From Luteibacter sp. UNCMF331Sha3.1 (GTDB lineage Bacteria > Pseudomonadota > Gammaproteobacteria > Xanthomonadales > Rhodanobacteraceae), in contig NZ_FOBU01000002.1 of NCBI RefSeq assembly GCF_900109915.1, positions 1,443,170 to 1,507,169 of the forward strand: a stretch of 64,000 nt of DNA, read 5' to 3'. The notes below the pieces were generated by a model. It was not told where the DNA came from, did no database searches, and saw only the letters and a program-made list of their open reading frames with translations. The position numbers were made by a program, and so were the translations under genes. Shown in pieces: positions 1 through 64,000 of this stretch; position 1 is the stretch's first letter; each line of letters begins with the position of its first letter.

Positions 1-61
1 GGGCCAGGCCATGTCTAATGGACCGGCCTGAATCGGGGCTTGCTTCACGGAGGGCCGTGTG

Positions 62-691
62 ATGCGCAAACTAACGTTACGCCTGACCGCCTGCCTTATT
101 TTCAGCTTACCTTTGGCCGCGATCGCAGGCGGCGGTCCGCTCGGCATCGACCACCGGGTGAGCTACGACAATCACGGAATCTGGAAGCGCACCTATCAGG
201 AACGCCTGCTGTACGGAAGCGTATTGGCCGTTGGGGCGGGCGCACTCGTCTTCGGCGCTGACGATGATGTCGGCGACACGTTCTGGAGGTCGACCGACGC
301 GATGGTCATCACGGCGGCTGCGACCACGACCATGAAGTACGCCTTTCGTCGCGAACGGCCGTCGGATACCGACAGTCCGGATCGTTGGTTCCGGTCCGGT
401 AGCGCACGGAGCTTTCCCAGCGGAGAAGTGGCTGCACTATCCGCGGCCGTGGTGCCTTTCATCGTCAAATACAGCGACGACTATCCCGTCGTCTACGCGC
501 TCGCTCTGTTGCCCGCATACGATGCGGTCGCCCGAGTCAAAGTGAGGGCTCACTGGCAGAGCGATGTCCTCGCGGGTGCTGCAATCGGCGTGAGCGTAGG
601 GATATGGGCAACCCGGAGGAGTGAGTCGCCCATTATCCTGGGGTGGCTGCCGGGAGGATTTCGCGTCGGGTTCGTGCACCGTTTTCGCTGA
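62..691 (+). CDS. Secreted/periplasmic PAP2-superfamily phosphatase
   Basis: A 209-residue protein with an N-terminal signal peptide (hydrophobic residues 8-22, likely cleavage after AIA). All three PAP2 signature blocks are recognisable. They are K92-x6-RP (KYAFRRERP), PSGE at 119-122 in place of the usual PSGH, and an R...H164xxxD168 block (RAHWQSD). PAP2 enzymes remove phosphate from lipid phosphates or undecaprenyl pyrophosphate on the outer face of the inner membrane; the substrate here is unknown. The general-acid His of block 2 is Glu122, which is unusual and may mark a subfamily. GTG at 59 directly precedes ATG 62 and could also start translation, since both follow the GGAGGG at 50-55. 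It is convergent with the serine hydrolase gene. Confidence 0.85.
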   Translation: MRKLTLRLTACLIFSLPLAAIAGGGPLGIDHRVSYDNHGIWKRTYQERLLYGSVLAVGAGALVFGADDDVGDTFWRSTDAMVITAAATTTMKYAFRRERPSDTDSPDRWFRSGSARSFPSGEVAALSAAVVPFIVKYSDDYPVVYALALLPAYDAVARVKVRAHWQSDVLAGAAIGVSVGIWATRRSESPIILGWLPGGFRVGFVHRFR

Positions 692-715
692 GGGGGTCCG
701 GCCCTGGTGCCGGTA

Positions 716-2218
716 TCACTGCCTGGCCTCGAGAGCTTTCAATCGAGACCTTGCGTGCTCATTGGTGCTGTCGAGAGCGACCGCTGCGGTGTAGCTGGCG
801 ATAGCGAGGTCAAACGCGTGCTTCGCTTCATAGCCTTCGCCGAGACTATCGTGAGCGTTGGAACTACCGGGCGTCAGCGACACGTTCAGGCTGAACACGG
901 CGATCGCCTGATCGACGTGCCCCGCATTCAGCAAGACACCGCCCCAGGCGTTGAGCTCCGACTCCGATATGGCGAACGTGGCGTCTTTCTGCTCGAGCCT
1001 CCGATACGCGGCAAGAGGTTCCTTGAAGTCGCTCTCCATCAAGGCGAGCCGAAGACGTTTCACCGGCATCGGAAGGCCCCCGCCATTGACCTCAAGGAGG
1101 TCAGGAAGGAACTGGCCGGCAATTTCGTCGACGAACTCTTCCGGATTCGCCCCCGCCAGGTTCGTCAGGACTATCACAGCGAGGTCATCGTGGGGATAGA
1201 CGAAGAAGGCCGTCCGGCGACCGCCAATACCCGCTGCCACGAGGTGACCACCGTGGTCGGACAGCGGCCACCCCATTCCCCAGGGAGTAGGGTGGCCATT
1301 GTTGAAATGCCCTGGGGACCACATCGTCTCGACAGCGGTGGGCGAAAGCAGCGTTCCGTTCTGCAGTGCGATGAGCCAGCGCGCAAGGTCCTCAGCCGAG
1401 GCATTCAGTCCGCCCGCGGTGCGAACGAAAGGCGAGAATTCATCGAAGGCGTGCTCCAACGGGCGTGTTCCTTCAGGACCGTCCACCGACCCGCCGACAT
1501 ACCGGTATAGCCGCGAGCGGCCGGGCATGATGGTCCGGGAATCTCCGAAAGCGGTAGAGCGCATGGCGGCCGGCGTGAATTGACGGGTTCGCATGAACTC
1601 GTCGAAGGGAACGCCTGAAACACGCTGGATGATTTTCCCCAGGATGACGTAGTTTGTCTGGTTGTAGCGGTACGACTGTCCCGCTGGAGCCTCGATCGGA
1701 CGCGCTGTGACCGTCTTCCAGGCGGAGTCTTCCGTTCCGTCTCCGACGAGCGAGCCCGTCCCCTGTCCTTTGGGCTGTTCGATGACATCGGGCAGTCCCG
1801 AAACGTGCGTCAGCAGTTGGGCAATGGTGACGTTCCGCCACGCCGCGGGAAGCCCTTCCAGATAGCGGGACGCCGGTGCGGAGAGCGATAGCTTGCCTCG
1901 CTCCACGAGCTGCATGATGGCCACCCCTGTGAACGCCTTCGTAGACGAGTTCAACGTAAAGATGGTTGTCGGTACGACCGGGCGGTTCGATTCCAGATCG
2001 GCGACACCGAACGCACGGTCGTACACCACGCGCCCATGCCTGATAACGACGGCCTGAAGCCCGGGAATCGCACGTTTCTTCATCTCGCTCTTCACGACGA
2101 CGTCGATGCGCGCCGCTTGATCCATGGACGATCGAGCGATGGGGGGAGCGCCGCCGATCGCCGGCGAAACGCAGGTGATGCCAGCGACGCAAATAAGCGC
2201 CCGCACGACAAGCTTCAT
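716..2218 (-). CDS. Secreted class C beta-lactamase-fold serine hydrolase with C-terminal TPR-like repeats
   Basis: A 500-residue protein with a signal peptide (about residues 1-23). The catalytic SxxK motif is S91-S-T-K94. The second motif reads YNQ rather than YxN (context RYNQTNY), and an HGG triad (DHGGH) stands for the third, KTG-like motif. This is the beta-lactamase family (Pfam PF00144), which includes esterases and D-amino-acid peptidases, so beta-lactam hydrolysis cannot be assumed. The last ~90 residues look like two TPR units (GHVDQAIAVF..., HAFDLAIASY...). The start at 2218 follows an AAAGGGG ribosome site. Its promoter carries a perfect 18-bp palindrome at the expected transcription start (separate entry), so it is probably repressed by a BlaI/MecI/CopY-family regulator. 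No such regulator gene lies in this window. Confidence 0.85.
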   Translation of the reverse strand: MKLVVRALICVAGITCVSPAIGGAPPIARSSMDQAARIDVVVKSEMKKRAIPGLQAVVIRHGRVVYDRAFGVADLESNRPVVPTTIFTLNSSTKAFTGVAIMQLVERGKLSLSAPASRYLEGLPAAWRNVTIAQLLTHVSGLPDVIEQPKGQGTGSLVGDGTEDSAWKTVTARPIEAPAGQSYRYNQTNYVILGKIIQRVSGVPFDEFMRTRQFTPAAMRSTAFGDSRTIMPGRSRLYRYVGGSVDGPEGTRPLEHAFDEFSPFVRTAGGLNASAEDLARWLIALQNGTLLSPTAVETMWSPGHFNNGHPTPWGMGWPLSDHGGHLVAAGIGGRRTAFFVYPHDDLAVIVLTNLAGANPEEFVDEIAGQFLPDLLEVNGGGLPMPVKRLRLALMESDFKEPLAAYRRLEQKDATFAISESELNAWGGVLLNAGHVDQAIAVFSLNVSLTPGSSNAHDSLGEGYEAKHAFDLAIASYTAAVALDSTNEHARSRLKALEARQ

Positions 2219-2231
2219 CGTTCAACCCCTT

Positions 2232-2278
2232 TGACTACACGTGTAGTCACGTATAGCCGTCGAGTTTGCCGAAGTCAA
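2232..2278 (-). promoter_or_regulatory. Sigma-70 promoter with BlaI/CopY-type palindromic operator
   Basis: Read on the minus strand: -35 TTGACT (2278-2273), a 17-base spacer, -10 TATACG (2255-2250), then directly the perfect 18-bp palindrome TGACTACACGTGTAGTCA (2249-2232). Its core TACA-N2-TGTA is the half-site arrangement known for CopY and BlaI/MecI repressors. The predicted transcription start falls inside the palindrome, and the hydrolase start codon is 13 bases beyond it. A repressor bound here would block initiation. The sites are seen directly; the regulator family is inferred from the core motif. Confidence 0.8.
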
Positions 2279-2453
2279 CATGACGTCCGGGCTGGCCCGC
2301 TTCAGATGACGAGCAGCGCGATCGGCGCCGTGGATACCAGGCCGTCAAGGCGAGCGTCCCGTCTGGACGGCTACCAGCCGGGGCCCGACGGCTCTTCATC
2401 CAGCGTTTTCACAAGTGTCGGGACAATGGCCTTTCGTCCCAGGAGACCGCTGC

Positions 2454-4073
2454 ATGAGTGACCCGACCGGGCGGGTGCCGACCCGCATCGAATACGAGGG
2501 AATGGACCATCCGGGAAGTGACATCTTCTTCGCGGCCGTCTCGACGACGCGCATGCCGATGATCGTCACCGACCCAAGAAAGCCGGACAACCCCATCATT
2601 TTTGCGAATCCCGCCTTTCTGCGAATGACGGGGTACTCGACCGACGAGCTCATCGGCCGGAACTGTCGGCTGCTGCAGGGCCCGGGAACCGACCGCGTGA
2701 CCATCGCGGCCATCCGCGATGCGGTCGCCGCCAAGCAGGAGATCGCCACCGAGATCCTTAACTACCGGCGCGATGGGTCGACGTTCTGGAACGCGCTTTT
2801 CGTTTCGCCTGTGTACGATGCCAAGGGCGAGGTGGTGTATTTCTTTGCATCGCAGCTCGATGTCAGCCGCCGACGCGATGCGGAAGATGCGCTGCGGCAG
2901 GCGCAGAAGATGGAAGCGCTCGGCCAGCTGACGGGCGGTATCGCGCACGACTTCAACAACCTTCTTCAGCTGATGATCGGCTACGTCGAATCCGTCGAGG
3001 TGGGTCTCACCCGGCCGGACATCGAGCGGGACAAGCTGCTGCGCTTCATCGCCGGCGCCAGGTCCGGCATCCAGCGCGCCTCGACGCTCACTTCCCAGCT
3101 CCTTGCTTTCTCGCGAAAGCAGACGCTGCAGGGCCGTATCGTCAATCCGAACCAGATTGTCGCGGACATGCAAGACATGCTCGCACGCTCCATTGGTGCC
3201 GACATCGAACTCGAACTCGATCTCGCTCAGGATACGCAGAACGCAAGGCTCGATCCGACGCAATTCGAAGTCGCGTTGATCAACGTGTCCATCAATGCGC
3301 GGGACGCGATGGAAGGCCGCGCCGGAAAGCGCCTGACGCTGCGCACCCGCAACGCGACGCCGCTCGAGATAAACAATCAAGGGGAGCTGGCCACGCGGGG
3401 CGGGGCGTTCGTGGCCATCGACGTCATCGACAACGGGGCGGGCATGACTCCGGAGGTTGCCGCCCGCGTGATGGATCCTTTCTTCACGACCAAGCCCGAA
3501 GGGAAGGGGACAGGTCTCGGCCTGTCGATGGTCTATGGCTTCGCGAAGCAATCGGGTGGCGCTGTCGCCATTTCTTCGGAAGAGGGCCGGGGAACGACGC
3601 TGACGATGTACTTCCCCGTTGCGGTGGAGCTCGATGACGGCCGCGGTCCGCAGCCGGTCCGCCGGATCGACCGGGCTTCCGACCGGGAAGGGCACGAGCG
3701 CGTCCTGGTCGTCGACGACAGGGAGGATCTTGCCGAGCTTGCAAGGATGATTCTCGAATCCCACGGATATCGGGTCGAGGCCTTTACGGACCCGCAAGCA
3801 GCGCTGCAACGCATCGCGGAGGATGCCCCGTTCGATATCCTCTTCACCGACATCGTCATGCCAGGCGACCTCAACGGCGTGTCGCTGGCCCGCAGGGCAA
3901 GGGCCATTCGCCCGGGGATGAAGGTGCTGCTGACGACCGGCTATGCATCGCAGTCACTTCAGCGCACCGATGCAGGGGGCATCGCGTTCGATGTGCTGAG
4001 CAAGCCGTATTCCCGCACGGATCTTTTGCGGAAGATCCGCTTCGTACTCGATGGGCCGACCGGTGTCAGCTGA
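2454..4073 (+). CDS. LOV-domain blue-light hybrid histidine kinase (LOV-HisKA-HATPase-REC)
   Basis: A 539-residue soluble protein. Residues ~20-135 form a PAS/LOV domain with the photoactive motif GRNCRLLQGP, where Cys71 is the residue that forms the flavin-C4a adduct. The conserved Gln of the last strand is also present (FFASQLDVS). A HisKA domain follows with H165 in the HDFNNLL motif. Next come an HATPase_c domain with N-box (NVSINARDAM), NGAGM and GTGLGLSM boxes, and a receiver domain with VVDD, D466 and K (SKPYS). LOV kinases change autophosphorylation when FMN absorbs blue light. ATG 2454 was chosen because AGGAG stands 8 bases upstream; an in-frame ATG at 2415 lacks a ribosome site. 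The EAL gene lies 227 bases downstream on the same strand. Confidence 0.92.
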   Translation: MSDPTGRVPTRIEYEGMDHPGSDIFFAAVSTTRMPMIVTDPRKPDNPIIFANPAFLRMTGYSTDELIGRNCRLLQGPGTDRVTIAAIRDAVAAKQEIATEILNYRRDGSTFWNALFVSPVYDAKGEVVYFFASQLDVSRRRDAEDALRQAQKMEALGQLTGGIAHDFNNLLQLMIGYVESVEVGLTRPDIERDKLLRFIAGARSGIQRASTLTSQLLAFSRKQTLQGRIVNPNQIVADMQDMLARSIGADIELELDLAQDTQNARLDPTQFEVALINVSINARDAMEGRAGKRLTLRTRNATPLEINNQGELATRGGAFVAIDVIDNGAGMTPEVAARVMDPFFTTKPEGKGTGLGLSMVYGFAKQSGGAVAISSEEGRGTTLTMYFPVAVELDDGRGPQPVRRIDRASDREGHERVLVVDDREDLAELARMILESHGYRVEAFTDPQAALQRIAEDAPFDILFTDIVMPGDLNGVSLARRARAIRPGMKVLLTTGYASQSLQRTDAGGIAFDVLSKPYSRTDLLRKIRFVLDGPTGVS

Positions 4074-4300
4074 GCGTAGCCAGGTAACGGGCGCTCCTTC
4101 GAGACTACCGAGTTCATGACGACGGCCCGTGACGGTGGCGCGAAACCAAGCGACCGGCCTGGCGAGTCGCTAGCCATCGGCATCACTGAAATGTCTATAG
4201 ACTCGTCCCATGGTGCAGGTAAATCAGACCGCTTACGCAACAAGATTATAGATTTTGCTGACGCCGCCGAGACAGAGTAGGGGCAGACAGGGGAGGCAGC

Positions 4301-5098
4301 ATGGGGCATCAGGTCACCTGCGGGGCATGTCGGAATGGTTCCGGGTTCGAACAGGCCATCGCCATGGCGTTTCAGCCCATCGTCGACGTGGCAACGCAGA
4401 CCGTGTTCGCACATGAAGCGTTGGTCCGAGGCGCCGATGGCTCCTCCGCGCAAGACATTCTTGCCGCGGTAGATCCCGGCAATCAGTATGCGTTCGACCA
4501 GGCCTGTCGCGTCCGGGCGCTCGAGTGCGCGGTCGAAGCGTCCTTGCCAGCGTCCGTGTCGATCAATTTTCTGCCTAACGCGGTTTACAACCCGGACCAT
4601 TGCTTACGCGCGACACTCATCGCCGCGGAGCGCGTCCACTGGCCGCTGACCAAAATTATCTTCGAGGTTACCGAGCACGAGGTCATCACTGACCACGTCC
4701 ACCTCCTGAGCATCTTGCGGACGTATCGAGAACGGGGGTTCCAGACCGCCATCGACGATTTCGGCGCGGGATACGCCGGCCTCAACCTGCTGGCGGACTT
4801 CCAGCCCGACTTGCTGAAGCTGGATATCGGCCTCATCCGCCGCGTCGATACCGACCGCGTCCGGCAGCGCATCCTTCTTCATACCGTCCGCATGTGTGAG
4901 GACTTGAATATCCGGGTCATTGGCGAAGGGGTCGAGACGATGGACGAGAGTCGAGTGCTATGCGACATGGGCGTGATCTTGCAGCAGGGATATCTGTTCG
5001 CCCGTCCTGCGTTCGCGCCGTTGCCGCCAGTTTCCTATCCTGTAGATCATTGTTTGGATACTGGATCGGTATCGTTAGGCCGTGGCACGGGCTCGTAG
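4301..5098 (+). CDS. EAL-domain cyclic-di-GMP phosphodiesterase
   Basis: A 265-residue single-domain protein starting after AGGGGAGG. The EAL signature (residues 39-41) and the catalytic and metal-site motifs look complete: NFLPN, FEVTEHE, DDFGAGY, KLDIGLIR, GEGVET and QGYLFARP. It should therefore hydrolyse c-di-GMP to pGpG in the cytoplasm. A short N-terminal CxxC (CGAC) precedes the domain. There is no sensory domain of its own, so an input probably comes from a partner. The upstream LOV kinase is an obvious candidate, though the two genes are separated by 227 bases and may have separate promoters. Confidence 0.92.
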   Translation: MGHQVTCGACRNGSGFEQAIAMAFQPIVDVATQTVFAHEALVRGADGSSAQDILAAVDPGNQYAFDQACRVRALECAVEASLPASVSINFLPNAVYNPDHCLRATLIAAERVHWPLTKIIFEVTEHEVITDHVHLLSILRTYRERGFQTAIDDFGAGYAGLNLLADFQPDLLKLDIGLIRRVDTDRVRQRILLHTVRMCEDLNIRVIGEGVETMDESRVLCDMGVILQQGYLFARPAFAPLPPVSYPVDHCLDTGSVSLGRGTGS

Positions 5099-5259
5099 TC
5101 TGCACGCAGCCTGACCATCACGCCGAATCAAGGTGTCTTGCGCGGGCCGTCGTCGACAGAGCCAATGTGGAGCAGGGCGGTCACGCATGGCTTCGAGTTT
5201 GGGGAGCATGGGCGATCCGGGTCCTGGTCGATGCGCACACCGCAACTGGCAGCGCATGA

Positions 5260-5403
5260 GCATGCGGTTCGATCGAGTCGGTACAAACCTATGTGACGGA
5301 CGGCGAACGCATCCGACACATTCACGTGCAACGAAACCCGGTCAAGTTAGGGCGCATCGTGTCTCCGGATACGGTGGCCTATCCTTGGCGGGATTCGGTC
5401 TGA
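5260..5403 (+). pseudogene. Possible 3' fragment of an ECF41-like sigma factor or SnoaL-fold protein
   Basis: This open segment ends at TGA 5401-5403 and is preceded by an in-frame stop at 5257. It encodes about 47 residues, including TYVTDGERIRHIHVQRNPVK. The TDG-ERIR-x4-V-RNPxKL pattern resembles the C-terminal tail of ECF41-type sigma factors, which end in a SnoaL-like domain. No start codon or upstream domain is present, so it is a remnant at best. The rest of 5099-5508 holds no gene I can support. Confidence 0.3.
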
Positions 5404-5508
5404 CAAGAGGTGCGTGGCGGCGGAGACGCAGCTGCGCCGCAGGGCGGCGTGCGGGGATGAGCCCGATCACGGCCCTTTTTTCACCCACCAAGGAAGACGA
5501 CATGCGGC

Positions 5509-5769
5509 TTGATTCGAAGCGTTGCGGATCAAGCAATCGTGAGATCAGTTGAGCGCTCGGTGAAGCCTGCTTCGATCGTTGATACGATTAGGAATCCGCT
5601 CAAGGTTACTGATGTCAAGTATGGCGCTGCAGGGCGACCGAGCATCAAAGCGATTGGAGCAAAAGCAACCGTGACTATCAACCCGGATACCGGAAAAATC
5701 GTCACAGTGAATCCTACAAGGTCCAAGTTGGCCAATAGACTTATCCGAGAGAAGGGCGCGTCGGAATGA
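5509..5769 (+). CDS. Orphan polymorphic-toxin tip domain (BECR-type RNase-like), possibly broken at its 5' end
   Basis: An 86-residue product from TTG 5509; the frame is open back to 5461. The region VDTIRNPLKVTDVKYGAAGR followed by ATVTINPDTGKIVTVNPT resembles the C-terminal nuclease tips of CdiA/Rhs-type polymorphic toxins. The His usually found in the first helix of such tips (HAIxR) appears as Gln (QAIVR), which may inactivate it. A strongly SD-preceded ATG at 5502 (AAGGAAG, 5-base spacing) lies in another frame and stops at 5552. A single-base indel may therefore have separated the real start from this domain. The gene overlaps the downstream immunity-like gene (ATGA). It is much less GC-rich than its surroundings, which suggests transfer. 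Confidence 0.5.
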   Translation: MIRSVADQAIVRSVERSVKPASIVDTIRNPLKVTDVKYGAAGRPSIKAIGAKATVTINPDTGKIVTVNPTRSKLANRLIREKGASE

Positions 5770-6008
5770 AGGTTTTTATTTCGACCGAACAGCTTCATTT
5801 ACTTGAAATGGCCGATGAAACAAAGCCCTTCTTGCCGCAGCTACTCGTCCGTCACCCAGAACTAGCCATACAGGGCGACGATGACTTGATTAACGATTTC
5901 AGTTCCGCTTGTGAGGACTTGCTAAATCGAATCGGGTTCGACGAAAGCTACAATCCGAACGCCGATGGCCGACTCCTCGAGAAGCTAATTGATGACCTCT
6001 TCGAGTGA
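5766..6008 (+). CDS. Putative cognate immunity protein
   Basis: An 80-residue acidic protein (many Asp/Glu, pI evidently low) with no signal peptide or membrane segment. Its ATG overlaps the TGA of the toxin-like gene (ATGA), so the pair is translationally coupled, as is normal for toxin-immunity genes. I recognise no specific immunity family; the function is inferred from position, size, acidity and low GC. If the toxin is dead, this would be an orphan immunity gene that could still protect against toxin from relatives. Confidence 0.5.
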   Translation: MKVFISTEQLHLLEMADETKPFLPQLLVRHPELAIQGDDDLINDFSSACEDLLNRIGFDESYNPNADGRLLEKLIDDLFE

Positions 6009-6182
6009 CGAGTCGCAACCTTCAGCCAGGCAGAAACAATCCATATAGCCAACACGAGGCGTACTAGCCTGACGAGAACGTGCCCGCCGACGCCATGATG
6101 GGCGGCTTGAGGGTAGCTCAGAGCCCGCAGTTCAGAATGCTTTTAGATCCCGCGACCAAGCGCTCAGGCGAAAGCGCGGGGA

Positions 6183-7042
6183 TTAGGGATGGTTATCGGG
6201 GGTATGCACGCGCCCGCCGCCTCCATTGAACAGCGGGGGAGCGCCGCCCTTGGCGGGTTTCGCGTGGATCGTCTTGTGCTCTTCGTCGATGGTTTCAATG
6301 ACCCAGGTCCGACCTCCGAACAGGATGCGTTGACCAAGCGTCATCATTTGCGAGACAGGTATCGTTCCCAATGTTTTGCCGCCGGAAACGATGCGGAACT
6401 CTTCGTCGCTGGAGAACGCCGCATAGAACGAATAATGGTTGACGATCTTGTCGCCTATGCGACCGTGAAGCAGCAGACCGGAGTGATCCTGTGTCAAGAT
6501 CTCTTCTTGTCCCAGGGTGCGAAGTAGTTCGGCAAAGGCGTCTTTAAACACCCGCTCGAATGGACCGGGCGGGGCGCATAGAAGGCGGAACGCTCGAGCC
6601 GCCTGAAGACCACCATATTGCGCGATGGAAGAGAGGAGCTGCTGCACTAGTGTGGAGTAGTGCGCCCCATGGGCGGCAGGTGGCTCGAACCAGTTTTCCA
6701 GCAAAAGCGAGATAACGGCCGCCGTCTGCACCGTGTCGAGTCGAAGTCGCGTTTCCAAGTCAGCCTTCTCATCCAGGGCGTCTTCAATCATATAGCCGCG
6801 GAGGATTGCAGGTTCGCCTTCGCGTCGGCCGGAGCGCCCCAGCCGTTGGCGGAGGCTTGCACGGACGGCGGTGTGCCTATGTGCACTATGCTTTTAACCG
6901 CACCAATATCGATGCCCAGCTCCAACGTACTCGTGCAAACGGCAGTTGCCGCGCGGTCACGTTGCTTCAGTGCAGCCTCGGTTTCGTAGCGGATTTCCTT
7001 CGAGAGATTACCGTGGTGCGGCCAGAACTCTTTGTCGACTCG
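6183..7042 (-). pseudogene. 3' half of an Lhr-like DEAD/DEAH helicase, frameshifted and 5'-truncated
   Basis: Minus-strand homology begins near 7042 (VDKEFWPHHGNLSKEI) and runs through a helicase C-terminal domain (VCTSTLELGIDIGAVKS, then VHIGTPPSV). At about 6858-6859 the frame changes by one lost base and continues as SLRQRLGRSGRREGEP, which is helicase motif VI. It then passes into the Lhr-type C-terminal beta-rich domain (GRIGDKIVNHYSFY, GTIPVSQ, GQRILFGGRTW) up to a stop at 6183. The N-terminal ATPase half is absent and the C-terminus ends abruptly after GGGGRVH. A 202-residue ORF starting at 6791 covers only the tail. Such helicases are often cargo of defence islands, but nothing else here identifies a system. 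Confidence 0.75.
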
Positions 7043-7058
7043 GGTCGCCGTGCCGTCG

Positions 7059-7097
7059 CGACACCGTTAATGTGGGCCCTAGCCAGAGACGGTGTCG
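7059..7097. repeat. 9-bp inverted repeat at the helicase breakpoint
   Basis: CGACACCGT (7059-7067) and ACGGTGTCG (7089-7097) are perfect inverted copies separated by 21 bases. They lie just upstream of where helicase homology begins. They could be a hairpin or a leftover element end; I see no transposase beside them. Confidence 0.4.
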
Positions 7098-7239
7098 TCT
7101 AAAATTGTGCACCGATCAATCCAGCCTCGGGAGCAAAATCAACCACCGAGCTCGGAGTCGATGTGGGTCGACTTTCTCGAGGAGAGGCCAGTCACATAAC
7201 GTCGTTCGACCCCCGATGGCTGCGTTGGAAGAAGAATCC

Positions 7240-7560
7240 GTGAAGCCTGATATGAGACACATTGAAGAACTACATGCCCAGCTGTCTGCGTTGCTGGATA
7301 AAGACACTTCGACTAAAGAGAGCCTACGCGAGTGGTATATCGAGGCGCGCCATGTCCAAGATTCGCTGACCTCCGTTGGCGAACTGGGACCGCTTGTGCC
7401 CGAGATGATTTGGCACTACTTGGCGGACGCGGATATAAGGTCCAAGGACTCGAATTATCGGACGCAGCAGGAGGCGTTCATCCGTGCTTTCGTGAGGCTT
7501 CTGGAGACGGGGGAGATTCCGGACGAGGCGGACGTCCGAACTCTTGCTGCTGACCCATAA
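7240..7560 (+). CDS. Hypothetical protein
   Basis: A 106-residue product if translation starts at GTG 7240, which follows GGAAGAAG with 5-base spacing. In-frame ATGs at 7216 and 7252 are alternatives. The sequence is mostly helical and amphipathic (HIEELHAQLSALLDKD..., LREWYIEARHVQDSL...), with no signal peptide or membrane segment. I do not recognise the family. It sits in the low-GC scar between the helicase remnant and another unknown gene, so it may be island cargo. Confidence 0.5.
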   Translation: MKPDMRHIEELHAQLSALLDKDTSTKESLREWYIEARHVQDSLTSVGELGPLVPEMIWHYLADADIRSKDSNYRTQQEAFIRAFVRLLETGEIPDEADVRTLAADP

Positions 7561-7666
7561 CCAATGAGCAGCGGCCTTCCAAGTCGCGCCACCAATGGTG
7601 GGGGCGCTTGCCATTGACGCGATCGGGCCATTGGCAAAGGTCAGCGCAGCCTCGGCGATCAGCATG

Positions 7667-7924
7667 CTAGCGCGTGTGTTGCCGACGCGGCAGTCTAAGG
7701 GCGTTGATGTGGATGCCGTCTCGGATCGAGCGGCCCGGTGGTGCGAGGTACTGCTGCACGATCCGCCAGCCTCGCCATCGATCCGTCTGTATGGACTGGT
7801 TGCCGCCCCAAGCGGCCCGGAACCAATCCTCGATATCGTTCAGGGGAATGCGCCGACCCGTGGGCTGGATCAGCGCGCAGTCCTCAAGCTGCCATTGCCG
7901 GGGCGGCATGCGCCGTCTCGGCAT
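7667..7924 (-). CDS. Hypothetical small Arg/Trp-rich protein
   Basis: An 85-residue product starting at ATG 7924, preceded by GGAGG at 5-base spacing; an upstream in-frame ATG at 7936 overlaps that site and is less likely. It is rich in Arg and Trp (MPRRRMPPRQWQ, DRWRGWRIVQQYL). I know of no assigned function for it. Proteins of this look occur on integrated elements of Xanthomonadales, but that is an impression rather than evidence. A symmetric AT-rich repeat lies 87 bases upstream (8011-8026). Confidence 0.45.
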   Translation of the reverse strand: MPRRRMPPRQWQLEDCALIQPTGRRIPLNDIEDWFRAAWGGNQSIQTDRWRGWRIVQQYLAPPGRSIRDGIHINALRLPRRQHTR

Positions 7925-8010
7925 GAAAGCCTCCATTTGAGCGGGCGCGTAGGGTGCGCCGGGTGCGCCGGAGGGCCTTCAATGCTGCGAAGGCGTTTCG
8001 TCCAAGTAGA

Positions 8011-8026
8011 CATAATATACATTATG
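8011..8026. promoter_or_regulatory. AT-rich inverted repeat, possible operator
   Basis: CATAAT-ATAC-ATTATG is a perfect 6-bp inverted repeat with a 4-base spacer, standing out in GC-rich DNA. It lies between two minus-strand genes, upstream of the 7667-7924 gene. It looks like a repressor operator or a promoter core; no regulator is assigned. Confidence 0.35.
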
Positions 8027-8142
8027 CGTAGTGCTAGCAGCTCCGTAGGCGTCACGCTGCCCTTCGGCCTATCGCTTGTCACTCAATGATGTCCACCGTG
8101 ACGTCAATAGTGTCCAAACCTCTTACTACACCCTCACGGCCG

Positions 8143-8667
8143 CTACCGGGATTCCGCCGAGGCACAAGCGACGCCAGGCGTCGCGATCGTCAGAGCCCGC
8201 ACGGACGCGACGAACCCAATCGCGATGAGCGCGACCCGGAACGTGTCCCAGGCCACCCAGCGGGACGTCAGGTCGACTGCCTCGGCGACGGTGGCGGTCG
8301 TCTTGCCGGTCGCAATGGCGTATTGCGCGTTGATCATCGGCCAGAAGATGGTGGGCGTGATGGCCCAGATCAGCACGAAGGCGAACGTACCGAGCAGCAA
8401 CCAGCGGCGCAGAGCGGCAGGTTGCCGCCATGCTGCGATGAGTGCGCTCAGGATCGCTACGGCCATGAGGGCCGACAACGGCTGGAAGAACGCACCGGGT
8501 GTCACCGGATACTTCGGTCCGTAGGGTAACAGGGCGAACGAGCTGGGCGGCGCCGCGCCCCAAGCGCCTGCGACCACGAGAAGATCGAAGAGCTTCGCAC
8601 CGAGGCCGATCCCCCATGCCAGCGTGGATGCCCAGAGGAAGGCCTGCAAGACCCGGATTCGCAACAT
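8143..8667 (-). CDS. Four-helix membrane protein, DUF1772/anthrone-oxygenase-like
   Basis: A 174-residue integral membrane protein with about four hydrophobic helices (roughly 5-30, 55-78, 85-108 and 140-162). The overall pattern fits the DUF1772/anthrone oxygenase-like group of small membrane proteins, whose role in bacteria is unsettled. ATG 8667 was chosen because GGGAG stands 8 bases upstream; an upstream GTG at 8676 lies too close to that site. It stands alone between the low-GC scar and the royal-jelly-family gene. Confidence 0.6.
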   Translation of the reverse strand: MLRIRVLQAFLWASTLAWGIGLGAKLFDLLVVAGAWGAAPPSSFALLPYGPKYPVTPGAFFQPLSALMAVAILSALIAAWRQPAALRRWLLLGTFAFVLIWAITPTIFWPMINAQYAIATGKTTATVAEAVDLTSRWVAWDTFRVALIAIGFVASVRALTIATPGVACASAESR

Positions 8668-9087
8668 CGTTTGCACTCCCGCTCAGAGCCACGCCGGCGC
8701 TGCACAAGTCGATACGCTCGTCGACCGACAGCTCACGGCTGCCGCGTAGGTCGAGTATGGCAAAAGACTGCGCGGTCGTATCGCCCCGTATGCCGGCGAG
8801 CCCATCTGTCACAGAAAGCGGAAAGTGTTTCGTCGTGGTCCTGGTGTTTCTGCCGGCATCGTGCGTCCACAGTGGTGGTCGTGCCAAGGAGCCTCGCATG
8901 TCCCGTCTGAAACGCATCGTTCGAATCGACCTTTCCTTCGTACCACGAGCCCCTGGCGTTTCGTGCCTCCGAAACGCCTTGCGGATGCGTATTCGAGAAG
9001 CAAGGCACTCCTGGCGATAACCAGCCCACCCTTCAGTGTTCACGTCTGAAAACGTCACACCGCCCTTCCCTCCACCGGAGCTCCACG
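8668..9087. other. 420-base intergenic region with a strong hairpin
   Basis: I see no supportable gene here. The one clear element is a perfect 9-bp inverted repeat GGCGTTTCG...CGAAACGCC (8955-8963 and 8970-8978) with a 6-base loop. It could be a terminator-like hairpin, though it has no T-tract, or an operator for the gene starting at 9088. Confidence 0.5.
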
Positions 9088-10215
9088 ATGAAAACGCTGC
9101 TGCTTTCCAGCCTCATTGCCCTTTCCTTCGGCGCGGTTGCCGGCGACGGCCCCAGGCCCGTCGTCGAATCCGTGGCCACGTTCAACGGCGCAATGCCGAC
9201 GGGTGTCACCGTCGCGCCCAACGGGCGGATCTTCGTCAACTATCCGCAGTGGGGCGACAACGCGCCTTTCAACGTCGGCGAATTGAAGAACGGTAAGGTC
9301 ACCGCGTACCCATCGCAGGCCTTCAACACGGCGGACCCCGCCCACGCCGCCCAGACGCTCATCAGCGTGCAGAGTGTCGTGGCCGACGGCGCCAACCGCC
9401 TCTGGATCCTCGACACCGGCGCCCCGGGTTTCGTCGCGCCGATCGCCGGTGGCGCCAAGCTCGTCGCAGTCGACCTCGCCACCGATAAGGTGACCCGGAC
9501 GATCGTTTTCGATAGCTCGGTCGTCCTGCCGACCACCTACGTCAACGACGTGCGCTTCGATCTGCGCGTCGGCAAGGCCGGTGTGGCGTACATCACCGAC
9601 AGCTCGATCAAGGGTCCCGGTGGCCTCATCGTCGTCGACCTCGACACCGGGCACGCCATCCGCCGTCTTTCCGGCCATCCGAGCACGATGCCTGACAAGG
9701 GCTTCGTGCCGGTCATCGAAGGCAATCCGCTGATGAGCCGACCGGCCAAGGGCGAGGCGTCGCCGTGGCTCGTCGCCAGCGACGGGATTGCCATCTCCGC
9801 CGACGGCAAGACGCTGTATTACTGCGCACTGTCGAGCCGCCACCTCTTCGCCGTGCCCACGGCCCTGCTGCGCGACGCATCGGTATCCGAGGCCGACCTT
9901 GAGAAAGCCGTGCGCGACCTCGGCATGAAGGGCGCTTCGGACGGACTCGCCGAGGACGACAAGGGCCGCGTGTACGGCGGCGATTACGAACACAACGGCA
10001 TCCGCCGCTACGCCGACGGCCATTGGGAAACACTCGTGACCGATCCGCGGATCCTCTGGCCCGACACGTTCTCGGTAGGGACGGACGGGTATCTGTACTT
10101 CACCGCTAATCAGCTCTATCGCCAGCCGGGTTTCCACGGGGGCAAGGACGAGCGCAAGCAGCCCTACGAACTGCTTCGCGTGAAGATCGACGCCGGTCCG
10201 GTGTTGCTCAAGTAA
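9088..10215 (+). CDS. Secreted major royal jelly/yellow-family beta-propeller protein
   Basis: A 375-residue protein with a signal peptide (residues 1-18, cleavage near AVAG). The body matches the MRJP/yellow (L-dopachrome tautomerase-related, SMP-30-like) propeller family: GVTVAPNGRIFVNYPQWGD, RLWILDTG, YVNDVRFD, YITDSS, SDGIAISADGKTLYYC and a closing SVGTDGYLYFTANQL. Bacterial members are secreted or periplasmic and mostly uncharacterised; some relatives are sugar lactonases. ATG 9088 follows CCGGAG. It is monocistronic and ends before a GC-rich hairpin shared with the convergent SDR gene. Confidence 0.85.
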   Translation: MKTLLLSSLIALSFGAVAGDGPRPVVESVATFNGAMPTGVTVAPNGRIFVNYPQWGDNAPFNVGELKNGKVTAYPSQAFNTADPAHAAQTLISVQSVVADGANRLWILDTGAPGFVAPIAGGAKLVAVDLATDKVTRTIVFDSSVVLPTTYVNDVRFDLRVGKAGVAYITDSSIKGPGGLIVVDLDTGHAIRRLSGHPSTMPDKGFVPVIEGNPLMSRPAKGEASPWLVASDGIAISADGKTLYYCALSSRHLFAVPTALLRDASVSEADLEKAVRDLGMKGASDGLAEDDKGRVYGGDYEHNGIRRYADGHWETLVTDPRILWPDTFSVGTDGYLYFTANQLYRQPGFHGGKDERKQPYELLRVKIDAGPVLLK

Positions 10216-10246
10216 GTCGATCCGCGCCAGGAATGGTGACACCAGA

Positions 10247-10276
10247 CCGCGCCCCGCCTGTGAGGGCCGGGCGCGG
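10247..10276. terminator. GC-rich hairpin between convergent genes
   Basis: CCGCGCCC (10247-10254) pairs with GGGCGCGG (10269-10276). It lies between the stop codons at 10215 (+) and 10287 (-), so it probably serves as a bidirectional terminator or pause. No T-run follows, so intrinsic termination is uncertain. Confidence 0.45.
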
Positions 10277-10286
10277 AACGTGTGGA

Positions 10287-11138
10287 TCAGTCGGCTGACG
10301 GAAAGTCTGTTCTCGCAGCCGTGTCCTTTTGGGCCTCGACGGCGGCGAGCCGGTCGACGAGAGCTTTCTGGATCATGGCGTAAGCATCGGTGCCGAGCAC
10401 GAGACGCTTGGGCGCGGGGGTCTGGCCGACGCTTTCGATCATCGCCGCGACCATGCGAGCCGGGTCGCCGTTCGGAACGCGGGCAGGATCGTTGAGCACC
10501 TGGCGAATCATCCCGACCGGGGTGTCCTTGTAGGCATCGATCTCCATGCCCATACGTGCACCGGCCGTTGCACGGAACGCAGTGCGCGCCCCGCCCGGCT
10601 CGACAATGGTCACATCGATACCGAAGGAGGCCACCTCGCCATGGAGCGAGTCGAAGAACCCTTCAAGACCCCACTTGCTCGCGTGGTAGAGCGATGCGCC
10701 AGGATGCGTCGCCTGCCCGCCATAGCTCGACACGGCCATGATGCGGCCGCCACCCTGGGCGCGCAGGTGAGGCAGTGCGGCTCGAGTGACGGTGATCGGG
10801 GCGACGAGGTTGGTATCTATCTGATGGGCGACCTCTGTATCGGTGAGGCCCTCCGCGGCACCGAAGAGACCGTATCCCGCGTTGTTCACGATGACGTCGA
10901 TGCGACCGAGCTTCTGGAACGCCATGTCGACGACACGATGTATGGCCTGCGTATCGCTCATCTCGAGCGCCTCGACGTCGAAGCCAGCGTCGTATCGCGC
11001 CTTCAGTTCGGCCACGCGGGTCGTGTCACGGACGGTGCCGAACACGCGGTCGCCTCGCGCGAGGACTTGTGCGGCCATCTCGCGGCCGAGGCCGCTGCTG
11101 ACGCCGGTGATGAACCAGTTGCGATGTGTCACGGCCAA
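10287..11138 (-). CDS. Short-chain dehydrogenase/reductase (classical SDR)
   Basis: A 283-residue NAD(P)-binding oxidoreductase with TGVSSGLG (about 12-19), NNAG (about 85-88), the catalytic Ser in VSSYGG and the YHASK active site. The substrate is unknown; this sequence type is the loosely named oxidoreductase group with an EPGGARTAF segment after the active site. It is transcribed divergently from a TetR-family regulator, and two inverted repeats lie in the 102-base gap. The minus-strand promoter (TTGACT, 18 bases, TATCTT) overlaps one of them. Control by that regulator is therefore likely. Confidence 0.9.
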   Translation of the reverse strand: MAVTHRNWFITGVSSGLGREMAAQVLARGDRVFGTVRDTTRVAELKARYDAGFDVEALEMSDTQAIHRVVDMAFQKLGRIDVIVNNAGYGLFGAAEGLTDTEVAHQIDTNLVAPITVTRAALPHLRAQGGGRIMAVSSYGGQATHPGASLYHASKWGLEGFFDSLHGEVASFGIDVTIVEPGGARTAFRATAGARMGMEIDAYKDTPVGMIRQVLNDPARVPNGDPARMVAAMIESVGQTPAPKRLVLGTDAYAMIQKALVDRLAAVEAQKDTAARTDFPSAD

Positions 11139-11159
11139 CTCCAGGAAAGAAGTAACTAA

Positions 11160-11200
11160 CTAAATGGTTAGCCAAGATAGGGGTCAACTAACCGGTTAGT
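11160..11200. promoter_or_regulatory. Two TetR-type operators in a divergent promoter region
   Basis: Site 1 is the perfect 14-bp palindrome ACTAACCGGTTAGT (11187-11200). Site 2 is a related imperfect copy, CTAAATGGTTAG (11160-11171), with centres 28 bases apart. Site 1 sits within the SDR promoter (TTGACT ending just outside it, then TATCTT) and just upstream of the TetR gene's possible -10 (TAGGAT, 11208-11213). Binding by the product of the adjacent TetR gene is inferred. Confidence 0.65.
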
Positions 11201-11240
11201 CAAGTGCTAGGATGGCACCCATCTTTTCAGGAGTCTGGGT

Positions 11241-11819
11241 ATGAGAAACGCGGAGGCGTCGAAGGAACGCATCCTGGAGGCCGCCATGGAGGAGTTCTCG
11301 GCCCATGGGATCGCCGGCGCGCGCGTCGATCGCATCGCGACGGCCGCCGGGTGTAACAAGAACCTCATCTATATCTATTTCGAGAGCAAGGAGAAGCTCT
11401 TCACGACGGTCCTCTCGCATTACCTCGTGCCGGCGTACGAGCACCTTAAGTTCACGCCGGAAGATCTTTCGGGGTATGCCGGACGGGTCTTCGACTTCTC
11501 CGTCGCAAACCCGGCGCTCATGCGCCTGCTCGTCTGGTTCACCCTCGAGCAGAAGGCCGACGAGCCAACGGAGCGCGATAACGCGCATACCGAGAAGGTC
11601 CGTGCACTGGCGTCCGCCCGCAAGGCAGGCCTTATTGGTGACGGCTTTTCTCCGGATTTTCTTCTTTCCATGGTAATGACGCTTGCGACCATGGGCACGG
11701 CAGCGAGCCCGTTGGGCCCCGCGCCCGTGTCGGGAAAGAAGCGGGACGCGTTGCGCAAGGAGGTCATGGCTGCCGTCTCCACCCTTGCGCACGCCACCCT
11801 CGCCTCGGCTCGTCGATAG
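11241..11819 (+). CDS. TetR-family transcriptional regulator
   Basis: A 192-residue protein with an N-terminal TetR helix-turn-helix at about residues 8-50 (ILEAAMEEFSAHGIAGARVD, then CNKNLIYIYFESKEKLF). A ligand-binding helical domain follows, with the TetR_C_7/AcrR-like FDF...NPALMRLL pattern. ATG 11241 follows AGGAG at 7 bases. It is divergent from the SDR gene, and the shared intergenic operators imply autoregulation and control of that enzyme. Confidence 0.9.
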   Translation: MRNAEASKERILEAAMEEFSAHGIAGARVDRIATAAGCNKNLIYIYFESKEKLFTTVLSHYLVPAYEHLKFTPEDLSGYAGRVFDFSVANPALMRLLVWFTLEQKADEPTERDNAHTEKVRALASARKAGLIGDGFSPDFLLSMVMTLATMGTAASPLGPAPVSGKKRDALRKEVMAAVSTLAHATLASARR

Positions 11820-11886
11820 CATCCGTCGCTTGCCGATACCCGACGTGCCGTAAGACGGGGCGCCGCATCACGCAGCGCCTCGTCGT

Positions 11887-12459
11887 TCAGCGCATCTTGA
11901 TACCGTCGAGAAACAGATCGATCAGGTGCGTCACCCGCGACTTCACCGGGCCGCCCTGCTCCACCGCAAGCGATGCGGCCGTGATCACGTAGAGCAGGTC
12001 GTCGAACGACACGTTCTTCGCGACGGCCCTGGCTTTCTGCGCGCGCTGCAGCAATCGCCTCCCCTCCTCGGCCCCTGCGTAGCATCCCGTGGTGTGACTC
12101 TTGAGCATGGTGCCGAACAGCACGGCCAGTCCCTGATAGTGACTCGCGTGCGTCGCGAGTTCGACCATGAATGCACGAAGCGACATGCCGGGATCCAGGA
12201 CGTCGTCGCGCTTTCGGCTGTTGGCGGCGAGCGCGAGCAGCCGTTCGTCGCAGAGCGCGCCGAGCAGCGCATCGCGCGTGGGGAATCGGCGGTAGAGGGT
12301 ACCGATACCGACCTTCGCGCGTTTCGCGACGTCTTCGAGCGACGCGTCCGCGCCGCGTTCCAGGAATACCTCGTCTGCCGCCGCCAGAATGCGCTCGCGG
12401 TTACGCAGCGCGTCGGCGCGCAGCGGTGTCTCGTCGATCGGCGGGGAGGATTCGGTCAT
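11887..12459 (-). CDS. TetR-family transcriptional regulator
   Basis: A 190-residue protein from ATG 12459. The HTH is clear (NRERILAAADEVFLERGADA, then KVGIGTLYRRFPTRDALLGA). The C-terminal domain resembles that of regulators controlling SDR-type oxidoreductases. The frame is open to 12519, but a longer start would run into the promoter/operator of the divergent SDR gene, so 12459 is preferred; its ribosome site is weak. Divergent organisation with the SDR at 12537 suggests local repression. Confidence 0.88.
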   Translation of the reverse strand: MTESSPPIDETPLRADALRNRERILAAADEVFLERGADASLEDVAKRAKVGIGTLYRRFPTRDALLGALCDERLLALAANSRKRDDVLDPGMSLRAFMVELATHASHYQGLAVLFGTMLKSHTTGCYAGAEEGRRLLQRAQKARAVAKNVSFDDLLYVITAASLAVEQGGPVKSRVTHLIDLFLDGIKMR

Positions 12460-12471
12460 CGAAGGTCTCGG

Positions 12472-12508
12472 TTGCAAAGCGGATGATGCCTCCATATAGT
12501 AAATGGAG
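12472..12508 (+). promoter_or_regulatory. Promoter and TetR-type operator for the SDR gene
   Basis: -35 TTGCAA (12472-12477), a 17-base spacer, -10 TATAGT (12495-12500). The inverted repeat CTCCAT-N7-ATGGAG (12490-12508) spans the -10 and the start region, and a further CTCC half-site follows at 12514-12517. Occupancy by the divergent TetR protein would block this promoter. Confidence 0.6.
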
Positions 12509-12536
12509 CAAACCTCCACTTATACGAAGGGCAGTC

Positions 12537-13286
12537 ATGAACAAGCGTTTCGAAGGCAAGATCGTCGCCATCACCGGCGGTAGCGAAGGCATCGGCTTCG
12601 CCACGGCGAAGGCATTCATCGCGGAAGGCGCTCGCGTGTACATCACCGGCCGGCGGCAGGATCGGCTGGATGCCGCGGTCGCGGAACTCGGCCCCGCCGC
12701 CGTTGGCGTTCCGGGCGATGTGGCGAACACCGGCGACCTCGATCGCCTTTACGCCCGCATTCGTGAGGATCACGGCAAGCTGGATGTCCTCTTCGCGAAC
12801 GCGGGCGTCGCGGACTCCGACGCGCTTCCTCTCGGCGATATCACCGAGCAGGACTTCGACCGGATCTTCGGCGTGAACGTCCGCGGCCTGCTCTTCACCG
12901 TGAACAAGGCCCTGCCCTTGTTGTCGGCGGGCGGCGCGGTGGTACTGAACGGTTCCGTCGCTGGCAGCAAGGGGTTTCCGGGGCAGTCGCTCTACAACGC
13001 GACCAAGGCGGCCGTGCGCTCGTTCGCCCGTAGCTGGACGGCCGACCTGAAAGACCGTGGCATCCGCGTCAACGTCGTCGCACCCGGTGGCACGGATACG
13101 CAGCTGATGCGCGGCTACCTCGAGATCCGGCCGGGCGCCGACGAGATGCTCAACCAGATGGTGCCGCTAGGCCGCCTGGGCCGCACGGAAGAAGTCGCGG
13201 ACGCCGTGCTCTTCCTCGCGTCGGATCAGAGCAGCTACATCGCGGGCGCCGAGCTCGTCGTCGACGGCGGCCTCGCCGCCATCTGA
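12537..13286 (+). CDS. Short-chain dehydrogenase/reductase (classical SDR)
   Basis: A 249-residue NAD(P)-dependent oxidoreductase with TGGSEGIG, NAGVAD, a catalytic Ser in NGSVAGSKG and the YNATK site (YNATKAAVRSF). The C-terminus has the usual FLASDQSSYIAGAELVVDGG. The substrate is unknown. ATG 12537 follows GAAGG. It is monocistronic, controlled from the divergent promoter/operator, and convergent with arsC. Confidence 0.92.
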   Translation: MNKRFEGKIVAITGGSEGIGFATAKAFIAEGARVYITGRRQDRLDAAVAELGPAAVGVPGDVANTGDLDRLYARIREDHGKLDVLFANAGVADSDALPLGDITEQDFDRIFGVNVRGLLFTVNKALPLLSAGGAVVLNGSVAGSKGFPGQSLYNATKAAVRSFARSWTADLKDRGIRVNVVAPGGTDTQLMRGYLEIRPGADEMLNQMVPLGRLGRTEEVADAVLFLASDQSSYIAGAELVVDGGLAAI

Positions 13287-13337
13287 ACCCGCAGCACCAT
13301 GCTGCCCGTCACGGGCGGCATGCGCACAGGTGGGAAT

Positions 13338-13736
13338 TCACCCCCCGACGATCTCGCCATCTTCCTTGGTGAAGGGCCCGGGCAACGGCGGAATGATCTC
13401 GAGTACCCGCTCCGAAGGCCGGCAAAGGCGCGTGCCGCGCTCGGTGACGACGAAGGGTCGGTTGATCAGGATCGGATGCGTCAGCATGGCGTCGACGATC
13501 GCCGCGTCGTCGACGGATGGATCGTCCAGACCGAGCTCCTGATACGGCGTGCCCTTCTGTCGGACGGCCTGTCGCGGCGTCAGGCCCGCGTCGGCTAGCA
13601 GGCGCAGAAGCGTGGCGCGATCGGGCGGTGTCTTGAGGTACTCGACGACGGTGGGCTCGATGCCCGCGTGACGCAGGATCGCCAGCGTGTTGCGCGACGT
13701 GCCGCAGTCGGGGTTGTGGTAGATCGTGGCGTGCAT
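13338..13736 (-). CDS. arsC: Arsenate reductase (glutaredoxin-coupled)
   Basis: A 132-residue protein of the ArsC/Spx thioredoxin-fold family with the active-site NPDCGTSRNT; Cys11 is the arsenate-attacking cysteine. It also has the conserved PILINRPFV segment and a C-terminal arginine cluster (RPSERV). It reduces arsenate to arsenite using glutathione/glutaredoxin. It lies 34 bases downstream of arsH on the same strand and follows AGAGG. Confidence 0.95.
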   Translation of the reverse strand: MHATIYHNPDCGTSRNTLAILRHAGIEPTVVEYLKTPPDRATLLRLLADAGLTPRQAVRQKGTPYQELGLDDPSVDDAAIVDAMLTHPILINRPFVVTERGTRLCRPSERVLEIIPPLPGPFTKEDGEIVGG

Positions 13737-13770
13737 GGCCGGAACCTCTGGGTGCAGGTGAAGGAGACGA

Positions 13771-14508
13771 CTATGGTGAGCGCGCGACTGTTGGCTCGAC
13801 CACCGCCGCCGCCTCGGCCAACGCGCGCGCTTCGGCAGCGCCCTTGCGTTCGCTGTACCGGTCGACCAGGTAATCGCTCCGCCCGCGCACCAGCAGCGTG
13901 AACTTCATGAGCTCTTCCATCACGTCCACCACGCGGTCGTAGAACGGCGACGGCTTCATGCGGCCATCGTCGTCGAATTCGTTCCGCGCCCGGGCGACGG
14001 AGGACTGGTTGGGGATCGTCACCATGCGCATCCAGCGACCCAGCACCCGCAGCGCATTGACGACGTTGAACGACTGCGAGCCACCGCAAACCTGCATCAC
14101 CGCAAGTGTGCGGCCTTGCGTCGGACGAACGCCGCCGTCTTCCAGAGGCAGCCAGTCGATCTGGTTCTTGAACACGCCCGTCATCGTGCCATGTCGCTCG
14201 GGGCTCACCCAGACCTGCCCTTCCGACCAGAGCGAGAGCGTCCGCAGTTCCTGCACCTTCGGATGATCGCCTGGCACGCTGTCGAGCGGCGGCAAGCCCG
14301 CCGGGTCGAACACGCGTGTTTCAGCGCCCAGATGACGGAGGATGCGCTCGGCTTCGAAGGCGAGCTTGCGGCTGTAGGACTGCGGACGCAACGAGCCGTA
14401 CAGGATAAGGATGCGCGGCGGATGACCGCCGTCGCCGTCATCGGTGAGGCGATCCCACGCGGGATGCGGAAGGTCGCCGGTCAGGTGGGGAAGATCGACA
14501 GGGGACAC
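13771..14508 (-). CDS. arsH: NADPH-dependent FMN reductase ArsH
   Basis: A 245-residue flavodoxin-fold protein. The FMN phosphate loop [13 protein letters not shown], the [11 protein letters not shown] segment, the DWLPL motif and [10 protein letters not shown] are all ArsH hallmarks. ArsH oxidises methylarsenite to methylarsenate and also reduces quinones and dyes. It starts at GTG 14508 after GGAGA. It is the first gene of the minus-strand arm of the ars locus, divergent from arsB. Confidence 0.95.
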
Positions 14509-14537
14509 GGTGTCTCCGCGGGTTGCTTGTCTGCAAC

Positions 14538-14560
14538 GATTCTATCATTCTAGAAATATG
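14538..14560. promoter_or_regulatory. AT-rich ars intergenic core, possible ArsR operator
   Basis: In the 99-base gap between arsH and arsB this is the only AT-rich stretch, built around the palindrome TTCTAGAA (14548-14555) with flanking TCTATCA and ATATGG. Its position suits a shared promoter/ArsR operator, but I cannot match it to a defined ArsR site. Confidence 0.3.
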
Positions 14561-14607
14561 GAAACAAAGGCCGTCCCCTCGTCATTGTCGGGCTATCGAA
14601 GGCTCTC

Positions 14608-15894
14608 ATGATCGTCGCGCTCGCACTTTTCGTCATCACGCTCATCCTCGTCATCTGGCAGCCTCGCGGACTGGGCATCGGCTGGAGCGCCATGGCCGGT
14701 GCGGTCGCGGCCCTGTGCCTGGGCGTGATCCACCTCGACGACATTCCCGTGGTGTGGCACATCGTCTGGAACGCGACGGCCACCTTCATCGCGGTGATCG
14801 TCATCAGCCTGTTGCTGGACGAGGCCGGTTTCTTCGAATGGGCGGCGCTCCACGTCGCCCGATGGGGAGGCGGTCGTGGTCGCCACCTCTTCGCGCTCAT
14901 CGTGCAGCTGGGTGCCGCGGTCGCTGCGCTTTTCGCCAACGATGGTGCCGCCCTGATCCTCACGCCGATCGTCATGGCCATGTTGCTCGCGCTGGGTTTC
15001 GGGCCAGCGACCACGCTGGCGTTCGTCATGGCCGCGGGCTTCATCGCCGACATGTCGAGCCTGCCGCTCGTGGTGTCCAACCTAGTCAATATCGTCTCCG
15101 CCGACTTCTTCGGCATCGGCTTCGGCGCGTACGCCGCCATCATGGTTCCCGTCACGCTGATCGCCGTTGCCGCGACGCTGGGCGCGCTGCTGATGTATTT
15201 CCGGCGCGATATTCCGCGCGCCTATGACATCGCCTTGCTGAAATCGCCTGCCACGGCCATTCGGGATCGGGCCACCTTCAACGTCGGTTGGGCCGTGCTG
15301 GCCTTTCTGCTGCTCGGCTTCTTCGGCCTCGATCGTCTCGGGGTGCCCGTCAGCGCGGTCGCGGCGGCAGGCGCCGTCGTGCTGATCCTCGTTGCCGCTC
15401 GCGGACATCGCATCGATACACGCAAGGTATTGAGGGACGCTCCCTGGCAGATCGTGCTGTTTTCGCTCGGCATGTACCTGGTCGTGTACGGCCTGCGCAA
15501 TGCGGGGCTGACGCATCACCTCTCCGCACTGCTCGACCGATTCGCCGCATACGGCGTCTGGGGCGCCGCCCTGGGCACCGGCTTCCTGAGCGCCATCCTG
15601 TCGTCGATCATGAACAACATGCCGACCGTGCTCGTTGGCGCACTCTCGATCGACGGCACCACGGCGACCGGCGCCGTCAAGGAAGCGATGGTTTACGCCA
15701 ATGTCATCGGCTGCGACCTGGGTCCAAAGATCACCCCCATCGGTTCGCTGGCGACGCTGCTGTGGCTGCACGTGCTCGGGCGCAAAGGCATGACGATCAC
15801 CTGGGGCTATTACTTCAGGGTGGGAATCACCCTCACCCTCCCGATCCTCGCGATCACGCTCGCCGCTCTCGCGCTGCGCCTTTCCATTCACTGA
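14608..15894 (+). CDS. arsB: Arsenite efflux permease ArsB
   Basis: A 428-residue polytopic protein with about 12 hydrophobic segments. It has ArsB/NhaD-superfamily landmarks: [15 protein letters not shown] in the first half and [15 protein letters not shown] in the second, plus [15 protein letters not shown]. It exports arsenite/antimonite using the proton-motive force. It begins after AAGG and is followed 45 bases later by arsR, the reverse of the common arsR-first order. Confidence 0.95.
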
Positions 15895-15939
15895 AGGTCG
15901 GTTTGTTACACTGGCATCCAGCCCGCTGTAACCGCATCC

Positions 15940-16314
15940 ATGAAGACTGGCGACGCCATCAAGGTCCTTTCGGCCCTCGCGCAGGAATCTCGCCTGGCGA
16001 TCTTCCGGCTTCTCATCGAGCAGGGACCGGAAGGATTGCCCGTGGGCGTCATCGGTGAACGGTTGGGCCTCGCCAGCGCCACGCTGTCGTTTCATCTGAA
16101 GGAACTGCTGCACGCGGGCCTGGTTACCAGCCGCCAGAGCGGACGGTTCATCTATTACGCGCCGGTCATCGCCGCAGTGAACGGGCTGGTCGACTACCTC
16201 ACCGAAAACTGCTGCGCCGCCAGCGGCGGCAGCTGCGCGCCGGTGGTGGCGGCCAGACGCACGGATGCCAGGCGGGGGCAGGCGACGAAACCGACACGCG
16301 CAAAAGCCTCCTGA
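15940..16314 (+). CDS. arsR: ArsR/SmtB-family metalloregulator
   Basis: A 124-residue winged-helix repressor (ALAQESRLAIFRLL, LASATLSFHLKELLHAGLV, then the wing GRFIYYAP). The arsenite-binding cysteines are C-terminal (ENCCAASGGSC), as in the ArsR class that binds As(III) near the C-terminal dimer helix. It should repress the ars arms until arsenite binds. There is no clear ribosome site before ATG 15940. It is the last ars gene; the USP island starts immediately downstream. Confidence 0.93.
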   Translation: MKTGDAIKVLSALAQESRLAIFRLLIEQGPEGLPVGVIGERLGLASATLSFHLKELLHAGLVTSRQSGRFIYYAPVIAAVNGLVDYLTENCCAASGGSCAPVVAARRTDARRGQATKPTRAKAS

Positions 16315-16326
16315 CCGCGGCGAGGC

Positions 16327-16340
16327 TTGATCGACGTCAA
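16327..16340 (+). promoter_or_regulatory. FNR-like box 1 (TTGATCGACGTCAA)
   Basis: TTGA-N6-TCAA palindrome centred 55.5 bases upstream of the USP start at 16389. This matches an activator site at about -41.5 with a short leader. First of nine such boxes in the island. Confidence 0.7.
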
Positions 16341-16388
16341 CATGGCGCGGCATCGGTGGTGAAGCATGGCTTCGGAAGCCCTGCGGAC

Positions 16389-17192
16389 ATGGCCATGCTT
16401 GACCTTCTTGTCGACGTACGCGCTGGCGAACACGATACCGCCCACCTGCGGTTCGCGTTCGCATTGGCGTCGCGCTTCCGTGCCCATCTCACCGGCATGC
16501 AGGTCATCGCGCTGGATGCCAGTGTCATCGCGTTGCCCGAGCCACTCATCGTTCTGGAAAACGAGGAAACGTTCGCGCATGAACGCCATGGCTGGTGGGA
16601 CGCATTGTGCCGGCGGTCGGCGATCGAGGGCACCTGGGAGGTACGGCGTGGCGTGCACCGGCGGGTGCTGGCTCAGCGGGCCAGCCTGGCCGACGTGCTG
16701 ATCGGCCGGAACCCGAGATCGAATGCCGGCATCGCCGTGGGCACGGCACTGCTTGCCCGCGTCCTGATGTCGCGCGTCGCTCCCGTCGTCCTCGTGCCGG
16801 ATGATTCGGCGCCCTCGTCGATGCGGCGCCTCCTCGTCGGCTGGAACGGTTCCGCCGTGTCGACACGAGCCATCCGTGCAGCCCTCCCGTTCCTCGCGCG
16901 GGCCAGGAAGGTGACGATCCTCGCCGGGGACAAAGGCCGCCGCACCCGCCATGGCGATGCCGATGCCTCGCTACGCGCCTGGCTCGGCCGTCATTCGGTG
17001 ATTTACGACTGGGTCGAGCTGGCGCCGTCCGAACAGCCTGCGGAAGCGATGCTGGGTTGTGCCGAGCAGACGCGCTGCGATGCCGTGGTCATGGGTGCCT
17101 GGGGCCGATCACGGCTCCGCGAGATGGCACTGGGTGGAACCACGCGCACCATGCTGGCACATGCCCGTCTCCCCCTTTTTCTTTCGGCCTGA
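16389..17192 (+). CDS. Universal stress protein, two-domain
   Basis: A 267-residue tandem USP. The second domain (from ~145: MRRLLVGWNGSAVSTRAIRA) carries the nucleotide-loop signature GAWGRSRLREMALGGTTR near the C-terminus; the first domain lacks it. USPs with this loop usually bind ATP and modulate survival under energy or redox stress. ATG 16389 (or 16395) was chosen although the frame is open to 16356, because the FNR-like box would otherwise be too close to the start. The CBS-pair gene follows 11 bases later. Confidence 0.88.
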   Translation: MAMLDLLVDVRAGEHDTAHLRFAFALASRFRAHLTGMQVIALDASVIALPEPLIVLENEETFAHERHGWWDALCRRSAIEGTWEVRRGVHRRVLAQRASLADVLIGRNPRSNAGIAVGTALLARVLMSRVAPVVLVPDDSAPSSMRRLLVGWNGSAVSTRAIRAALPFLARARKVTILAGDKGRRTRHGDADASLRAWLGRHSVIYDWVELAPSEQPAEAMLGCAEQTRCDAVVMGAWGRSRLREMALGGTTRTMLAHARLPLFLSA

Positions 17193-17202
17193 GTCATTCC
17201 CC

Positions 17203-17640
17203 ATGCGTGCGATCGACATAGGACGGACACACGTGATCACGGCTTCTCCCCAGACGCCGGTAGGCGACATCGCGCAGATCATGCTGACCCACCAGGTTTC
17301 GTGCATCACCGTCGTGGATGCGCACGACCTGCCCCTGGGCGTCATCTGCGAACACGACCTGATCAGCCACTCCCTGCTCGGCGATGCCCATGCGCGGCGT
17401 CTCACGGCCATCGACATCATGTCGAAACCAGCCGTCGTCTGTCATGTGGATGCCTCGCTCGCCGAGATCGTGCAGGCGATGGAGAATGGCTCCATCGCGC
17501 ACCTGCCGCTGGTGGACGAAAACCATCGCCTGGCCGGCATCGTCTCCGCCACCGACGTCACGGCCGCGATGGCGGAGCTCCTTGCCCGTCTGGCACGTGC
17601 ACTGGCGCCGGACGCGCTGAGCGACCGTCCTTACGCATGA
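17203..17640 (+). CDS. CBS-domain pair protein
   Basis: A 145-residue stand-alone CBS pair: motif 1 at about 10-60 (VITASPQTPVGDIAQIM, DLPLGVICEHDL) and motif 2 at about 70-125 (SKPAVVCHVDASLAEIVQAM, HRLAGIVSATDV). CBS pairs bind adenine nucleotides or SAM and sense energy state. It is probably co-transcribed with the upstream USP. Its last 83 bases overlap, antisense, the 3' end of the DUF2238 gene. Confidence 0.9.
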   Translation: MRAIDIGRTHVITASPQTPVGDIAQIMLTHQVSCITVVDAHDLPLGVICEHDLISHSLLGDAHARRLTAIDIMSKPAVVCHVDASLAEIVQAMENGSIAHLPLVDENHRLAGIVSATDVTAAMAELLARLARALAPDALSDRPYA

Positions 17641-18247
17641 GCGATGCCCGGTAGCGCGTGATCACGGCGACGGCCAGGAGTGCGACGGCCGCGCCTGCCG
17701 ATGCCATCAGCATGTCTTTCTGCGCATCCCACGGATCGCCCTGCGTGCCGAGGTACGCCTGACCGAGGTTTCCCCCGAAGATGCTCGCCGCTGCCCCTTC
17801 CACCAGCTCGTAAATCACCGAGTGCCCCATCACGAAGGTCAGCGGAAAGAGGAAACGCCAGATGCCGGCCGCAGGAGCACGCCTGGCGAACAGCTCGAGC
17901 GTCGCAGGCATGACCAGCACGCCATAGGCGAAGTGCACCCACCGGTCGTAGCCATTGCGTGAGACTCGCAGTTCCGTATGAGAAAACCCCAACTGCCCGA
18001 GCCATTCCGCATAGGGCACCATGGAATAGGTGAAATGGGCACCCACCTCGTGCAGGCAAAGCAGCGCGAACAACGCGAGATAGCTTCCGTTCGAAAAGCG
18101 AAGGGATCGGTAACCAAGGACCAGGAGCGGCAGCGCCACCGCGACGAGTGCGTTCTCGAGTAACCAGTCCTCGCGGTCGTGCGGTGCCACGCCCGACCAG
18201 GCGATCACCCCGAGCGACAGGACCAGTAGCAGGTGTGTCGATCGCAT
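17558..18247 (-). CDS. DUF2238 inner-membrane protein
   Basis: A 229-residue protein with six or so membrane helices and the DUF2238 pattern (LHEVGAHFTYSMVPYAEWLG, GYDRWVHFAYGVLV, YELVEG, GTQGDPWDAQKDM). The function is unknown; the conserved His/Asp/Glu residues near the membrane suggest a metal or lipid role in the family, which is inference. The soluble C-terminal tail (KDGRSARPAP...) is encoded opposite the end of the CBS gene. It is divergent from the USP at 18388, with FNR-like box 2 between them. Confidence 0.88.
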   Translation of the reverse strand: MRSTHLLLVLSLGVIAWSGVAPHDREDWLLENALVAVALPLLVLGYRSLRFSNGSYLALFALLCLHEVGAHFTYSMVPYAEWLGQLGFSHTELRVSRNGYDRWVHFAYGVLVMPATLELFARRAPAAGIWRFLFPLTFVMGHSVIYELVEGAAASIFGGNLGQAYLGTQGDPWDAQKDMLMASAGAAVALLAVAVITRYRASLMRKDGRSARPAPVHVPDGQGAPPSRP

Positions 18248-18300
18248 GCCAAGCCTGCCTGAGCGAAAGCTTCTTCTCGCATGGCGGCGTCAATGCGAGC

Positions 18301-18314
18301 TTGACCTGAATCAA
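18301..18314. promoter_or_regulatory. FNR-like box 2 (TTGACCTGAATCAA)
   Basis: Lies between divergent genes: centre 60.5 bases from the DUF2238 start (18247) and 80.5 from the USP start (18388). Confidence 0.7.
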
Positions 18315-18387
18315 GGGGCGGCACGACACACGGGGTCACATTGGGCGCCACGGCGGTAGCGACCGCCGGTTACCGAATGGAGGTCCC

Positions 18388-19284
18388 ATGACAGCCGCCC
18401 AGGTCCAGGAGCACGGAGCCATGCTGGCATCGTCGTCGGCGTTCCGCGATATCGCGGTCATCGTGACCGGCAGCGCGAGCGATCGCGCACTTGCCCTCGC
18501 CGCCGCGAACCTTGCCCGGATCTCCGCTGCCCGTCTCCATATCCTGCGGCCTTTGCTGCTGCCCATGCCCGCGATCCACCCATGGGCGCTCATGACGGAC
18601 CCGACGTGCGCCGCACGTTGTGCCCGCCTGCGGGAGGCAGCCGCCGTGCATAACGCGACGATCGAAGCCGCGATCGTCGACGAACGTGTAGAAGCGTCTG
18701 CGGCGGTACTGGAAACCATGTACGAATCACCCGGCAGGCTGCTCGCTGGTGCCTGCCAGGCCATGGACATCGCCGTCCTGATGCGACCGGACAACATGCC
18801 AGTGGCGGAGGCCGCGGTGCGCGGCTACTTCGCCGATCTGCTGCTGGGGTCGGGGCGGCCCGTCATCGTGCTGCCACCGGCCGCGGCGGCGGACTGCCTC
18901 CTGCCCGGTCGAGTCGTCGTGGCGTGGTCGGGTAGCGCCGAATGCGCGCGGGCCGTGCACGAGGCGATGCCGCTGCTTCACTGCGCCCGCGTCGTCGAAA
19001 TCCTCAGCGCCGTGCCGGCTGTGCCGGCCCACATGCCGTTCGTCATCCCGGCCGAAACGCTGGCGAGCCACCTTGCCCACCACGATATCGATGCCACCGT
19101 CGTGCACGAGACGATTCACGACAGGCCGCCTGCGCATCACATCCTTGCCCATGCGGCAAGCACGCGGGCGACGATGATCGTCGCTGGCGGCTATGGGCAT
19201 AGCCGGTTGAAGGAATGGATCATGGGCGGCACCACGCGCTCGCTTTTCCATGACGCGCCCGTCCCTGTCCTGTTCTCGCACTGA
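18388..19284 (+). CDS. Universal stress protein, two-domain
   Basis: A 298-residue tandem USP starting after GGAGG. Domain 1 is about 15-160 (RDIAVIVTGSASDRALALAA). Domain 2 is about 165-298 (GRVVVAWSGSAECARAVHEA), ending with the ATP-loop-type AGGYGHSRLKEWIMGGTTR and PVPVLFSH. The last motif recurs almost unchanged in the other long USPs here, showing family expansion. Twelve bases separate it from the P-type ATPase gene, so they form an operon. Confidence 0.9.
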   Translation: MTAAQVQEHGAMLASSSAFRDIAVIVTGSASDRALALAAANLARISAARLHILRPLLLPMPAIHPWALMTDPTCAARCARLREAAAVHNATIEAAIVDERVEASAAVLETMYESPGRLLAGACQAMDIAVLMRPDNMPVAEAAVRGYFADLLLGSGRPVIVLPPAAAADCLLPGRVVVAWSGSAECARAVHEAMPLLHCARVVEILSAVPAVPAHMPFVIPAETLASHLAHHDIDATVVHETIHDRPPAHHILAHAASTRATMIVAGGYGHSRLKEWIMGGTTRSLFHDAPVPVLFSH

Positions 19285-19296
19285 CGCGGCCTCGCC

Positions 19297-21828
19297 ATGG
19301 ATGCCGACGGCCGATCGGGCCAGATGGGTCTGAGTCAGGAAGAAGCGCAGGCCCGCTTGCGGCGCGATGGGCCGAACAGTCTTCCGGGCCACGGGCCTGC
19401 GCCGCTATGGCGCATAGCCCGCGGCGTGCTCGTCGAGCCCATGTTCCTCATGCTCCTGGTCGCCAGTGCTCTGTACCTGGCGCTGGGCGATACCGCCGAG
19501 GCGTCGTTCCTGACGGTATCGGTCGCGGTGATCATCGCCATCACGGTGCTGCAGGAACGGAAAACGGAACGTGCCCTGGAAGCCTTGCGCGATCTCTCCG
19601 CGCCATCCGCGCACGTGATACGCGATGGCGCGGAACGCTGCGTGCCATCCGCCGAGGTGGTCGTCGGCGACCTGCTCTCGCTGCGCGAAGGCGATCGCGT
19701 CTCGGCAGACGCCCTGCTCGTCAGCGGCAGTGTGGAGGCCGACGAATCCATGTTGACCGGCGAATCCGTACCCGTGCCCAAACCATCGGACGACGGTGGC
19801 GCCGTGCTTTACGCCGATACCGTGCTGACGCGCGGCCGGGCGATGGCGACCGTGACGGCCGTGGGGACCGCCACCGCCGCCGGCCAGATAGGGCGCGATC
19901 TGGCCGTGGCCGTGCAGGCCGTATCCGGTCTGCAACTCGCCTCGCGCCGGCTCGTGCGTGCCTTCGCGCTCGCGGGCTTCGCCAGTGCGGTGGCGCTGTG
20001 GCTCGTCAGCTGGCTGTGGGACGGCCACTCGTTGCTCGATAGCTTCCTGGCCGGCATCGCGCTCGCCATGGCCATGCTACCGGAAGAGTTCCCCGTGGTG
20101 CTCACCGTCTTCCTGGCCCTGGGGGCGTGGCGTATCGCTCGCCGTAACGTCCTTGCGCGCCGCATCTCGGCCGTGGAGGCGCTGGGCGCGATCACGGTGC
20201 TCGCCGTGGACAAGACGGGCACGCTCACCCGCAATCGCATGCAGGTCGCGGAATGCTTCGCCGATGGTCGCAGCGCGGATGCCAGGGTGGCCATGCCGTC
20301 AGAGATGAAGAATCTTCTGAGTCTCGCCGTACGCGCGTCGCCCGTCGATTCGAACGATCCCATGGAGCACGCGATACACGCGCTCGGACGGGAGCAGCTC
20401 ACTGCCCCCGAATACGCGGCGATCACGCGGGCACCGGCCCATGAATACCTGCTGGAACCCGGGCTGCTGAGCATGCCCCGGGCGTTCGCCCAGGCGGACG
20501 GCACCTTCCTCGTGGGCGCGAAAGGGGCGCCGGAGGCCATCATGTCGTTATGCGCGACCGGCGAAGCGGCACGCGACGACCTCTCGCGACAGGTCGACGC
20601 CATGGCGCGGCGCGGACTGCGTGTCCTTGGCGTCGCATGCGCGACGTGGTCGGGTGAACACTGGCCCGACACGCAGCATGGTCTCGCTTACCGTTTCGCC
20701 GGGCTGATCGGGCTGGAGGATCCACCGCGACCGGACGCCGCGGCCGCGATGGATGAGTGCCGAACCGCGGGCATCCGGGTCGTCATGATGACCGGCGACC
20801 ACAAGCTCACCGCGGAGGCGATCGCGCGCGCGGTTCGGCTCAGCCAGCAGCCCATCGTGCTCACCGGCGATGAACTCGACTCACTCGATGACGGGAGCCT
20901 GCGACGCCGTTTGTCCTCGACCGACATATTCGCCCGTGTGCGGCCCGCCCAGAAGCTGCGGCTGGTGGAAGTCTTGCAAAGCGACGGGAACGTGGTTGGC
21001 ATGACGGGCGATGGCGTCAACGATGCGCCGGCGCTGAAGGCGGCCGACGTGGGTGTGGCCATGGGAAGGCATGGCACCGATGTCGCGCGCGGTGCCGCGG
21101 CGCTCATCCTCCTCGACGATCGCTTCGCCAGCCTGGTAGCGGCGATACGCGAGGGTCGGCGGATCTACGACAACATCGTCAAGGCCTTCCGGTTCATCGT
21201 GGCCGTGCACGTGCCTGTCGTCGCCTTCGCATTGATTCCGCCCCTTCTGCACTGGCCGGTGGTCATCATGCCGGTTCAGATCGTGCTGCTCGAGCTCGTC
21301 ATCGACCCCGCGTGTTCCGTGGTGTTCGAGGCGACGAAGGCATCGACCACCGTCATGCGACGGCCCCCGCGGCGTCCCGGCGATTCACCCTTTCGGGCCA
21401 CGAACCTCGTCGAGGGCGCCATCCAGGGCGCCGGCGCCGCCCTCATGCTCCTGGCCGCCTACGGCGTGGCGCTCGCGTTACCCGGCGGCGTGACGCAGGC
21501 GCGGACCATGGCCTTTCTGGGCCTGCTCCTCGCGGTCGTCATGCTGACTCTGGCGAACCACGACCCGGCACGGTCACTGGTTCACGCGTTCCGTACGAAT
21601 CATCGGCTGCTGGTTCTGGTGAGCGCCGTCATGGGTCTGACCGCCGCCGTACTCGCGATCCCCCCGTTGCGCCGGATGGTCGGCATCGCCCTTCCCGAGC
21701 CGCCCGCGCTGGTGCTCGTCGCCGCGACGCTACTGGCTTGCGTGGCGTGGCTCGAAGCGACGCGCCGGTTGGCCCGGCGTGTCCGCACCGCGAGGTCCTC
21801 ATCGCACCACGAGCACCGGGATGCGTGA
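19297..21828 (+). CDS. P-type cation-translocating ATPase (P2-like)
   Basis: An 843-residue membrane ATPase. It has a cation_ATPase_N segment, the A-domain TGES (about 154), the phosphorylation site DKTGTLT (D305), a nucleotide-binding domain and the hinge GDGVNDAPALK, with roughly ten membrane helices. The ion-binding helix 4 reads PEEFP instead of the PEGLP of Ca2+ pumps, so the transported ion cannot be named; the family is annotated only as cation-transporting. It follows the USP gene by 12 bases. Its 3' end overlaps the convergent USP by 30 bases. Confidence 0.93.
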   Translation: MDADGRSGQMGLSQEEAQARLRRDGPNSLPGHGPAPLWRIARGVLVEPMFLMLLVASALYLALGDTAEASFLTVSVAVIIAITVLQERKTERALEALRDLSAPSAHVIRDGAERCVPSAEVVVGDLLSLREGDRVSADALLVSGSVEADESMLTGESVPVPKPSDDGGAVLYADTVLTRGRAMATVTAVGTATAAGQIGRDLAVAVQAVSGLQLASRRLVRAFALAGFASAVALWLVSWLWDGHSLLDSFLAGIALAMAMLPEEFPVVLTVFLALGAWRIARRNVLARRISAVEALGAITVLAVDKTGTLTRNRMQVAECFADGRSADARVAMPSEMKNLLSLAVRASPVDSNDPMEHAIHALGREQLTAPEYAAITRAPAHEYLLEPGLLSMPRAFAQADGTFLVGAKGAPEAIMSLCATGEAARDDLSRQVDAMARRGLRVLGVACATWSGEHWPDTQHGLAYRFAGLIGLEDPPRPDAAAAMDECRTAGIRVVMMTGDHKLTAEAIARAVRLSQQPIVLTGDELDSLDDGSLRRRLSSTDIFARVRPAQKLRLVEVLQSDGNVVGMTGDGVNDAPALKAADVGVAMGRHGTDVARGAAALILLDDRFASLVAAIREGRRIYDNIVKAFRFIVAVHVPVVAFALIPPLLHWPVVIMPVQIVLLELVIDPACSVVFEATKASTTVMRRPPRRPGDSPFRATNLVEGAIQGAGAALMLLAAYGVALALPGGVTQARTMAFLGLLLAVVMLTLANHDPARSLVHAFRTNHRLLVLVSAVMGLTAAVLAIPPLRRMVGIALPEPPALVLVAATLLACVAWLEATRRLARRVRTARSSSHHEHRDA

Positions 21829-22221
21829 GTGGGCGAGGACCTTCAGCACCACCGAGCCAAGCATCAGGCTGCCGAGCGCGCCGTGGCCGCGGGATCCCAT
21901 CACGATCAGCTGCGCGCGGCGCTTGTGTGCCGCGCGAACGATCTCCTCGCCGGGCTCGCCGACCACGATCATCTCCTCGGGGTTGCGACCTGCCGCTGCC
22001 ATGAGCCGTCGCGCCGTGCGCAACGCCCGCGTGGCGTTGGTCGCATGAAACTTCGCCAAGGCCATGGCATCGAGGTAGCCCTCGACGTGCGCGCTCAGAG
22101 GCATGTCGACGTTGATGAGCGTGATCTCGGGGTCGCCTGCTCTCATCGGCCAGCGTTGCAGCACGAATCGAACCGCCCGCGTGCTGATGACGCTTCCATC
22201 GACGGCAATCAGGATTCTCAT
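21799..22221 (-). CDS. Universal stress protein, single-domain UspA-like
   Basis: A 140-residue classical USP (MRILIAVDGSVISTRAVRFV) with the full ATP loop GSRGHGALGSLMLGSV (G-2x-G-9x-G-S). It therefore probably binds ATP and dimerises. Divergent from the USP at 22361 with FNR-like box 3 between. Its 3' end overlaps the ATPase gene on the other strand. Confidence 0.93.
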   Translation of the reverse strand: MRILIAVDGSVISTRAVRFVLQRWPMRAGDPEITLINVDMPLSAHVEGYLDAMALAKFHATNATRALRTARRLMAAAGRNPEEMIVVGEPGEEIVRAAHKRRAQLIVMGSRGHGALGSLMLGSVVLKVLAHSRIPVLVVR

Positions 22222-22290
22222 CGCCTGCTCCTTCGCCTATCGGCGCATGACTACGTGCGACTAGCAGGACACGCCTTGCGAGTGCAGGGT

Positions 22291-22304
22291 TTGATGCAGG
22301 TCAA
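22291..22304. promoter_or_regulatory. FNR-like box 3 (TTGATGCAGGTCAA)
   Basis: Between divergent USP genes: centre 76.5 bases from the 22221 start and 63.5 from the 22361 start. Confidence 0.72.
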
Positions 22305-22360
22305 GGCGCGCGGCGGCGCGTGGAGCATCGTGGCTTCCATCCCCTCAGCAGGAGAACGCC

Positions 22361-22867
22361 ATGAACGAGCGTGACGGAGCGGCTCGTATCGAAGTCCTGG
22401 CCGCGGAGCAGCGCTTTCCCGCGTTTCATCGGGTACTGATCGCGACCGATGGCACGGAGGCCGCCCCGGCCGTCATCGCGTCCGGCGTGCGCGTCGCCCA
22501 GTCGCTCAGGATTCCGGTCAGCGTCGTCCATTCGATGCGCGCCTGGCATGGCGGCCCGTTCATTCGTTCGGTCATGCATGCCGCGGACGTCATCGCCGAT
22601 GAGCGCCTCCTTGCGCGGGCGGAATCCTGTCTGGACCAGGCGCGTTCGGCGGCGCTCGCGGCGGGCGTCCGTTTCGAGACGCACCTCTCCTTCGATACCA
22701 ACGCGCCCCGCGCCATCCTCGCCATGGCGCGCGAGACCGATTGCGACCTGATCGTGCTGGGGGCCGATGCCGCGCATGGATGGCGACAGGGCAACGTCGC
22801 GCGCCGCGTGGTCGACAACTCACCGGTGCCGGTGCTCGTCATTCCGCCTCACGCGCCCGTGTCCTGA
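22361..22867 (+). CDS. Universal stress protein, single-domain
   Basis: A 168-residue USP with an ~20-residue N-terminal extension before FHRVLIATDGTEAAPAVIAS. The C-terminal loop is degenerate (VLGADAAHGWRQGNVARRVV, lacking the G-2x-G-9x-G pattern), so ATP binding is doubtful. It starts after AGGAG. The last 19 bases overlap the next, convergent USP gene. Confidence 0.9.
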   Translation: MNERDGAARIEVLAAEQRFPAFHRVLIATDGTEAAPAVIASGVRVAQSLRIPVSVVHSMRAWHGGPFIRSVMHAADVIADERLLARAESCLDQARSAALAAGVRFETHLSFDTNAPRAILAMARETDCDLIVLGADAAHGWRQGNVARRVVDNSPVPVLVIPPHAPVS

Positions 22868-23229
22868 GTCGCTGGCACGTACAGCGTCTGCCGGTCGGGC
22901 ACCGCGATGCTGCCGTGCGACAGGCCCATGACCACCAGGTCGCAGCCAAGGTTCCTCGCCACCGCAAACGCGAGGCCTGCGCCATCCCGCGCAAAACCGT
23001 AGCGAACGTGGAAATCGATGCCGCTGGCCTCCTCGCACAGCGCCGCGCGTAGCCGCTCTGCGCGCCCCAATGTGGTCAGCGACGACCGAGGGTGCGACTG
23101 CGGCGATGTCACGATCGTGAGCAGCATCGTCATGCGTGCGCGCTCCGCACGCGCAAGTTCCATCACACGGGCGAATCGCCCGGGCGCGGCACCCTCGAGG
23201 TCGGTGGCGACCAGCACGTGGCGGAACAT
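22849..23229 (-). CDS. Universal stress protein, short single-domain
   Basis: A 126-residue USP-fold protein (FRHVLVATDLEGAAPGRFAR, DLVVMGLSHGSIAVPD). The C-terminus stops soon after the loop, which lacks the ATP-binding glycines, so it may be a non-nucleotide-binding form. ATG 23229 follows GGGAG; the frame extends to 23271, but a start there would reach almost to FNR-like box 4. Confidence 0.82.
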   Translation of the reverse strand: MFRHVLVATDLEGAAPGRFARVMELARAERARMTMLLTIVTSPQSHPRSSLTTLGRAERLRAALCEEASGIDFHVRYGFARDGAGLAFAVARNLGCDLVVMGLSHGSIAVPDRQTLYVPATQDTGA

Positions 23230-23279
23230 ACGCGGCTCCCGTCTACCGATCGAGCGTGCTCCGTCGCGCATCCGCGATC

Positions 23280-23293
23280 TTGAGACAGGTCAA
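23280..23293 (-). promoter_or_regulatory. FNR-like box 4 (TTGAGACAGGTCAA)
   Basis: Centre 57.5 bases upstream of the USP start at 23229. It lies just past the stop codon of the response-regulator gene (23300). Confidence 0.65.
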
Positions 23294-23299
23294 ATGCCC

Positions 23300-24022
23300 T
23301 CACCCCGGCTCGAGCGTCCCCGCGAACATATAGCCCTGGCCCCGCACCGACCGTACCAGCACGGGGTGCGCGGGATCACGCTCCAGCTTGCGTCGCAGGC
23401 GGGCCACCTGCACGTCGATGGCGCGGTCGTAGGGGCCAGCCGTGCGACCGTGCAATCGGGTGAGCAATTCGTCGCGCGACACGACGCGGCGGGCACGCTC
23501 GACCAGCGCGCAAAGGAGCTGGAACTCGCCGCTTGTCAGAGGCACTTCGGCGCCCTGCTCATCCGTGAGCATGCGGGCATCCATATCGAGCCGGAAGCCT
23601 TCGAAGCGCCACTGACGGACCTCGCCCACCGGGCGCGCGCGTGCGCTCCGTCGCAACACACTGCGTACGCGGGCCAGCAACTCGCGCAGGTCGAACGGCT
23701 TGGCGACGTAATCGTCCGCGCCCAGTTCAAGGCCGACGACGCGATCGATCGCTTCACCCTTGCCGGTGACGATGATGACGGGACCGCCCCAATGCTCGTG
23801 CAGGTATCGGGTGGCGGCGAAACCATCTTCGTCGGGCAGGCCCAGGTCGAGCAGCACCAGATCGGCTGGCGAGCGCGTCAGCGCCTGACGCATCGCGTGA
23901 CCATCCGGAGCGACGGTGACGACGAATCCCTGGCTGGAGAAATATCGGTCGAGCAGGGACGCCACGTCCGGGTCGTCTTCGACGACGAGCAGGCGCGTTC
24001 GATCGGTCACCGCTTCAGCCAT
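23300..24022 (-). CDS. OmpR/PhoB-family response regulator
   Basis: A 240-residue protein: receiver domain (LLVVEDD, phosphoacceptor D59 in LLDLGLP, K in VAKPFD) and a winged-helix Trans_reg_C domain (LTSGEFQLLCALVER, YDRAIDVQVARLRRKLE, RSVRGQGYMF). Its start overlaps the end of the hybrid kinase gene by 8 bases, so the two are co-translated and almost certainly act together. It probably adds a second input to the USP island. Confidence 0.95.
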   Translation of the reverse strand: MAEAVTDRTRLLVVEDDPDVASLLDRYFSSQGFVVTVAPDGHAMRQALTRSPADLVLLDLGLPDEDGFAATRYLHEHWGGPVIIVTGKGEAIDRVVGLELGADDYVAKPFDLRELLARVRSVLRRSARARPVGEVRQWRFEGFRLDMDARMLTDEQGAEVPLTSGEFQLLCALVERARRVVSRDELLTRLHGRTAGPYDRAIDVQVARLRRKLERDPAHPVLVRSVRGQGYMFAGTLEPG

Positions 24023-25979
24023 GATGGGTTCGCCGTGTCGTCAGCAGGGCCGCGAGTCGCGCTCCGAGCTCGTCGAGCTGGTAGGGTTTCGCCAGCCAGT
24101 CGAAGCCACCCGCCGCGCTGCCCTGCCCCTGATCGTATCCGGACGTCAGCAGGATCGGCAGCGATGGCCGGACCTTGCGAATGCGTTGCGCCAGATCGAC
24201 GCCGGATTGCCCGCCGGCGAGCACCACGTCGCTGAACACGGCCATGATGTCGGGCCGGTCTGCGATCACCGCCAGCGCCGTCGTGGCGTCGGCGGCCTGA
24301 AGGGTGGCGAAGCCCTGCGTACCCAGGTAGCGGCACGCGATCTGGCGCAGCTCCGCTTCGTCCTCGACGACCAGCACGGTGCCACCACCGCTGTCCCGGG
24401 AGGCGCGTGGCGCAGGCGCAGCCGGCGTTTCGCGCCGCGCGGCGGGCAATGCGAGCTGTACCTGCGTGCCCTGCCCCGGCACGCTCTCGATCTGCAGTCG
24501 ACCGTGGGATTGCCGTGCGAATCCATAGACCATGCTCAGTCCGAGTCCGCTCCCCTTGTCGGCCGATTTCGTCGTGAAAAAAGGCTCCATCGCGCGTGCC
24601 AGTATGTCGGGCGGCATGCCGGCGCCCGTGTCGGCCACCGTGAACACGACGTTCGCCATGCGTGGCGTCCCGACGCTTTCCAGATGGACGCCAAGGGTAA
24701 GGTTGCCCCCGGAAGGCATCGCATCGCGCGCGTTCAGTGCGAGATTGAGCAGGGCCGCCTCGAGCTCCCCGGCATCCGCATAGACCGACGGAAGTCCCTC
24801 CGGGCAGTCGGCGCGCACCTCGATCGCTTCGCCCAGTGTCCGCACGAGCATGTCGACCAGGTCGGCCAGCAATACTTCGGGGCGAATCGCGCGAGGACGC
24901 AAAGGCTGCCGCCGCGAAAAACCCAGCAGCTTCCGGGTGAGCGCCGCACCGCGTTCCACCGCACGGGCGGCACTGGCGACCGCCTCGCGCATGCTGGTGG
25001 CGTCCATGTCCTCCAGCGAAAGCAGCTGCAGGTTTCCCGACACGATGGTGAGCAGATTGTTGAAGTCGTGTGCGATGCCGCCGGTGAGCTGCCCCAGCGC
25101 ATCCAGGCGCTGTGCATGGGAAAGGCGTTCTTCACTCTGCGCGCGCCGGATCGCGGCGGACGCCAGATGGCCGGCCGAGCGCAAGAAATGCGCCTGATCC
25201 GAATCGGGCTGTCCCTGCCCCGGCAACAACGCGACAAGGTATCCCAGGGTGTCCGCGTCGCCGCCGAGAGCCACGCACATCAACGTCTCGTTGCCGAATT
25301 CGTGCATATGCGCCGGCTCGCCGGCGGCCAGCGCGCTGCGGGCGGCCGTGGGCAGCCGCTCCAGCCAGACAGCATTCTTCGCGTCGGCAAGCGCGTCCGG
25401 TAACACGCCCGCCACGCTGGCCATCCGGAAACCCTTGCCGCCGCGCACCTGCAAAAGGATGCCGGCCGCCGACGCACCGAGCGCATCGCGCACGTTCCGC
25501 GCCACGTCGCCGAGTGCCATGTCGGGGCCGGCGGCCGCGACGAGTAAACGGCCCATGTCGGCCAGCGCAACGTCATAGCGAACGCGAGCCAGCGCGCGCC
25601 GGGCACGCTGGGTCTCGGAGATGTCGCGGACCGATGCCGCGAACAACGGCGCCTCCTGGCTCGCCACGGGGCTCAGCCCGATTTCCACGGGAAACGCCGA
25701 TCCGTCGGCGCGAATGGCGGTCAGTTCGCGGCCGGCACCCATGGGCCTCAGCCGGGGCGCGCGCGCGTACCCAGCTCGCAGGGATTCGTGCACCTCGCGC
25801 TGGGCGACGGGAAGCAGCGCCTCCACGCAGAGCCCTTCGAGCACACCGCGGGCGTACCCGAACAAGCGATGCGCCTGCTCGTTGGCGAGCACGATGCGCC
25901 CGTCCGGGCGCACCACGACCATCGCGTCGGGTGCGGCCTCGAACAGGCTGCGGAACAGCACCGGGTCATCGGGATGCAT
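24015..25979 (-). CDS. PAS-GAF hybrid histidine kinase with receiver domain
   Basis: A 654-residue cytoplasmic kinase with no membrane segments. It has a PAS domain (about 5-125), a GAF-like region (about 140-275), a HisKA domain with the HDFNNLL phosphoacceptor, HATPase_c (NLALNARDAM, DTGAGMP, GSGLGLSMVYGF) and a C-terminal receiver (VVEDEAELRQ, phosphoacceptor Asp in FSDVVLAGG, KPY). The layout parallels the LOV kinase at 2454. It feeds the overlapping OmpR-type regulator. Located downstream of the ADH-metallo-hydrolase pair and possibly in the same operon (75-base gap). Confidence 0.93.
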   Translation of the reverse strand: MHPDDPVLFRSLFEAAPDAMVVVRPDGRIVLANEQAHRLFGYARGVLEGLCVEALLPVAQREVHESLRAGYARAPRLRPMGAGRELTAIRADGSAFPVEIGLSPVASQEAPLFAASVRDISETQRARRALARVRYDVALADMGRLLVAAAGPDMALGDVARNVRDALGASAAGILLQVRGGKGFRMASVAGVLPDALADAKNAVWLERLPTAARSALAAGEPAHMHEFGNETLMCVALGGDADTLGYLVALLPGQGQPDSDQAHFLRSAGHLASAAIRRAQSEERLSHAQRLDALGQLTGGIAHDFNNLLTIVSGNLQLLSLEDMDATSMREAVASAARAVERGAALTRKLLGFSRRQPLRPRAIRPEVLLADLVDMLVRTLGEAIEVRADCPEGLPSVYADAGELEAALLNLALNARDAMPSGGNLTLGVHLESVGTPRMANVVFTVADTGAGMPPDILARAMEPFFTTKSADKGSGLGLSMVYGFARQSHGRLQIESVPGQGTQVQLALPAARRETPAAPAPRASRDSGGGTVLVVEDEAELRQIACRYLGTQGFATLQAADATTALAVIADRPDIMAVFSDVVLAGGQSGVDLAQRIRKVRPSLPILLTSGYDQGQGSAAGGFDWLAKPYQLDELGARLAALLTTRRTHHG

Positions 25980-26054
25980 GAGAAGCCTTCTTCCGTCGAA
26001 AGGCGCCCGCCATTAGACGCCCAGCGTGGCGCCATCGCAATCCAGCCACCCGGC

Positions 26055-27425
26055 CTAGTCGAGCACGACCCGCTCGCCCGCCGCCGGCATGTGGCAACGG
26101 CGGCCGGTGGCCGCGACGATGGCGGCCAGCGCACGCATCCCGCGCTCCTTCTCGCCGTGCACCAGGAAGACGCGCCGGCGTGGCCTCGCGCCCAGCCAGC
26201 GCAGCAGGGCGGGCTTGTCGGCGTGGGCGGAAAAGCCGTTGATCGTCCATACCTGCGCGCGTACGGGGACCTCCTGGCCGAACAACGTGACGTTGCGCGC
26301 GCCGTCGATGATGCGGCGCGCGAGCGTGCCCGCCGCGGCGAAACCCACGAACACCACGCTGCTTCGGGCCGACCATAAATTGTGCGCAAGGTGGTGGCGC
26401 ACACGTCCCCCGTTGCACATGCCCGCGCCTGCCAGGATGACCGCGCCCGCATGGATCGTGTTCAACGCCATGGATTCGGCGGTCGATCGGGTAAGGTGCA
26501 GCCCGGGCATCTGGAACGGATCGTGTTCGGGCGCCGTGCTTACCGGCTCGCGCAGGCACTCGGGGTGCCGACGGAAGACCTCTGTGGCGGAAATGGCCAT
26601 TGGCGAGTCGAGAAACACCGGCGCGGGCATCACGCGGCCGGAGCGCATGCCCTTGGCCACGCTGTGCAGCACTTCCTGCGCACGTTCCAGCGCGAACGTG
26701 GGAATCACCACGTTGCCGCGGCGGCGCAACGTATCGTCCAGTGCCCCATGGAGTTCATCCACCGACGCGGCGAACGATCGGTGTTCCCGGTCGCCATAGG
26801 TACTTTCCATCACCACGTAATCGGCCTCCGGCGCCGGCACGGGATCGCGAAGCAAGGGGCGGCCCGGATTGCCGATGTCGCCCGAAAAGACGATGGTGCG
26901 TGCGATCGCACCATCGACCAGTTCGAGCGCGATGCTCGCCGAACCCAGGATGTGACCGGCGTCCGCGAAGCGCGCGGTCATGCCGGTCGCGACGGAAACC
27001 GCGCTGCCATAGTCGATCGCATGGAAGAAGTCGAAGGTATGCAGGGCGTCATCCACGTCGTAGAGCGGCCTTGCGGTGGCCTCGCCGCGCATGCGGTCCC
27101 GCGCCGCCTCCTCGGCCTGCAGCGTCGCGGCGTCGAGCAGGACGATGCGCGCCAGTTCGATCGTCGCGGCCGTCGCGAATATCTTGCCGTTGAACCCGTT
27201 CCGCACGAGTAGCGGTAAGCGTCCGCAATGGTCCAGGTGCGCATGCGTGAGAAGCACGGCGTCGATGCGGCCGGGGTCGAAGACGAATCCGGCCGCATTG
27301 CGCGCCTCCGATCCTCTGTCGCCCTGGAAGAGCCCGCAGTCGATGAGCACCTGGTGTTCGCCGCATGCCACGAGGTGGCATGAACCCGTGACCTCGCCAG
27401 CGGCACCATGACAGGTGAGGCTCAT
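26055..27425 (-). CDS. MBL-fold beta-CASP/RMMBL metallo-hydrolase (RNase-like)
   Basis: A 456-residue protein with the metallo-beta-lactamase motif THAHLDHCGRLP. Other motifs are a later GHILGSAS His, SGDIG, a beta-CASP domain (MESTYGDR, IPTFALERAQEVL) and an RMMBL C-terminus (INGFSAHADK, VHGEKE). This architecture belongs to the CPSF/YsiF-type RNA-processing group. The start at 27425 gives an ATGA overlap with the upstream ADH gene; ATG 27431 is also possible. Linkage to an alcohol dehydrogenase and a sensor kinase under an FNR-like box suggests RNA turnover during stress, which is inferred. Confidence 0.9.
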   Translation of the reverse strand: MSLTCHGAAGEVTGSCHLVACGEHQVLIDCGLFQGDRGSEARNAAGFVFDPGRIDAVLLTHAHLDHCGRLPLLVRNGFNGKIFATAATIELARIVLLDAATLQAEEAARDRMRGEATARPLYDVDDALHTFDFFHAIDYGSAVSVATGMTARFADAGHILGSASIALELVDGAIARTIVFSGDIGNPGRPLLRDPVPAPEADYVVMESTYGDREHRSFAASVDELHGALDDTLRRRGNVVIPTFALERAQEVLHSVAKGMRSGRVMPAPVFLDSPMAISATEVFRRHPECLREPVSTAPEHDPFQMPGLHLTRSTAESMALNTIHAGAVILAGAGMCNGGRVRHHLAHNLWSARSSVVFVGFAAAGTLARRIIDGARNVTLFGQEVPVRAQVWTINGFSAHADKPALLRWLGARPRRRVFLVHGEKERGMRALAAIVAATGRRCHMPAAGERVVLD

Positions 27426-28573
27426 GGCCATGTGCAAGCCTCCTCGTCGCGGGGCGGCACGAGCACGGCGGCCCCCTGAAAGACTCCGTGGCGGAGATCC
27501 GCAAGCGCATCGTTGGCGGCGGATAGCGGGTAGGACCGCGTGCGAGTGTGCACCGCGCGCGTCGCCGGCGTCGCGAAGAAGCTCCGCGCATCGTCGCGGG
27601 TAAGGTTGGCGACGGAAAGCAGTTCGCGCTCGCCCCATAGCAACCGATACGGGAAGGATGGGATGTCGCTCATGTGGATGCCGGCGCAGACGACCTTGCC
27701 CCCTTTGCGTACGGCACGCAGTGCCAACGGTACGAGCGCGCCATCGGGTGCGAACAGGATCGCCGCATCCAGCGGCGCGGGCGGTGGTTCGTTCGATCCT
27801 CCCGCCCAGCATGCGCCAAGAGCCCGCGCGAACGACTGGGTGGCGATGTCGCCCGGGCGGGTGAAGGCGTAGACGTCGCGCTGCTGCGCCCTGGCGATCT
27901 GCGCCACGATATGCGCCGACGCGCCGAAGCCGTAGAGGCCCAGGCGCCGCGCGTGTCCCGTTCTTGTCAGCGCGCGCCACCCGATAAGGCCAGCGCAGAG
28001 CAGCGGGGCGAGGGCCACCGGGTCCGCATCCTCCGGCAAGGAGACGCAGTACGCTGCCCGCGCGACGATGTGCGTGGCGAAACCGCCGGGACGCGTGTAG
28101 CCCGTGAACGTCGCTTGCCCGCAAAGATTCTCGGCGCCGGCCAGGCAGTCATCGCAACGCTGGCACGTTCCCGCCAGCCACGGCACGCCCATGCGCTCGT
28201 CCACGTGTACGCCGTCGACGCCGGGTCCCACCGCCACCACCCTGCCCACGCATTCGTGGCCAGGAATCACCGGCAGCCTGACCTCGGGCAAGTCGCCATC
28301 CACCACGTGCAGGTCGGTGCGGCACACCCCGCACGCTTCGACGCGCAGGAGCACCTCACCCTCCGACGGTGCCGGCATGGTCAGGCGGCGCGGTACCAGC
28401 GACTCGCCGACACGCTCCAGCACCATCGCGAGCAGCGCGGTTCCTGCGACGTCGCCGCATTCCGTCGCCGTGCGGCCGCATCCGGGCCCACGCGGCCGTG
28501 CAGCGGGTATCTCGCCCTCGACGGGTGATCCCCGAAAGATCCTTAGCGATGGCGTGGCTTCGATACGGACCAT
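27422..28573 (-). CDS. Zinc-dependent alcohol dehydrogenase with N-terminal extension
   Basis: A 383-residue medium-chain dehydrogenase. It has the catalytic-zinc Cys in ACGVCRTD, PGHECVG, a structural-zinc loop with four Cys (CQRCDDCLAGAENLC) and a Rossmann region beginning LGLYGFGAS. The family fold begins near residue 50 (MVLERVGESL), so ~49 extra residues precede it. The long start at 28573 was kept because GGAGGAA stands directly before it, whereas the internal ATG has no ribosome site. It probably interconverts short alcohols and aldehydes for redox balance. First gene after FNR-like box 5. Confidence 0.9.
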   Translation of the reverse strand: MVRIEATPSLRIFRGSPVEGEIPAARPRGPGCGRTATECGDVAGTALLAMVLERVGESLVPRRLTMPAPSEGEVLLRVEACGVCRTDLHVVDGDLPEVRLPVIPGHECVGRVVAVGPGVDGVHVDERMGVPWLAGTCQRCDDCLAGAENLCGQATFTGYTRPGGFATHIVARAAYCVSLPEDADPVALAPLLCAGLIGWRALTRTGHARRLGLYGFGASAHIVAQIARAQQRDVYAFTRPGDIATQSFARALGACWAGGSNEPPPAPLDAAILFAPDGALVPLALRAVRKGGKVVCAGIHMSDIPSFPYRLLWGERELLSVANLTRDDARSFFATPATRAVHTRTRSYPLSAANDALADLRHGVFQGAAVLVPPRDEEACTWP

Positions 28574-28633
28574 TGTCGTTCCTCCGGCCGCGCACGGCGT
28601 CGCCTGAGCTTGCGTGTCGCGGCATCGCCGGGG

Positions 28634-28647
28634 TTGAGACAGATCAA
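28634..28647 (-). promoter_or_regulatory. FNR-like box 5 (TTGAGACAGATCAA)
   Basis: Centre 67.5 bases upstream of the ADH start (28573). It overlaps the stop codon of the upstream MgtC/DUF4010 gene (28644-28646), so the ADH operon has its own promoter within a run of same-strand genes. Confidence 0.68.
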
Positions 28648-29888
28648 TTCACCGCCATGGCCGCAAGGAACGCCAGCGACATGAGCGTCAACCCCGCGCC
28701 GACACGCATGCCGTAGCGCGCCCCGCCTCTGCTGGCCGCGATGGCGGTCTTGAACAACGCCGAGGCCGCCTGGGCCGCGAGCAACGCCGCCGCTCCCGCG
28801 GTCAGGCCCGTCCGGCCCGACGCCACCAGCTGCGCGACGGCCGCCGCGGCCGCGTGCACATCGACGAGGCCCGAGAGCGCGGCCATCCATGGAACGCTCT
28901 CGCGACCCAGCTGATCCTGGACGATGGCGGCCACCAGGATGACGACAGCGATGAGTCCTACCAGGCGGATGGCAGCCCAAGGTTCGAACGGCCGGCTCCC
29001 TGCGAGCCGAACGGCATCCACCCGCTCGCTTCGCCGTGCGAGCCCGAACAGGACGGCAAGTACGAGACCGACCGCGGCGGCGCTGGCGAGTGGCCACGCC
29101 ACGCGTGCCAGCAGCGCGGGCGAGAGGACGCCGACGATGACGGCGAGCTCGGCGGTCGATGCCACGCTGGCGAGCATCACCACGCAGGCCGCAGCCGTCG
29201 CCGAGCCACTGCCACCGCGGACACGCTCGCCCATGGCGGCGACGGTGGCGGTGCTGGAAACGACGCCACCCGCCAGGCCGGCGACGATCAGGCCCACGCC
29301 GCCCCGGAACATGCGCAGCGATACGTAACCCAGCGACGACACAGCCATGATGGCGACCACGAGAAACCAGAGTCGCCGCAGATGCAGGGCGCCCCACGGG
29401 TCGAGCGGTGCATCCGGCAGCAGCGGAAGCACCACGAACGCGGCGGCGGCCAGCAGCAGGAGGTCGTGCAGTTCGGTCGATGTCAGGGTGTGCCGGCTGA
29501 ACGCGTGCAGCCGTGTCTTGTTGGCCACGACCAGCGACACCACCACGCCGAGCGCGGCGGCAAGCATCGGCCAGCGAACGGCGATCACGCCCAGCAGGAA
29601 CGTGACAAGCAGCGACGCCTCGGCGACCGGGCTCGTCTGATCGGACCCCGTCCGCAAACGTGTCGCCAGTACCGCCAGGAACAGCCCTCCCACCGCGACG
29701 CCCACGGTGCCGATGACCCCGGCGGCGGCGCCGGCAAGAGCCACGAGCGTATGCGTGCGTACGCCGCCGCGGTCGGCCGAACGCGGCACGCTGGCGCGCT
29801 CGCGAACGACGCCGATCAGCAGGCCAATGCCAAGCGCCGCCACGAAGCCTACCAGCGCGAACTCCGCCGGCCATGTCGCCGCGTCCAT
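28644..29888 (-). CDS. MgtC/SapB N-terminal plus DUF4010 membrane protein
   Basis: A 414-residue protein with about 12 hydrophobic segments. The N-terminal MgtC-like part has LGIGLLIGVVRER and RTHTLVALAGAAAG; the DUF4010 part has GLAGGVVSSTATVAAMGER. The family is common in proteobacteria; its transport role is not established. ATG 29888 lies six bases after the upstream GNAT-USP stop codon, indicating coupled translation. Confidence 0.88.
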   Translation of the reverse strand: MDAATWPAEFALVGFVAALGIGLLIGVVRERASVPRSADRGGVRTHTLVALAGAAAGVIGTVGVAVGGLFLAVLATRLRTGSDQTSPVAEASLLVTFLLGVIAVRWPMLAAALGVVVSLVVANKTRLHAFSRHTLTSTELHDLLLLAAAAFVVLPLLPDAPLDPWGALHLRRLWFLVVAIMAVSSLGYVSLRMFRGGVGLIVAGLAGGVVSSTATVAAMGERVRGGSGSATAAACVVMLASVASTAELAVIVGVLSPALLARVAWPLASAAAVGLVLAVLFGLARRSERVDAVRLAGSRPFEPWAAIRLVGLIAVVILVAAIVQDQLGRESVPWMAALSGLVDVHAAAAAVAQLVASGRTGLTAGAAALLAAQAASALFKTAIAASRGGARYGMRVGAGLTLMSLAFLAAMAVN

Positions 29889-29893
29889 GTCGA

Positions 29894-31366
29894 TCAGTGC
29901 GAGAACAGCACCGGAATGCGCGCATGCATCAGCAACTCGCGGGTCACCCCGCCAATGGCCCACTCACGCAGCCGGCTGTGCCCGTAACCGCCCGCCACGA
30001 TGATGTGCGCGTGTGATGTCGCGGCGTGCTCAAGGATGCGCGACGCCGTGCTCTCATCACCCGAGAGCTTCAGCAGCGACGGTTCGGCCTTGACGCCATG
30101 GTGCTTCAACAGCGCGACGACTTCGGCGGGTTCCGATGCATGGCTATCGTTCACCGAGGCCACCGACACCCATTCGCAGCCTTTCAGCAGAGGTAATGCG
30201 TCGTGGATGGCGCGCACGCATTCGCGGGTGTCGGCCCAGGCCACCACGGCACGGCGCGGCGGAACGACCGGCTCGGCGCCATGCGGGATGACCAGCACCG
30301 GCAACCCGGTCTCGAAGAGAAGGCTGGCGAAGTACCGCCGGAGCGACGCCGCATCGCCATCGTGCGCGCCCGGTCCGGGGATCATCACCAGATCGCGGCA
30401 ACGCGCCGCCTGTGCCGCCAGCGATGACGGTTCGAGATAGAGCGCCTCGAGAGGATGCACCTCGCCCTGGACGTGCGCCTGCTTCAGATGCGCGCGCCAG
30501 GCATCGGCTCTCGTTCTGGCTTCGGCACGGATGACCTCGTACGCCTCGATGAACGATGCGTCGGGCACCAGCGACCAGCTGTCCACCATGGGCGTCGGCA
30601 TGAGCAGCAATTGCAGCAGATCGACACGCGAGCCGAATACCCGGGCAAGGTCGATGGCCGCGTCGATCGCGGCACGGTCCGCGGATGTTTCGGTCAACGC
30701 CACGGCGATGTCGCGGTACGCCGGCTGCACCTCGGCCTTGCCGGTGGCGGGCGCAGGCCTGGCATCCGGCATGGCGTCCGCGGTTCGGCCATGGGAAACG
30801 GAGAGCTGGAGCGTATGCGTGACCAGCGTGGCATCGTCGGGATCGGCCTTGCGGGTAAAGCCCAGAAAGCGCGCCAGCTCTTCCATCTCGTGATTCTCCG
30901 CCAGGTCGATCGAATACATCGACTGGAAGCCGTTGCGTCGGGCGGTCTCGATCAGATGCTTCATCAACACCACGGCGAGGCCGCGATGTCGCCAGTCGTC
31001 CGCCACCGTCACGGCGCATTCGCAGCGCGTGCGATCGGCGCCCGTCGCGTAACGGCTGATACCGACTTCGCGCAGCTCGCCATTGTCGTGAACGAGCGCG
31101 ATGTATGCGACCTTATCCACGCCATCGGTCGCCATCAGGCTATCCATCAGCGAATCGGATGCCTCGCGTATTTCGCCAAGAAAGCGGCAGCGGCGCGCCT
31201 CCGCGGAAAGACGCCGTATGAATGCCTGCTCGCGCACGCGGTCGTCGGCACGTAGTGGCCGGATGAGGACATGCGTGCCATCGTTCAACGCCGCCACCTC
31301 GTGTTCGCCATCCGGCGACGGGAACGGCGTTTCCGGTGCTGCAGGCTGAGGGTTGACCTGACTCAT
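29894..31366 (-). CDS. GNAT acetyltransferase fused to a tandem universal stress protein
   Basis: A 490-residue fusion. Residues ~28-185 are a GNAT N-acetyltransferase (VLIRPLRADDRVREQAFI, acetyl-CoA loop DDWRHRGLAVVLM), most like the GNAT domain at the end of Pat/YfiQ-type protein lysine acetyltransferases. Residues ~200-490 are a two-domain USP ending in AGGYGHSRLREWAIGGVTR and IPVLFSH. The USP half may gate acetylation by nucleotide binding, by analogy with cNMP-gated mycobacterial Pat; this is inference. ATG 31366 follows GAGGT; the frame is open to 31387. It sits 27 bases downstream of another USP. Confidence 0.9.
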   Translation of the reverse strand: MSQVNPQPAAPETPFPSPDGEHEVAALNDGTHVLIRPLRADDRVREQAFIRRLSAEARRCRFLGEIREASDSLMDSLMATDGVDKVAYIALVHDNGELREVGISRYATGADRTRCECAVTVADDWRHRGLAVVLMKHLIETARRNGFQSMYSIDLAENHEMEELARFLGFTRKADPDDATLVTHTLQLSVSHGRTADAMPDARPAPATGKAEVQPAYRDIAVALTETSADRAAIDAAIDLARVFGSRVDLLQLLLMPTPMVDSWSLVPDASFIEAYEVIRAEARTRADAWRAHLKQAHVQGEVHPLEALYLEPSSLAAQAARCRDLVMIPGPGAHDGDAASLRRYFASLLFETGLPVLVIPHGAEPVVPPRRAVVAWADTRECVRAIHDALPLLKGCEWVSVASVNDSHASEPAEVVALLKHHGVKAEPSLLKLSGDESTASRILEHAATSHAHIIVAGGYGHSRLREWAIGGVTRELLMHARIPVLFSH

Positions 31367-31393
31367 GGGTAGGACCTCACGGGGCATGGATCG

Positions 31394-32290
31394 TCAGTGG
31401 GAAAAGAGAACGGGAACCGATGCGTGGCGGTACAGGGTTCGCGTCGTTCCGCCGAGGGCCCATCGTCGGACGCGGCTGTGGCCATAACCACCGGCGACGA
31501 TGAGCTGGGCGTGCGAACGGCTCGCGCGCTCCAGGATGGTCTGGCCCATGGGGCGCCCACGGGAACGTTCGACCACGATGCAGCAGGTCACGCCGTGGCG
31601 TTCCAGGTGAGCCGTGATGGCCGCGCCGAACTCGCCCGCCCTTTCCAACGCCGTGGGCGCCGGATCCACCATGAGGACATCCACCCGTTCCGCCCGTCGA
31701 AGCAGGGGCAGCGCGTCGTTCACCGCGCGCATCGCCTGCGGGGCGTGGCTCCACGCGACGATCACGCGTCGCGGTGGTGCCGCCACGAGCTTGAAATCGG
31801 ATGGCACGACGACCACGGGGCGACCCGATTCGATGAGCGTCGTCGCGAAGTGCGTATGCGCCGTGCGCCGATCGGTCGACGCGCTGGACGGGCGCCCCAT
31901 GACGACAAGGTCGGCCCGCCTCGCCTCGCGCGCCGCGGCGACGGCCGACGCGATGCCCATGGCTTCGACGATGCGTGCGGTGACCGCGATACCCTGTTTC
32001 TCGAGCCTGACCTTGAGCGCGGCGCAATAGGCTTCGCCACGCGCGTGCGCATCCGCTACGGCGTCGATACAGGTCATATCGGGCGCAAGCGCCCACACAT
32101 CCGTCGCCGGTGCGGGCACCGGCACCACGCGCGCGATATCCAGCGCGGCGTGGTGCTCGCGCGCCACCAGGCCCGCGAAGCCGCTGGCCACCATGTCCGC
32201 CGGCGACTCCAGCGCCATCAGCAGCACGCGGGTCAGCGCCGTATCCGGTGTCGGGGCTAGCGGCCTGGGATGAAAAGCGGTTTCGACCAT
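31394..32290 (-). CDS. Universal stress protein, two-domain
   Basis: A 298-residue tandem USP starting after CGGAG. Domain 1 (about 15-150) has LMALESPADMVASGFAGLVA; domain 2 has PRRVIVAWSHAPQAMRAVND and the ATP-loop-like AGGYGHSRVRRWALGGTTR, then PVLFSH. First gene of the operon running to 28644 (USP, GNAT-USP, MgtC/DUF4010), with FNR-like box 6 upstream. Confidence 0.9.
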   Translation of the reverse strand: MVETAFHPRPLAPTPDTALTRVLLMALESPADMVASGFAGLVAREHHAALDIARVVPVPAPATDVWALAPDMTCIDAVADAHARGEAYCAALKVRLEKQGIAVTARIVEAMGIASAVAAAREARRADLVVMGRPSSASTDRRTAHTHFATTLIESGRPVVVVPSDFKLVAAPPRRVIVAWSHAPQAMRAVNDALPLLRRAERVDVLMVDPAPTALERAGEFGAAITAHLERHGVTCCIVVERSRGRPMGQTILERASRSHAQLIVAGGYGHSRVRRWALGGTTRTLYRHASVPVLFSH

Positions 32291-32355
32291 GACGCATACT
32301 CCGGACCCGGAAGCGGGCTCGCATGCCCTGTATAGGACGAACGCCGAGCGCGTTC

Positions 32356-32369
32356 TTGATCCTCGTCAA
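32356..32369 (-). promoter_or_regulatory. FNR-like box 6 (TTGATCCTCGTCAA)
   Basis: Centre 72.5 bases upstream of the USP start at 32290; it probably drives the USP, GNAT-USP and MgtC/DUF4010 operon. Confidence 0.7.
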
Positions 32370-32406
32370 ACACCCGGCGTGGCGCGCGCCGCGACACGTC
32401 GGTGGA

Positions 32407-33357
32407 TCAGTGCGCCATGAAAAGCGCCGTGCGCGAACGCTGCAACAGGGCTTGCGTGGTGCCGCCGAACACGAACTCGACGTACCGCGGGTGACCATAA
32501 GCTCCCATGACGATGATATCGGCCGCGATCTCTGTCGCTATTCGCAGCAACGTTTCCTCGGGCGGACCGCCCTGCGAATCGACGAGCTCGACATCGGCAT
32601 CCCTTCCATGCCGGCGCACGTGCACGGCGGCCGGGGCCAGGCTAGCCGCACTCACCGCATCGGCCCTGGCGCCGGAGGAACCCACGACCGAGACCAGATG
32701 GAAATGGCACTGCGGCGGCAGGGCATGCATGGCGTCGTGCAATGCGCGCGTGGCCTGTGGCGCCGCACTCCAGCAAACCAGTGCCCGCGACGGTGCCGCG
32801 CGCAACCTGGCACCGGGCGGCAGCACCAGGCTCGGGCGACCACTCTGCATGAGGATTCGGCTGAACCAGCTGGCCGTGGATGGCGCCTCCGGCGGCACCA
32901 CGCACGGTGCCGCCATCACCACGAGCCGCGCGCGGCGGGCGACGCCAAGCAACGAATCCGGAAGCGTTCGCGCGGGGGATTCGCCAACGTCGCAGCCCGC
33001 GTTCGCAACCATCCCCTGCACCTTTCGACGCATCGTGGCCAGGTGTGTCGTCGCATCCTCCCGGCGTACCGCGTGGTCCACGGCCAGTGCGTGGTCCGGC
33101 GCTTCCCCCCATTGGCACGCCACGCGCTCCGGCATCGGCACCGGCAGGATCGCCTGCCATCTCGCGCCGACCGGCGCCATCGCCGCCGCCGTCTCCAGCA
33201 CCTCGGCATCGGAGGGTCGTCCGGTGAGCAGTGACAGCAGCGTACCGAACGGGAACGCGTCGCTGGCTGCCCATGCGGGCAAGGTGGAACCCAGCGCCGC
33301 GTCGACGCGAGACGGCTGGGTCCCGTCTCGCCCCTGCCCTGGCCGTGGCGTTTTCAT
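32407..33357 (-). CDS. Universal stress protein, two-domain, divergent N-terminus
   Basis: A 316-residue protein. The first ~150 residues are only weakly USP-like. The second half is clear (APSRALVCWSAAPQATRALH, MGAYGHPRYVEFVFGGTTQ, ALFMAH). The terminal PVLFSH found elsewhere is changed to ALFMAH. ATG 33357 overlaps the stop of the OmpA-like gene (ATGA), so translation is coupled to it. It is the last gene of the SDR-OmpA-USP operon behind box 7. Confidence 0.85.
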   Translation of the reverse strand: MKTPRPGQGRDGTQPSRVDAALGSTLPAWAASDAFPFGTLLSLLTGRPSDAEVLETAAAMAPVGARWQAILPVPMPERVACQWGEAPDHALAVDHAVRREDATTHLATMRRKVQGMVANAGCDVGESPARTLPDSLLGVARRARLVVMAAPCVVPPEAPSTASWFSRILMQSGRPSLVLPPGARLRAAPSRALVCWSAAPQATRALHDAMHALPPQCHFHLVSVVGSSGARADAVSAASLAPAAVHVRRHGRDADVELVDSQGGPPEETLLRIATEIAADIIVMGAYGHPRYVEFVFGGTTQALLQRSRTALFMAH

Positions 33358-33947
33358 CCGCCGCTCGCGGACGGGACGCCCGCGTCGTCGACGACCAGCG
33401 ATACGCGACGGTTGGGCTCGGCGCCATCGCCCCATTTGTCCTGCAGCACTTGGCGATTCCTCGCCTCGCCGTAGCTGACCACGCGCACCTTCTCGCCGGA
33501 TAGCCCACCGGTCGATATCAGGTAATCGCGAACGGTCTGCGCACGCTCGCGCGCCAGCCTGAGATTGAATGCCTTGCTGCCGGCGGCGTCGGCAAAGCCC
33601 TCGACCGTGATCACGGCCTCGGGAAAATGGCCGGACACGACCTTTGCGAAATCGTCGAGGAGCGGCTTGTCCTCGTTCCGAAGCGTTGCGTCGTTGAACG
33701 CGAAGTGGGCCGCCGTGTCGACACGGATCCGGCCTTTCATCTGTGCGATCTTGACGTCGTAATCGGCGAAACGCTGACGCATCTGCTCGCCGAGGTTATC
33801 GATCTCCTGCTGCTGCTTCTGATCCGTCGCACGCAGTTCCGCGATGGTCGAATCGAAGTCGGCTTTCTTGACGTAGCCGTGGCAGCCGGCAAGGGCCCCC
33901 ATCAGGAGGCAGGACGAAATCACGAAAGGATGGCGATGGCAACGCAT
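33354..33947 (-). CDS. OmpA-like peptidoglycan-associated lipoprotein
   Basis: A 197-residue lipoprotein with a type II signal (lipobox LAGC, acylated Cys about residue 22) and a short coiled coil (about 30-65, FDSTIAELRATDQKQQQEID). An OmpA_C domain follows (about 75-190: HFAFNDATLR, EGFADAAGSKAFNLRLARER, SYGEARN, NRRVSLVV). It should anchor to the outer membrane and bind peptidoglycan. ATG 33947 follows AGGAG. It is unusual company for cytoplasmic USPs, and may link envelope state to the stress response. Confidence 0.92.
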   Translation of the reverse strand: MRCHRHPFVISSCLLMGALAGCHGYVKKADFDSTIAELRATDQKQQQEIDNLGEQMRQRFADYDVKIAQMKGRIRVDTAAHFAFNDATLRNEDKPLLDDFAKVVSGHFPEAVITVEGFADAAGSKAFNLRLARERAQTVRDYLISTGGLSGEKVRVVSYGEARNRQVLQDKWGDGAEPNRRVSLVVDDAGVPSASGG

Positions 33948-33978
33948 GGCTACTTCTCCTCTGCATGTGAACGCCCCC

Positions 33979-34737
33979 CTAGCGGGCGGTGTATCCCCCG
34001 TCGACGATGAATTCGGCGCCAGTGATGAACGAAGCCTCGTCGGATGCCAGGAACACGGCGCACCAGGCCACCTCATCGGGTGTACCGAGCCTGCCGAGTG
34101 GGTGCAGCGCCGCGATGGCCTGGAATCCCGCTGCCTCGCCAAGGTCCTTTCCCGCCACGAAGCCTTCGACCATGGGCGTACGGATGAAGCCCGGATGGAT
34201 GGAGTTCACCCTGATCCCGTCCTTCGCGTACAACAGCGCATCGGTCTTGGTCATGAGGCGCACCGCACCCTTCGAGGCGTGGTAAGGCGGCACGTCGGGA
34301 GCACTCACCAGGCCATAGATGGACGACAGGTTGATGATGCTGCCCCCGCCGCCGGCACGCATGGCCCCCACGGCGTGTTTTACCCCGAAGAACACGCCCT
34401 TGACGTTGATCCGCTGCACGCGGTCCCACTCGTCTTCGGTGAGTTCGTGCGTCGGCTTGTCCGGACCGGCGATGCCGGCGTTGTTGACGAGGATGTCGAG
34501 CCGGCCATACATCGCACGCGCGTGCCGGATCGCGCCGGCTACGTCCGCCTCGCTGCCGACGTCGGCGTGGATGAAATCGATCCGGCCGCCGTGCGTGGGC
34601 GCATCGACGGGTTCGGGGCGGCATACATCCGCGACGACGACGTCCGCCCCTTCTTCAGCCATGCGGCGCACGCAGGCCGCCCCTATACCCATGGCACCGC
34701 CCGTGACCAGCGCGACCTTCCCACGCAATCGATGCAT
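33979..34737 (-). CDS. Short-chain dehydrogenase/reductase
   Basis: A 252-residue classical SDR with TGGAMGIG, NNAG, the catalytic Ser in NLSSIYG, YHASK, and a C-terminus FLASDEASFITGAEFIVDGG. The N-terminus resembles the 3-oxoacyl/sugar-alcohol dehydrogenase group. ATG 34737 follows GGAG at 7 bases, preferred over TTG 34743. Lead gene of the operon with the OmpA-like lipoprotein and a USP. Confidence 0.9.
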   Translation of the reverse strand: MHRLRGKVALVTGGAMGIGAACVRRMAEEGADVVVADVCRPEPVDAPTHGGRIDFIHADVGSEADVAGAIRHARAMYGRLDILVNNAGIAGPDKPTHELTEDEWDRVQRINVKGVFFGVKHAVGAMRAGGGGSIINLSSIYGLVSAPDVPPYHASKGAVRLMTKTDALLYAKDGIRVNSIHPGFIRTPMVEGFVAGKDLGEAAGFQAIAALHPLGRLGTPDEVAWCAVFLASDEASFITGAEFIVDGGYTAR

Positions 34738-34791
34738 GGCCAATCTCCGTCACTCGATGACGCAAGCATGGCGTCGCCGAAGGTGACGCAG

Positions 34792-34805
34792 TTGATCCAG
34801 GTCAA
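34792..34805. promoter_or_regulatory. FNR-like box 7 (TTGATCCAGGTCAA)
   Basis: Between divergent units: centre 61.5 bases from the SDR start (34737) and 65.5 from the USP start (34864). Confidence 0.72.
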
Positions 34806-34863
34806 CCGCCAGGACGACGCGCTGGCCAAGAATGGCGCCGCCCGTCAACGTGAGGATTGCGCC

Positions 34864-35757
34864 ATGTCCACGGCACCACGCACGACCCCGGAGCACGCGA
34901 CCGAGCCATCGGCCGCGTGGCGCGATATCGGCAGCCTGGCCGCGCAGTTGCCCTGCGACGGCGCCGCACTGGCAGGCGCCGCGGCCATCGCTGGCGCCAC
35001 CCACGCCCGGATCACCGTTACCCAACTGCTACCCCTGCCGGTCGATACCGCCAGTGCCTGGGCCCTCGCCATGGATCCCATGGTCGCCGAGCGGCATGAA
35101 CGGATACGCCTCGATGCTCGCCGCCAGGCCGACGACATCCGGCATCGGATGGCGGCCTACGCCGTCCCCGGCGATATCACGACGCTCGAATCACTGTTCG
35201 ACGAGCCTGCGAGTCTGGCGGCCATGGCCGCGCGCCGCACCGACATATCGGTGATGGCGCGGCCCTCGGGATCGGTCACGGATGCCGCGTATACCCACGC
35301 CGTTTTTGCCGGGCTGCTGCTTGGCTCGGGCAGGCCCGTGCTCGTCATGCCGGAAGGCAGCAAGTTGGCGTTGCCTGTGAAACATGCCGTCGTGGCCTGG
35401 ACCGATACGTCGCAGGCGACGCGCGCCATGCACGATGCCATGCCGCTGTTGCTGCATGCAGGCGCCGTTGACCTCGTCACCATCGACCCGCCCGCGTCGC
35501 CGCTGGAGAGCCAGGCCAATGCTGGTGACGGCGCGGCCCAGCTCCTGCAGGCGCACGGCATTCCCGTGACCGTGCACCGCATACGCGGCCAGGGGCGTGC
35601 AGCCAGCCAGTTGCTACTGGATCACTGCCGCACCGTGAACGCGGACCTTCTCGTGGCGGGTGGCTATGGGCATGCCAGGTGGCGCGAATGGGCGGTGGGC
35701 GGTACGACGCGTGAGATCTTCTTCGAAACGAGCCTGCCGACATTCTTCGCCCACTGA
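34864..35757 (+). CDS. Universal stress protein, two-domain
   Basis: A 297-residue tandem USP. Domain 1 has DIGSLAAQLPCDGAALAGAA and VMARPSGSVTDAA; domain 2 has KHAVVAWTDTSQATRAMHDA and AGGYGHARWREWAVGGTTR, ending LPTFFAH. It stands alone behind box 7. The 237 bases after it (35758-35994) hold nothing I can support. Confidence 0.9.
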   Translation: MSTAPRTTPEHATEPSAAWRDIGSLAAQLPCDGAALAGAAAIAGATHARITVTQLLPLPVDTASAWALAMDPMVAERHERIRLDARRQADDIRHRMAAYAVPGDITTLESLFDEPASLAAMAARRTDISVMARPSGSVTDAAYTHAVFAGLLLGSGRPVLVMPEGSKLALPVKHAVVAWTDTSQATRAMHDAMPLLLHAGAVDLVTIDPPASPLESQANAGDGAAQLLQAHGIPVTVHRIRGQGRAASQLLLDHCRTVNADLLVAGGYGHARWREWAVGGTTREIFFETSLPTFFAH

Positions 35758-35994
35758 CGTGCCGGTACGCCGTGATGTTCCCGATCTGGATCGATTCCGC
35801 CGAGGTGCGCAAGGGCACGCTCGCGGCAGGTCGTGGTTAGAACATGTCCGGGCGGCAGCTCCCCTTGCCTCATGGACGGTCATGCTGTCCGCGTAGACGG
35901 GCCAGCGCTGCCGCGAGTCGCTCGCCCGCCGTCCTTCTGTGACGAAACGATTCGCGCGACGCGACATGCACGGGTGCTCCACGGCGCCCCGCCA

Positions 35995-36933
35995 TCAATG
36001 CGAAAACAGCACAGGGATAGGGCTCTCAATGAAGAGTTCGCGCGTCGTCCCACCCAGGGCCCACTCGCGAAGCCGGCCGTGCCCATAGCCCCCGGCCACG
36101 AGCAGTTGCGCATGCCGCCGCGTCGCCTGCCTGAGCAAGGTATGCCCGACGCTGGACCCACGCGACGAGCAGGTGACGAGGTGCGTGCGAGCACCATGCG
36201 CGCGCAGATGGGCCATGACGTTCGCGGCCGATGCAAGCAGAGGGTCGCTTTCGTTCGACGTGACATCCACGATCACGATATCGACCGTCTCCGCGCCTTC
36301 CAGCAACGGCATCGCGTCGTGCAAGGCGCGGGCGGCCTCGGCGGTTTCGGCCCATGCCACGCTGATCGCGCCAGGCGGGAAGCTCGCAGTCGTGCCTTCC
36401 GGCACCACCAGCACCGGGCGGCCCGATTCGAGCAGCAGCGCGGCGAAATACCGGTGCGCCGCACGCGCCTGCGAGGCCGAGCCGGTGGGGCGTCCCATCA
36501 CTACCAGGTCCGCATGTCGCGCCGATGCCGCGGCCACTGTACCTGGCGCGTGATGGAGCGCCTCGAGAGTGCGGACTTCGCCCTGCACGTCCCGCCCGGC
36601 GAGCATCCGGCTGAACTCGCCAGCACGCTCCGCCGCTTCCCGGCGCAACCGTGCATGGCGCTCCACGCGTGCCGGATCCGGAATCAGCGCCCACGCATCC
36701 GCGGCGGTCACGGGCATGGCCAACACTTGCACGACATCGAGGCGACCCCGTGCGCGACGAGCCAGGCTCGCCGCCACCTCGACTGCGAGGGTATCGCCGG
36801 ACAGGTGCGACACCACGGCCGTGATGTCGCGAAACGCCCGGAGCGCGTCAGGCGGTTTCTCGCCGGTCTCGCTGCCCAAGCTGCGCCACTCGAGCGCATC
36901 CGCAGGATCTTGCCTGAACATGTTGTCAGCCAT
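35995..36933 (-). CDS. Universal stress protein, two-domain
   Basis: A 312-residue tandem USP starting at ATG 36933 after GGAGG (the frame is open to 37008, through box 8). It has FRDITAVVSHLSGDTLAVEV, a middle VVMGRPTGSASQARAAHRYF, a second domain AISVAWAETAEAARALHDAM, the loop AGGYGHGRLREWALGGTTR, and PVLFSH. Divergent from the USP at 37071. Confidence 0.9.
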   Translation of the reverse strand: MADNMFRQDPADALEWRSLGSETGEKPPDALRAFRDITAVVSHLSGDTLAVEVAASLARRARGRLDVVQVLAMPVTAADAWALIPDPARVERHARLRREAAERAGEFSRMLAGRDVQGEVRTLEALHHAPGTVAAASARHADLVVMGRPTGSASQARAAHRYFAALLLESGRPVLVVPEGTTASFPPGAISVAWAETAEAARALHDAMPLLEGAETVDIVIVDVTSNESDPLLASAANVMAHLRAHGARTHLVTCSSRGSSVGHTLLRQATRRHAQLLVAGGYGHGRLREWALGGTTRELFIESPIPVLFSH

Positions 36934-36994
36934 GGTTTCCTCCGCGGCGGTCGAGGTGGGGCCACTTTTGTAACAGGGAGCGCGAAGGTTCCGC

Positions 36995-37008
36995 TTGATG
37001 CCGATCAA
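36995..37008. promoter_or_regulatory. FNR-like box 8 (TTGATGCCGATCAA)
   Basis: Between divergent USP genes, almost equidistant: centre 68.5 bases from the 36933 start and 69.5 from the 37071 start. Confidence 0.74.
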
Positions 37009-37070
37009 TAAAACGGGCAGAGGGTCGGACGACGATGCACGGGTGTACCGCGAAAACTCCGGGAGTCGTC

Positions 37071-37946
37071 ATGTTCAGCCACATCCTGCTTGCCATCGAT
37101 ACGCCGGAAGGCATGGCCAACGCCGCGCGACTCGCCATCGATCTGGCGGCCCGGCTTGGTGCCACGCTTTCCGTACTCCATGTCGTGACCGACGATGTCG
37201 CCGTGCCCGCTGTATCGGCGGAAGCGCGTGCGACGGCGCCGCCGAACATCGAATTCGACGCGCTGCGCGACATGGCTCGCGCGAGCGGCGTGGCATGCGG
37301 GTGTGAACGCGTCAGCGATGGCACGCCCGCCCGCGCTATCGACGCTTACGCCGTCGCGAACGGCTGCGACCTGATCGTCCTGGGCACGCACGAACGAGGT
37401 GGCCTCAAGCGCGCGATTCTGGGAAGCCAGGTAGACAAGCTGCTGCGACGCTCCCACGTTCCGGTGCTCGTTTGCCCGCAACAGGGCGATTTCGCCATCC
37501 ACCGCGTCCTCGTGCTCGTGGACGACTCCGACGCATCCCGTCATGCCGTCGATGTATGCATGGAACTGGCTTCGATACTCGGCAGCCACGTGTACGCGTT
37601 GCTCGTGCTCTCACCGCTGCCCTCGGTGAACCTGCTGGCGGACTATCTCCAGGGCAACATCCATTTCAGGCACCTGACGGGCCGTGCCGAGCGGCTACTC
37701 GAAGGCATCAGGGCCCAGGCGAAATCGGCGGGTGTCGCGGTGTCCACCGAATACACCTTCGACCGCCGTCCCGATACGGTCGTTACCGCGCGTGCCTGCA
37801 CGCACCGCTGCGACCTCGTGGTGCTGCCCCGCCATGGTCACGCGCCGCACCACACGCTGTTCCACGACCTCACGGAACTTTGCGCCATGGCGGCCGAGAC
37901 ACCGGTGCTCGTATGCCCGCAGCCGGTGGACCAGCCGGTGGCCTGA
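37071..37946 (+). CDS. Universal stress protein, two classical UspA domains
   Basis: A 291-residue protein of two UspA-type halves. Half 1 (FSHILLAIDTPEGMANAARL) has the loop GTHERGGLKRAILGSQV; half 2 (IHRVLVLVDDSDASRHAVDV) ends PVLVCPQ. It belongs to a different subfamily from the GGYGH-type long USPs around it. ATG 37071 follows GGGAG; the frame extends to 37035. The BON-protein gene follows 64 bases later. Confidence 0.9.
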   Translation: MFSHILLAIDTPEGMANAARLAIDLAARLGATLSVLHVVTDDVAVPAVSAEARATAPPNIEFDALRDMARASGVACGCERVSDGTPARAIDAYAVANGCDLIVLGTHERGGLKRAILGSQVDKLLRRSHVPVLVCPQQGDFAIHRVLVLVDDSDASRHAVDVCMELASILGSHVYALLVLSPLPSVNLLADYLQGNIHFRHLTGRAERLLEGIRAQAKSAGVAVSTEYTFDRRPDTVVTARACTHRCDLVVLPRHGHAPHHTLFHDLTELCAMAAETPVLVCPQPVDQPVA

Positions 37947-38010
37947 CCTCGATCGACACGCGGTGCCATGCCGCACCGGAACATCCCCTTCCTTCCGATG
38001 GAGACACACC

Positions 38011-38673
38011 ATGAACGATATCCAGCTGCGTCAGGACATCATCGAAGAACTCGATTTCGAACCAGGCATCGACGCAAGAAGCATCGGCGTATCCGTCGCC
38101 GATGGCGTGGTGACACTCAACGGCCATGTGCCCAGCTACTCGCAGAAGGTGGATGCGGAGAAAGTCGTATGGCGGATCAAGGGCGTCAAGGCTCTCGCCC
38201 AGGAACTGGAAGTGCGCCTGCCCGAAGACGCCAAGGTGAACGACGACGAGATCGCCACGCGTGCGGCGAGAATCATCGCCTGGAGCGCCTCCGTACCCCC
38301 CGATGCCATCCACGTGAAGGTCGCACGCGGTTGGGTGACGCTTTCCGGCACGGTGGACTGGCACTTCCAGCGGTTCGCCGCCGAAGCAGCAGTAAGGCGG
38401 CTGACCGGTATCCATGGCGTGATCAACAACGTGCAACTGCGCCAGGCGGTGAAGCCCGAGAACGTGCGCGACAAGATCAAGGAAGCGCTGCGCCGGCATG
38501 TCGATGGGGAGGCCTCGCGGATCCGTATCGATGTGGCGTCCCCGGGAGAAGTCACGCTCGAAGGGGATGTCGGGGATTACGAGGAACGTCGCGCGATCGA
38601 GCGCGCGGCCTGGGCGATACCCGGTGTGCGCACCGTCCACGACAAACTGAACATTCAGTGGCACAGCGTCTGA
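38011..38673 (+). CDS. Triple BON-domain protein (OsmY-like, no signal peptide)
   Basis: A 220-residue protein with three BON repeats: about 5-70 (LRQDIIEELDFEPGIDARSI, VTLNGHVPSYSQKVDAEKVV), 75-145 (VKVARGWVTLSGTVDWHFQR) and 150-218 (IRIDVASPGEVTLEGDVGDY). BON domains bind phospholipid surfaces and are typical of osmotic/envelope stress proteins such as OsmY. No export signal is visible, so it appears cytoplasmic. Probably co-transcribed with the USP upstream. Confidence 0.9.
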   Translation: MNDIQLRQDIIEELDFEPGIDARSIGVSVADGVVTLNGHVPSYSQKVDAEKVVWRIKGVKALAQELEVRLPEDAKVNDDEIATRAARIIAWSASVPPDAIHVKVARGWVTLSGTVDWHFQRFAAEAAVRRLTGIHGVINNVQLRQAVKPENVRDKIKEALRRHVDGEASRIRIDVASPGEVTLEGDVGDYEERRAIERAAWAIPGVRTVHDKLNIQWHSV

Positions 38674-38803
38674 CCAAGCGTGGCGCGGCGGCGACGGGTG
38701 AAGCCATGACCACACCCATGATGGAATCGGTCGTCGTCCGCGCTCCCGGCGCTCCACTCGACGCGGGCACCTACCCGGTGCCCATCCGCGGCGAGTAGAC
38801 GGG

Positions 38804-39688
38804 TCAGTGCTGCACGAACACCGCGATGTCCATCTTCGTCGCACCCAACACATGGTGTGTCGTGCCGCCCAGCAGCCGCTCGCGCAACGGCGCATGCCCG
38901 TAGGCGCCCATGACCAGCAGATCCGGCTTGAGTCGGCTCACGCGCGAGAGCAGCTGCGGCCCGTCGAGCCCATGGCCGGGAAGGTGTTTACGGACGACGG
39001 TGACGCCATACCGTTCGAGGAAGCGGACCGGATCGAAGCGCGGGGTCACCGGCTTGCCGGCGCTCCCATCGAGCAGGTACACGTCGCGAGCGGCCACGAT
39101 CAACGGCAGGGCCGAGCGCAAGGCGCGCGTGGCCGGGCCACTGCCGTCGTACGCGATCACCACCCGGTCGTGGGTAGCGCCGGGGGCGCAGGGCGTCGGC
39201 AGTATCAGGACCGGCAGGTGCGCATGCAGCGCAAGCTCATCCAGCCCACCCAGGGGCTTTCCCTTTACAGCGGCGACGCGCTGTACCACCACGAGGTCGT
39301 GCCAGCTGCAGAGCTCCCTCAGCCCGGCGAGGTAGTCGCTGCCGAGCACGGCCCATCGCGGGTCGCAAGCGCCTGCCATCAGCGACTCGCGAATGAATTT
39401 GTCGCCCGCATGCGGCGCTGGCGGCTCGTCGCCGCGTCGAGGCCGCGGGGATTTCTCCAGCAGCGCCATGACCGTGGGCTCGCCGCCGTGGAGCCGGCCC
39501 TGGCGAAAGCTATCGGGCATCGCGCAGCCGGTGACGCTGCCGCGGCCGCGCGCGGCGAGGCGGCATCCCACCAGGGTCGCGGCCTCGCATGCCGGATCGG
39601 CAATCACCAGCACATCGCCCACAGCCGGCAGGGCAGCCTGGGTCCGGAGCGCGGCGCCATCCATGACGGCGAGGGTCAACGTAGACAT
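38804..39688 (-). CDS. Universal stress protein, two-domain
   Basis: A 294-residue tandem USP starting after GGAGG. The first half is divergent (VGDVLVIADPACEAATLVGC); the second has HDRVVIAYDGSGPATRALRS and the loop MGAYGHAPLRERLLGGTTHH, ending DIAVFVQH. Divergent from the Crp/Fnr gene with box 9 between. Confidence 0.88.
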   Translation of the reverse strand: MSTLTLAVMDGAALRTQAALPAVGDVLVIADPACEAATLVGCRLAARGRGSVTGCAMPDSFRQGRLHGGEPTVMALLEKSPRPRRGDEPPAPHAGDKFIRESLMAGACDPRWAVLGSDYLAGLRELCSWHDLVVVQRVAAVKGKPLGGLDELALHAHLPVLILPTPCAPGATHDRVVIAYDGSGPATRALRSALPLIVAARDVYLLDGSAGKPVTPRFDPVRFLERYGVTVVRKHLPGHGLDGPQLLSRVSRLKPDLLVMGAYGHAPLRERLLGGTTHHVLGATKMDIAVFVQH

Positions 39689-39744
39689 GGGACGGCCTCC
39701 GGCATGAGCGAGATGCCACGGTAGGTCACATCGGAAGACGCCGG

Positions 39745-39758
39745 TTGATACCGGTCAA
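39745..39758. promoter_or_regulatory. FNR-like box 9 (TTGATACCGGTCAA)
   Basis: Centre 63.5 bases from the USP start (39688) and 115.5 from the Crp/Fnr start (39867). It suits activation of the USP and possibly autoregulation of the regulator. Confidence 0.68.
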
Positions 39759-39866
39759 TTCGGCGAGCCGCGCACCGTTACACACCGTTACATCGCGATA
39801 CGGACGCGTCATCGCCCCGGCGTCCCGCCGTCGTAGGCTGAGCCTGGTTTCCGGGGAGAACATGCC

Positions 39867-40562
39867 ATGTGCCTGCCGCAGACATCGCTTGATGACAGCC
39901 GCTTCGATATCTCCTTGCCATCCCTCGTAAAGGCGGTAGGCCCCGAAGGCACGCTGCGCCGCCGCTGTCACGCGGGGCAACCGCTTTATCGCCAGGGTCA
40001 ACCGTTCCACGCGCTGTACGTCGTGGAAACCGGGTCGTTCAAGATCCGCGATCTGGCCGAAGACGGCAGGGAGAAGGTGTCCGCGTTCAAGCTCCGCGGC
40101 GATCACCTCGGCATGGAGTCGATCGGACTGGCCCAATACGCCTGCGACGCCGTCGCCCTGGAGGAGAGTTCGTGCTGGGAGGTGTCGTACGAACTGGCGC
40201 TGCGGGCCGCTGCGCGGGCCGCGCCACTGCAGGCCGAACTGAACGCCGTGCTGGCCAGCGAAATCCGGTCCGCCGCTGGCTGGATGCTCACGCTCTCGAC
40301 CCTTGCCGCCGATTCGCGCGTCGCGGCATTCCTCGTCCACATGTCCCGACGCTACGCCGCGCTCGGGCAGAGATCCCAACACATCGCCCTGCGGATGAGC
40401 CGTCTCGACATGGCAAGCTTCCTTGGCCTGAAGCACGAAACGGTCAGTCGCGCGCTCGGCCATCTCGCCGATTCACGCTACATCGCCGTGTCTCGCCGCG
40501 AGGTGGATGTGCTGGATCCGGGTGGCCTCGCGCAGTGCGCCACCGCCGCCATCGCGGCATAG
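39867..40562 (+). CDS. Crp/Fnr-family regulator, FNR-type DNA reader without Fe-S cluster motif
   Basis: A 231-residue protein with a cyclic-nucleotide-binding-fold sensor (about 25-140: GQPLYRQGQPFHALYVVETG) and a Crp HTH (about 160-220). The recognition helix HETVSRALGHL has E191, S194 and R195, the E..SR pattern with which FNR/ANR reads TTGAT. The sensor lacks the FNR N-terminal CxxCx5C cluster: only C2, C34, C93 and C103 are present, C103 aligning near FNR C122. It is therefore more like DNR/FixK-type members, sensing something else. ATG 39867 follows GGGGAG at 8 bases. It is the natural candidate to bind the nine boxes of the island. Confidence 0.9.
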   Translation: MCLPQTSLDDSRFDISLPSLVKAVGPEGTLRRRCHAGQPLYRQGQPFHALYVVETGSFKIRDLAEDGREKVSAFKLRGDHLGMESIGLAQYACDAVALEESSCWEVSYELALRAAARAAPLQAELNAVLASEIRSAAGWMLTLSTLAADSRVAAFLVHMSRRYAALGQRSQHIALRMSRLDMASFLGLKHETVSRALGHLADSRYIAVSRREVDVLDPGGLAQCATAAIAA

Positions 40563-40573
40563 CGCCTGCGTAT

Positions 40574-40598
40574 CGCTGGCCCCCTCGCCAGCGAGGGG
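40574..40598. terminator. Overlapping alternative hairpins between convergent genes
   Basis: CGCTGGC/GCCAGCG (40574-40580 with 40587-40593) and CCCCTCG/CGAGGGG (40581-40587 with 40592-40598) are mutually exclusive stems. They lie between the Crp/Fnr stop (40562) and the convergent stop at 40612. No T-tract follows. Confidence 0.5.
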
Positions 40599-40611
40599 AG
40601 CGCGACGCCGT

Positions 40612-40905
40612 CTAACCGTCGATCCGGCGCGGGCCGCATTCCTTGCGCAGCCTTTCGGCAAGCAACGCTTCGAGTACCGGTTCGACGGGGCGCCCTCGCA
40701 GCGGAGCGGACCCCACGAACTCGAACATGACCCTGCCGTCGCGCCAGACCAGGCCGTCGAACTCGACGAGCCGTGCGTCGACGTGCACGGTCAGCATCGC
40801 GACCGCCCCGTCCACCGACAGGCGGCAGCAACAGTGGCCATCATCGGCCATCTCGACGCCGAAGCAGATCCGGCCCGGATTGAGGGTATGTGGTAGCTGT
40901 GTCAT
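40612..40905 (-). CDS. Hypothetical protein
   Basis: A 97-residue product from ATG 40905 (the frame extends to GTG 40950; neither has a strong ribosome site). It is a beta-rich small protein with a CCC triplet (GHCCCRLSVDG) and no export signal. I do not recognise the family. Convergent with the Crp/Fnr gene. Confidence 0.5.
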   Translation of the reverse strand: MTQLPHTLNPGRICFGVEMADDGHCCCRLSVDGAVAMLTVHVDARLVEFDGLVWRDGRVMFEFVGSAPLRGRPVEPVLEALLAERLRKECGPRRIDG

Positions 40906-41035
40906 GAAGCAGCCCGCCCGTGGACCACCGAATGATGCATCGATGTTCACGCGAAGGCCGGAATGCGAATCTTTTTCTTTTGCGTTTGTCCCCTGCCCGG
41001 TCTGTCCCCATCCGTCGGCACCAGCCTCGGCCCCG

Positions 41036-41248
41036 TCACGATCGCATGATTTCCCAGTGGCCGTCGGCGGCTTCCATCTTTACCACCACTTCCTCACCCG
41101 CATCCTCGAGGAACCGGGCCAGCCATGTCGCCGCTTTCATCGCTTCGCCTTCCGTAGCGTGGAACTGCTCGGCACGTCCGTTCGTCGTCATCCGCCAGAG
41201 CCCGCGTGCGGTGGACGGCCGGGCGACGTAGATCGTCACCGCCGTCAT
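41036..41248 (-). CDS. Hypothetical small protein (DUF2188-like)
   Basis: A 70-residue product, RPSTARGLWRMTTNGRAEQF then HATEGEAMKAATWLARFLED, resembling the short DUF2188-type fold (a beta hairpin followed by a helix). The role is unknown. Its ATG overlaps the stop of the DUF3606 gene (ATGA), so the two are translated together. Confidence 0.6.
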   Translation of the reverse strand: MTAVTIYVARPSTARGLWRMTTNGRAEQFHATEGEAMKAATWLARFLEDAGEEVVVKMEAADGHWEIMRS

Positions 41249-41424
41249 TCGCGTTCAAGTGCCTCCTGCACGTCGTCCGCCATCACGCCCACCCGCTTCA
41301 CCGTCTCGCGAAGCGTTTCTTCGGACACACCGAGAACGCGGGTCCAGTACGCGACCTCATAGTCCTCGTTCACGTTGATGCGTTTGGCATCCACCGGACC
41401 GCGGTTGCTCTTGTCGTCGCTCAT
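41245..41424 (-). CDS. DUF3606 small protein
   Basis: A 59-residue product starting MSDDKSNRGP. The DUF3606 signature is clear: VNEDYEVAYWTRVLGVSEET then LRETVKRVGVMADDV. The function is unknown; the family is widespread as short soluble proteins. A second member lies at 50427, on the other side of ndvB. An ORF upstream to 41502 is out of keeping with the family length. Confidence 0.85.
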   Translation of the reverse strand: MSDDKSNRGPVDAKRINVNEDYEVAYWTRVLGVSEETLRETVKRVGVMADDVQEALERE

Positions 41425-41511
41425 GTCAGCGTCTCCGTGGAATGAGCTTTGAAGCGTTGCGGCATGGGCGTCGAGGTGCCGCGAAGGTTTCCTGTAGGGC
41501 ACGTGGCAACG

Positions 41512-41706
41512 TCACAACAGGGGTGCCAGCCTGCCGGAGACCCATTCGGCCGTTTTCCGGTTTCGTACCTGGCGTGCGGTCAGCGCGACGAACCTTCCCG
41601 ACGCGTCGCGCACGCGCACGGCGCAGGCCCGTGGATGGGTCGCCGCGGCCCGGTCGTAGTCGCGAAGCATCGCCTCGCGCACATCGTGCGGGGTATCAGC
41701 CACCAT
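41512..41706 (-). CDS. Hypothetical small protein downstream of ndvB
   Basis: A 64-residue soluble product (MVADTPHDVREAMLRDYDRA, then VRVRDASGRFVALTARQVRN). Its start lies inside the last codons of ndvB (11-base overlap), so it is translationally coupled to the glucan synthase. I know no function for it. Confidence 0.6.
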   Translation of the reverse strand: MVADTPHDVREAMLRDYDRAAATHPRACAVRVRDASGRFVALTARQVRNRKTAEWVSGRLAPLL

Positions 41707-44700
41707 GAGGCACCGCCGGACGGTAGACGCACATCACCCGATGTTCGGCATCGTCGTCGGTCAACGGGATGCTGTCGCCCTCGACCGCCTCGCCATCGAG
41801 CGTCAACGACGCCGGTTCGCCCTCGCCGGCGCGTCGCAAGGCGATTGCGTACGTCGACGAACCGTGTCGATAGGCGACCGAATAACCATCCCACGCCGCC
41901 GGCACGCACGGGACGATGGACAACCGGCCGTCGACGAGCGAGATGCCGAACAGTGATTCGATCAACAGGCGATACATCCAGCCCGCCGATCCCGTGTACC
42001 ACGTCCACCCGCCGCGACCCACGTGCGGCTCCACCGCATAGACGTCGGCAGCGAGCACGTACGGTTCGACCTTGTACGTAGCGATCGAGGTCGCGGTCGA
42101 CGTATGACTCGACGGAAGGATCATCCGCGCCAGGTCCCACGCGTGCTCGGTCTCGCCCAGGCGGGCGAACGCCATCGTGACCCATACCGCCGCATGGGTG
42201 TACTGGCCACCGTTCTCCCGCACGCCGGGCAGATAGCCCTTGATGTACCCGGGATCCATCGCCGTTCTGTCGAACGGCGGGTCGAGGAGCTGGACAAGGC
42301 CCGCCTCCGGGCGGACGAGGTGCCTGTCGACCGAACGCATGGCTTCGCGCGCACGGCTGTCCGGCGCGCCGCCGGAAAGTACCGACCAGCTCTGGGCCAC
42401 CGCGTCGATCCGGCATTCGTCGTTCGCGGCGGATCCGAGCGGCGTACCGTCGTCGAACCATGCGCGGAGGTACCACTCGCCGTCCCACGCGTGGGCCTCG
42501 ACGCTGGCAGCGAGCCGCTTCGCTTCGGCGTCACAGTGCGCGGCGAACGTCCCGTCGCCGCGTCCCGCCGCGACCGGCGCAAACGCGCGAAGGACGTGCA
42601 TGAGGAAGAAGGCCAGCCAGACGCTCTCCCCCTTCCCGCCTTCGCCCACCCGGTTCATGCCATCGTTCCAGTCGCCGCCGCCCATCAGCGGCAGCCCATG
42701 TGATCCACGCGACATCGCGTGCTCGAGTGCGCGCACGCAATGCTCGTACAGCGTTTCCCGCGTGCCCGATGCCCTAGGAAGATCGTAAACGGACTCCTCG
42801 CCAGGCCTCGGCGCACGCATCTCGATGTATTCGATCACCTCGTCGAGCACCGCGGCGTCGACGGTCGCACGGACGTAGCGGCTCGCGGCGAGCGGCAGCC
42901 AGAGGAAGTCGTCCGAACACGTGGTGCGTACGCCCCTGCCCGAGGGAGGATGCCACCAGTGCTGGACGTCGCCTTCGATGAACTGTCGCCCCGCGCAGGT
43001 CAGAAGTTGTGCCCGTGCCACGCCGGGATCGGCATGTAGCACCGCCATCGAGTCCTGCAGCTGGTCGCGGAAACCGATCGCACCGCCGGACTGGTAGTAC
43101 CCGCTGCGAGCCCAGATCCTGCTCGCGATGGTCTGATACAGGAGCCAGCCGTTCGCGAAGACGTCGACGGCGGGCTCGGGGCTGCGTACCTGCACCGCAC
43201 CGATCAAGGCGCGCCACCGCGCACTTACCTCGGCCAGTTCGCGGGCGGCGGCGCCATCCTGGCGGTAGCGTTGCACGAGATCGCGTGCCTCGGATTCGCT
43301 GTCACCCATGCCGAGCCGGAAGACGATGTCGCGCGATTCCCCCGGTGCGAGACGCACGCTGACGCGCAGCGCGCCACACGGGTCGAGTCCAGCGCCGACC
43401 CTGTTGCTCCATCCTTGCCGACGCAGGGCAAGCGGCGACGACGCTCGGCCGTTCCGGCCGAGGAAGTCGCCGCGGTCGCCACCGATCTCGCGATCGGCGT
43501 CGCCTACGTCGAAGAAAGCGACCCGGCCGGGAAAATCGCCGTTATAGGCGTTTCGCGCGAACAGCGCGCCCGTCGTCGGATCGATGTCGGTCACCACGTG
43601 CATGGCGTTCTTCTCCCGGATATCGCCGAGCACCCATTCCACGTAGCCCGTCGCGGTGAGAAGCAGCTCCACCGGTCCCTCGTTGGTGATGCTGAGCACC
43701 TGGAACTTCAGCGGCGCGTCGCGTGCGACGAAGACTTCCAGCCGCGTCGCCACACCCCGTTCGGCATGCTCGAACACCGTGTACCCGAACCCGTGGCGCG
43801 TGGTGTAGGTGCCCTCCCCTCGCATGGGCAGGGGCGATGGCGACCACGCGTGGCCCGTGGCTTCGTCCCGGAGGTAGAGGGCTTCGCCACTGGCATCTTC
43901 CACCGGATCGTTCTGCCATGGCGTCAGGCGGCAGCCATGGGCATTGCCCGACCACGTATACGCGCTGCCGCTTTCCGACACGACGCTGCCGAAGCCCGGG
44001 TTGGCGAGCACGTTGCACCACGGGGCCGGCGTGGTGGCCCCCCGCCCCGACGTGATCACGTACTCCGTGCCGTCGGCGGAGAACCCGCCGGTGGCCTGCG
44101 TCGCGACGAACGGCGCCTCGGCAACGCGCGGCAGCCAGCCCACAGGGTCGGCGATCGTCGGCGCGGGAACCATGCGATGACGCTCCATCTGCTCCTGCAG
44201 GGAGCCGAGCGTGTCCACGACGACGATGCGCGCACTGGCTTCCATGACGAGCCGGTCCTCGTACGACAGAGGCTGCGCCGCCCGGATGTACACGCCACCC
44301 GGGCGATCCAGGAGGCTCGCCTCGGCACCCGACGCGAGCAACCCGATCAGCGCGTCGTGCAGGGCCTGTCGATACCCGGTGCTGTCTTCGTTCCAGATCA
44401 CCAGGTCCACGGCGAGTCCGCGAAGTCGCCAGTAAGCGGCGGCGCGGATGAGGTCGCGGGCGATGTCGAGGCGGGCGATGTCGCCGATGCGGAGGAGCAC
44501 GATCGGCAGGTCGCCCGAGACAGCCTGCCCCCAGAGTCCCGATTGGCCTCGCGTGTTCGCGGCGATCATCGACGGCGCGGTGCGCATCGCCCGGTTCGCG
44601 TAGATGATCGACGTGGCCATGTGCTCGAACAGCTGGGCATCCGCGAGCGTCGCGTTGGCCTGGCGGAGCGTCACCTGACTATGCGTCCAGGCGAGATCGA

Positions 44701-47700
44701 ACACGCGATCGGAGAGATGGCGATCACGGTATTTCTCGATCAGGCGCATGCACTGGGCGCGGTCGTCCCCGATGCCCGTGACGAAGTCGAGCGTCGCCGT
44801 CTGTTCGGGTTCGAGGGTGATGCGCACGCGGATGGCGGCGATGGGATCCAGCACCGGGCCGGCGGTGCCGCTGAGCAGGCGACTCCCCGGCGCGAGCGCG
44901 GCGGGATCGGCAGCGTTGCGGCCACGGCCGATGAAGCGTGCCCGGTCGGTTTCGTAGGAGATCTCGTCGATGTCCGCATCGTGCACGGCGACGAGATGAC
45001 ACGCCCATGGCGGCTTCTCGCCGGCGGAGCGACCGCGGCGCGTGCACAGCAGCGCCTGCATCGACGCGACGATCTCGGTGGTGACGAAGAGCTTGCTGAA
45101 CGCCGGATGCGCCGTGTCGCTGGCGGGGTCGGCGAGCACCAGTTCGGCGTAACTGGTGAGTTCGACGGTGCGCCGGGTCTTGTGGCGGTTCGTGATCCGC
45201 GTACGGCGAAGCTCGATGTCGTCTTCCGGCGACACCACGATCTCCGTATGCGTCTCGAAGCCGCGCTGGCGGACACGGAATTCGGCGCGCGACTCGGCGA
45301 AGATGGCCTCGAAGCGATCCGTGTCCCGCATCGTCGGCTGATAGGCGGTGCTCCAGACCTCGTCGTTCGACGGATCGCGCAGGTAACAGAACATGCCGTG
45401 GTTATCGCGCGTGATGTCCTCTCGCCAGCGTGTGACCGCCATGGCGTCGCGACGGCTGTAGCCGCCACCGGCGCTGCTCACCATCACGTGGTAACGCCCG
45501 TTGGAAAGCAACTGCACGGCCGGTCGGGGACGATTCGGATCGGTGAACAGGCGGAGTCGCGATTCGGGTGCCGCGGCCTGTTGCGTACTGTCTCCCATGC
45601 CCGTATGCCGGAGGTATTCGCTCGAGGAAAGGGGGAGCCGCTCCTGCAGCAGAAGACTCGTGGCCATCACGTTGGGATCGGCCTCGAACCGGCGCTGCAT
45701 CGGCCGGTCGAGCAACGCGTGCCCGATCGCCAGAAGCGACATGCCCTGGTGGTGCGACATGTACGACTGCACGATCGCCGCGTCCTGCCCGGGCCGCAGG
45801 CGCGCCGGCGTGTAATCGAGCGCTTCGTACAAGCCGTAACGGCCCGCCATCCCCGCCTCGCTGAGTCGCCACAGGTTGGCGGTGGCCGCCGCGGGCGACA
45901 CCATCAGCGCGAGCGCCGTCGCGTACGGCGCGACGACGAGATCGTCGCCCAGTCCGCGCTTCAGACCGAGACCGGGCACGCCGAACGCCCGGTACTGGTA
46001 AGTCATGCCCGCATCGACGGCGTGGTAGCCCGATTCGGACACGCCCCAGGGCACGCCGCGCTGCCTGCCATAGTCCATCTGTCGCGCGACGGCGTTGCGC
46101 ATGGTCTCGTCGAGGAGGCTGCCCTCGTAGGTCGGCATCACCAGCATCGGCATCAGGTATTCGAACATCGAGCCCGTCCAGGACAGGAGCACCGGCAGGC
46201 CCTGCGCCCTCGTCAGCAGACGGCCGAGCGAGAACCAGCTTTCCTGTGGCACCTGGCCCTGTGCGATCGCGACGAACGTCGTCAGGCGCGCTTCCGATGC
46301 GAGGAGGTCGTAGAACGACACGTCGAGCACATGCCGTTCTACGTCATAGCCGATCGAGAACAGCCGCCGCTGCTCGTCGTACATGAAAGCCTGGTCCATC
46401 ACCGCGAGGTTTCCCGCGATCGCCGCGGCGTCGTTCAGCGCGGCGATCCGCGAGCGGGCGCGCTCACCGCGCGCCGTGCCGGTTTCCGCGGCCAGCTCGG
46501 CCAGCGATGGGAGCGACGGCGTACCCAGAATGTTGCCGCTCCAGCACGACGCCTCGGCCACGAGGTCGTCGCATTGCGCCACGAGCCGACCCAGCCAGAA
46601 CGCGGCATCGTCGGACGGGACGTTTTCAAGCACCGTACGCAGGGCTTCCGCACGAAGGCGTTGGTCCTCCGCGAAGGCCAGCACTTCGCCCGGGGAAGCG
46701 GGCGGCGCATCCGCCGCGCTGGCGAGTGCGTGCGCCCAGACGCGCCATTCGGACGGTGGCGCGGTGGTCAGCACATCGGCCAGCACGTCCAGCGTGTCGC
46801 GCAGCCCGCCGATCGATTCGCGTCGGAACACGGGTTCGTTCACGAGGCCGAGCAGGCCTTGCCTCAACGTCATGAGGTGGCCAGCGAGATTCCCGCTATC
46901 GACACTGGACACGTAGCGCGGATGCAGCGGCTGCAGCGTCTCCGTGTCGTACCAGTTGAGGAAGTGGCCGCGGTACCGTTCCAGCAGCCCGAGTGTCGCG
47001 AGCGTCGCCTCGGTGCGCTCGAGGAGGCGACCGGTACCGAGATAACCGAAGTCGTACGCGGCGAAGCCGGCCAGGAGCCCCAGACCGATGTTGGTGGGGG
47101 ATGTCCGTCTCGCCACGTGCGGCTGCGGCACCATCTGCAGATTGTCGGGCGGCAGCCCGTGGTCGCTGGGGCCACCGTGCACTTCGAAGAACGCCCACGT
47201 GCGCCGCGCAAGCTGCCGCAAGAACGAGAGATCAGCCTCATCGGGAACGAAACGGCGGCTCGCCGGCGCGCGGCTGAGCCACCACGCGATCACGGGCGAG
47301 GCTGCCCAGAGCATCAGCCAGGGCGACGCCACGGCGATGGCGAGCGGGCGCGCGAAAGCAAGGAGCGCGAAAACCGAAACGGCCGATACCGGACCGGGCC
47401 ACATGGCGAGCCACGCCACACGATGTCGATGGCGTCCCTGCCTGGCCACGACACCCGACGAGCGCCATTCGAGAAGGTGCCGGCGGCTGACGGCGATACG
47501 CCAGACGGAACGGACCATCGCGTCCAGCCCCGAATACGCATCGTGGGGCAGCGACGCGATTGCTATCGCGAGTCGCAATGCATGGGCGCCCGACGCGGTC
47601 AGCGCGACGTGGCCCTGCTGGCGCCAGTCGATGTCGCGGGGTTTGCGGACGGCCTCCATGAACGCCTGCAGGAGGATGGGGAGCAGCGCCATGGAAAGCA

Positions 47701-50212
47701 CCGCCAGCGTCCAGGTCACGAGCGGCGTCATCGCGAGCCAGCCGACGACCAGCAGTAACCACGTGGCCGCAGGCACGAGGCTGCGGCGCAGGTTGTCGAA
47801 GATCTTCCATCGGGACAGGCCGCTGAGATCGTTGCGTCGCCACTTCCCCGCGGTCGGCACCATCGGGAGCAGCCATGGCAGCAGCTGCCAGTCGCCTCGC
47901 ATCCAGCGATGGCGCCGCTGGCTCTCGTCGAGATAGCGGTCCGGCGTGCCTTCGAACACGAGCACGTCGCTGAGCAACGCGGAACGTGCCACGCAGCCCT
48001 CGATCAGATCATGGCTGAGCACGCGCTCGGGGCGGAAACGGTCGGCCATCGCGTGCTCGAACGCATCGACGTCGTAGATACCCTTTCCGGTGAAGGAGCC
48101 TTCGTGGAAGAGATCCTGATACACGTCAGACGTCGCTTGCGTATACGGGTCGACGCCCGCGTCCGCGCCATAGAGGCGCGCATGCAGCGACCGTGCCTGG
48201 GCCGGAAGCGCGATACCGATGCGCGGCTGCATGATGCCGTAACCCGACGTGACCACGGAATGCGCGGCGTCGAACACGGGCCGGTTCAGCGGATGATCCA
48301 TGGCGCCCACCAGGAGATGTGCCGCATCGCGCGGCAGGTGGGTGTCGGTGTCCAGCGTGATCACGTAACGGATGGGCGGCAGGTGCGCGAGGTCTCCCAC
48401 GACGAGCTGGAAACGTCCCCGCCCCTGCCCCCGCAACAACGCGTTCAGCGCCGCGAGCTTGCCGCGCTTGCGATCCGCGCCGATCCAGCACTGCTCGGTG
48501 TCGCTCCACTCCCGCGGCCTGTGGAACAGGAAGAACAGGTCGGGACCGCCGGACGCGTAGCGTGCGTTCAGCGCGTCCACGCGATCGCGTGCACGCTGGA
48601 GAATCGCCGGATCTCCAGGCAACGACGGGGCCATGGCGTCGGTGAAGTCGGTGAGGAGCGCGAACCGCAGGCAGGCGTCCCGGTTGGCGAGAAACCTGAT
48701 CTCGAGCGCGTCCACGAGCTCGTCGACATCGCCCGGATGGCCGATCAGCGTCGGCACGACCACCATCGTGCTCGCCTCGACCGGGATGCCCTCGCTGTAG
48801 TCCATGCGAGGAAGCCGATCGGGACGCGTCAGCACCGTGGCGGCGAGATTCAGCAGCCCGAGCGCGAACTGGCTTGCGAGGATGGCCGCGGCGACAGCCA
48901 GGATGACGATCGGTACAGGGCTGGGGCGCTCGAACGAGCCGCTGGCCAGCAGCGCCGTGGTCAGGGCGAGCGTAAGGCCAGCGAAGAGCACGATGGAGAG
49001 GCGAAAGGTCGACCGCGACACCGAAGCGCCGTCGCGGTCGACTCGCGATGCCCGGAACCCCAGTCTTCGCCGCAAAGCTGGCAGGCCGTCGCCGTGGAGG
49101 TGGTAACCGACATGCAAGGAAAGTCCCTGCCCGGCCCGGCTCGCGTCGAGCACGGCATGTGCCACGTGCACTTCGTCGAGCCCTTTCTTTCGCGCGAGGC
49201 GCTCGATCCGATGGCGATAGTCGTCGCGGCTGGCGAAATCCATCCGTGCATAGACGCCGGCCGGATCGTCCCGCAAGGCGGCGTCGACGAGGCTCGTCCG
49301 TTCGACGAGCGCCTGCCAGTCGATCATCGCAAGGGCGCGCAGGCTGCCGATGCTGTTGCTCATCGACACCTGCTGGGCGGCCTGCTGCTGCGATTCCTTC
49401 TGGACGAGGTAGTCGATGCTCTGCCCCGATTCCGCGAGGCGTTGCTCCACCCAGCTCAACGGCATCGCGAGCGCGGGCCCCTGTCCCTGCAACCGCCGCA
49501 CGAGTTCGGCGACGAAAGGCGCGGTCATCACCGGGGACGACCGGGCGAGATCGGCCACGACGAGCACCACGTTCTTCGCGTCTTCGGCCGCCATTCGTGT
49601 CATCGCGTTCGCCCATCGCGTGGCGCGCCTTCTTCCCGCGCGATCGAGGGTCAGGCGAACGGCGATGCGACGCAGGTTTTCGATCAGGGCCATGCGCAGC
49701 ATGATCGGCACGGCCCACAGCTCGCCGAGGCTCAGCGACGTCACGGTCTGGTAGCTCGTGAGGAACCGAGCGAGCCCGCTCTCGTCGACGCGGCCGTCGC
49801 CGTGGGCGATGACCTCCAGCGCGATATCGTAGACACGCGGCAGCCCTCTGGAGGGTCCATCGTCGAGCTGAACCAGTTCGCGACTGTACCCGTCAGGGAA
49901 ATCGCGTTTCGCGGTGCCGATCTGCTCTTCGACGAGGTAGAGGTTGTCCAGAAGCCAGATGCCCGCGGGCGTCGTCGCCTCACCGCGCGCGCCAGCGGCC
50001 AACAGCCCGCGACAGGCGTCCAGGATCGTCTTCTCGTTGTCGGCCAGCCTTGGCAGGAGCCACTCGGGGGAACGTGTCGACGCGATGTGGTGACGAGCTG
50101 CGAGGACGGGCCCGTGCGCTTCCAGCTGATCGGCGTTGAACAGTTCGGCACGGATCACGGGCTCGCGCTCGATGCGCGCGGCATGGCGTCGGTCGCGTTT
50201 GGCGGGCAGCAT
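41696..50212 (-). CDS. ndvB: Cyclic beta-1,2-glucan synthase (NdvB/Cgs type)
   Basis: A 2838-residue inner-membrane enzyme, matching the ~2830 residues usual for the family. N-terminal domain ~1-400; membrane helices about 405-460 and 840-1000; GT84 glycosyltransferase between them with the TLDTDTH metal site (about 619). A glycoamylase-like domain follows at about 1290-1500 (MPTYEGSLLDETM, GVSESGYHAVDAG, YQYRAFGVPGLGLKRGLGDD). The GH94 phosphorylase repeats run to the end, with the catalytic Asp in GGGDWNDGMN (about 2511). In Rhizobium and Brucella it polymerises UDP-glucose on itself, trims length by phosphorolysis and cyclises; the product is an osmoregulated periplasmic glucan needed for host interaction. 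ATG 50212 was preferred over TTG 50215. Confidence 0.95.
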   Translation of the reverse strand: MLPAKRDRRHAARIEREPVIRAELFNADQLEAHGPVLAARHHIASTRSPEWLLPRLADNEKTILDACRGLLAAGARGEATTPAGIWLLDNLYLVEEQIGTAKRDFPDGYSRELVQLDDGPSRGLPRVYDIALEVIAHGDGRVDESGLARFLTSYQTVTSLSLGELWAVPIMLRMALIENLRRIAVRLTLDRAGRRRATRWANAMTRMAAEDAKNVVLVVADLARSSPVMTAPFVAELVRRLQGQGPALAMPLSWVEQRLAESGQSIDYLVQKESQQQAAQQVSMSNSIGSLRALAMIDWQALVERTSLVDAALRDDPAGVYARMDFASRDDYRHRIERLARKKGLDEVHVAHAVLDASRAGQGLSLHVGYHLHGDGLPALRRRLGFRASRVDRDGASVSRSTFRLSIVLFAGLTLALTTALLASGSFERPSPVPIVILAVAAAILASQFALGLLNLAATVLTRPDRLPRMDYSEGIPVEASTMVVVPTLIGHPGDVDELVDALEIRFLANRDACLRFALLTDFTDAMAPSLPGDPAILQRARDRVDALNARYASGGPDLFFLFHRPREWSDTEQCWIGADRKRGKLAALNALLRGQGRGRFQLVVGDLAHLPPIRYVITLDTDTHLPRDAAHLLVGAMDHPLNRPVFDAAHSVVTSGYGIMQPRIGIALPAQARSLHARLYGADAGVDPYTQATSDVYQDLFHEGSFTGKGIYDVDAFEHAMADRFRPERVLSHDLIEGCVARSALLSDVLVFEGTPDRYLDESQRRHRWMRGDWQLLPWLLPMVPTAGKWRRNDLSGLSRWKIFDNLRRSLVPAATWLLLVVGWLAMTPLVTWTLAVLSMALLPILLQAFMEAVRKPRDIDWRQQGHVALTASGAHALRLAIAIASLPHDAYSGLDAMVRSVWRIAVSRRHLLEWRSSGVVARQGRHRHRVAWLAMWPGPVSAVSVFALLAFARPLAIAVASPWLMLWAASPVIAWWLSRAPASRRFVPDEADLSFLRQLARRTWAFFEVHGGPSDHGLPPDNLQMVPQPHVARRTSPTNIGLGLLAGFAAYDFGYLGTGRLLERTEATLATLGLLERYRGHFLNWYDTETLQPLHPRYVSSVDSGNLAGHLMTLRQGLLGLVNEPVFRRESIGGLRDTLDVLADVLTTAPPSEWRVWAHALASAADAPPASPGEVLAFAEDQRLRAEALRTVLENVPSDDAAFWLGRLVAQCDDLVAEASCWSGNILGTPSLPSLAELAAETGTARGERARSRIAALNDAAAIAGNLAVMDQAFMYDEQRRLFSIGYDVERHVLDVSFYDLLASEARLTTFVAIAQGQVPQESWFSLGRLLTRAQGLPVLLSWTGSMFEYLMPMLVMPTYEGSLLDETMRNAVARQMDYGRQRGVPWGVSESGYHAVDAGMTYQYRAFGVPGLGLKRGLGDDLVVAPYATALALMVSPAAATANLWRLSEAGMAGRYGLYEALDYTPARLRPGQDAAIVQSYMSHHQGMSLLAIGHALLDRPMQRRFEADPNVMATSLLLQERLPLSSSEYLRHTGMGDSTQQAAAPESRLRLFTDPNRPRPAVQLLSNGRYHVMVSSAGGGYSRRDAMAVTRWREDITRDNHGMFCYLRDPSNDEVWSTAYQPTMRDTDRFEAIFAESRAEFRVRQRGFETHTEIVVSPEDDIELRRTRITNRHKTRRTVELTSYAELVLADPASDTAHPAFSKLFVTTEIVASMQALLCTRRGRSAGEKPPWACHLVAVHDADIDEISYETDRARFIGRGRNAADPAALAPGSRLLSGTAGPVLDPIAAIRVRITLEPEQTATLDFVTGIGDDRAQCMRLIEKYRDRHLSDRVFDLAWTHSQVTLRQANATLADAQLFEHMATSIIYANRAMRTAPSMIAANTRGQSGLWGQAVSGDLPIVLLRIGDIARLDIARDLIRAAAYWRLRGLAVDLVIWNEDSTGYRQALHDALIGLLASGAEASLLDRPGGVYIRAAQPLSYEDRLVMEASARIVVVDTLGSLQEQMERHRMVPAPTIADPVGWLPRVAEAPFVATQATGGFSADGTEYVITSGRGATTPAPWCNVLANPGFGSVVSESGSAYTWSGNAHGCRLTPWQNDPVEDASGEALYLRDEATGHAWSPSPLPMRGEGTYTTRHGFGYTVFEHAERGVATRLEVFVARDAPLKFQVLSITNEGPVELLLTATGYVEWVLGDIREKNAMHVVTDIDPTTGALFARNAYNGDFPGRVAFFDVGDADREIGGDRGDFLGRNGRASSPLALRRQGWSNRVGAGLDPCGALRVSVRLAPGESRDIVFRLGMGDSESEARDLVQRYRQDGAAARELAEVSARWRALIGAVQVRSPEPAVDVFANGWLLYQTIASRIWARSGYYQSGGAIGFRDQLQDSMAVLHADPGVARAQLLTCAGRQFIEGDVQHWWHPPSGRGVRTTCSDDFLWLPLAASRYVRATVDAAVLDEVIEYIEMRAPRPGEESVYDLPRASGTRETLYEHCVRALEHAMSRGSHGLPLMGGGDWNDGMNRVGEGGKGESVWLAFFLMHVLRAFAPVAAGRGDGTFAAHCDAEAKRLAASVEAHAWDGEWYLRAWFDDGTPLGSAANDECRIDAVAQSWSVLSGGAPDSRAREAMRSVDRHLVRPEAGLVQLLDPPFDRTAMDPGYIKGYLPGVRENGGQYTHAAVWVTMAFARLGETEHAWDLARMILPSSHTSTATSIATYKVEPYVLAADVYAVEPHVGRGGWTWYTGSAGWMYRLLIESLFGISLVDGRLSIVPCVPAAWDGYSVAYRHGSSTYAIALRRAGEGEPASLTLDGEAVEGDSIPLTDDDAEHRVMCVYRPAVPHGG

Positions 50213-50426
50213 CAATGTCCCGCCGGGTGAGACGTTGTGGGGCTCATGAGTGAATCCTGCTGCGAGGCAACGAGCGCCCGGAATCGCATCCTCACATGCA
50301 ACGCGTTATGCGAACGCGAGGGACGCCGTGCACATCCTCGTCACGGCAGGCCAACGCGAAAATACGACCGTCATCACGTGGCACGTGCCATCGTCGATGG
50401 AGTAAACACATCCCACGGTGCGCGCC

Positions 50427-50615
50427 ATGTCAGTCGTTTCGTTCGGCCTCGCCCCGCAGACCAGGACGTCGATCGACGTGAATCGACAGTCCGATATCCA
50501 GTACTGGACGCGAACGCTTTCCGTGTCGGAGCTCGACCTCCGTCGCGCGGTGGAGCGTGTCGGTACCCTGACCTGCGACGTCGTCGACGAATTGCGTCGA
50601 TGCAGGGTCCATTGA
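50427..50615 (+). CDS. DUF3606 small protein
   Basis: A 62-residue product (from ATG 50427; GTG 50418 is possible) with the DUF3606 pattern (VNRQSDIQYWTRTLSVSELD, LRRAVERVGTLTCDVVDELR). It is divergent from ndvB and is the second DUF3606 gene near it. The function is unknown. Confidence 0.75.
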   Translation: MSVVSFGLAPQTRTSIDVNRQSDIQYWTRTLSVSELDLRRAVERVGTLTCDVVDELRRCRVH

Positions 50616-50634
50616 TCGCCCTGATGTGTCGCCG

Positions 50635-50925
50635 ATGCCGAGTCTAGAAGTCGCGTTGATGACGCACGCGGGACTGGTGATGGATGCATCGGCCGTGGAT
50701 GCCGCGACCCTCGACGGCGATTTCGACGAGGCGCGCGCACTCGCGGCGGATATCGCACGCGCGGCGAAGGACAGCGGTCACGTCGTCATCGCGGCGGCCG
50801 CGGAGGAGCTCGCCACCGCGCTGGCGCAGCCTGCGCCGCGTACACCGGTCGTGTTCGATCCGTATCTGGCGCGCCTCGCGGATGCGCTCGACGACGCGGA
50901 TCCGCGACGGAGCAGCGGGTGGTAG
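50635..50925 (+). CDS. Hypothetical Ala-rich small protein
   Basis: A 96-residue helical, Ala/Asp-rich product from ATG 50635; ATG 50659 is another possible start. It contains GDFDEARALAADIARAAKDS and a C-terminal YLARLADALDD. No family is recognised. It follows the DUF3606 gene by 19 bases, so they may be co-transcribed. Confidence 0.45.
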   Translation: MPSLEVALMTHAGLVMDASAVDAATLDGDFDEARALAADIARAAKDSGHVVIAAAAEELATALAQPAPRTPVVFDPYLARLADALDDADPRRSSGW

Positions 50926-51117
50926 CTCCTCGCCTCTGTCAGGACGCGAGCTCGGCGCACCCACCCGCAGCGCATGTGCCGTTCGTCAGCAGGCTGAGGT
51001 GAGGGGTGTCTGCGGCGCCGGCCATCCTGTCTCGGCGATGGGCGCCTGGCGCGCTTTCTACAATCGCCACCCGAGCGTTGCCGATACGGTATCGGGTGAC
51101 CTTGCAGGGAGATGCCC

Positions 51118-51822
51118 ATGTTCGTCATTCGCCACGCCAGCGATCGTGGCCACGCCAACCACGGCTGGCTCGACTCGCACCACAGCTTTTCGTTCGCCGA
51201 CTATCAGGATCGGGACCACGTGCATTTCGGTCCCTTGCGCGTCATCAACGAAGACCGCGTGGCCGCCGGGGCGGGTTTCGGCACCCACTCCCACCGCGAC
51301 ATGGAAATCATCAGCTACGTGCTGGAGGGCGAGCTCGCCCACACGGATTCGATGGGCAACAAGGCGGTGATCCGGCCGGGCGACGTGCAGATCATGTCCG
51401 CCGGGAGCGGCGTGACCCATTCGGAGGAGAATCACGCCAACGCCCTCACGCACTTCCTGCAGATCTGGATCATTCCCAACCAGCTGAACCTGAAGCCCGG
51501 GTATCAGCAGACGCACTTTGCCGATGCCGAGAAGCGCGGCAAGCTGCGCCTCGTCGCGAGTCAGCGCGGCGAGCACGGCTCGGTGACGGTCAACCAGGAT
51601 GTTCGTATCTACGCGGGCCTCTTCGGCCCCGACGAGTCCGCGCACCACACCATCGACTACGAACGCATCGTGTACGTCCATGTCGTCCGCGGCTCGGTCC
51701 ACGTCGACGGGCATCCGCTCTCGGCGGGCGACGCGGCGAAGATCACCGGCGAGAATCGCGTCACGATCACGGACGGTGTCGACGGCGAGGTACTGCTCTT
51801 CGACATGGCGCCCCTGGACTGA
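51118..51822 (+). CDS. Pirin-family cupin (YhhW-like quercetinase)
   Basis: A 234-residue bicupin. The metal ligands fall at H57, H59, H101 and E103 (THSHRDME, THSEEN), the same numbering as E. coli YhhW. This supports ATG 51118, which follows GGGAG at 6 bases, over ATG 51112. YhhW and pirin show quercetin 2,3-dioxygenase activity in vitro; the natural substrate is unknown. Monocistronic. Confidence 0.93.
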   Translation: MFVIRHASDRGHANHGWLDSHHSFSFADYQDRDHVHFGPLRVINEDRVAAGAGFGTHSHRDMEIISYVLEGELAHTDSMGNKAVIRPGDVQIMSAGSGVTHSEENHANALTHFLQIWIIPNQLNLKPGYQQTHFADAEKRGKLRLVASQRGEHGSVTVNQDVRIYAGLFGPDESAHHTIDYERIVYVHVVRGSVHVDGHPLSAGDAAKITGENRVTITDGVDGEVLLFDMAPLD

Positions 51823-51937
51823 TGCGATCGGCTCGCCGGCATTAGCCAGAACTGACGGGTTTTAACACCCCTGCCCGCACGGGCGAGACTAACCTCGTGC
51901 CTTCCGTGGCCCCCCCACGCCACGTCGGAGGCTCGTC

Positions 51938-53317
51938 ATGCTCACTGTCGTGCAGGCATTCGATCGCCAGCCCATCGCGGAGTTGCCGACGGACGACGCG
52001 ACCGCGCTGGAACGGAAGCTCGCCACCGCATATCGGCTTTCGCGCGATCGCGGTGCGTGGCTCAAACCACACCAGCGCATCGGCGTGCTGCATGCGCTGG
52101 CGGCGCTCATCGAGGGCAAGCGCGAGCATTTCGCGCGACAGATCGCGCGCGAGGGTGGCAAGCCGTATACCGACGCGCTGGTGGAGACCGACCGGGCGAT
52201 CGACGGCGTGCGTATCGCCGCGGAGACGCTTCGCACGCGGGGCGGGCGTGAAATTCCGATGGGGGTGACGCCGTCGAGCGAGCATCGCCGCGCATGGACC
52301 GTGCACGAGCCGATCGGCGTCGTGGCGGCCGTCTCGGCCTTCAACCACCCGCTCAACCTGGTGGTGCATCAGATCGCGCCCGCCATCGCAACCGGCTGTC
52401 CCATCGTCATCAAACCCGCCACCGCCACGCCGCTGAATTGCATCGAGGTGGTGAGAATGGCGGAGGAAGCCGGTCTGCCGGAAGGGTGGGCACAGTCGTT
52501 CCTCCCCGAATCGCGCGATCTGGCCGAAGCCTTCGTCGCCGACCCGCGCGTGGCCTTCCTCAGCTTCATCGGCTCGGCGAGCGTCGGTTGGCGCCTGCGG
52601 TCCCGACTGGCGCCTGGTGCCCGCTGCGCGCTGGAGCATGGCGGCGTCGCGCCGGTCATCGTCGATCGCAGTGCGGACCTAGACCGGCTCATCGAGCCGC
52701 TGGCGAAAGGCGGCTACTACCATGCAGGCCAGGTGTGCGTGTCGGTGCAGCGAATCTACGTACACGAGAGCCTGCAGACGGAATTCTCCGATCGCTTCGC
52801 GCGCCGCGTGCAGGCGCTGCGTACGGGCGACCCGCTGCTGGCCGAGACGGAGGTCGGGCCGCTCATCACGCCGAAAGAGGCCGACCGCGTGCAGGCATGG
52901 ATCGACGAGGCCGTGGCGGCGGGTGCGCGGCCGATCGGGGGCGGACGACTCAGCGACACCACGCTCTACCCGACCATCCTGCTCAATCCGCCCAGGGATG
53001 CACAGGTTTCCACGCGCGAGGTCTTCGGGCCCCTGACGTGCATCTACGGCTTCGGCACGCTGGACGAGGCGATCCGCGAGGCGAATTCGCTGCCCGAGGC
53101 GTTCCAGTCGAGCATCTTCACCAACGATCTCGCGTCAGCGTTCCGGGCGGCTGAAACCCTCGACGCCTCCGCCGTGATGGTCAACGACCACACCGCGTTC
53201 CGCGTCGACTGGATGCCCTTCGCGGGACGCCGTGTCTCCGGGCACGGCGTCGGGGGTATCCCCTTTACCATGGAGGAGATGACGGCCGGGAAGATGATCG
53301 TCTTCCGGGCCGGTTAG
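51938..53317 (+). CDS. NAD(P)-dependent aldehyde dehydrogenase
   Basis: A 459-residue ALDH-superfamily enzyme: SAFNHPLNLVVHQIAPAIAT (nucleotide-binding region), IGSASVGWRL, catalytic E233 in LEHGG and nucleophile C267 in HAGQVCVSVQR, then EVFGPL and the VNDHTAFR...PF segment. The LEHGG variant and the Q-V-C-V-S context are typical of members acting on small aldehydes such as lactaldehyde or glyceraldehyde-3-phosphate analogues; the substrate is not certain. ATG 51938 follows GGAGG. Confidence 0.93.
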   Translation: MLTVVQAFDRQPIAELPTDDATALERKLATAYRLSRDRGAWLKPHQRIGVLHALAALIEGKREHFARQIAREGGKPYTDALVETDRAIDGVRIAAETLRTRGGREIPMGVTPSSEHRRAWTVHEPIGVVAAVSAFNHPLNLVVHQIAPAIATGCPIVIKPATATPLNCIEVVRMAEEAGLPEGWAQSFLPESRDLAEAFVADPRVAFLSFIGSASVGWRLRSRLAPGARCALEHGGVAPVIVDRSADLDRLIEPLAKGGYYHAGQVCVSVQRIYVHESLQTEFSDRFARRVQALRTGDPLLAETEVGPLITPKEADRVQAWIDEAVAAGARPIGGGRLSDTTLYPTILLNPPRDAQVSTREVFGPLTCIYGFGTLDEAIREANSLPEAFQSSIFTNDLASAFRAAETLDASAVMVNDHTAFRVDWMPFAGRRVSGHGVGGIPFTMEEMTAGKMIVFRAG

Positions 53318-53371
53318 GGGCCGGGCGGTTTTGCCAATCTTTTTACCGGACGCGTCGCTACATGCGTAGCG

Positions 53372-56300
53372 ATGCCTGTCTCTGTCATTTACCGGATCTG
53401 GTCCTCGCTGCTGGCGGCGTTCGTCCTGGCCTGGTCCGCGGCCGCCATCGCCGACGATGGGCGCGCGCTGCAGCCGGGCAACTTCGTGCACCAGACATGG
53501 ACCACGCGCGACGGGGCGCCGCCAGCCATCGTCGCGCTCGCACAGGCTCCGGATGGCTACCTGTGGCTCGGCACCGGTACCGGTCTGTACCGCTTCGATG
53601 GCGTGACGTTTTCGCGGTACCAACCGCCGCGGGGCAAGCATCTGCCGTCGGCCAACATCACCGCGCTGAAGTTCACGGCCGAAGGTGGCCTCTGGGTGGG
53701 CTTCTACGATGGAGGCGCGGCCTATATCCACGAGGGCACGCTTCAGCCTTACGACGTGAGCGAAGGGTTCCCGCCCGGGTGGGTGCTGGTTTTCGCCGAA
53801 GGACCCGATGGCACCATGTGGGCCGCGACCAGCCAGGGGCTGGGTCGCTTCGATGGCGCGCGCTGGCATCCGGTGGGAAACGACTGGGGCTACACCGCCG
53901 ATCGCGCGGACTGGGCGCTGGTCGATCCCAGCGGCACACTCTGGGTCGCGGCGATCAATCAGCTGGTCTACCTGCCGAAGGGTGCGAAGCGCTTCGAGTC
54001 CACCAATGTCGCACTCGCCCCGGGCGCCGTTCTCGCGATCGACGGTGGCGGCACGCTATGGGCCACCGACCGACTGCACGGTACACGTCCCCTGCCCGGC
54101 CTCTCGGCGAGGCAGCCGAGGATCGCCAGCCTCGCGCCCTTGCCTGTCACCGACAAGTACGGCGCGCTTCGCATGGCGTTCGATCACGACGGCGGTCTCT
54201 GGGCGACCGAGCTGAATCTCGGCACGGTGTTCCACGTGGCCGATCCACGACGGATCGATGCGGAGGGATTCGTGACCGACGCCGCGATCACGCGCCGTTT
54301 CGTGGCGCCCCAGGGGTTGACCTCGAACACCGCCATGCCGGTCATCGTCGACCGGGAAGGCAACGCGTGGGTGGGCACGGCATCGGGTATCGACAGCTTT
54401 CACCATGGCCCGGTCGGCACCGTGCGGGGGCTGGGGCCCGAAGCGCGGGGACACACGAGCCTCGCGCGCGATCCCGACGGGACACTGTGGCTGTCGGGCC
54501 CTGACACGATCTATCGCCTTCAGGGCGACGATCTGGTGACGGTCGTGACCGGGGCGCCCGAGATCCTGAGCATCCTCTTCGACGCCGATGGCACGTTATG
54601 GGTCGCCGGATACCACGACCTCTACCGCTTTCGCGAAGGTCATCTCGAACCGGTCGCCCTGCCGAACGGTCTCTACGCGTCACGCCTGAAGTTCCTGGCC
54701 GCGGGTCGGCCTGGCGAACTCCTGGCATCCATCGAGGGGCTGGGCGTCTACCGCTTTCGCGAAGGCCGGTGGGAACCCTGCAGACTGCGCTCCGCGGTCA
54801 AGGGCTACCCCACCGCGGGAGCGCTCGGGCCGGATGGAACGCTGTGGCTCGGATATCCGGGCGGCGAAATCCTCGCGCTCGATCCCGGCGGACGCGAAAG
54901 CCTTTACGACCAGCGCAACGGCGCGAACATCGGCAGCGTGGCGACGATGGTCGCGAGCACGGACGGCATGGTCTTCGGGGGCAGCACGGGCATCGCCCGT
55001 CACGGCGATGGCGCGATGCGTTCGCTGACCGATCGCGATTTCCCGGCCCTGATCGGCGTCACGGGGATCGTCGAGACCGCACGCGGCGACATCTGGATCA
55101 ACGGCGGCCACGGTGCCGTACGCTTCTCCGCCGCCGAACTGACGAAGGCGTTCGCCGATCCGCGCTACCGTCCACGGGTCGGACCATTCGATTTTCGGGA
55201 CGGGATTCAGGGTATCGCACGTCAAGGCCAGCCCGTGCCGAGCATGCAGCGCGACGACAGCGACAGGGTGTGGCTGGTCACGAACGAGGGCACGCACTGG
55301 CTCGACGCATCCGTGCAACGGCCGCGAACCGGTCCGCTGCCCGTGTACCTCACGGCGGTGCACGCCGCGGGTCGTTTCTACGATCCCTCGGGAACCATAC
55401 GCCTGCCGGCCGGCGGCGGATCGCTGCAGATCGATTACACCGCGGTGAGCCTGACGTCGCCCTCGCGCGTGCGCTTCCGCTACCGGCTCGACGGGGAAGA
55501 CGCGACGTGGATCGACGCGGGCACCCGTCGACAGGCCTACTACACCAACCTCGCGCCGGGCGCGTATCGCTTTCACGTCATCGCGTCGAGCGACGATGGT
55601 GTCTGGCATGAACACGGGGCCAGCCTCGCTATCGACATTCCGCCGCGCTTCTACCAGGCGCGCTGGTTCGTCGCGCTCGAAGCGCTCGCGGCCATCGCCC
55701 TCGCCTGCCTGGCGTACGCATGGCGAATCCGCAGCGTATCCCGCACCGTGCGCCTGCAATCCGAAGTCCGCCACGAAGAGCGCGAACGAATCGCACGCGA
55801 GCTCCACGACACGTTGTTGCAGGCGATCTACGGCATCATGCTGCGCTTCCAGGCCGTCGCCGCCGCTATCCCCAAAGACGATCCCTTGCAGGAAAGCATG
55901 CAGGGGACGCTGAGGGTGGCCAGCGATTTCATCACGGAAGGCCGCGATCGGGTCCGCGAGCTACGCAGCAACATCACCTCGCTGCGCAAGCTGGGTATGG
56001 CCATCGGGGAGCTCGCGCGGCTGATGGAAAAAGCATCGTCCGTCTCGATCTCGACCGATATCCGTCTGGTCGACCACGACATGGATCCGTCGATGGGCGA
56101 GGACATCCTCGCGATCTGCCGCGAGAGCCTCGTCAACGTCTTCCGTCACGCCAATGCACGGAGCGTGGTCGTGCGCCTGCTGACGACGCGCCGGCACCTC
56201 GAGATGAGCATCCAGGACGACGGTGTGGGCATGCCGGTCGGCACGGACGACGTTCCCGCGTCGACCGGACACTGGGGCCTTGCCGGCATGCGCGAGCGGG

Positions 56301-56416
56301 CGGCCGCGCTGGGCGCGACACTTACCATCGCATCGACCACGCAAGGCACCACGGTCTCCCTCGTCCTGCCGATGCCTTGCCTCCGTCGCCGCGCGAATCG
56401 ACGGCTCCGCTCCTAG
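53372..56416 (+). CDS. Periplasmic beta-propeller sensor histidine kinase (Reg_prop-Y_Y_Y-HisKA_3)
   Basis: A 1014-residue sensor with a signal peptide (about 1-28) and a large periplasmic region of two-component-propeller repeats (~35-660; for example PDGYLWLGTGTGLYRFDG). A Y_Y_Y domain (about 665-755) and one membrane helix (about 765-788) follow. The cytoplasmic part is a HisKA_3 dimerisation domain with ERIARELHDTLLQ (phosphoacceptor His) and HATPase_c (DDGVGMP, GLAGMRERA). HisKA_3 kinases partner NarL-type regulators; none is adjacent, but one lies at 61456. Related propeller sensors detect carbohydrates. Its stop shares CTAG with the convergent gene. Confidence 0.93.
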   Translation: MPVSVIYRIWSSLLAAFVLAWSAAAIADDGRALQPGNFVHQTWTTRDGAPPAIVALAQAPDGYLWLGTGTGLYRFDGVTFSRYQPPRGKHLPSANITALKFTAEGGLWVGFYDGGAAYIHEGTLQPYDVSEGFPPGWVLVFAEGPDGTMWAATSQGLGRFDGARWHPVGNDWGYTADRADWALVDPSGTLWVAAINQLVYLPKGAKRFESTNVALAPGAVLAIDGGGTLWATDRLHGTRPLPGLSARQPRIASLAPLPVTDKYGALRMAFDHDGGLWATELNLGTVFHVADPRRIDAEGFVTDAAITRRFVAPQGLTSNTAMPVIVDREGNAWVGTASGIDSFHHGPVGTVRGLGPEARGHTSLARDPDGTLWLSGPDTIYRLQGDDLVTVVTGAPEILSILFDADGTLWVAGYHDLYRFREGHLEPVALPNGLYASRLKFLAAGRPGELLASIEGLGVYRFREGRWEPCRLRSAVKGYPTAGALGPDGTLWLGYPGGEILALDPGGRESLYDQRNGANIGSVATMVASTDGMVFGGSTGIARHGDGAMRSLTDRDFPALIGVTGIVETARGDIWINGGHGAVRFSAAELTKAFADPRYRPRVGPFDFRDGIQGIARQGQPVPSMQRDDSDRVWLVTNEGTHWLDASVQRPRTGPLPVYLTAVHAAGRFYDPSGTIRLPAGGGSLQIDYTAVSLTSPSRVRFRYRLDGEDATWIDAGTRRQAYYTNLAPGAYRFHVIASSDDGVWHEHGASLAIDIPPRFYQARWFVALEALAAIALACLAYAWRIRSVSRTVRLQSEVRHEERERIARELHDTLLQAIYGIMLRFQAVAAAIPKDDPLQESMQGTLRVASDFITEGRDRVRELRSNITSLRKLGMAIGELARLMEKASSVSISTDIRLVDHDMDPSMGEDILAICRESLVNVFRHANARSVVVRLLTTRRHLEMSIQDDGVGMPVGTDDVPASTGHWGLAGMRERAAALGATLTIASTTQGTTVSLVLPMPCLRRRANRRLRS

Positions 56417-56907
56417 ACGCAGGCACTGACCCAGCGCCACGACGTCAGCAGATCCGTCACGTCGCGACGCACCCGGGCTTCGACGCCGCGCGGAAACCGA
56501 ACGACGACCACGAAGGCCGCCGCGCCGCGTCGGCGGGTGGATTCGTGGACGTCCATCAGCGCGTCGTTTCGCGCCATGCGGTAGAGCGTCCATGTGGTCT
56601 CCGCCAGCGTGCGTCTCACCGGCTTCGCGGACTTCCAGCCCAGCGCGCGGTAGTAACCGTGGGCATGGGGCCAGTCGTCGGCGCGATTCGGGTAGCCCGC
56701 CGTGATGTCGATCGACACGCAGGCCGGCCCCGGGCAGCCATCGCCCAGTTCCATGGTGATGCCGCTCCGGTCGGCGTGCGGAACGACGCGGGACACGCTC
56801 GCCGGTTGCACCACCCGATAGCAGAACCGCGGGTTGACGTATTCGTCGTTCGCGTGCGCGCCACCGGCCGTGACGAGGAGCAAACCGGTGACCACCAGGA
56901 TACGCAT
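56413..56907 (-). CDS. Hypothetical secreted protein
   Basis: A 164-residue product starting at ATG 56907 with a signal peptide (about 1-19, MRILVVTGLLLVTAGGAHA). The mature part has four cysteines (including GDGCPGPAC) that could form disulphides. I do not recognise the family. An ORF extends upstream to 56988 but without an export signal at its start. Convergent with the propeller kinase, the two stop codons sharing CTAG (56413-56416). Confidence 0.7.
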   Translation of the reverse strand: MRILVVTGLLLVTAGGAHANDEYVNPRFCYRVVQPASVSRVVPHADRSGITMELGDGCPGPACVSIDITAGYPNRADDWPHAHGYYRALGWKSAKPVRRTLAETTWTLYRMARNDALMDVHESTRRRGAAAFVVVVRFPRGVEARVRRDVTDLLTSWRWVSACV

Positions 56908-57076
56908 GGCACGGGACCCGAAGGAAGCGGCATGGCCGGTTGGGTCAAGCGTGATCCCCGGCGCCTTCCGGCGCAAGCGCGGCGGCATGTGCGCGCGGAT
57001 TTACGACGCTTTACGAGCGTCGCGCGAGGTCGCCGTGATACATCGGAACGACCACGCGCAACGGAGTCCTGTGGCC

Positions 57077-57502
57077 ATGCCACGCTCGATCCTGACGCTC
57101 ACCCTCGACGACGCGAAGGCGATGATCGCCGCGGCGGAAACCAAGGCCACGTCGCTGGGCATCGCGTACAACATCGCCGTCGTCGACGCGGGTGGGCGCC
57201 TGGTGGCCTTCGTCCGGCAGGACGGCGCGCTCATCGGCAGCATCGACCTGGCGATCCACAAGGCGCTCACCGCAAGGATCTTCGACAAGACCACGGCGTT
57301 CCTCGGGGATCTCGCCCAGCCCGGCAGCCAGCTCTACGGCATCCAGAACAGCCGCGAGGGCGACGTGGTGATCTTCGGCGGCGGCATCCCTGTCGTGCAG
57401 GGCGATCGGGTGATCGGCGCCGTCGGTACCAGCGCGGGCACGGTCGAGCAGGACGTCGCCGTCGCGGAGGCCGCGGTCGCGGCCTGTCCAACGAATCCAT
57501 GA
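57077..57502 (+). CDS. GlcG/HbpS-family (heme-binding-like) protein
   Basis: A 141-residue product with the GlcG/HbpS fold: DAKAMIAAAETKATSLGIAY, NIAVVDAGGRLVAFVRQDGA, FGGGIPVVQGDRVIGAVGTS. Members bind heme or cofactors, or act in small-molecule degradation; no signal peptide is present here. First gene of a five-gene same-strand run with gaps of 16-36 bases. Confidence 0.88.
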   Translation: MPRSILTLTLDDAKAMIAAAETKATSLGIAYNIAVVDAGGRLVAFVRQDGALIGSIDLAIHKALTARIFDKTTAFLGDLAQPGSQLYGIQNSREGDVVIFGGGIPVVQGDRVIGAVGTSAGTVEQDVAVAEAAVAACPTNP

Positions 57503-57524
57503 TCCGTCATCGAGGTGCATCGAC

Positions 57525-58580
57525 ATGAAAGCTGCTCGCCTGCATGAATACGGCAAACCGCTGGTCCTGGAAGACATCCCGGTCCCCGACATCGCCGAGG
57601 ACGAGGTACTGGTACAGGTCAAGGCATGCGGCATGTGCCGCTCCGATGTGCAGCTGATCGATGGTTACTTCCGTCCCTATGCCGATCTGAAGCCACCCCT
57701 GACGCTCGGGCACGAAATCGCCGGCGTGATCGCGAAGGCCGGCTCGCTCGTGCCGAAGGGCGCGGGCATCGCGGAGGGCGACCATGTGGTGGTGGCCCCT
57801 GGCTGGGGCGACGGCGTCTGCCGTCACTGCCAGGTGGGCGATACGCAGATCTGCCCGAACGTCCGTTGGCCCGGCTTCGGTCCCGTGGGCGGATTCGCCG
57901 AGTTCATTCCCGTGCCGGTGAGGTACGTCATCAAGGTCGCCGAAAAGCTCCCCTTCGAGCAACTCGCGCCGCTGACCGACGCGGGTCTCACGACCTATCG
58001 CGGCATTCGCAAGCTGCGCGACGCGGGCGCGCTCGGACCGGACCGCGTGATCGGTGTCCTCGGCGTGGGTGGTCTCGGCGCCTATGCGGTGCAGTACGCG
58101 CGCCTTCTGGGCGGCGGTGCGCGCGTCGTCGCACTGGCGCGCAGCGAGGACAAGCTGAAGGTCGCACGCGAGTACGGCGTCGATCACACCATCGCCGTCA
58201 AGGACACTTCCGAGGCGGACGTCCGCAAGGAACTGCACAGGACGTTCGGCCAGGGCGAACTCGACGCGATCATCGATTGCACCGGCGCCCCCGCGATGAT
58301 CCAGCTGGGCATGAGCCTGCTCGCGACGAGCGGCCACTACGTGGATGTCGGCCTGGTGGGCGACCGTATCGATATCCCGCTCTTTCCGCGCGTCTCGCGG
58401 GAACAGAGCTTCCACGGTTCCTTCTGGGGCAACAACGCCGATCTCATGGAGGTCATGGCGCTCGCCGCGCAGGACAAGATTCGCCACACGATCAAGACGA
58501 TTTCGTTCGACGAACTCAACCAATACATCGACCTGTTGCGCGGCGGCGACATCGTGGGCCGCGCGGTCATGACGTTCTGA
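57525..58580 (+). CDS. Zinc-dependent NAD(P) alcohol dehydrogenase
   Basis: A 351-residue medium-chain dehydrogenase: catalytic-zinc C38 (ACGMCRSD), LGHEIAG, structural-zinc cysteines (CRHCQVGDTQIC), Rossmann GVLGVGGLGAYAVQYARLLG. It probably oxidises or reduces an alcohol/aldehyde pair; the substrate is unknown. Second gene of the operon, 22 bases after the HbpS-like gene. Confidence 0.93.
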   Translation: MKAARLHEYGKPLVLEDIPVPDIAEDEVLVQVKACGMCRSDVQLIDGYFRPYADLKPPLTLGHEIAGVIAKAGSLVPKGAGIAEGDHVVVAPGWGDGVCRHCQVGDTQICPNVRWPGFGPVGGFAEFIPVPVRYVIKVAEKLPFEQLAPLTDAGLTTYRGIRKLRDAGALGPDRVIGVLGVGGLGAYAVQYARLLGGGARVVALARSEDKLKVAREYGVDHTIAVKDTSEADVRKELHRTFGQGELDAIIDCTGAPAMIQLGMSLLATSGHYVDVGLVGDRIDIPLFPRVSREQSFHGSFWGNNADLMEVMALAAQDKIRHTIKTISFDELNQYIDLLRGGDIVGRAVMTF

Positions 58581-58616
58581 GCCGCCTTCCTTCCCACCAC
58601 CGACGGAGCCACCGAC

Positions 58617-59294
58617 ATGCGCGTCAAGCACGTACTCTGCATCGCCACCAACACCGCCGTCATGGGCCCGTTCGAGCGGACCGTGGGGTTCTTCTTTCCC
58701 GAGATCGCGCACCCCTTCGACGTCCTCGAGGACGCCGGTGTGGCGGTCGAGTTCGCGTCGCCCCTCGGCGGTCTCGTGCCCGAGGATGGGTTCGATCCCA
58801 AGGATCCGGTCCAGGCGAAGTTCCGCGACAGCGCGGCCTATCGGCGCCTGCAGCGAAGCCGCAAGCTGCCCGAGGTCGACGTCCTCGATTACGACGCCAT
58901 CTTCTTTCCCGGCGGCCTCGGTCCCATGGAAGACATCGCAAAGGATCGCTACGTGAAGCAGGCGGTCATCCGCGCCTGGGGCGGAGGAAAGATCGTCTCG
59001 GCCGTGTGCCATGGTCCCGTCGCCTTTCTCGGCGCGCGCCTCGACGACGGCTCGCCGTTCGTCAAAGGTCACAAGCTCACCTCGTTCTCCAAAGCCGAGG
59101 AAGACGGCTACGCCGCACGCGATGTCTCGTTCGATCTCGAGGGCGTGCTGAGGGAAGCCGGTGCGCAATACACCTGCGTCGATCCGTGGCAACCGCACCA
59201 TGTCGTGGACGGACGCCTGATCACCGGGCAGAACCCCGCCTCCGGAACGCTCGTCGGCAAGGCGATCGCCGATGCGCTTTCCAGGGTGGACTAA
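58617..59294 (+). CDS. DJ-1/PfpI-family (class I glutamine amidotransferase-like) protein
   Basis: A 225-residue product with the DJ-1/PfpI nucleophile elbow SAVCHGPVAF (Cys131), an FFPGGLGPM acidic loop and a late His (WQPHHVVDG). Relatives of the Hsp31/HchA type act on methylglyoxal or glycated substrates, which would suit an aldehyde-detoxification operon. Third gene of the run. Confidence 0.9.
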   Translation: MRVKHVLCIATNTAVMGPFERTVGFFFPEIAHPFDVLEDAGVAVEFASPLGGLVPEDGFDPKDPVQAKFRDSAAYRRLQRSRKLPEVDVLDYDAIFFPGGLGPMEDIAKDRYVKQAVIRAWGGGKIVSAVCHGPVAFLGARLDDGSPFVKGHKLTSFSKAEEDGYAARDVSFDLEGVLREAGAQYTCVDPWQPHHVVDGRLITGQNPASGTLVGKAIADALSRVD

Positions 59295-59326
59295 GCTGCC
59301 GCCCAGGCAATGAAGGAGAACCCGGC

Positions 59327-59626
59327 ATGACATCGACGCAAGTGAAAGTGGTGGCGATCCTCACCGCGAAAACGGGCAAGGAGCGCGAGCTCGAGCAACT
59401 GCTGCGAAGCATGACCGGGCCCTCGCGCGCGGAACCCGGAAACATCCACTACAACCTGTGGCGCGTGCGGGAAAGACCGGATGAGTTCGTCATCGACGAA
59501 CTGTACGTGGATGCCGAAGGCGCGGCGGCGCATCGGGCCAGTCCGCACTACCAGCGCTATCTCGGCGTCATCAACGACCTGGCGACACGAAACCCGCTGC
59601 CGCTGGAACCGCTCGATACGATCTGA
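59327..59626 (+). CDS. Antibiotic-biosynthesis-type monooxygenase (YgiN-like quinol monooxygenase family)
   Basis: A 99-residue ABM ferredoxin-like-fold protein: KVVAILTAKTGKERELEQLL, SRAEPGNIHYNLWR, DEFVIDELYVDAEGAAAHRA. It is a dimeric small oxygenase, often acting on quinols. It starts after GAAGGAG. Fourth gene of the operon, 16 bases before the MFS transporter. Confidence 0.9.
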   Translation: MTSTQVKVVAILTAKTGKERELEQLLRSMTGPSRAEPGNIHYNLWRVRERPDEFVIDELYVDAEGAAAHRASPHYQRYLGVINDLATRNPLPLEPLDTI

Positions 59627-59642
59627 ACGGACAGGCCATCCC

Positions 59643-60881
59643 ATGCACGAGAAAGCGTTCGAAGCCCAATGCCGATCCGTCGAGGTGCACTGCACCGATC
59701 GACACCAGCGGTCGCGCCGATCCCTCACGCTGTTCGCCCTTGCGCTCGGCAGCTTCTGCATCGGTACGTCCGAGTTCGCCAGCATGGGCATCCTGCAGCT
59801 GTTCTCGTCGTCGCTCGGCATCAGCCTGCCGACCGCGACCAACGCCATCACGGCCTATGCGTTCGGCGTCGTCATCGGCGCGCCGGCGGTCACGCTCGCC
59901 GCCGCGAGCCTGAATCGCCGGAGCCTGCTCCTGTGTCTGATGGTGCTCTTCGTCGTGGGCAACGTGCTGTCCTCGCAAGCGGCGAACCTTGGCATGTTCG
60001 CCGCCGCACGCTTCATCAGCGGTCTTCCGCAGGGCGCGTACTTCGGCGCCGGCGCCGTGGTCGCGTCCTACATCGTCGGCCCCGGAAAGGGAGGGAGAGC
60101 CTTCGCCATCGTGATGACCGGCCTGACCGTCGCGACGATCGTCGGGTCGCCGATCGCCACGTTCCTCGGCCAGCACCTCGGCTGGCGCAACACCTATCTG
60201 GCCGTCTCCGGTCTGGGCGCCCTCGCCTTCGTCGCGTTGTTCGCATGGGTGCCGCGCACCGACGCCCTGCGCGGCGGCCCGGTCGTCCAGGAATTGAGCG
60301 CGCTGCGCAAGGGCGCCGTCTGGGGCACGATGCTCGTCGCCGCTCTGGGCGTGGCGAGCATCTTCGCGGTGTACACCTTCATCGGTCCGTTCGTCACGGA
60401 CGTGGTGTCGCTCGACCGCGCCTGGATTCCGCTGGCTCTCGCTCTCTTCGGCATCGGCATGACGCTCGGGAATCTCGTCGGTGGCCAGCTCGCCGACCGG
60501 TATCCGTGTCGGGGACTGGTGCTGGGCTATGGCGCGGCGCTCGTCGTACTGGCGGCGCTCGCGACGGGCGGCGGTTCCGTGTGGGTGCTGATGACCGCGC
60601 TGTTCGGCGTGGGCGCCACGATGATGATCGCCATTCCGACGATACAGGTGCGCCTCACCCGGTCGGCCCCGGAAGCGCCGACGCTGATGGGTGCGATGAA
60701 CCTGGCATCGCTCAACGTCGCCAATGCGATCGGCGCATGGGGCGGCGGCCTGGCGATCGCCGCGGGCATGGGTCTTCTTGCGGCGGCCTGGGCGGGTTTC
60801 GTGCTCACCCTGCTCGGCCTCGTCGTGTTCGGACTGACCCTGCGCCGGGCACCCCCGATCGCAGAGCCCCTGCCCGGCTGA
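59643..60881 (+). CDS. MFS drug:H+ antiporter-like transporter
   Basis: A 412-residue permease with 12 predicted helices and an AraJ/DHA1-type N-terminus (LALGSFCIGTSEFASMGIL, RFISGLPQGAYFGAGAVVAS, GWRNTYLAVSG). Probably exports a small toxic molecule. It closes the five-gene run; the convergent winged-helix gene ends one base later. Confidence 0.9.
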   Translation: MHEKAFEAQCRSVEVHCTDRHQRSRRSLTLFALALGSFCIGTSEFASMGILQLFSSSLGISLPTATNAITAYAFGVVIGAPAVTLAAASLNRRSLLLCLMVLFVVGNVLSSQAANLGMFAAARFISGLPQGAYFGAGAVVASYIVGPGKGGRAFAIVMTGLTVATIVGSPIATFLGQHLGWRNTYLAVSGLGALAFVALFAWVPRTDALRGGPVVQELSALRKGAVWGTMLVAALGVASIFAVYTFIGPFVTDVVSLDRAWIPLALALFGIGMTLGNLVGGQLADRYPCRGLVLGYGAALVVLAALATGGGSVWVLMTALFGVGATMMIAIPTIQVRLTRSAPEAPTLMGAMNLASLNVANAIGAWGGGLAIAAGMGLLAAAWAGFVLTLLGLVVFGLTLRRAPPIAEPLPG

Positions 60882-60882
60882 G

Positions 60883-61281
60883 TTACATCGCCGGCCCCAC
60901 CCAGCGCCACGACCATGTCTTCCCGAGCCATGTCGGGCCGGTTTCCCCACGCGCACGCGCGTCGGTCAGCCGCTCGACCGTGGCGAGGAACATGTAGCCC
61001 CTCCCAGGGATGCTGGCGATATAACGTGCACCTTCGCGCGCATTTCCCAGTGCCTGGCGCAGGTTGGCGATCTGGACCCGCACGTTCGATTCGCCGACGA
61101 CCAGCCCCTGCCACGCCACCGACATCAGCTCGCGCGGCGTGACGACGGCACCCTGCCGTTCCACCAGCATGACCAGGATGTCGAAGGCCCTGCTGCCCAG
61201 CTTCACCGCGACTCCGTCCCGATACAGCGTGCGCAATGCGGGTTCCAGGCGATACGGGCCGAACAGATACAGTGTGTGCAT
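60883..61281 (-). CDS. Winged-helix (Trans_reg_C/CadC-type) DNA-binding protein without sensor domain
   Basis: A 132-residue protein. Residues ~3-100 are an OmpR/CadC-type winged helix (YLFGPYRLEPALRTLYRDGV, KLGSRAFDILVMLVERQGAV, NVRVQIANLRQALG, IPGRGYMF). The remaining ~30 residues (TWLGKTWSWRWVGPAM) contain no membrane helix or receiver, so input must be indirect. ATG 61279-61281 follows GGAG. Divergent from the NarL-type regulator gene and convergent with the MFS gene. Confidence 0.85.
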   Translation of the reverse strand: MHTLYLFGPYRLEPALRTLYRDGVAVKLGSRAFDILVMLVERQGAVVTPRELMSVAWQGLVVGESNVRVQIANLRQALGNAREGARYIASIPGRGYMFLATVERLTDARARGETGPTWLGKTWSWRWVGPAM

Positions 61282-61455
61282 GGCGATGCTCCACGGTGCC
61301 TTTTCCACACAACGTAAAACGTCCGGATGCGCCGTCCCACCCCCGGCGAGCCGGAGGTCGCCCCCATCGATGGCTGTCCTTCTTTCACTCCGTTGGGTAT
61401 TGACCGGCCCTGCCCACGGATGCACGGTGGCGCCATGTGACTGGAGAGCGCCATC

Positions 61456-62097
61456 GTGGGAGACGCGGAAAGCAACGACGGATCGATTCGCGTACTGATC
61501 GCCGACGACCATCCGGTCATGCGGCACGGTCTGCGTGCCGCTGTGGCCACCCAGCCGGACATGCTCCTCGTCGGCGAGGCCGAGAACGGTCGCGAGGCGA
61601 TCGCGAAGTTCCGGGAACTGCGCCCGACGGTGGCGCTGATGGACCTTCAGATGCCCGACGTCGACGGCCTCGAAGCGATCGGAGCGATTCGTACCGAGTT
61701 CCGGGACGCCAACATCGTCGTCCTCACCAGCTATCCCGGCGATGCGAGGATCATGCGTGCCCTGATGCTGGGCGCGACGTCGTACCTGCTGAAATCGTCG
61801 TCACTCGACGACATGATCCGGGCCATACGCGCCTCCATCGCGGGCCGCCATGTCATGGACCCCGATGTGACACACGATCTCGCGGCCCACGCCGGCACCG
61901 AACTGCTGACGCCCAGGGAGATCGCGGTGCTGCAACTCGTGGCGCTGGGCTACGGCAACAAGGCGATCGCGGGCGAGCTGTTCGTGTCGGAGGAGACCGT
62001 GAAATCCCGGATGCGCGCCATCCTTGGAAAGCTCGATGCGAGGGACCGGACGCACGCGGTGATCGTCGCCATCCAGCGCGGCTTCCTCTCGCTCTGA
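61456..62097 (+). CDS. NarL/FixJ-family response regulator
   Basis: A 213-residue protein from GTG 61456 (GGAGAG upstream): receiver (VLIADDHPVM, phosphoacceptor D63 in LMDLQMPD, KSSS) and a LuxR-type HTH (LTPREIAVLQLVALGYGNKA, SEETVKSRMRAILGKL). It stands apart from any kinase gene. The nearest HisKA_3 kinase in the window is the propeller sensor at 53372, a plausible partner by type. Confidence 0.95.
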   Translation: MGDAESNDGSIRVLIADDHPVMRHGLRAAVATQPDMLLVGEAENGREAIAKFRELRPTVALMDLQMPDVDGLEAIGAIRTEFRDANIVVLTSYPGDARIMRALMLGATSYLLKSSSLDDMIRAIRASIAGRHVMDPDVTHDLAAHAGTELLTPREIAVLQLVALGYGNKAIAGELFVSEETVKSRMRAILGKLDARDRTHAVIVAIQRGFLSL

Positions 62098-62157
62098 TTT
62101 CCGGCCGCTCGTCGCGGCGTACGCGTAGTATGTGCGCTCTCCCGCCGTGAGCACGCC

Positions 62158-63699
62158 ATGCGCCACCTCGTCGTCATTCTGGGCGATCAGCTCAATCTCG
62201 ATTCCCACGCGTTCGATGACTTCGATCCCGCGCTCGATCGCGTGTGGATGGCCGAGCGTGCCGGGGAATCGACGCATGTGTGGTCGACGAAGCCACGCAT
62301 CGCGATCTTCCTCGCCGCCATGCGCCACTTCGCGCGTGCGCTCGGCGACGCAGGTTATCCGCTCGATTACACCACGCTCGACGCACCGGGACCGGACGAT
62401 CTGCTCATGCACCTGGCCGACACGCTGGTCCGGCTGCGTCCGCGGCGCCTCGTGATCGTGCGGCCCGGCGAACATCGCCTCCGCGAAGGCATCAAGGCGG
62501 CGGCGAAGGCCCACGGTGTCGACTACGTCGAACGTCCGGACCGGCATTTCCTCTGTTCGGTCGACGACTTTTCACGCTGGGCGAAGGGCAAGACCCAGCT
62601 TCGCATGGAGCACTTCTACCGCTGGATGCGCCAACGGCACGACATCCTGCTGGATGGCGGCAAGCCGGTCGGCGGCCGCTGGAACTTCGACGCGGAAAAT
62701 CGCGGTAGCTTCGGCCGCGAGGGTCCAGGCTGGGTGCCCGCGCCGGTGGCGTTTCCACCCGATGCCGTCACGAGGGCCACGCTGGCCGCCGTCGACGCCT
62801 CCTTCGCCGATCACCCGGGCGATCTCGCCACGTTCGACTGGCCGGTGACCCGCGACGATGCCCTTCGCGCGCTCGGCGATTTCCTCGATCATCGCCTGGC
62901 GGCGTTCGGTCACTGGCAGGATGCGATGTGGACCGGGGAGCCATGGCTTTATCACGCGCGACTGTCGAGCAGCCTCAATCTGCGGCTCCTGACGCCGAAG
63001 GAGGTCATCGACGCGGTGCTCGATCGCTACGACAAAGGCCAGGTCGACATCGCGTCCGCGGAGGGGTTCATCCGGCAGATACTCGGATGGCGCGAGTTCG
63101 TGCGCGGCGTGTACTGGCTGGGCCCCGAGCGCCTGCTCCGCTCCAACGCCCTCGACGCGAGCGAGCCCCTGCCCGCTTTCTACTGGACCGGGGAGACCGA
63201 CATGAACTGCCTGCGCCAGGCGATCACGCAGACGCTGACGACGGGCTACGCGCATCACATCCAGCGACTGATGGTGACCGGTAATTTCGCGATGCTGCTG
63301 GGTGTCGAGCCTCGGCTCGTGCACGAGTGGTACCTCGCGGTCTACGTCGACGCCGTGGAATGGGTGGAGGCGCCGAACACGCTGGCGATGAGTCAGTTCG
63401 CCGATGGCGGACGCATGGTGTCCAAGCCATACGCCTCGTCGGGGCGCTACATCGAGCGCATGAGCGACTACTGCACCGGCTGCCGGTTCGACCCCGGCGA
63501 TGCCACCGGCGACAAGGCCTGCCCGTTCACCACGTTGTACTGGGATTTCCTGGACCGGCATCGCGCCCGGTTCTGGAACCATCCCCGCGCGGCGATGCAG
63601 TGGCGGTCGCTCGACCGCCTGCCGCCGGGCAAGATCGAACTTGTCCGTGAGCGAGCGACCCAGCTACGCGCGATGTGGCGCAAGCCTCCGGCCCAGTGA
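62158..63699 (+). CDS. Fe-S bacterial cryptochrome/photolyase, (6-4)-type
   Basis: A 513-residue FeS-BCP-family photolyase. An N-terminal Rossmann antenna-binding domain (LVVILGDQLN) is followed by the FAD-binding helical domain (VRGVYWLGPERL, QRLMVTGNFAMLLG, EWYLAVYVDAVEWVEAPNTL). The four [4Fe-4S] cysteines are C351, C439, C442 and C455 (YCTGCRF, ACPF), each one residue offset from C350/C438/C441/C454 of Agrobacterium PhrB, a proven (6-4) photolyase. It repairs UV (6-4) photoproducts using blue/near-UV light. Confidence 0.95.
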   Translation: MRHLVVILGDQLNLDSHAFDDFDPALDRVWMAERAGESTHVWSTKPRIAIFLAAMRHFARALGDAGYPLDYTTLDAPGPDDLLMHLADTLVRLRPRRLVIVRPGEHRLREGIKAAAKAHGVDYVERPDRHFLCSVDDFSRWAKGKTQLRMEHFYRWMRQRHDILLDGGKPVGGRWNFDAENRGSFGREGPGWVPAPVAFPPDAVTRATLAAVDASFADHPGDLATFDWPVTRDDALRALGDFLDHRLAAFGHWQDAMWTGEPWLYHARLSSSLNLRLLTPKEVIDAVLDRYDKGQVDIASAEGFIRQILGWREFVRGVYWLGPERLLRSNALDASEPLPAFYWTGETDMNCLRQAITQTLTTGYAHHIQRLMVTGNFAMLLGVEPRLVHEWYLAVYVDAVEWVEAPNTLAMSQFADGGRMVSKPYASSGRYIERMSDYCTGCRFDPGDATGDKACPFTTLYWDFLDRHRARFWNHPRAAMQWRSLDRLPPGKIELVRERATQLRAMWRKPPAQ

Positions 63700-63966
63700 C
63701 GACGGGTCGTCGCGTCGCGTCGCCGCCACCCGACAAACGCAAGGACGATCGCGAGATTGGCAAGTCGGGCGGCACGCATGGCATTCCCTGTCATATGACC
63801 GCGGGCTGGCCGCCTGGAGCCGGGAGCATAGCGGGAAATCCGCGTGTTTCGCGTGTCGCCAAGGTGTCCGCACCGCGACACGCGCCGCCAAATCCGGCGC
63901 GCTTTCGACAAGCTCCCCACGGTCGGCGTTGCGGATCGTATGGCTCACCCGCGAGAGGATCCCAGG

Positions 63967-64000
63967 ATGCAAGACACCATCAGCGTGAAGACGGAGGACG
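63967..64000 (+). CDS. Partial CDS, 5' end only
   Basis: ATG 63967 follows AGGATCCCAGG and opens a frame (MQDTISVKTED) that runs off the window. Eleven residues are too few to name a family. The 267 bases before it (63700-63966) hold no gene I can support. Confidence 0.4.
   Translation, partial: MQDTISVKTED

Follow-up and report, generated by a model that had tools for sequence, protein, structure and literature searches.

The regulator encoded at 39867-40562 of the window (the whole 64,000-nucleotide stretch of Luteibacter sp. UNCMF331Sha3.1 analysed here) is, on a reading of the sequence that we hold with reasonable but incomplete confidence, a class II activator descended from FNR that has no Fe-S ligands and would form the last tier of a relay resembling FixLJ-FixK. 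By computation, the ligands are lost, no canonical FNR is found in this genome, FNR-type boxes occur in clusters and at class II spacing from -10-like elements, an operator with fixed promoter geometry precedes the regulator gene, and the linkage of this gene to a kinase and response regulator pair is conserved.

The initial annotation had called the open reading frame 39867-40562 (+) an FNR-like DNA reader, and the gene is evidently real: its 231-residue product exceeds the Pfam cut-offs for both cNMP_binding and HTH_Crp_2, its composition is coding-like, and orthologs with 54-61% identity are present in seven genus mates. The recognition helix reads HETVSR and thus has the E..SR residues of FNR type, as had been stated. 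The best NCBIfam model is Fnr (NF008365), at 112.5 bits and so below its cut-off of 228, while the curated FixK model (Caulobacter type) gives 70.7 bits, below its cut-off of 300; all 14 proteins of our set A1 (the window protein and 13 others) match NF008365. Both a sequence search and a Foldseek search with the predicted structure (mean pLDDT 85.7) place A. fischeri FNR closest among solved structures, followed by FixK2. FNR structures match with an E-value of 1.3e-28 by sequence and a fold TM score of 0.95 by target length, and the DNR structure 3dkw is a weaker sequence match (E 9.5e-12).

The N-terminal CxxC motif is missing, as first noticed, and the fourth ligand is also gone, with Trp104 in its column and Cys103 one residue off. 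Each of the three N-terminal ligand columns holds Cys in 30 of 31 Fe-S-type rows of the alignment, and in 2, 0 and 2 of the 62 rows of the regulator's clade; the second column is a gap in all 62 clade rows, four rows have a stray Cys at the first or third column, and the pattern CxxC-x2-8-C occurs in none. The fourth-ligand column (Cys122 of E. coli) is Cys in all 31 Fe-S-type rows and in none of the 62 clade rows, 54 of which have Trp there. A second tryptophan, Trp139, is invariant in the clade (62/62).

In a tree of 74 rows, 46 clade rows, including two from Variovorax, form one branch (SH-aLRT 96), and rooting with a Clp-like outgroup places the clade next to betaproteobacterial Fe-S FNRs in a 58-row branch with support of 92, in a tree built by a quick method and with a very long outgroup branch. 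From the set for this tree, 25 entries were dropped as near-duplicates or as too short. Because the clade falls beside the betaproteobacterial Fe-S FNRs, the tree suggests that the cluster-less proteins descend from an FNR ancestor that lost its ligands. Matches from B. multivorans, Paraburkholderia and Mycetohabitans were rejected as clade members since they keep N-terminal Cys motifs, as was a Cupriavidus match (a partial translation) that keeps the fourth Cys.

The lineage of the window itself deviates from the rest of the clade: its regulator lies on a long end branch (1.03), residue 136 is Ala, residues of its kinase are changed, and the kinase pair is relocated. Residue 136, where 57 of 62 clade rows have Asp, corresponds to Asp154 of FNR, the position at which chain 9qlt, titled D154A, differs from other FNR chains. 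The available text of PMC4214427 describes D154A FNR as a permanent dimer that is active in air, and by carry-over the window regulator might be a permanent dimer of the same kind.

For comparison between loci we took the best 80 among 220 relatives retrieved, a set that includes at least 9 of 13 relatives examined separately and that splits into 61 Cys-less and 19 Fe-S-type loci. The relatives were retrieved with an alignment as query; a single-protein search of genome contigs confirmed none. Counts given below for 60 Cys-less loci (box fit and operator) exclude L105 and L130, which have too little upstream sequence, and add the window. The loci share ancestry and therefore their counts are not independent events. 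Identical contexts were counted once in the palindrome and spacing, operator-alignment and per-box -10 counts.

The sequence TTGA-N6-TCAA occurs nine times in the window, always within 16327-39758, and 23 times in the genome compared with 11 for the reversed pattern. A consensus scan allowing up to two mismatches, which is weaker taken alone, found 17 sites where 9.2 were expected, and 1 of 100 shuffles scored as high. Near the ortholog in all 13 relatives there are 2-11 boxes compared with 0.03-0.23 expected (40 kb around each ortholog; 26.5 kb for G036), and the 61 Cys-less loci together hold 261 boxes, compared with 0-19 for 23 other palindromes and 0-12 for other spacers, controls that rule out chance occurrence. 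TTGAYNNNNRTCAA sites number 13-24 in the seven genus mates with an ortholog and 1-16 in the 12 without. The 19 Fe-S loci hold 40 boxes, so the boxes in themselves do not set the Cys-less clade apart. Position 5 of the box is T or C equally often (241 each of 506), which gives the site as TTGAY-N4-RTCAA.

Examining the distance from box to promoter, we found that the -10-like pattern xAxxxT is most frequent at 21 and 22 bp past the box, in 112 and 100 respectively of 505 orientations (the other distances from 8 to 39 give 5-32), a spacing that, judged from sequence, is as for class II activation. The pattern is loose, with a random rate of 0.055 per direction, and was found at 21 or 22 bp in at least one tested direction for 192 of 252 distinct boxes and for eight of the nine boxes in the window. 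Most window boxes stand before genes for universal stress proteins (Usp). Box 1 (16327-16340) is upstream of a Usp gene, box 2 (18301-18314) of Usp gene 18388-19284, box 3 (22291-22304) of Usp gene 22361-22867, box 4 (23280-23293) of a Usp gene ending at 22849 (-), and box 6 (32356-32369) of Usp gene 31394-32290 (-), with TATACA, which has no last T, at 21 bp. Box 5 (28634-28647) precedes an ADH-like gene (27422-28573, -), behind which stand genes for an MBL protein, a kinase and a response regulator; box 7 (34792-34805) lies between an SDR gene (33979-34743, -) and a Usp-like gene (34864-35757, +); and box 8 (36995-37008), the sole perfect TTGATNNNNATCAA in the genome, lies between Usp genes 35995-36933 (-) and 37071-37946 (+), both PF00582. 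The latter is a tandem Usp gene, and we set its start, within a PF00582 frame of 37035-37946, at a start codon downstream of box 8. The island also encodes a P-type cation ATPase (19297-21828, +), a BON-domain protein (38014-38673, +; PF04972 in three stretches) and, divergent from the regulator, a further Usp (38804-39688, -; PF00582). Fourteen of the genome's 18 Usp matches lie in the island, and two genus mates without the ortholog have four each. The proposal that a reader of FNR sites without cluster ligands controls this island is thus supported by the clustering of boxes and by their apparent class II spacing.

An arsenic-type group (ArsC, FMN reductase, ArsB and an ArsR-like HTH; 13338-16314) forms the left border of the island, and directly to its right is an open frame of 2839 residues (41696-50215, -) that we take to resemble the cyclic glucan synthase/phosphorylase type. 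A further box, TTGACCTCCATCAA, lies 22 bases before the window (1443148-1443161 of the contig) and is followed 21 bp on by TCTAAT and then by a PAP2-family gene (59-691, +), which, because box and TCTAAT lie far from the island, may be an outlying target.

The regulator had also been proposed to control itself through box 9 (39745-39758), and this part of the initial annotation is not supported. Box 9 suits only the promoter of the divergent Usp gene (38804-39688), with TACCGT at 21 bp on the minus side and no -10-like element at 21 or 22 bp towards the regulator, so we rejected it as a class II autoregulatory site. When the box closest to the regulator was assessed in the 60 Cys-less loci, it suited the divergent gene alone in 29, the regulator alone in two, both in four and neither in six (this fit allowed 21-23 bp, while the per-box count above allowed 21-22); the other 19 lack a box within 450 bp of the regulator.

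What does stand before the regulator is a tandem of GTTAC repeats with a 10-bp period (39777-39801, +), located between box 9 and the start codon and probably a response-regulator site. An exact GTTACN5GTTAC occupies 39777-39791, the third copy reads GATAC, and the -10-like TAGGCT of the regulator promoter (39834-39839, +) begins 57 bp after the operator's first G. Upstream of the regulator, 57 of 60 Cys-less loci have a GTTA tandem with a spacing of 10 or 11 bp, as against none of the 19 Fe-S loci, and of 74 exact GTTACN5GTTAC copies on both strands of the Cys-less set, 70 are within the 420 bp before the regulator. The three loci without a strict tandem are L090, L111 and L139, in the first two of which a GTTGC variant can be seen by eye. 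The 55 distinct operators align to GTTACa.ac.GTTACa.a.cGTTgC, and TAnnnT stands at exactly +57 in 43 of them, the window included. We also considered GTTAC as a general repeat: the exact pattern occurs three times in the genome (once for the reversed pattern), the two other copies being L171 and L172, and no TRF tandem array was found in 16000-42000.

The likely source of an input through this operator is a pair of genes within the island. An OmpR-type response regulator (23300-24022, -) has Response_reg and Trans_reg_C domains, with OmpR and TorR as best NCBIfam models, below cut-off. Overlapping it, a hybrid histidine kinase (24015-25979, -) has, by Pfam, PAS, a second sensor-like domain, HisKA, HATPase and a receiver. 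In the window the pair is about 14 kb from the regulator and so is not adjacent, but it is inside the island, behind the box at 28634. Elsewhere in the clade, orthologs of the pair adjoin the regulator in convergent orientation at 54 of 61 Cys-less loci, and at none of the 19 Fe-S loci, using thresholds of our own choice (38% and 200 bits; 45% and 150 bits). The remaining Cys-less loci have the kinase only (two), the response regulator only (one) or neither (four); L099, L122, L128 and L131 run up to a contig edge or close to one. Both orthologs are within the examined stretches of all 13 separately studied relatives, and in two Variovorax records the trio recurs alongside Usp, BON, phbB and MBL genes, joined in one of them by a phosphoketolase gene. 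A mobilizable Cupriavidus plasmid (L176) carries a Usp/ADH/BON cluster and a CRP-type regulator together with a PAS kinase and response regulator pair of another build.

As to what the kinase may sense, its PAS domain is closest, by sequence and structure matches, to 10jx (titled as a haem-binding PAS), FixL and DosP. The His of the FixL motif RSRH binds haem, and His64 of the kinase PAS aligns with it, a His being present in all 54 ungapped kinases. The position of FixL Arg220, located through 1y28 (titled R220A), is Arg in the window kinase alone, 46 of 56 kinases having Tyr or Gln there, and when the model of the sensor region is used as query, many phytochromes come up as well; for both reasons, haem is an unsure assignment. 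The window kinase departs from the clade at residues 67 and 84, with Leu in place of a His kept in 53 of 54 ungapped kinases and with the Arg at the FixL Arg220 position. The Variovorax kinase has a Pfam GAF domain; Pfam gives none in the window kinase, whose predicted model has a second alpha/beta domain there.

These features bear on the question of whether the regulator senses anything itself. It might, like DNR or through oxidation as in FixK2, respond directly to NO, haem, a nucleotide or redox state and govern the island alone. Its cNMP-fold domain might accommodate a ligand, 48 of 62 clade rows have Cys93, and the excerpted account of FixK2 (PMC9104804) has it modulated by oxidation of one Cys. 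Cys93, however, is equally common in the Fe-S rows (28/31), Cys103 is peculiar to the window protein, and a conserved operator and a linked kinase pair already supply an input. We consider this explanation unlikely. The operator and pair would provide an input without any call for a cofactor in the regulator, which is thus probably not a lone sensor, and the suggestion that it is master of the island stands as regards island control, with "master" then meaning the last tier of a cascade.

Alternatively, some other factor may read the GTTAC repeats, the kinase pair being a mere neighbour with other targets. L109 keeps the operator with no pair within its 20.6 kb, and such a tandem is missing before 51 of 55 response-regulator genes. 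The operator was also considered as the promoter of the response-regulator gene, upstream of which it was found in 4 of 55 cases. Counting against the relay itself are L109 and, conversely, L090 and L111, where the pair occurs with no strict tandem, together with the separation of the pair from the regulator in the window and the sites still present in genus mates with no ortholog; conserved linkage, besides, does not amount to binding. Against a separate reader, operator and pair are both near-universal in the clade (57/60 and 54/61) and absent from the 19 Fe-S loci, and L139 has neither strict tandem nor pair. Moreover, the four other exact operator copies, in the Tahibacter-type loci L129, L132, L133 and L135, are situated between the gene for the response regulator and one divergent from it that, in L132 and L135, begins like a Usp by sequence likeness. 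Since the operator there also faces the divergent gene, the response regulator may have direct targets of its own. Direct repeats of 10 bp suit OmpR/TorR-type proteins, and among the papers listed for OmpR/TorR-type repeats there was no direct match. On balance, a different reader seems improbable.

Finally, relatives such as G004 and G022 hold an additional FNR that scores higher on the Fnr model, but control by a canonical Fe-S FNR elsewhere is refuted here unless the assembly misses a gene, and is very improbable: the search for one that the initial annotation had called for, which combined three family searches with a protein search of this 4.12-Mb Luteibacter-group genome (99.97% complete), found none, and the Fnr model added none. 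The genome has three cNMP domains and two Crp-HTH proteins, namely this regulator and one judged Clp-like. Among other carriers of the ortholog, the Fnr model gives only the ortholog and a Clp-like match in G002 and G009, and these plus one weak partial match of 21.9 bits in G030, with no canonical FNR in any of the three.

The favoured relay would work in steps. The hybrid kinase, with its haem-type PAS, would sense a signal, most likely low O2, and phosphorylate the OmpR-type response regulator, which would bind the GTTAC repeats upstream of the -35/-10 region and switch on the regulator gene. The Cys-less FNR would then accumulate, dimerise without a cluster, bind TTGAY-N4-RTCAA near -41.5 and activate, rather than repress, the Usp and stress genes of the island. 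Its regulon perhaps includes the kinase pair behind the box at 28634, which would amount to feedback.

In the open-licence literature we found no description of such a relay, or of an Fnr/Usp system, in Luteibacter, Rhodanobacter or Xanthomonadales or in a context of Usp and phosphoketolase, which is a weak basis for calling the relay undescribed. It is, in our judgement, an even call whether an undescribed three-tier relay, from haem-type PAS hybrid kinase to OmpR-type regulator on GTTAC repeats to cluster-less FNR to class II Usp regulon, extends across Xanthomonadales and some Variovorax, remains the sole FNR-type system in several Luteibacter and in Rudaea, and has built the FixLJ-FixK logic a second time. 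That this logic was built again, from a different response regulator and a former FNR, would be suggested by the relay being the only FNR-type system in several Luteibacter genomes and Rudaea. If true, the case would illustrate how a protein that once sensed oxygen can give up the chemistry for doing so and serve as an output module, with a kinase assuming the sensory role. It would also put names to an operator, a response regulator and a regulon for survival of stress or low oxygen in a large group of bacteria that live in soil or with plants, giving a handle on Usp islands.

Usp islands in Burkholderia (lxa) and Mycobacterium (DosR) have been tied to survival without oxygen, according to the excerpted text of PMC6127331. 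The lxa locus of Burkholderia cenocepacia, as described in the available parts of PMC6127331 and PMC9104464, is Usp-rich, induced at low O2 and discussed as being under an FNR-type regulator; it is the nearest known Usp island to ours, the comparison being one of whole loci. Unlike the window island, its named regulator BCAM0049 (Anr2/FixK) lies outside lxa, and the same sources describe strain H111 as lacking lxa. E. coli and A. fischeri FNR are the nearest solved relatives of our regulator, with the same half-site and a class II spacing; the window protein shares the E..SR residues and would share the TTGA...TCAA sites, but differs in having neither the N-terminal nor the fourth cluster ligand.

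FixK, named in the initial annotation as one of two precedents, turns out to be the better one, being an FNR-type activator without Fe-S ligands. Rhizobial FixLJ-FixK2 is a cascade whose two-component tier turns on an activator of CRP/FNR type with no Fe-S sensor (PMC9104804, as excerpted), and the system proposed here resembles it in its two-component input to a cluster-less CRP/FNR activator, its FixL-related haem-type PAS and its FNR-like boxes. The response regulator, however, is OmpR-type (Trans_reg_C), not FixJ-type with a LuxR-like HTH; the kinase, unlike FixL, is a hybrid with a C-terminal receiver; and the regulator, unlike FixK, is nearer the Fnr model (112.5 vs 70.7 bits) and has predicted targets that are mostly Usp genes. 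Burkholderia FixLJ-fixK, as presented in the accessible text of PMC5234846, provides low-O2 control in a non-nitrogen-fixing proteobacterium, and likewise places an FNR-type regulator gene under two-component control, though through a FixJ with a LuxR-type HTH; a GTTAC tandem and a Usp island, as found in the window, are not evident in that text.
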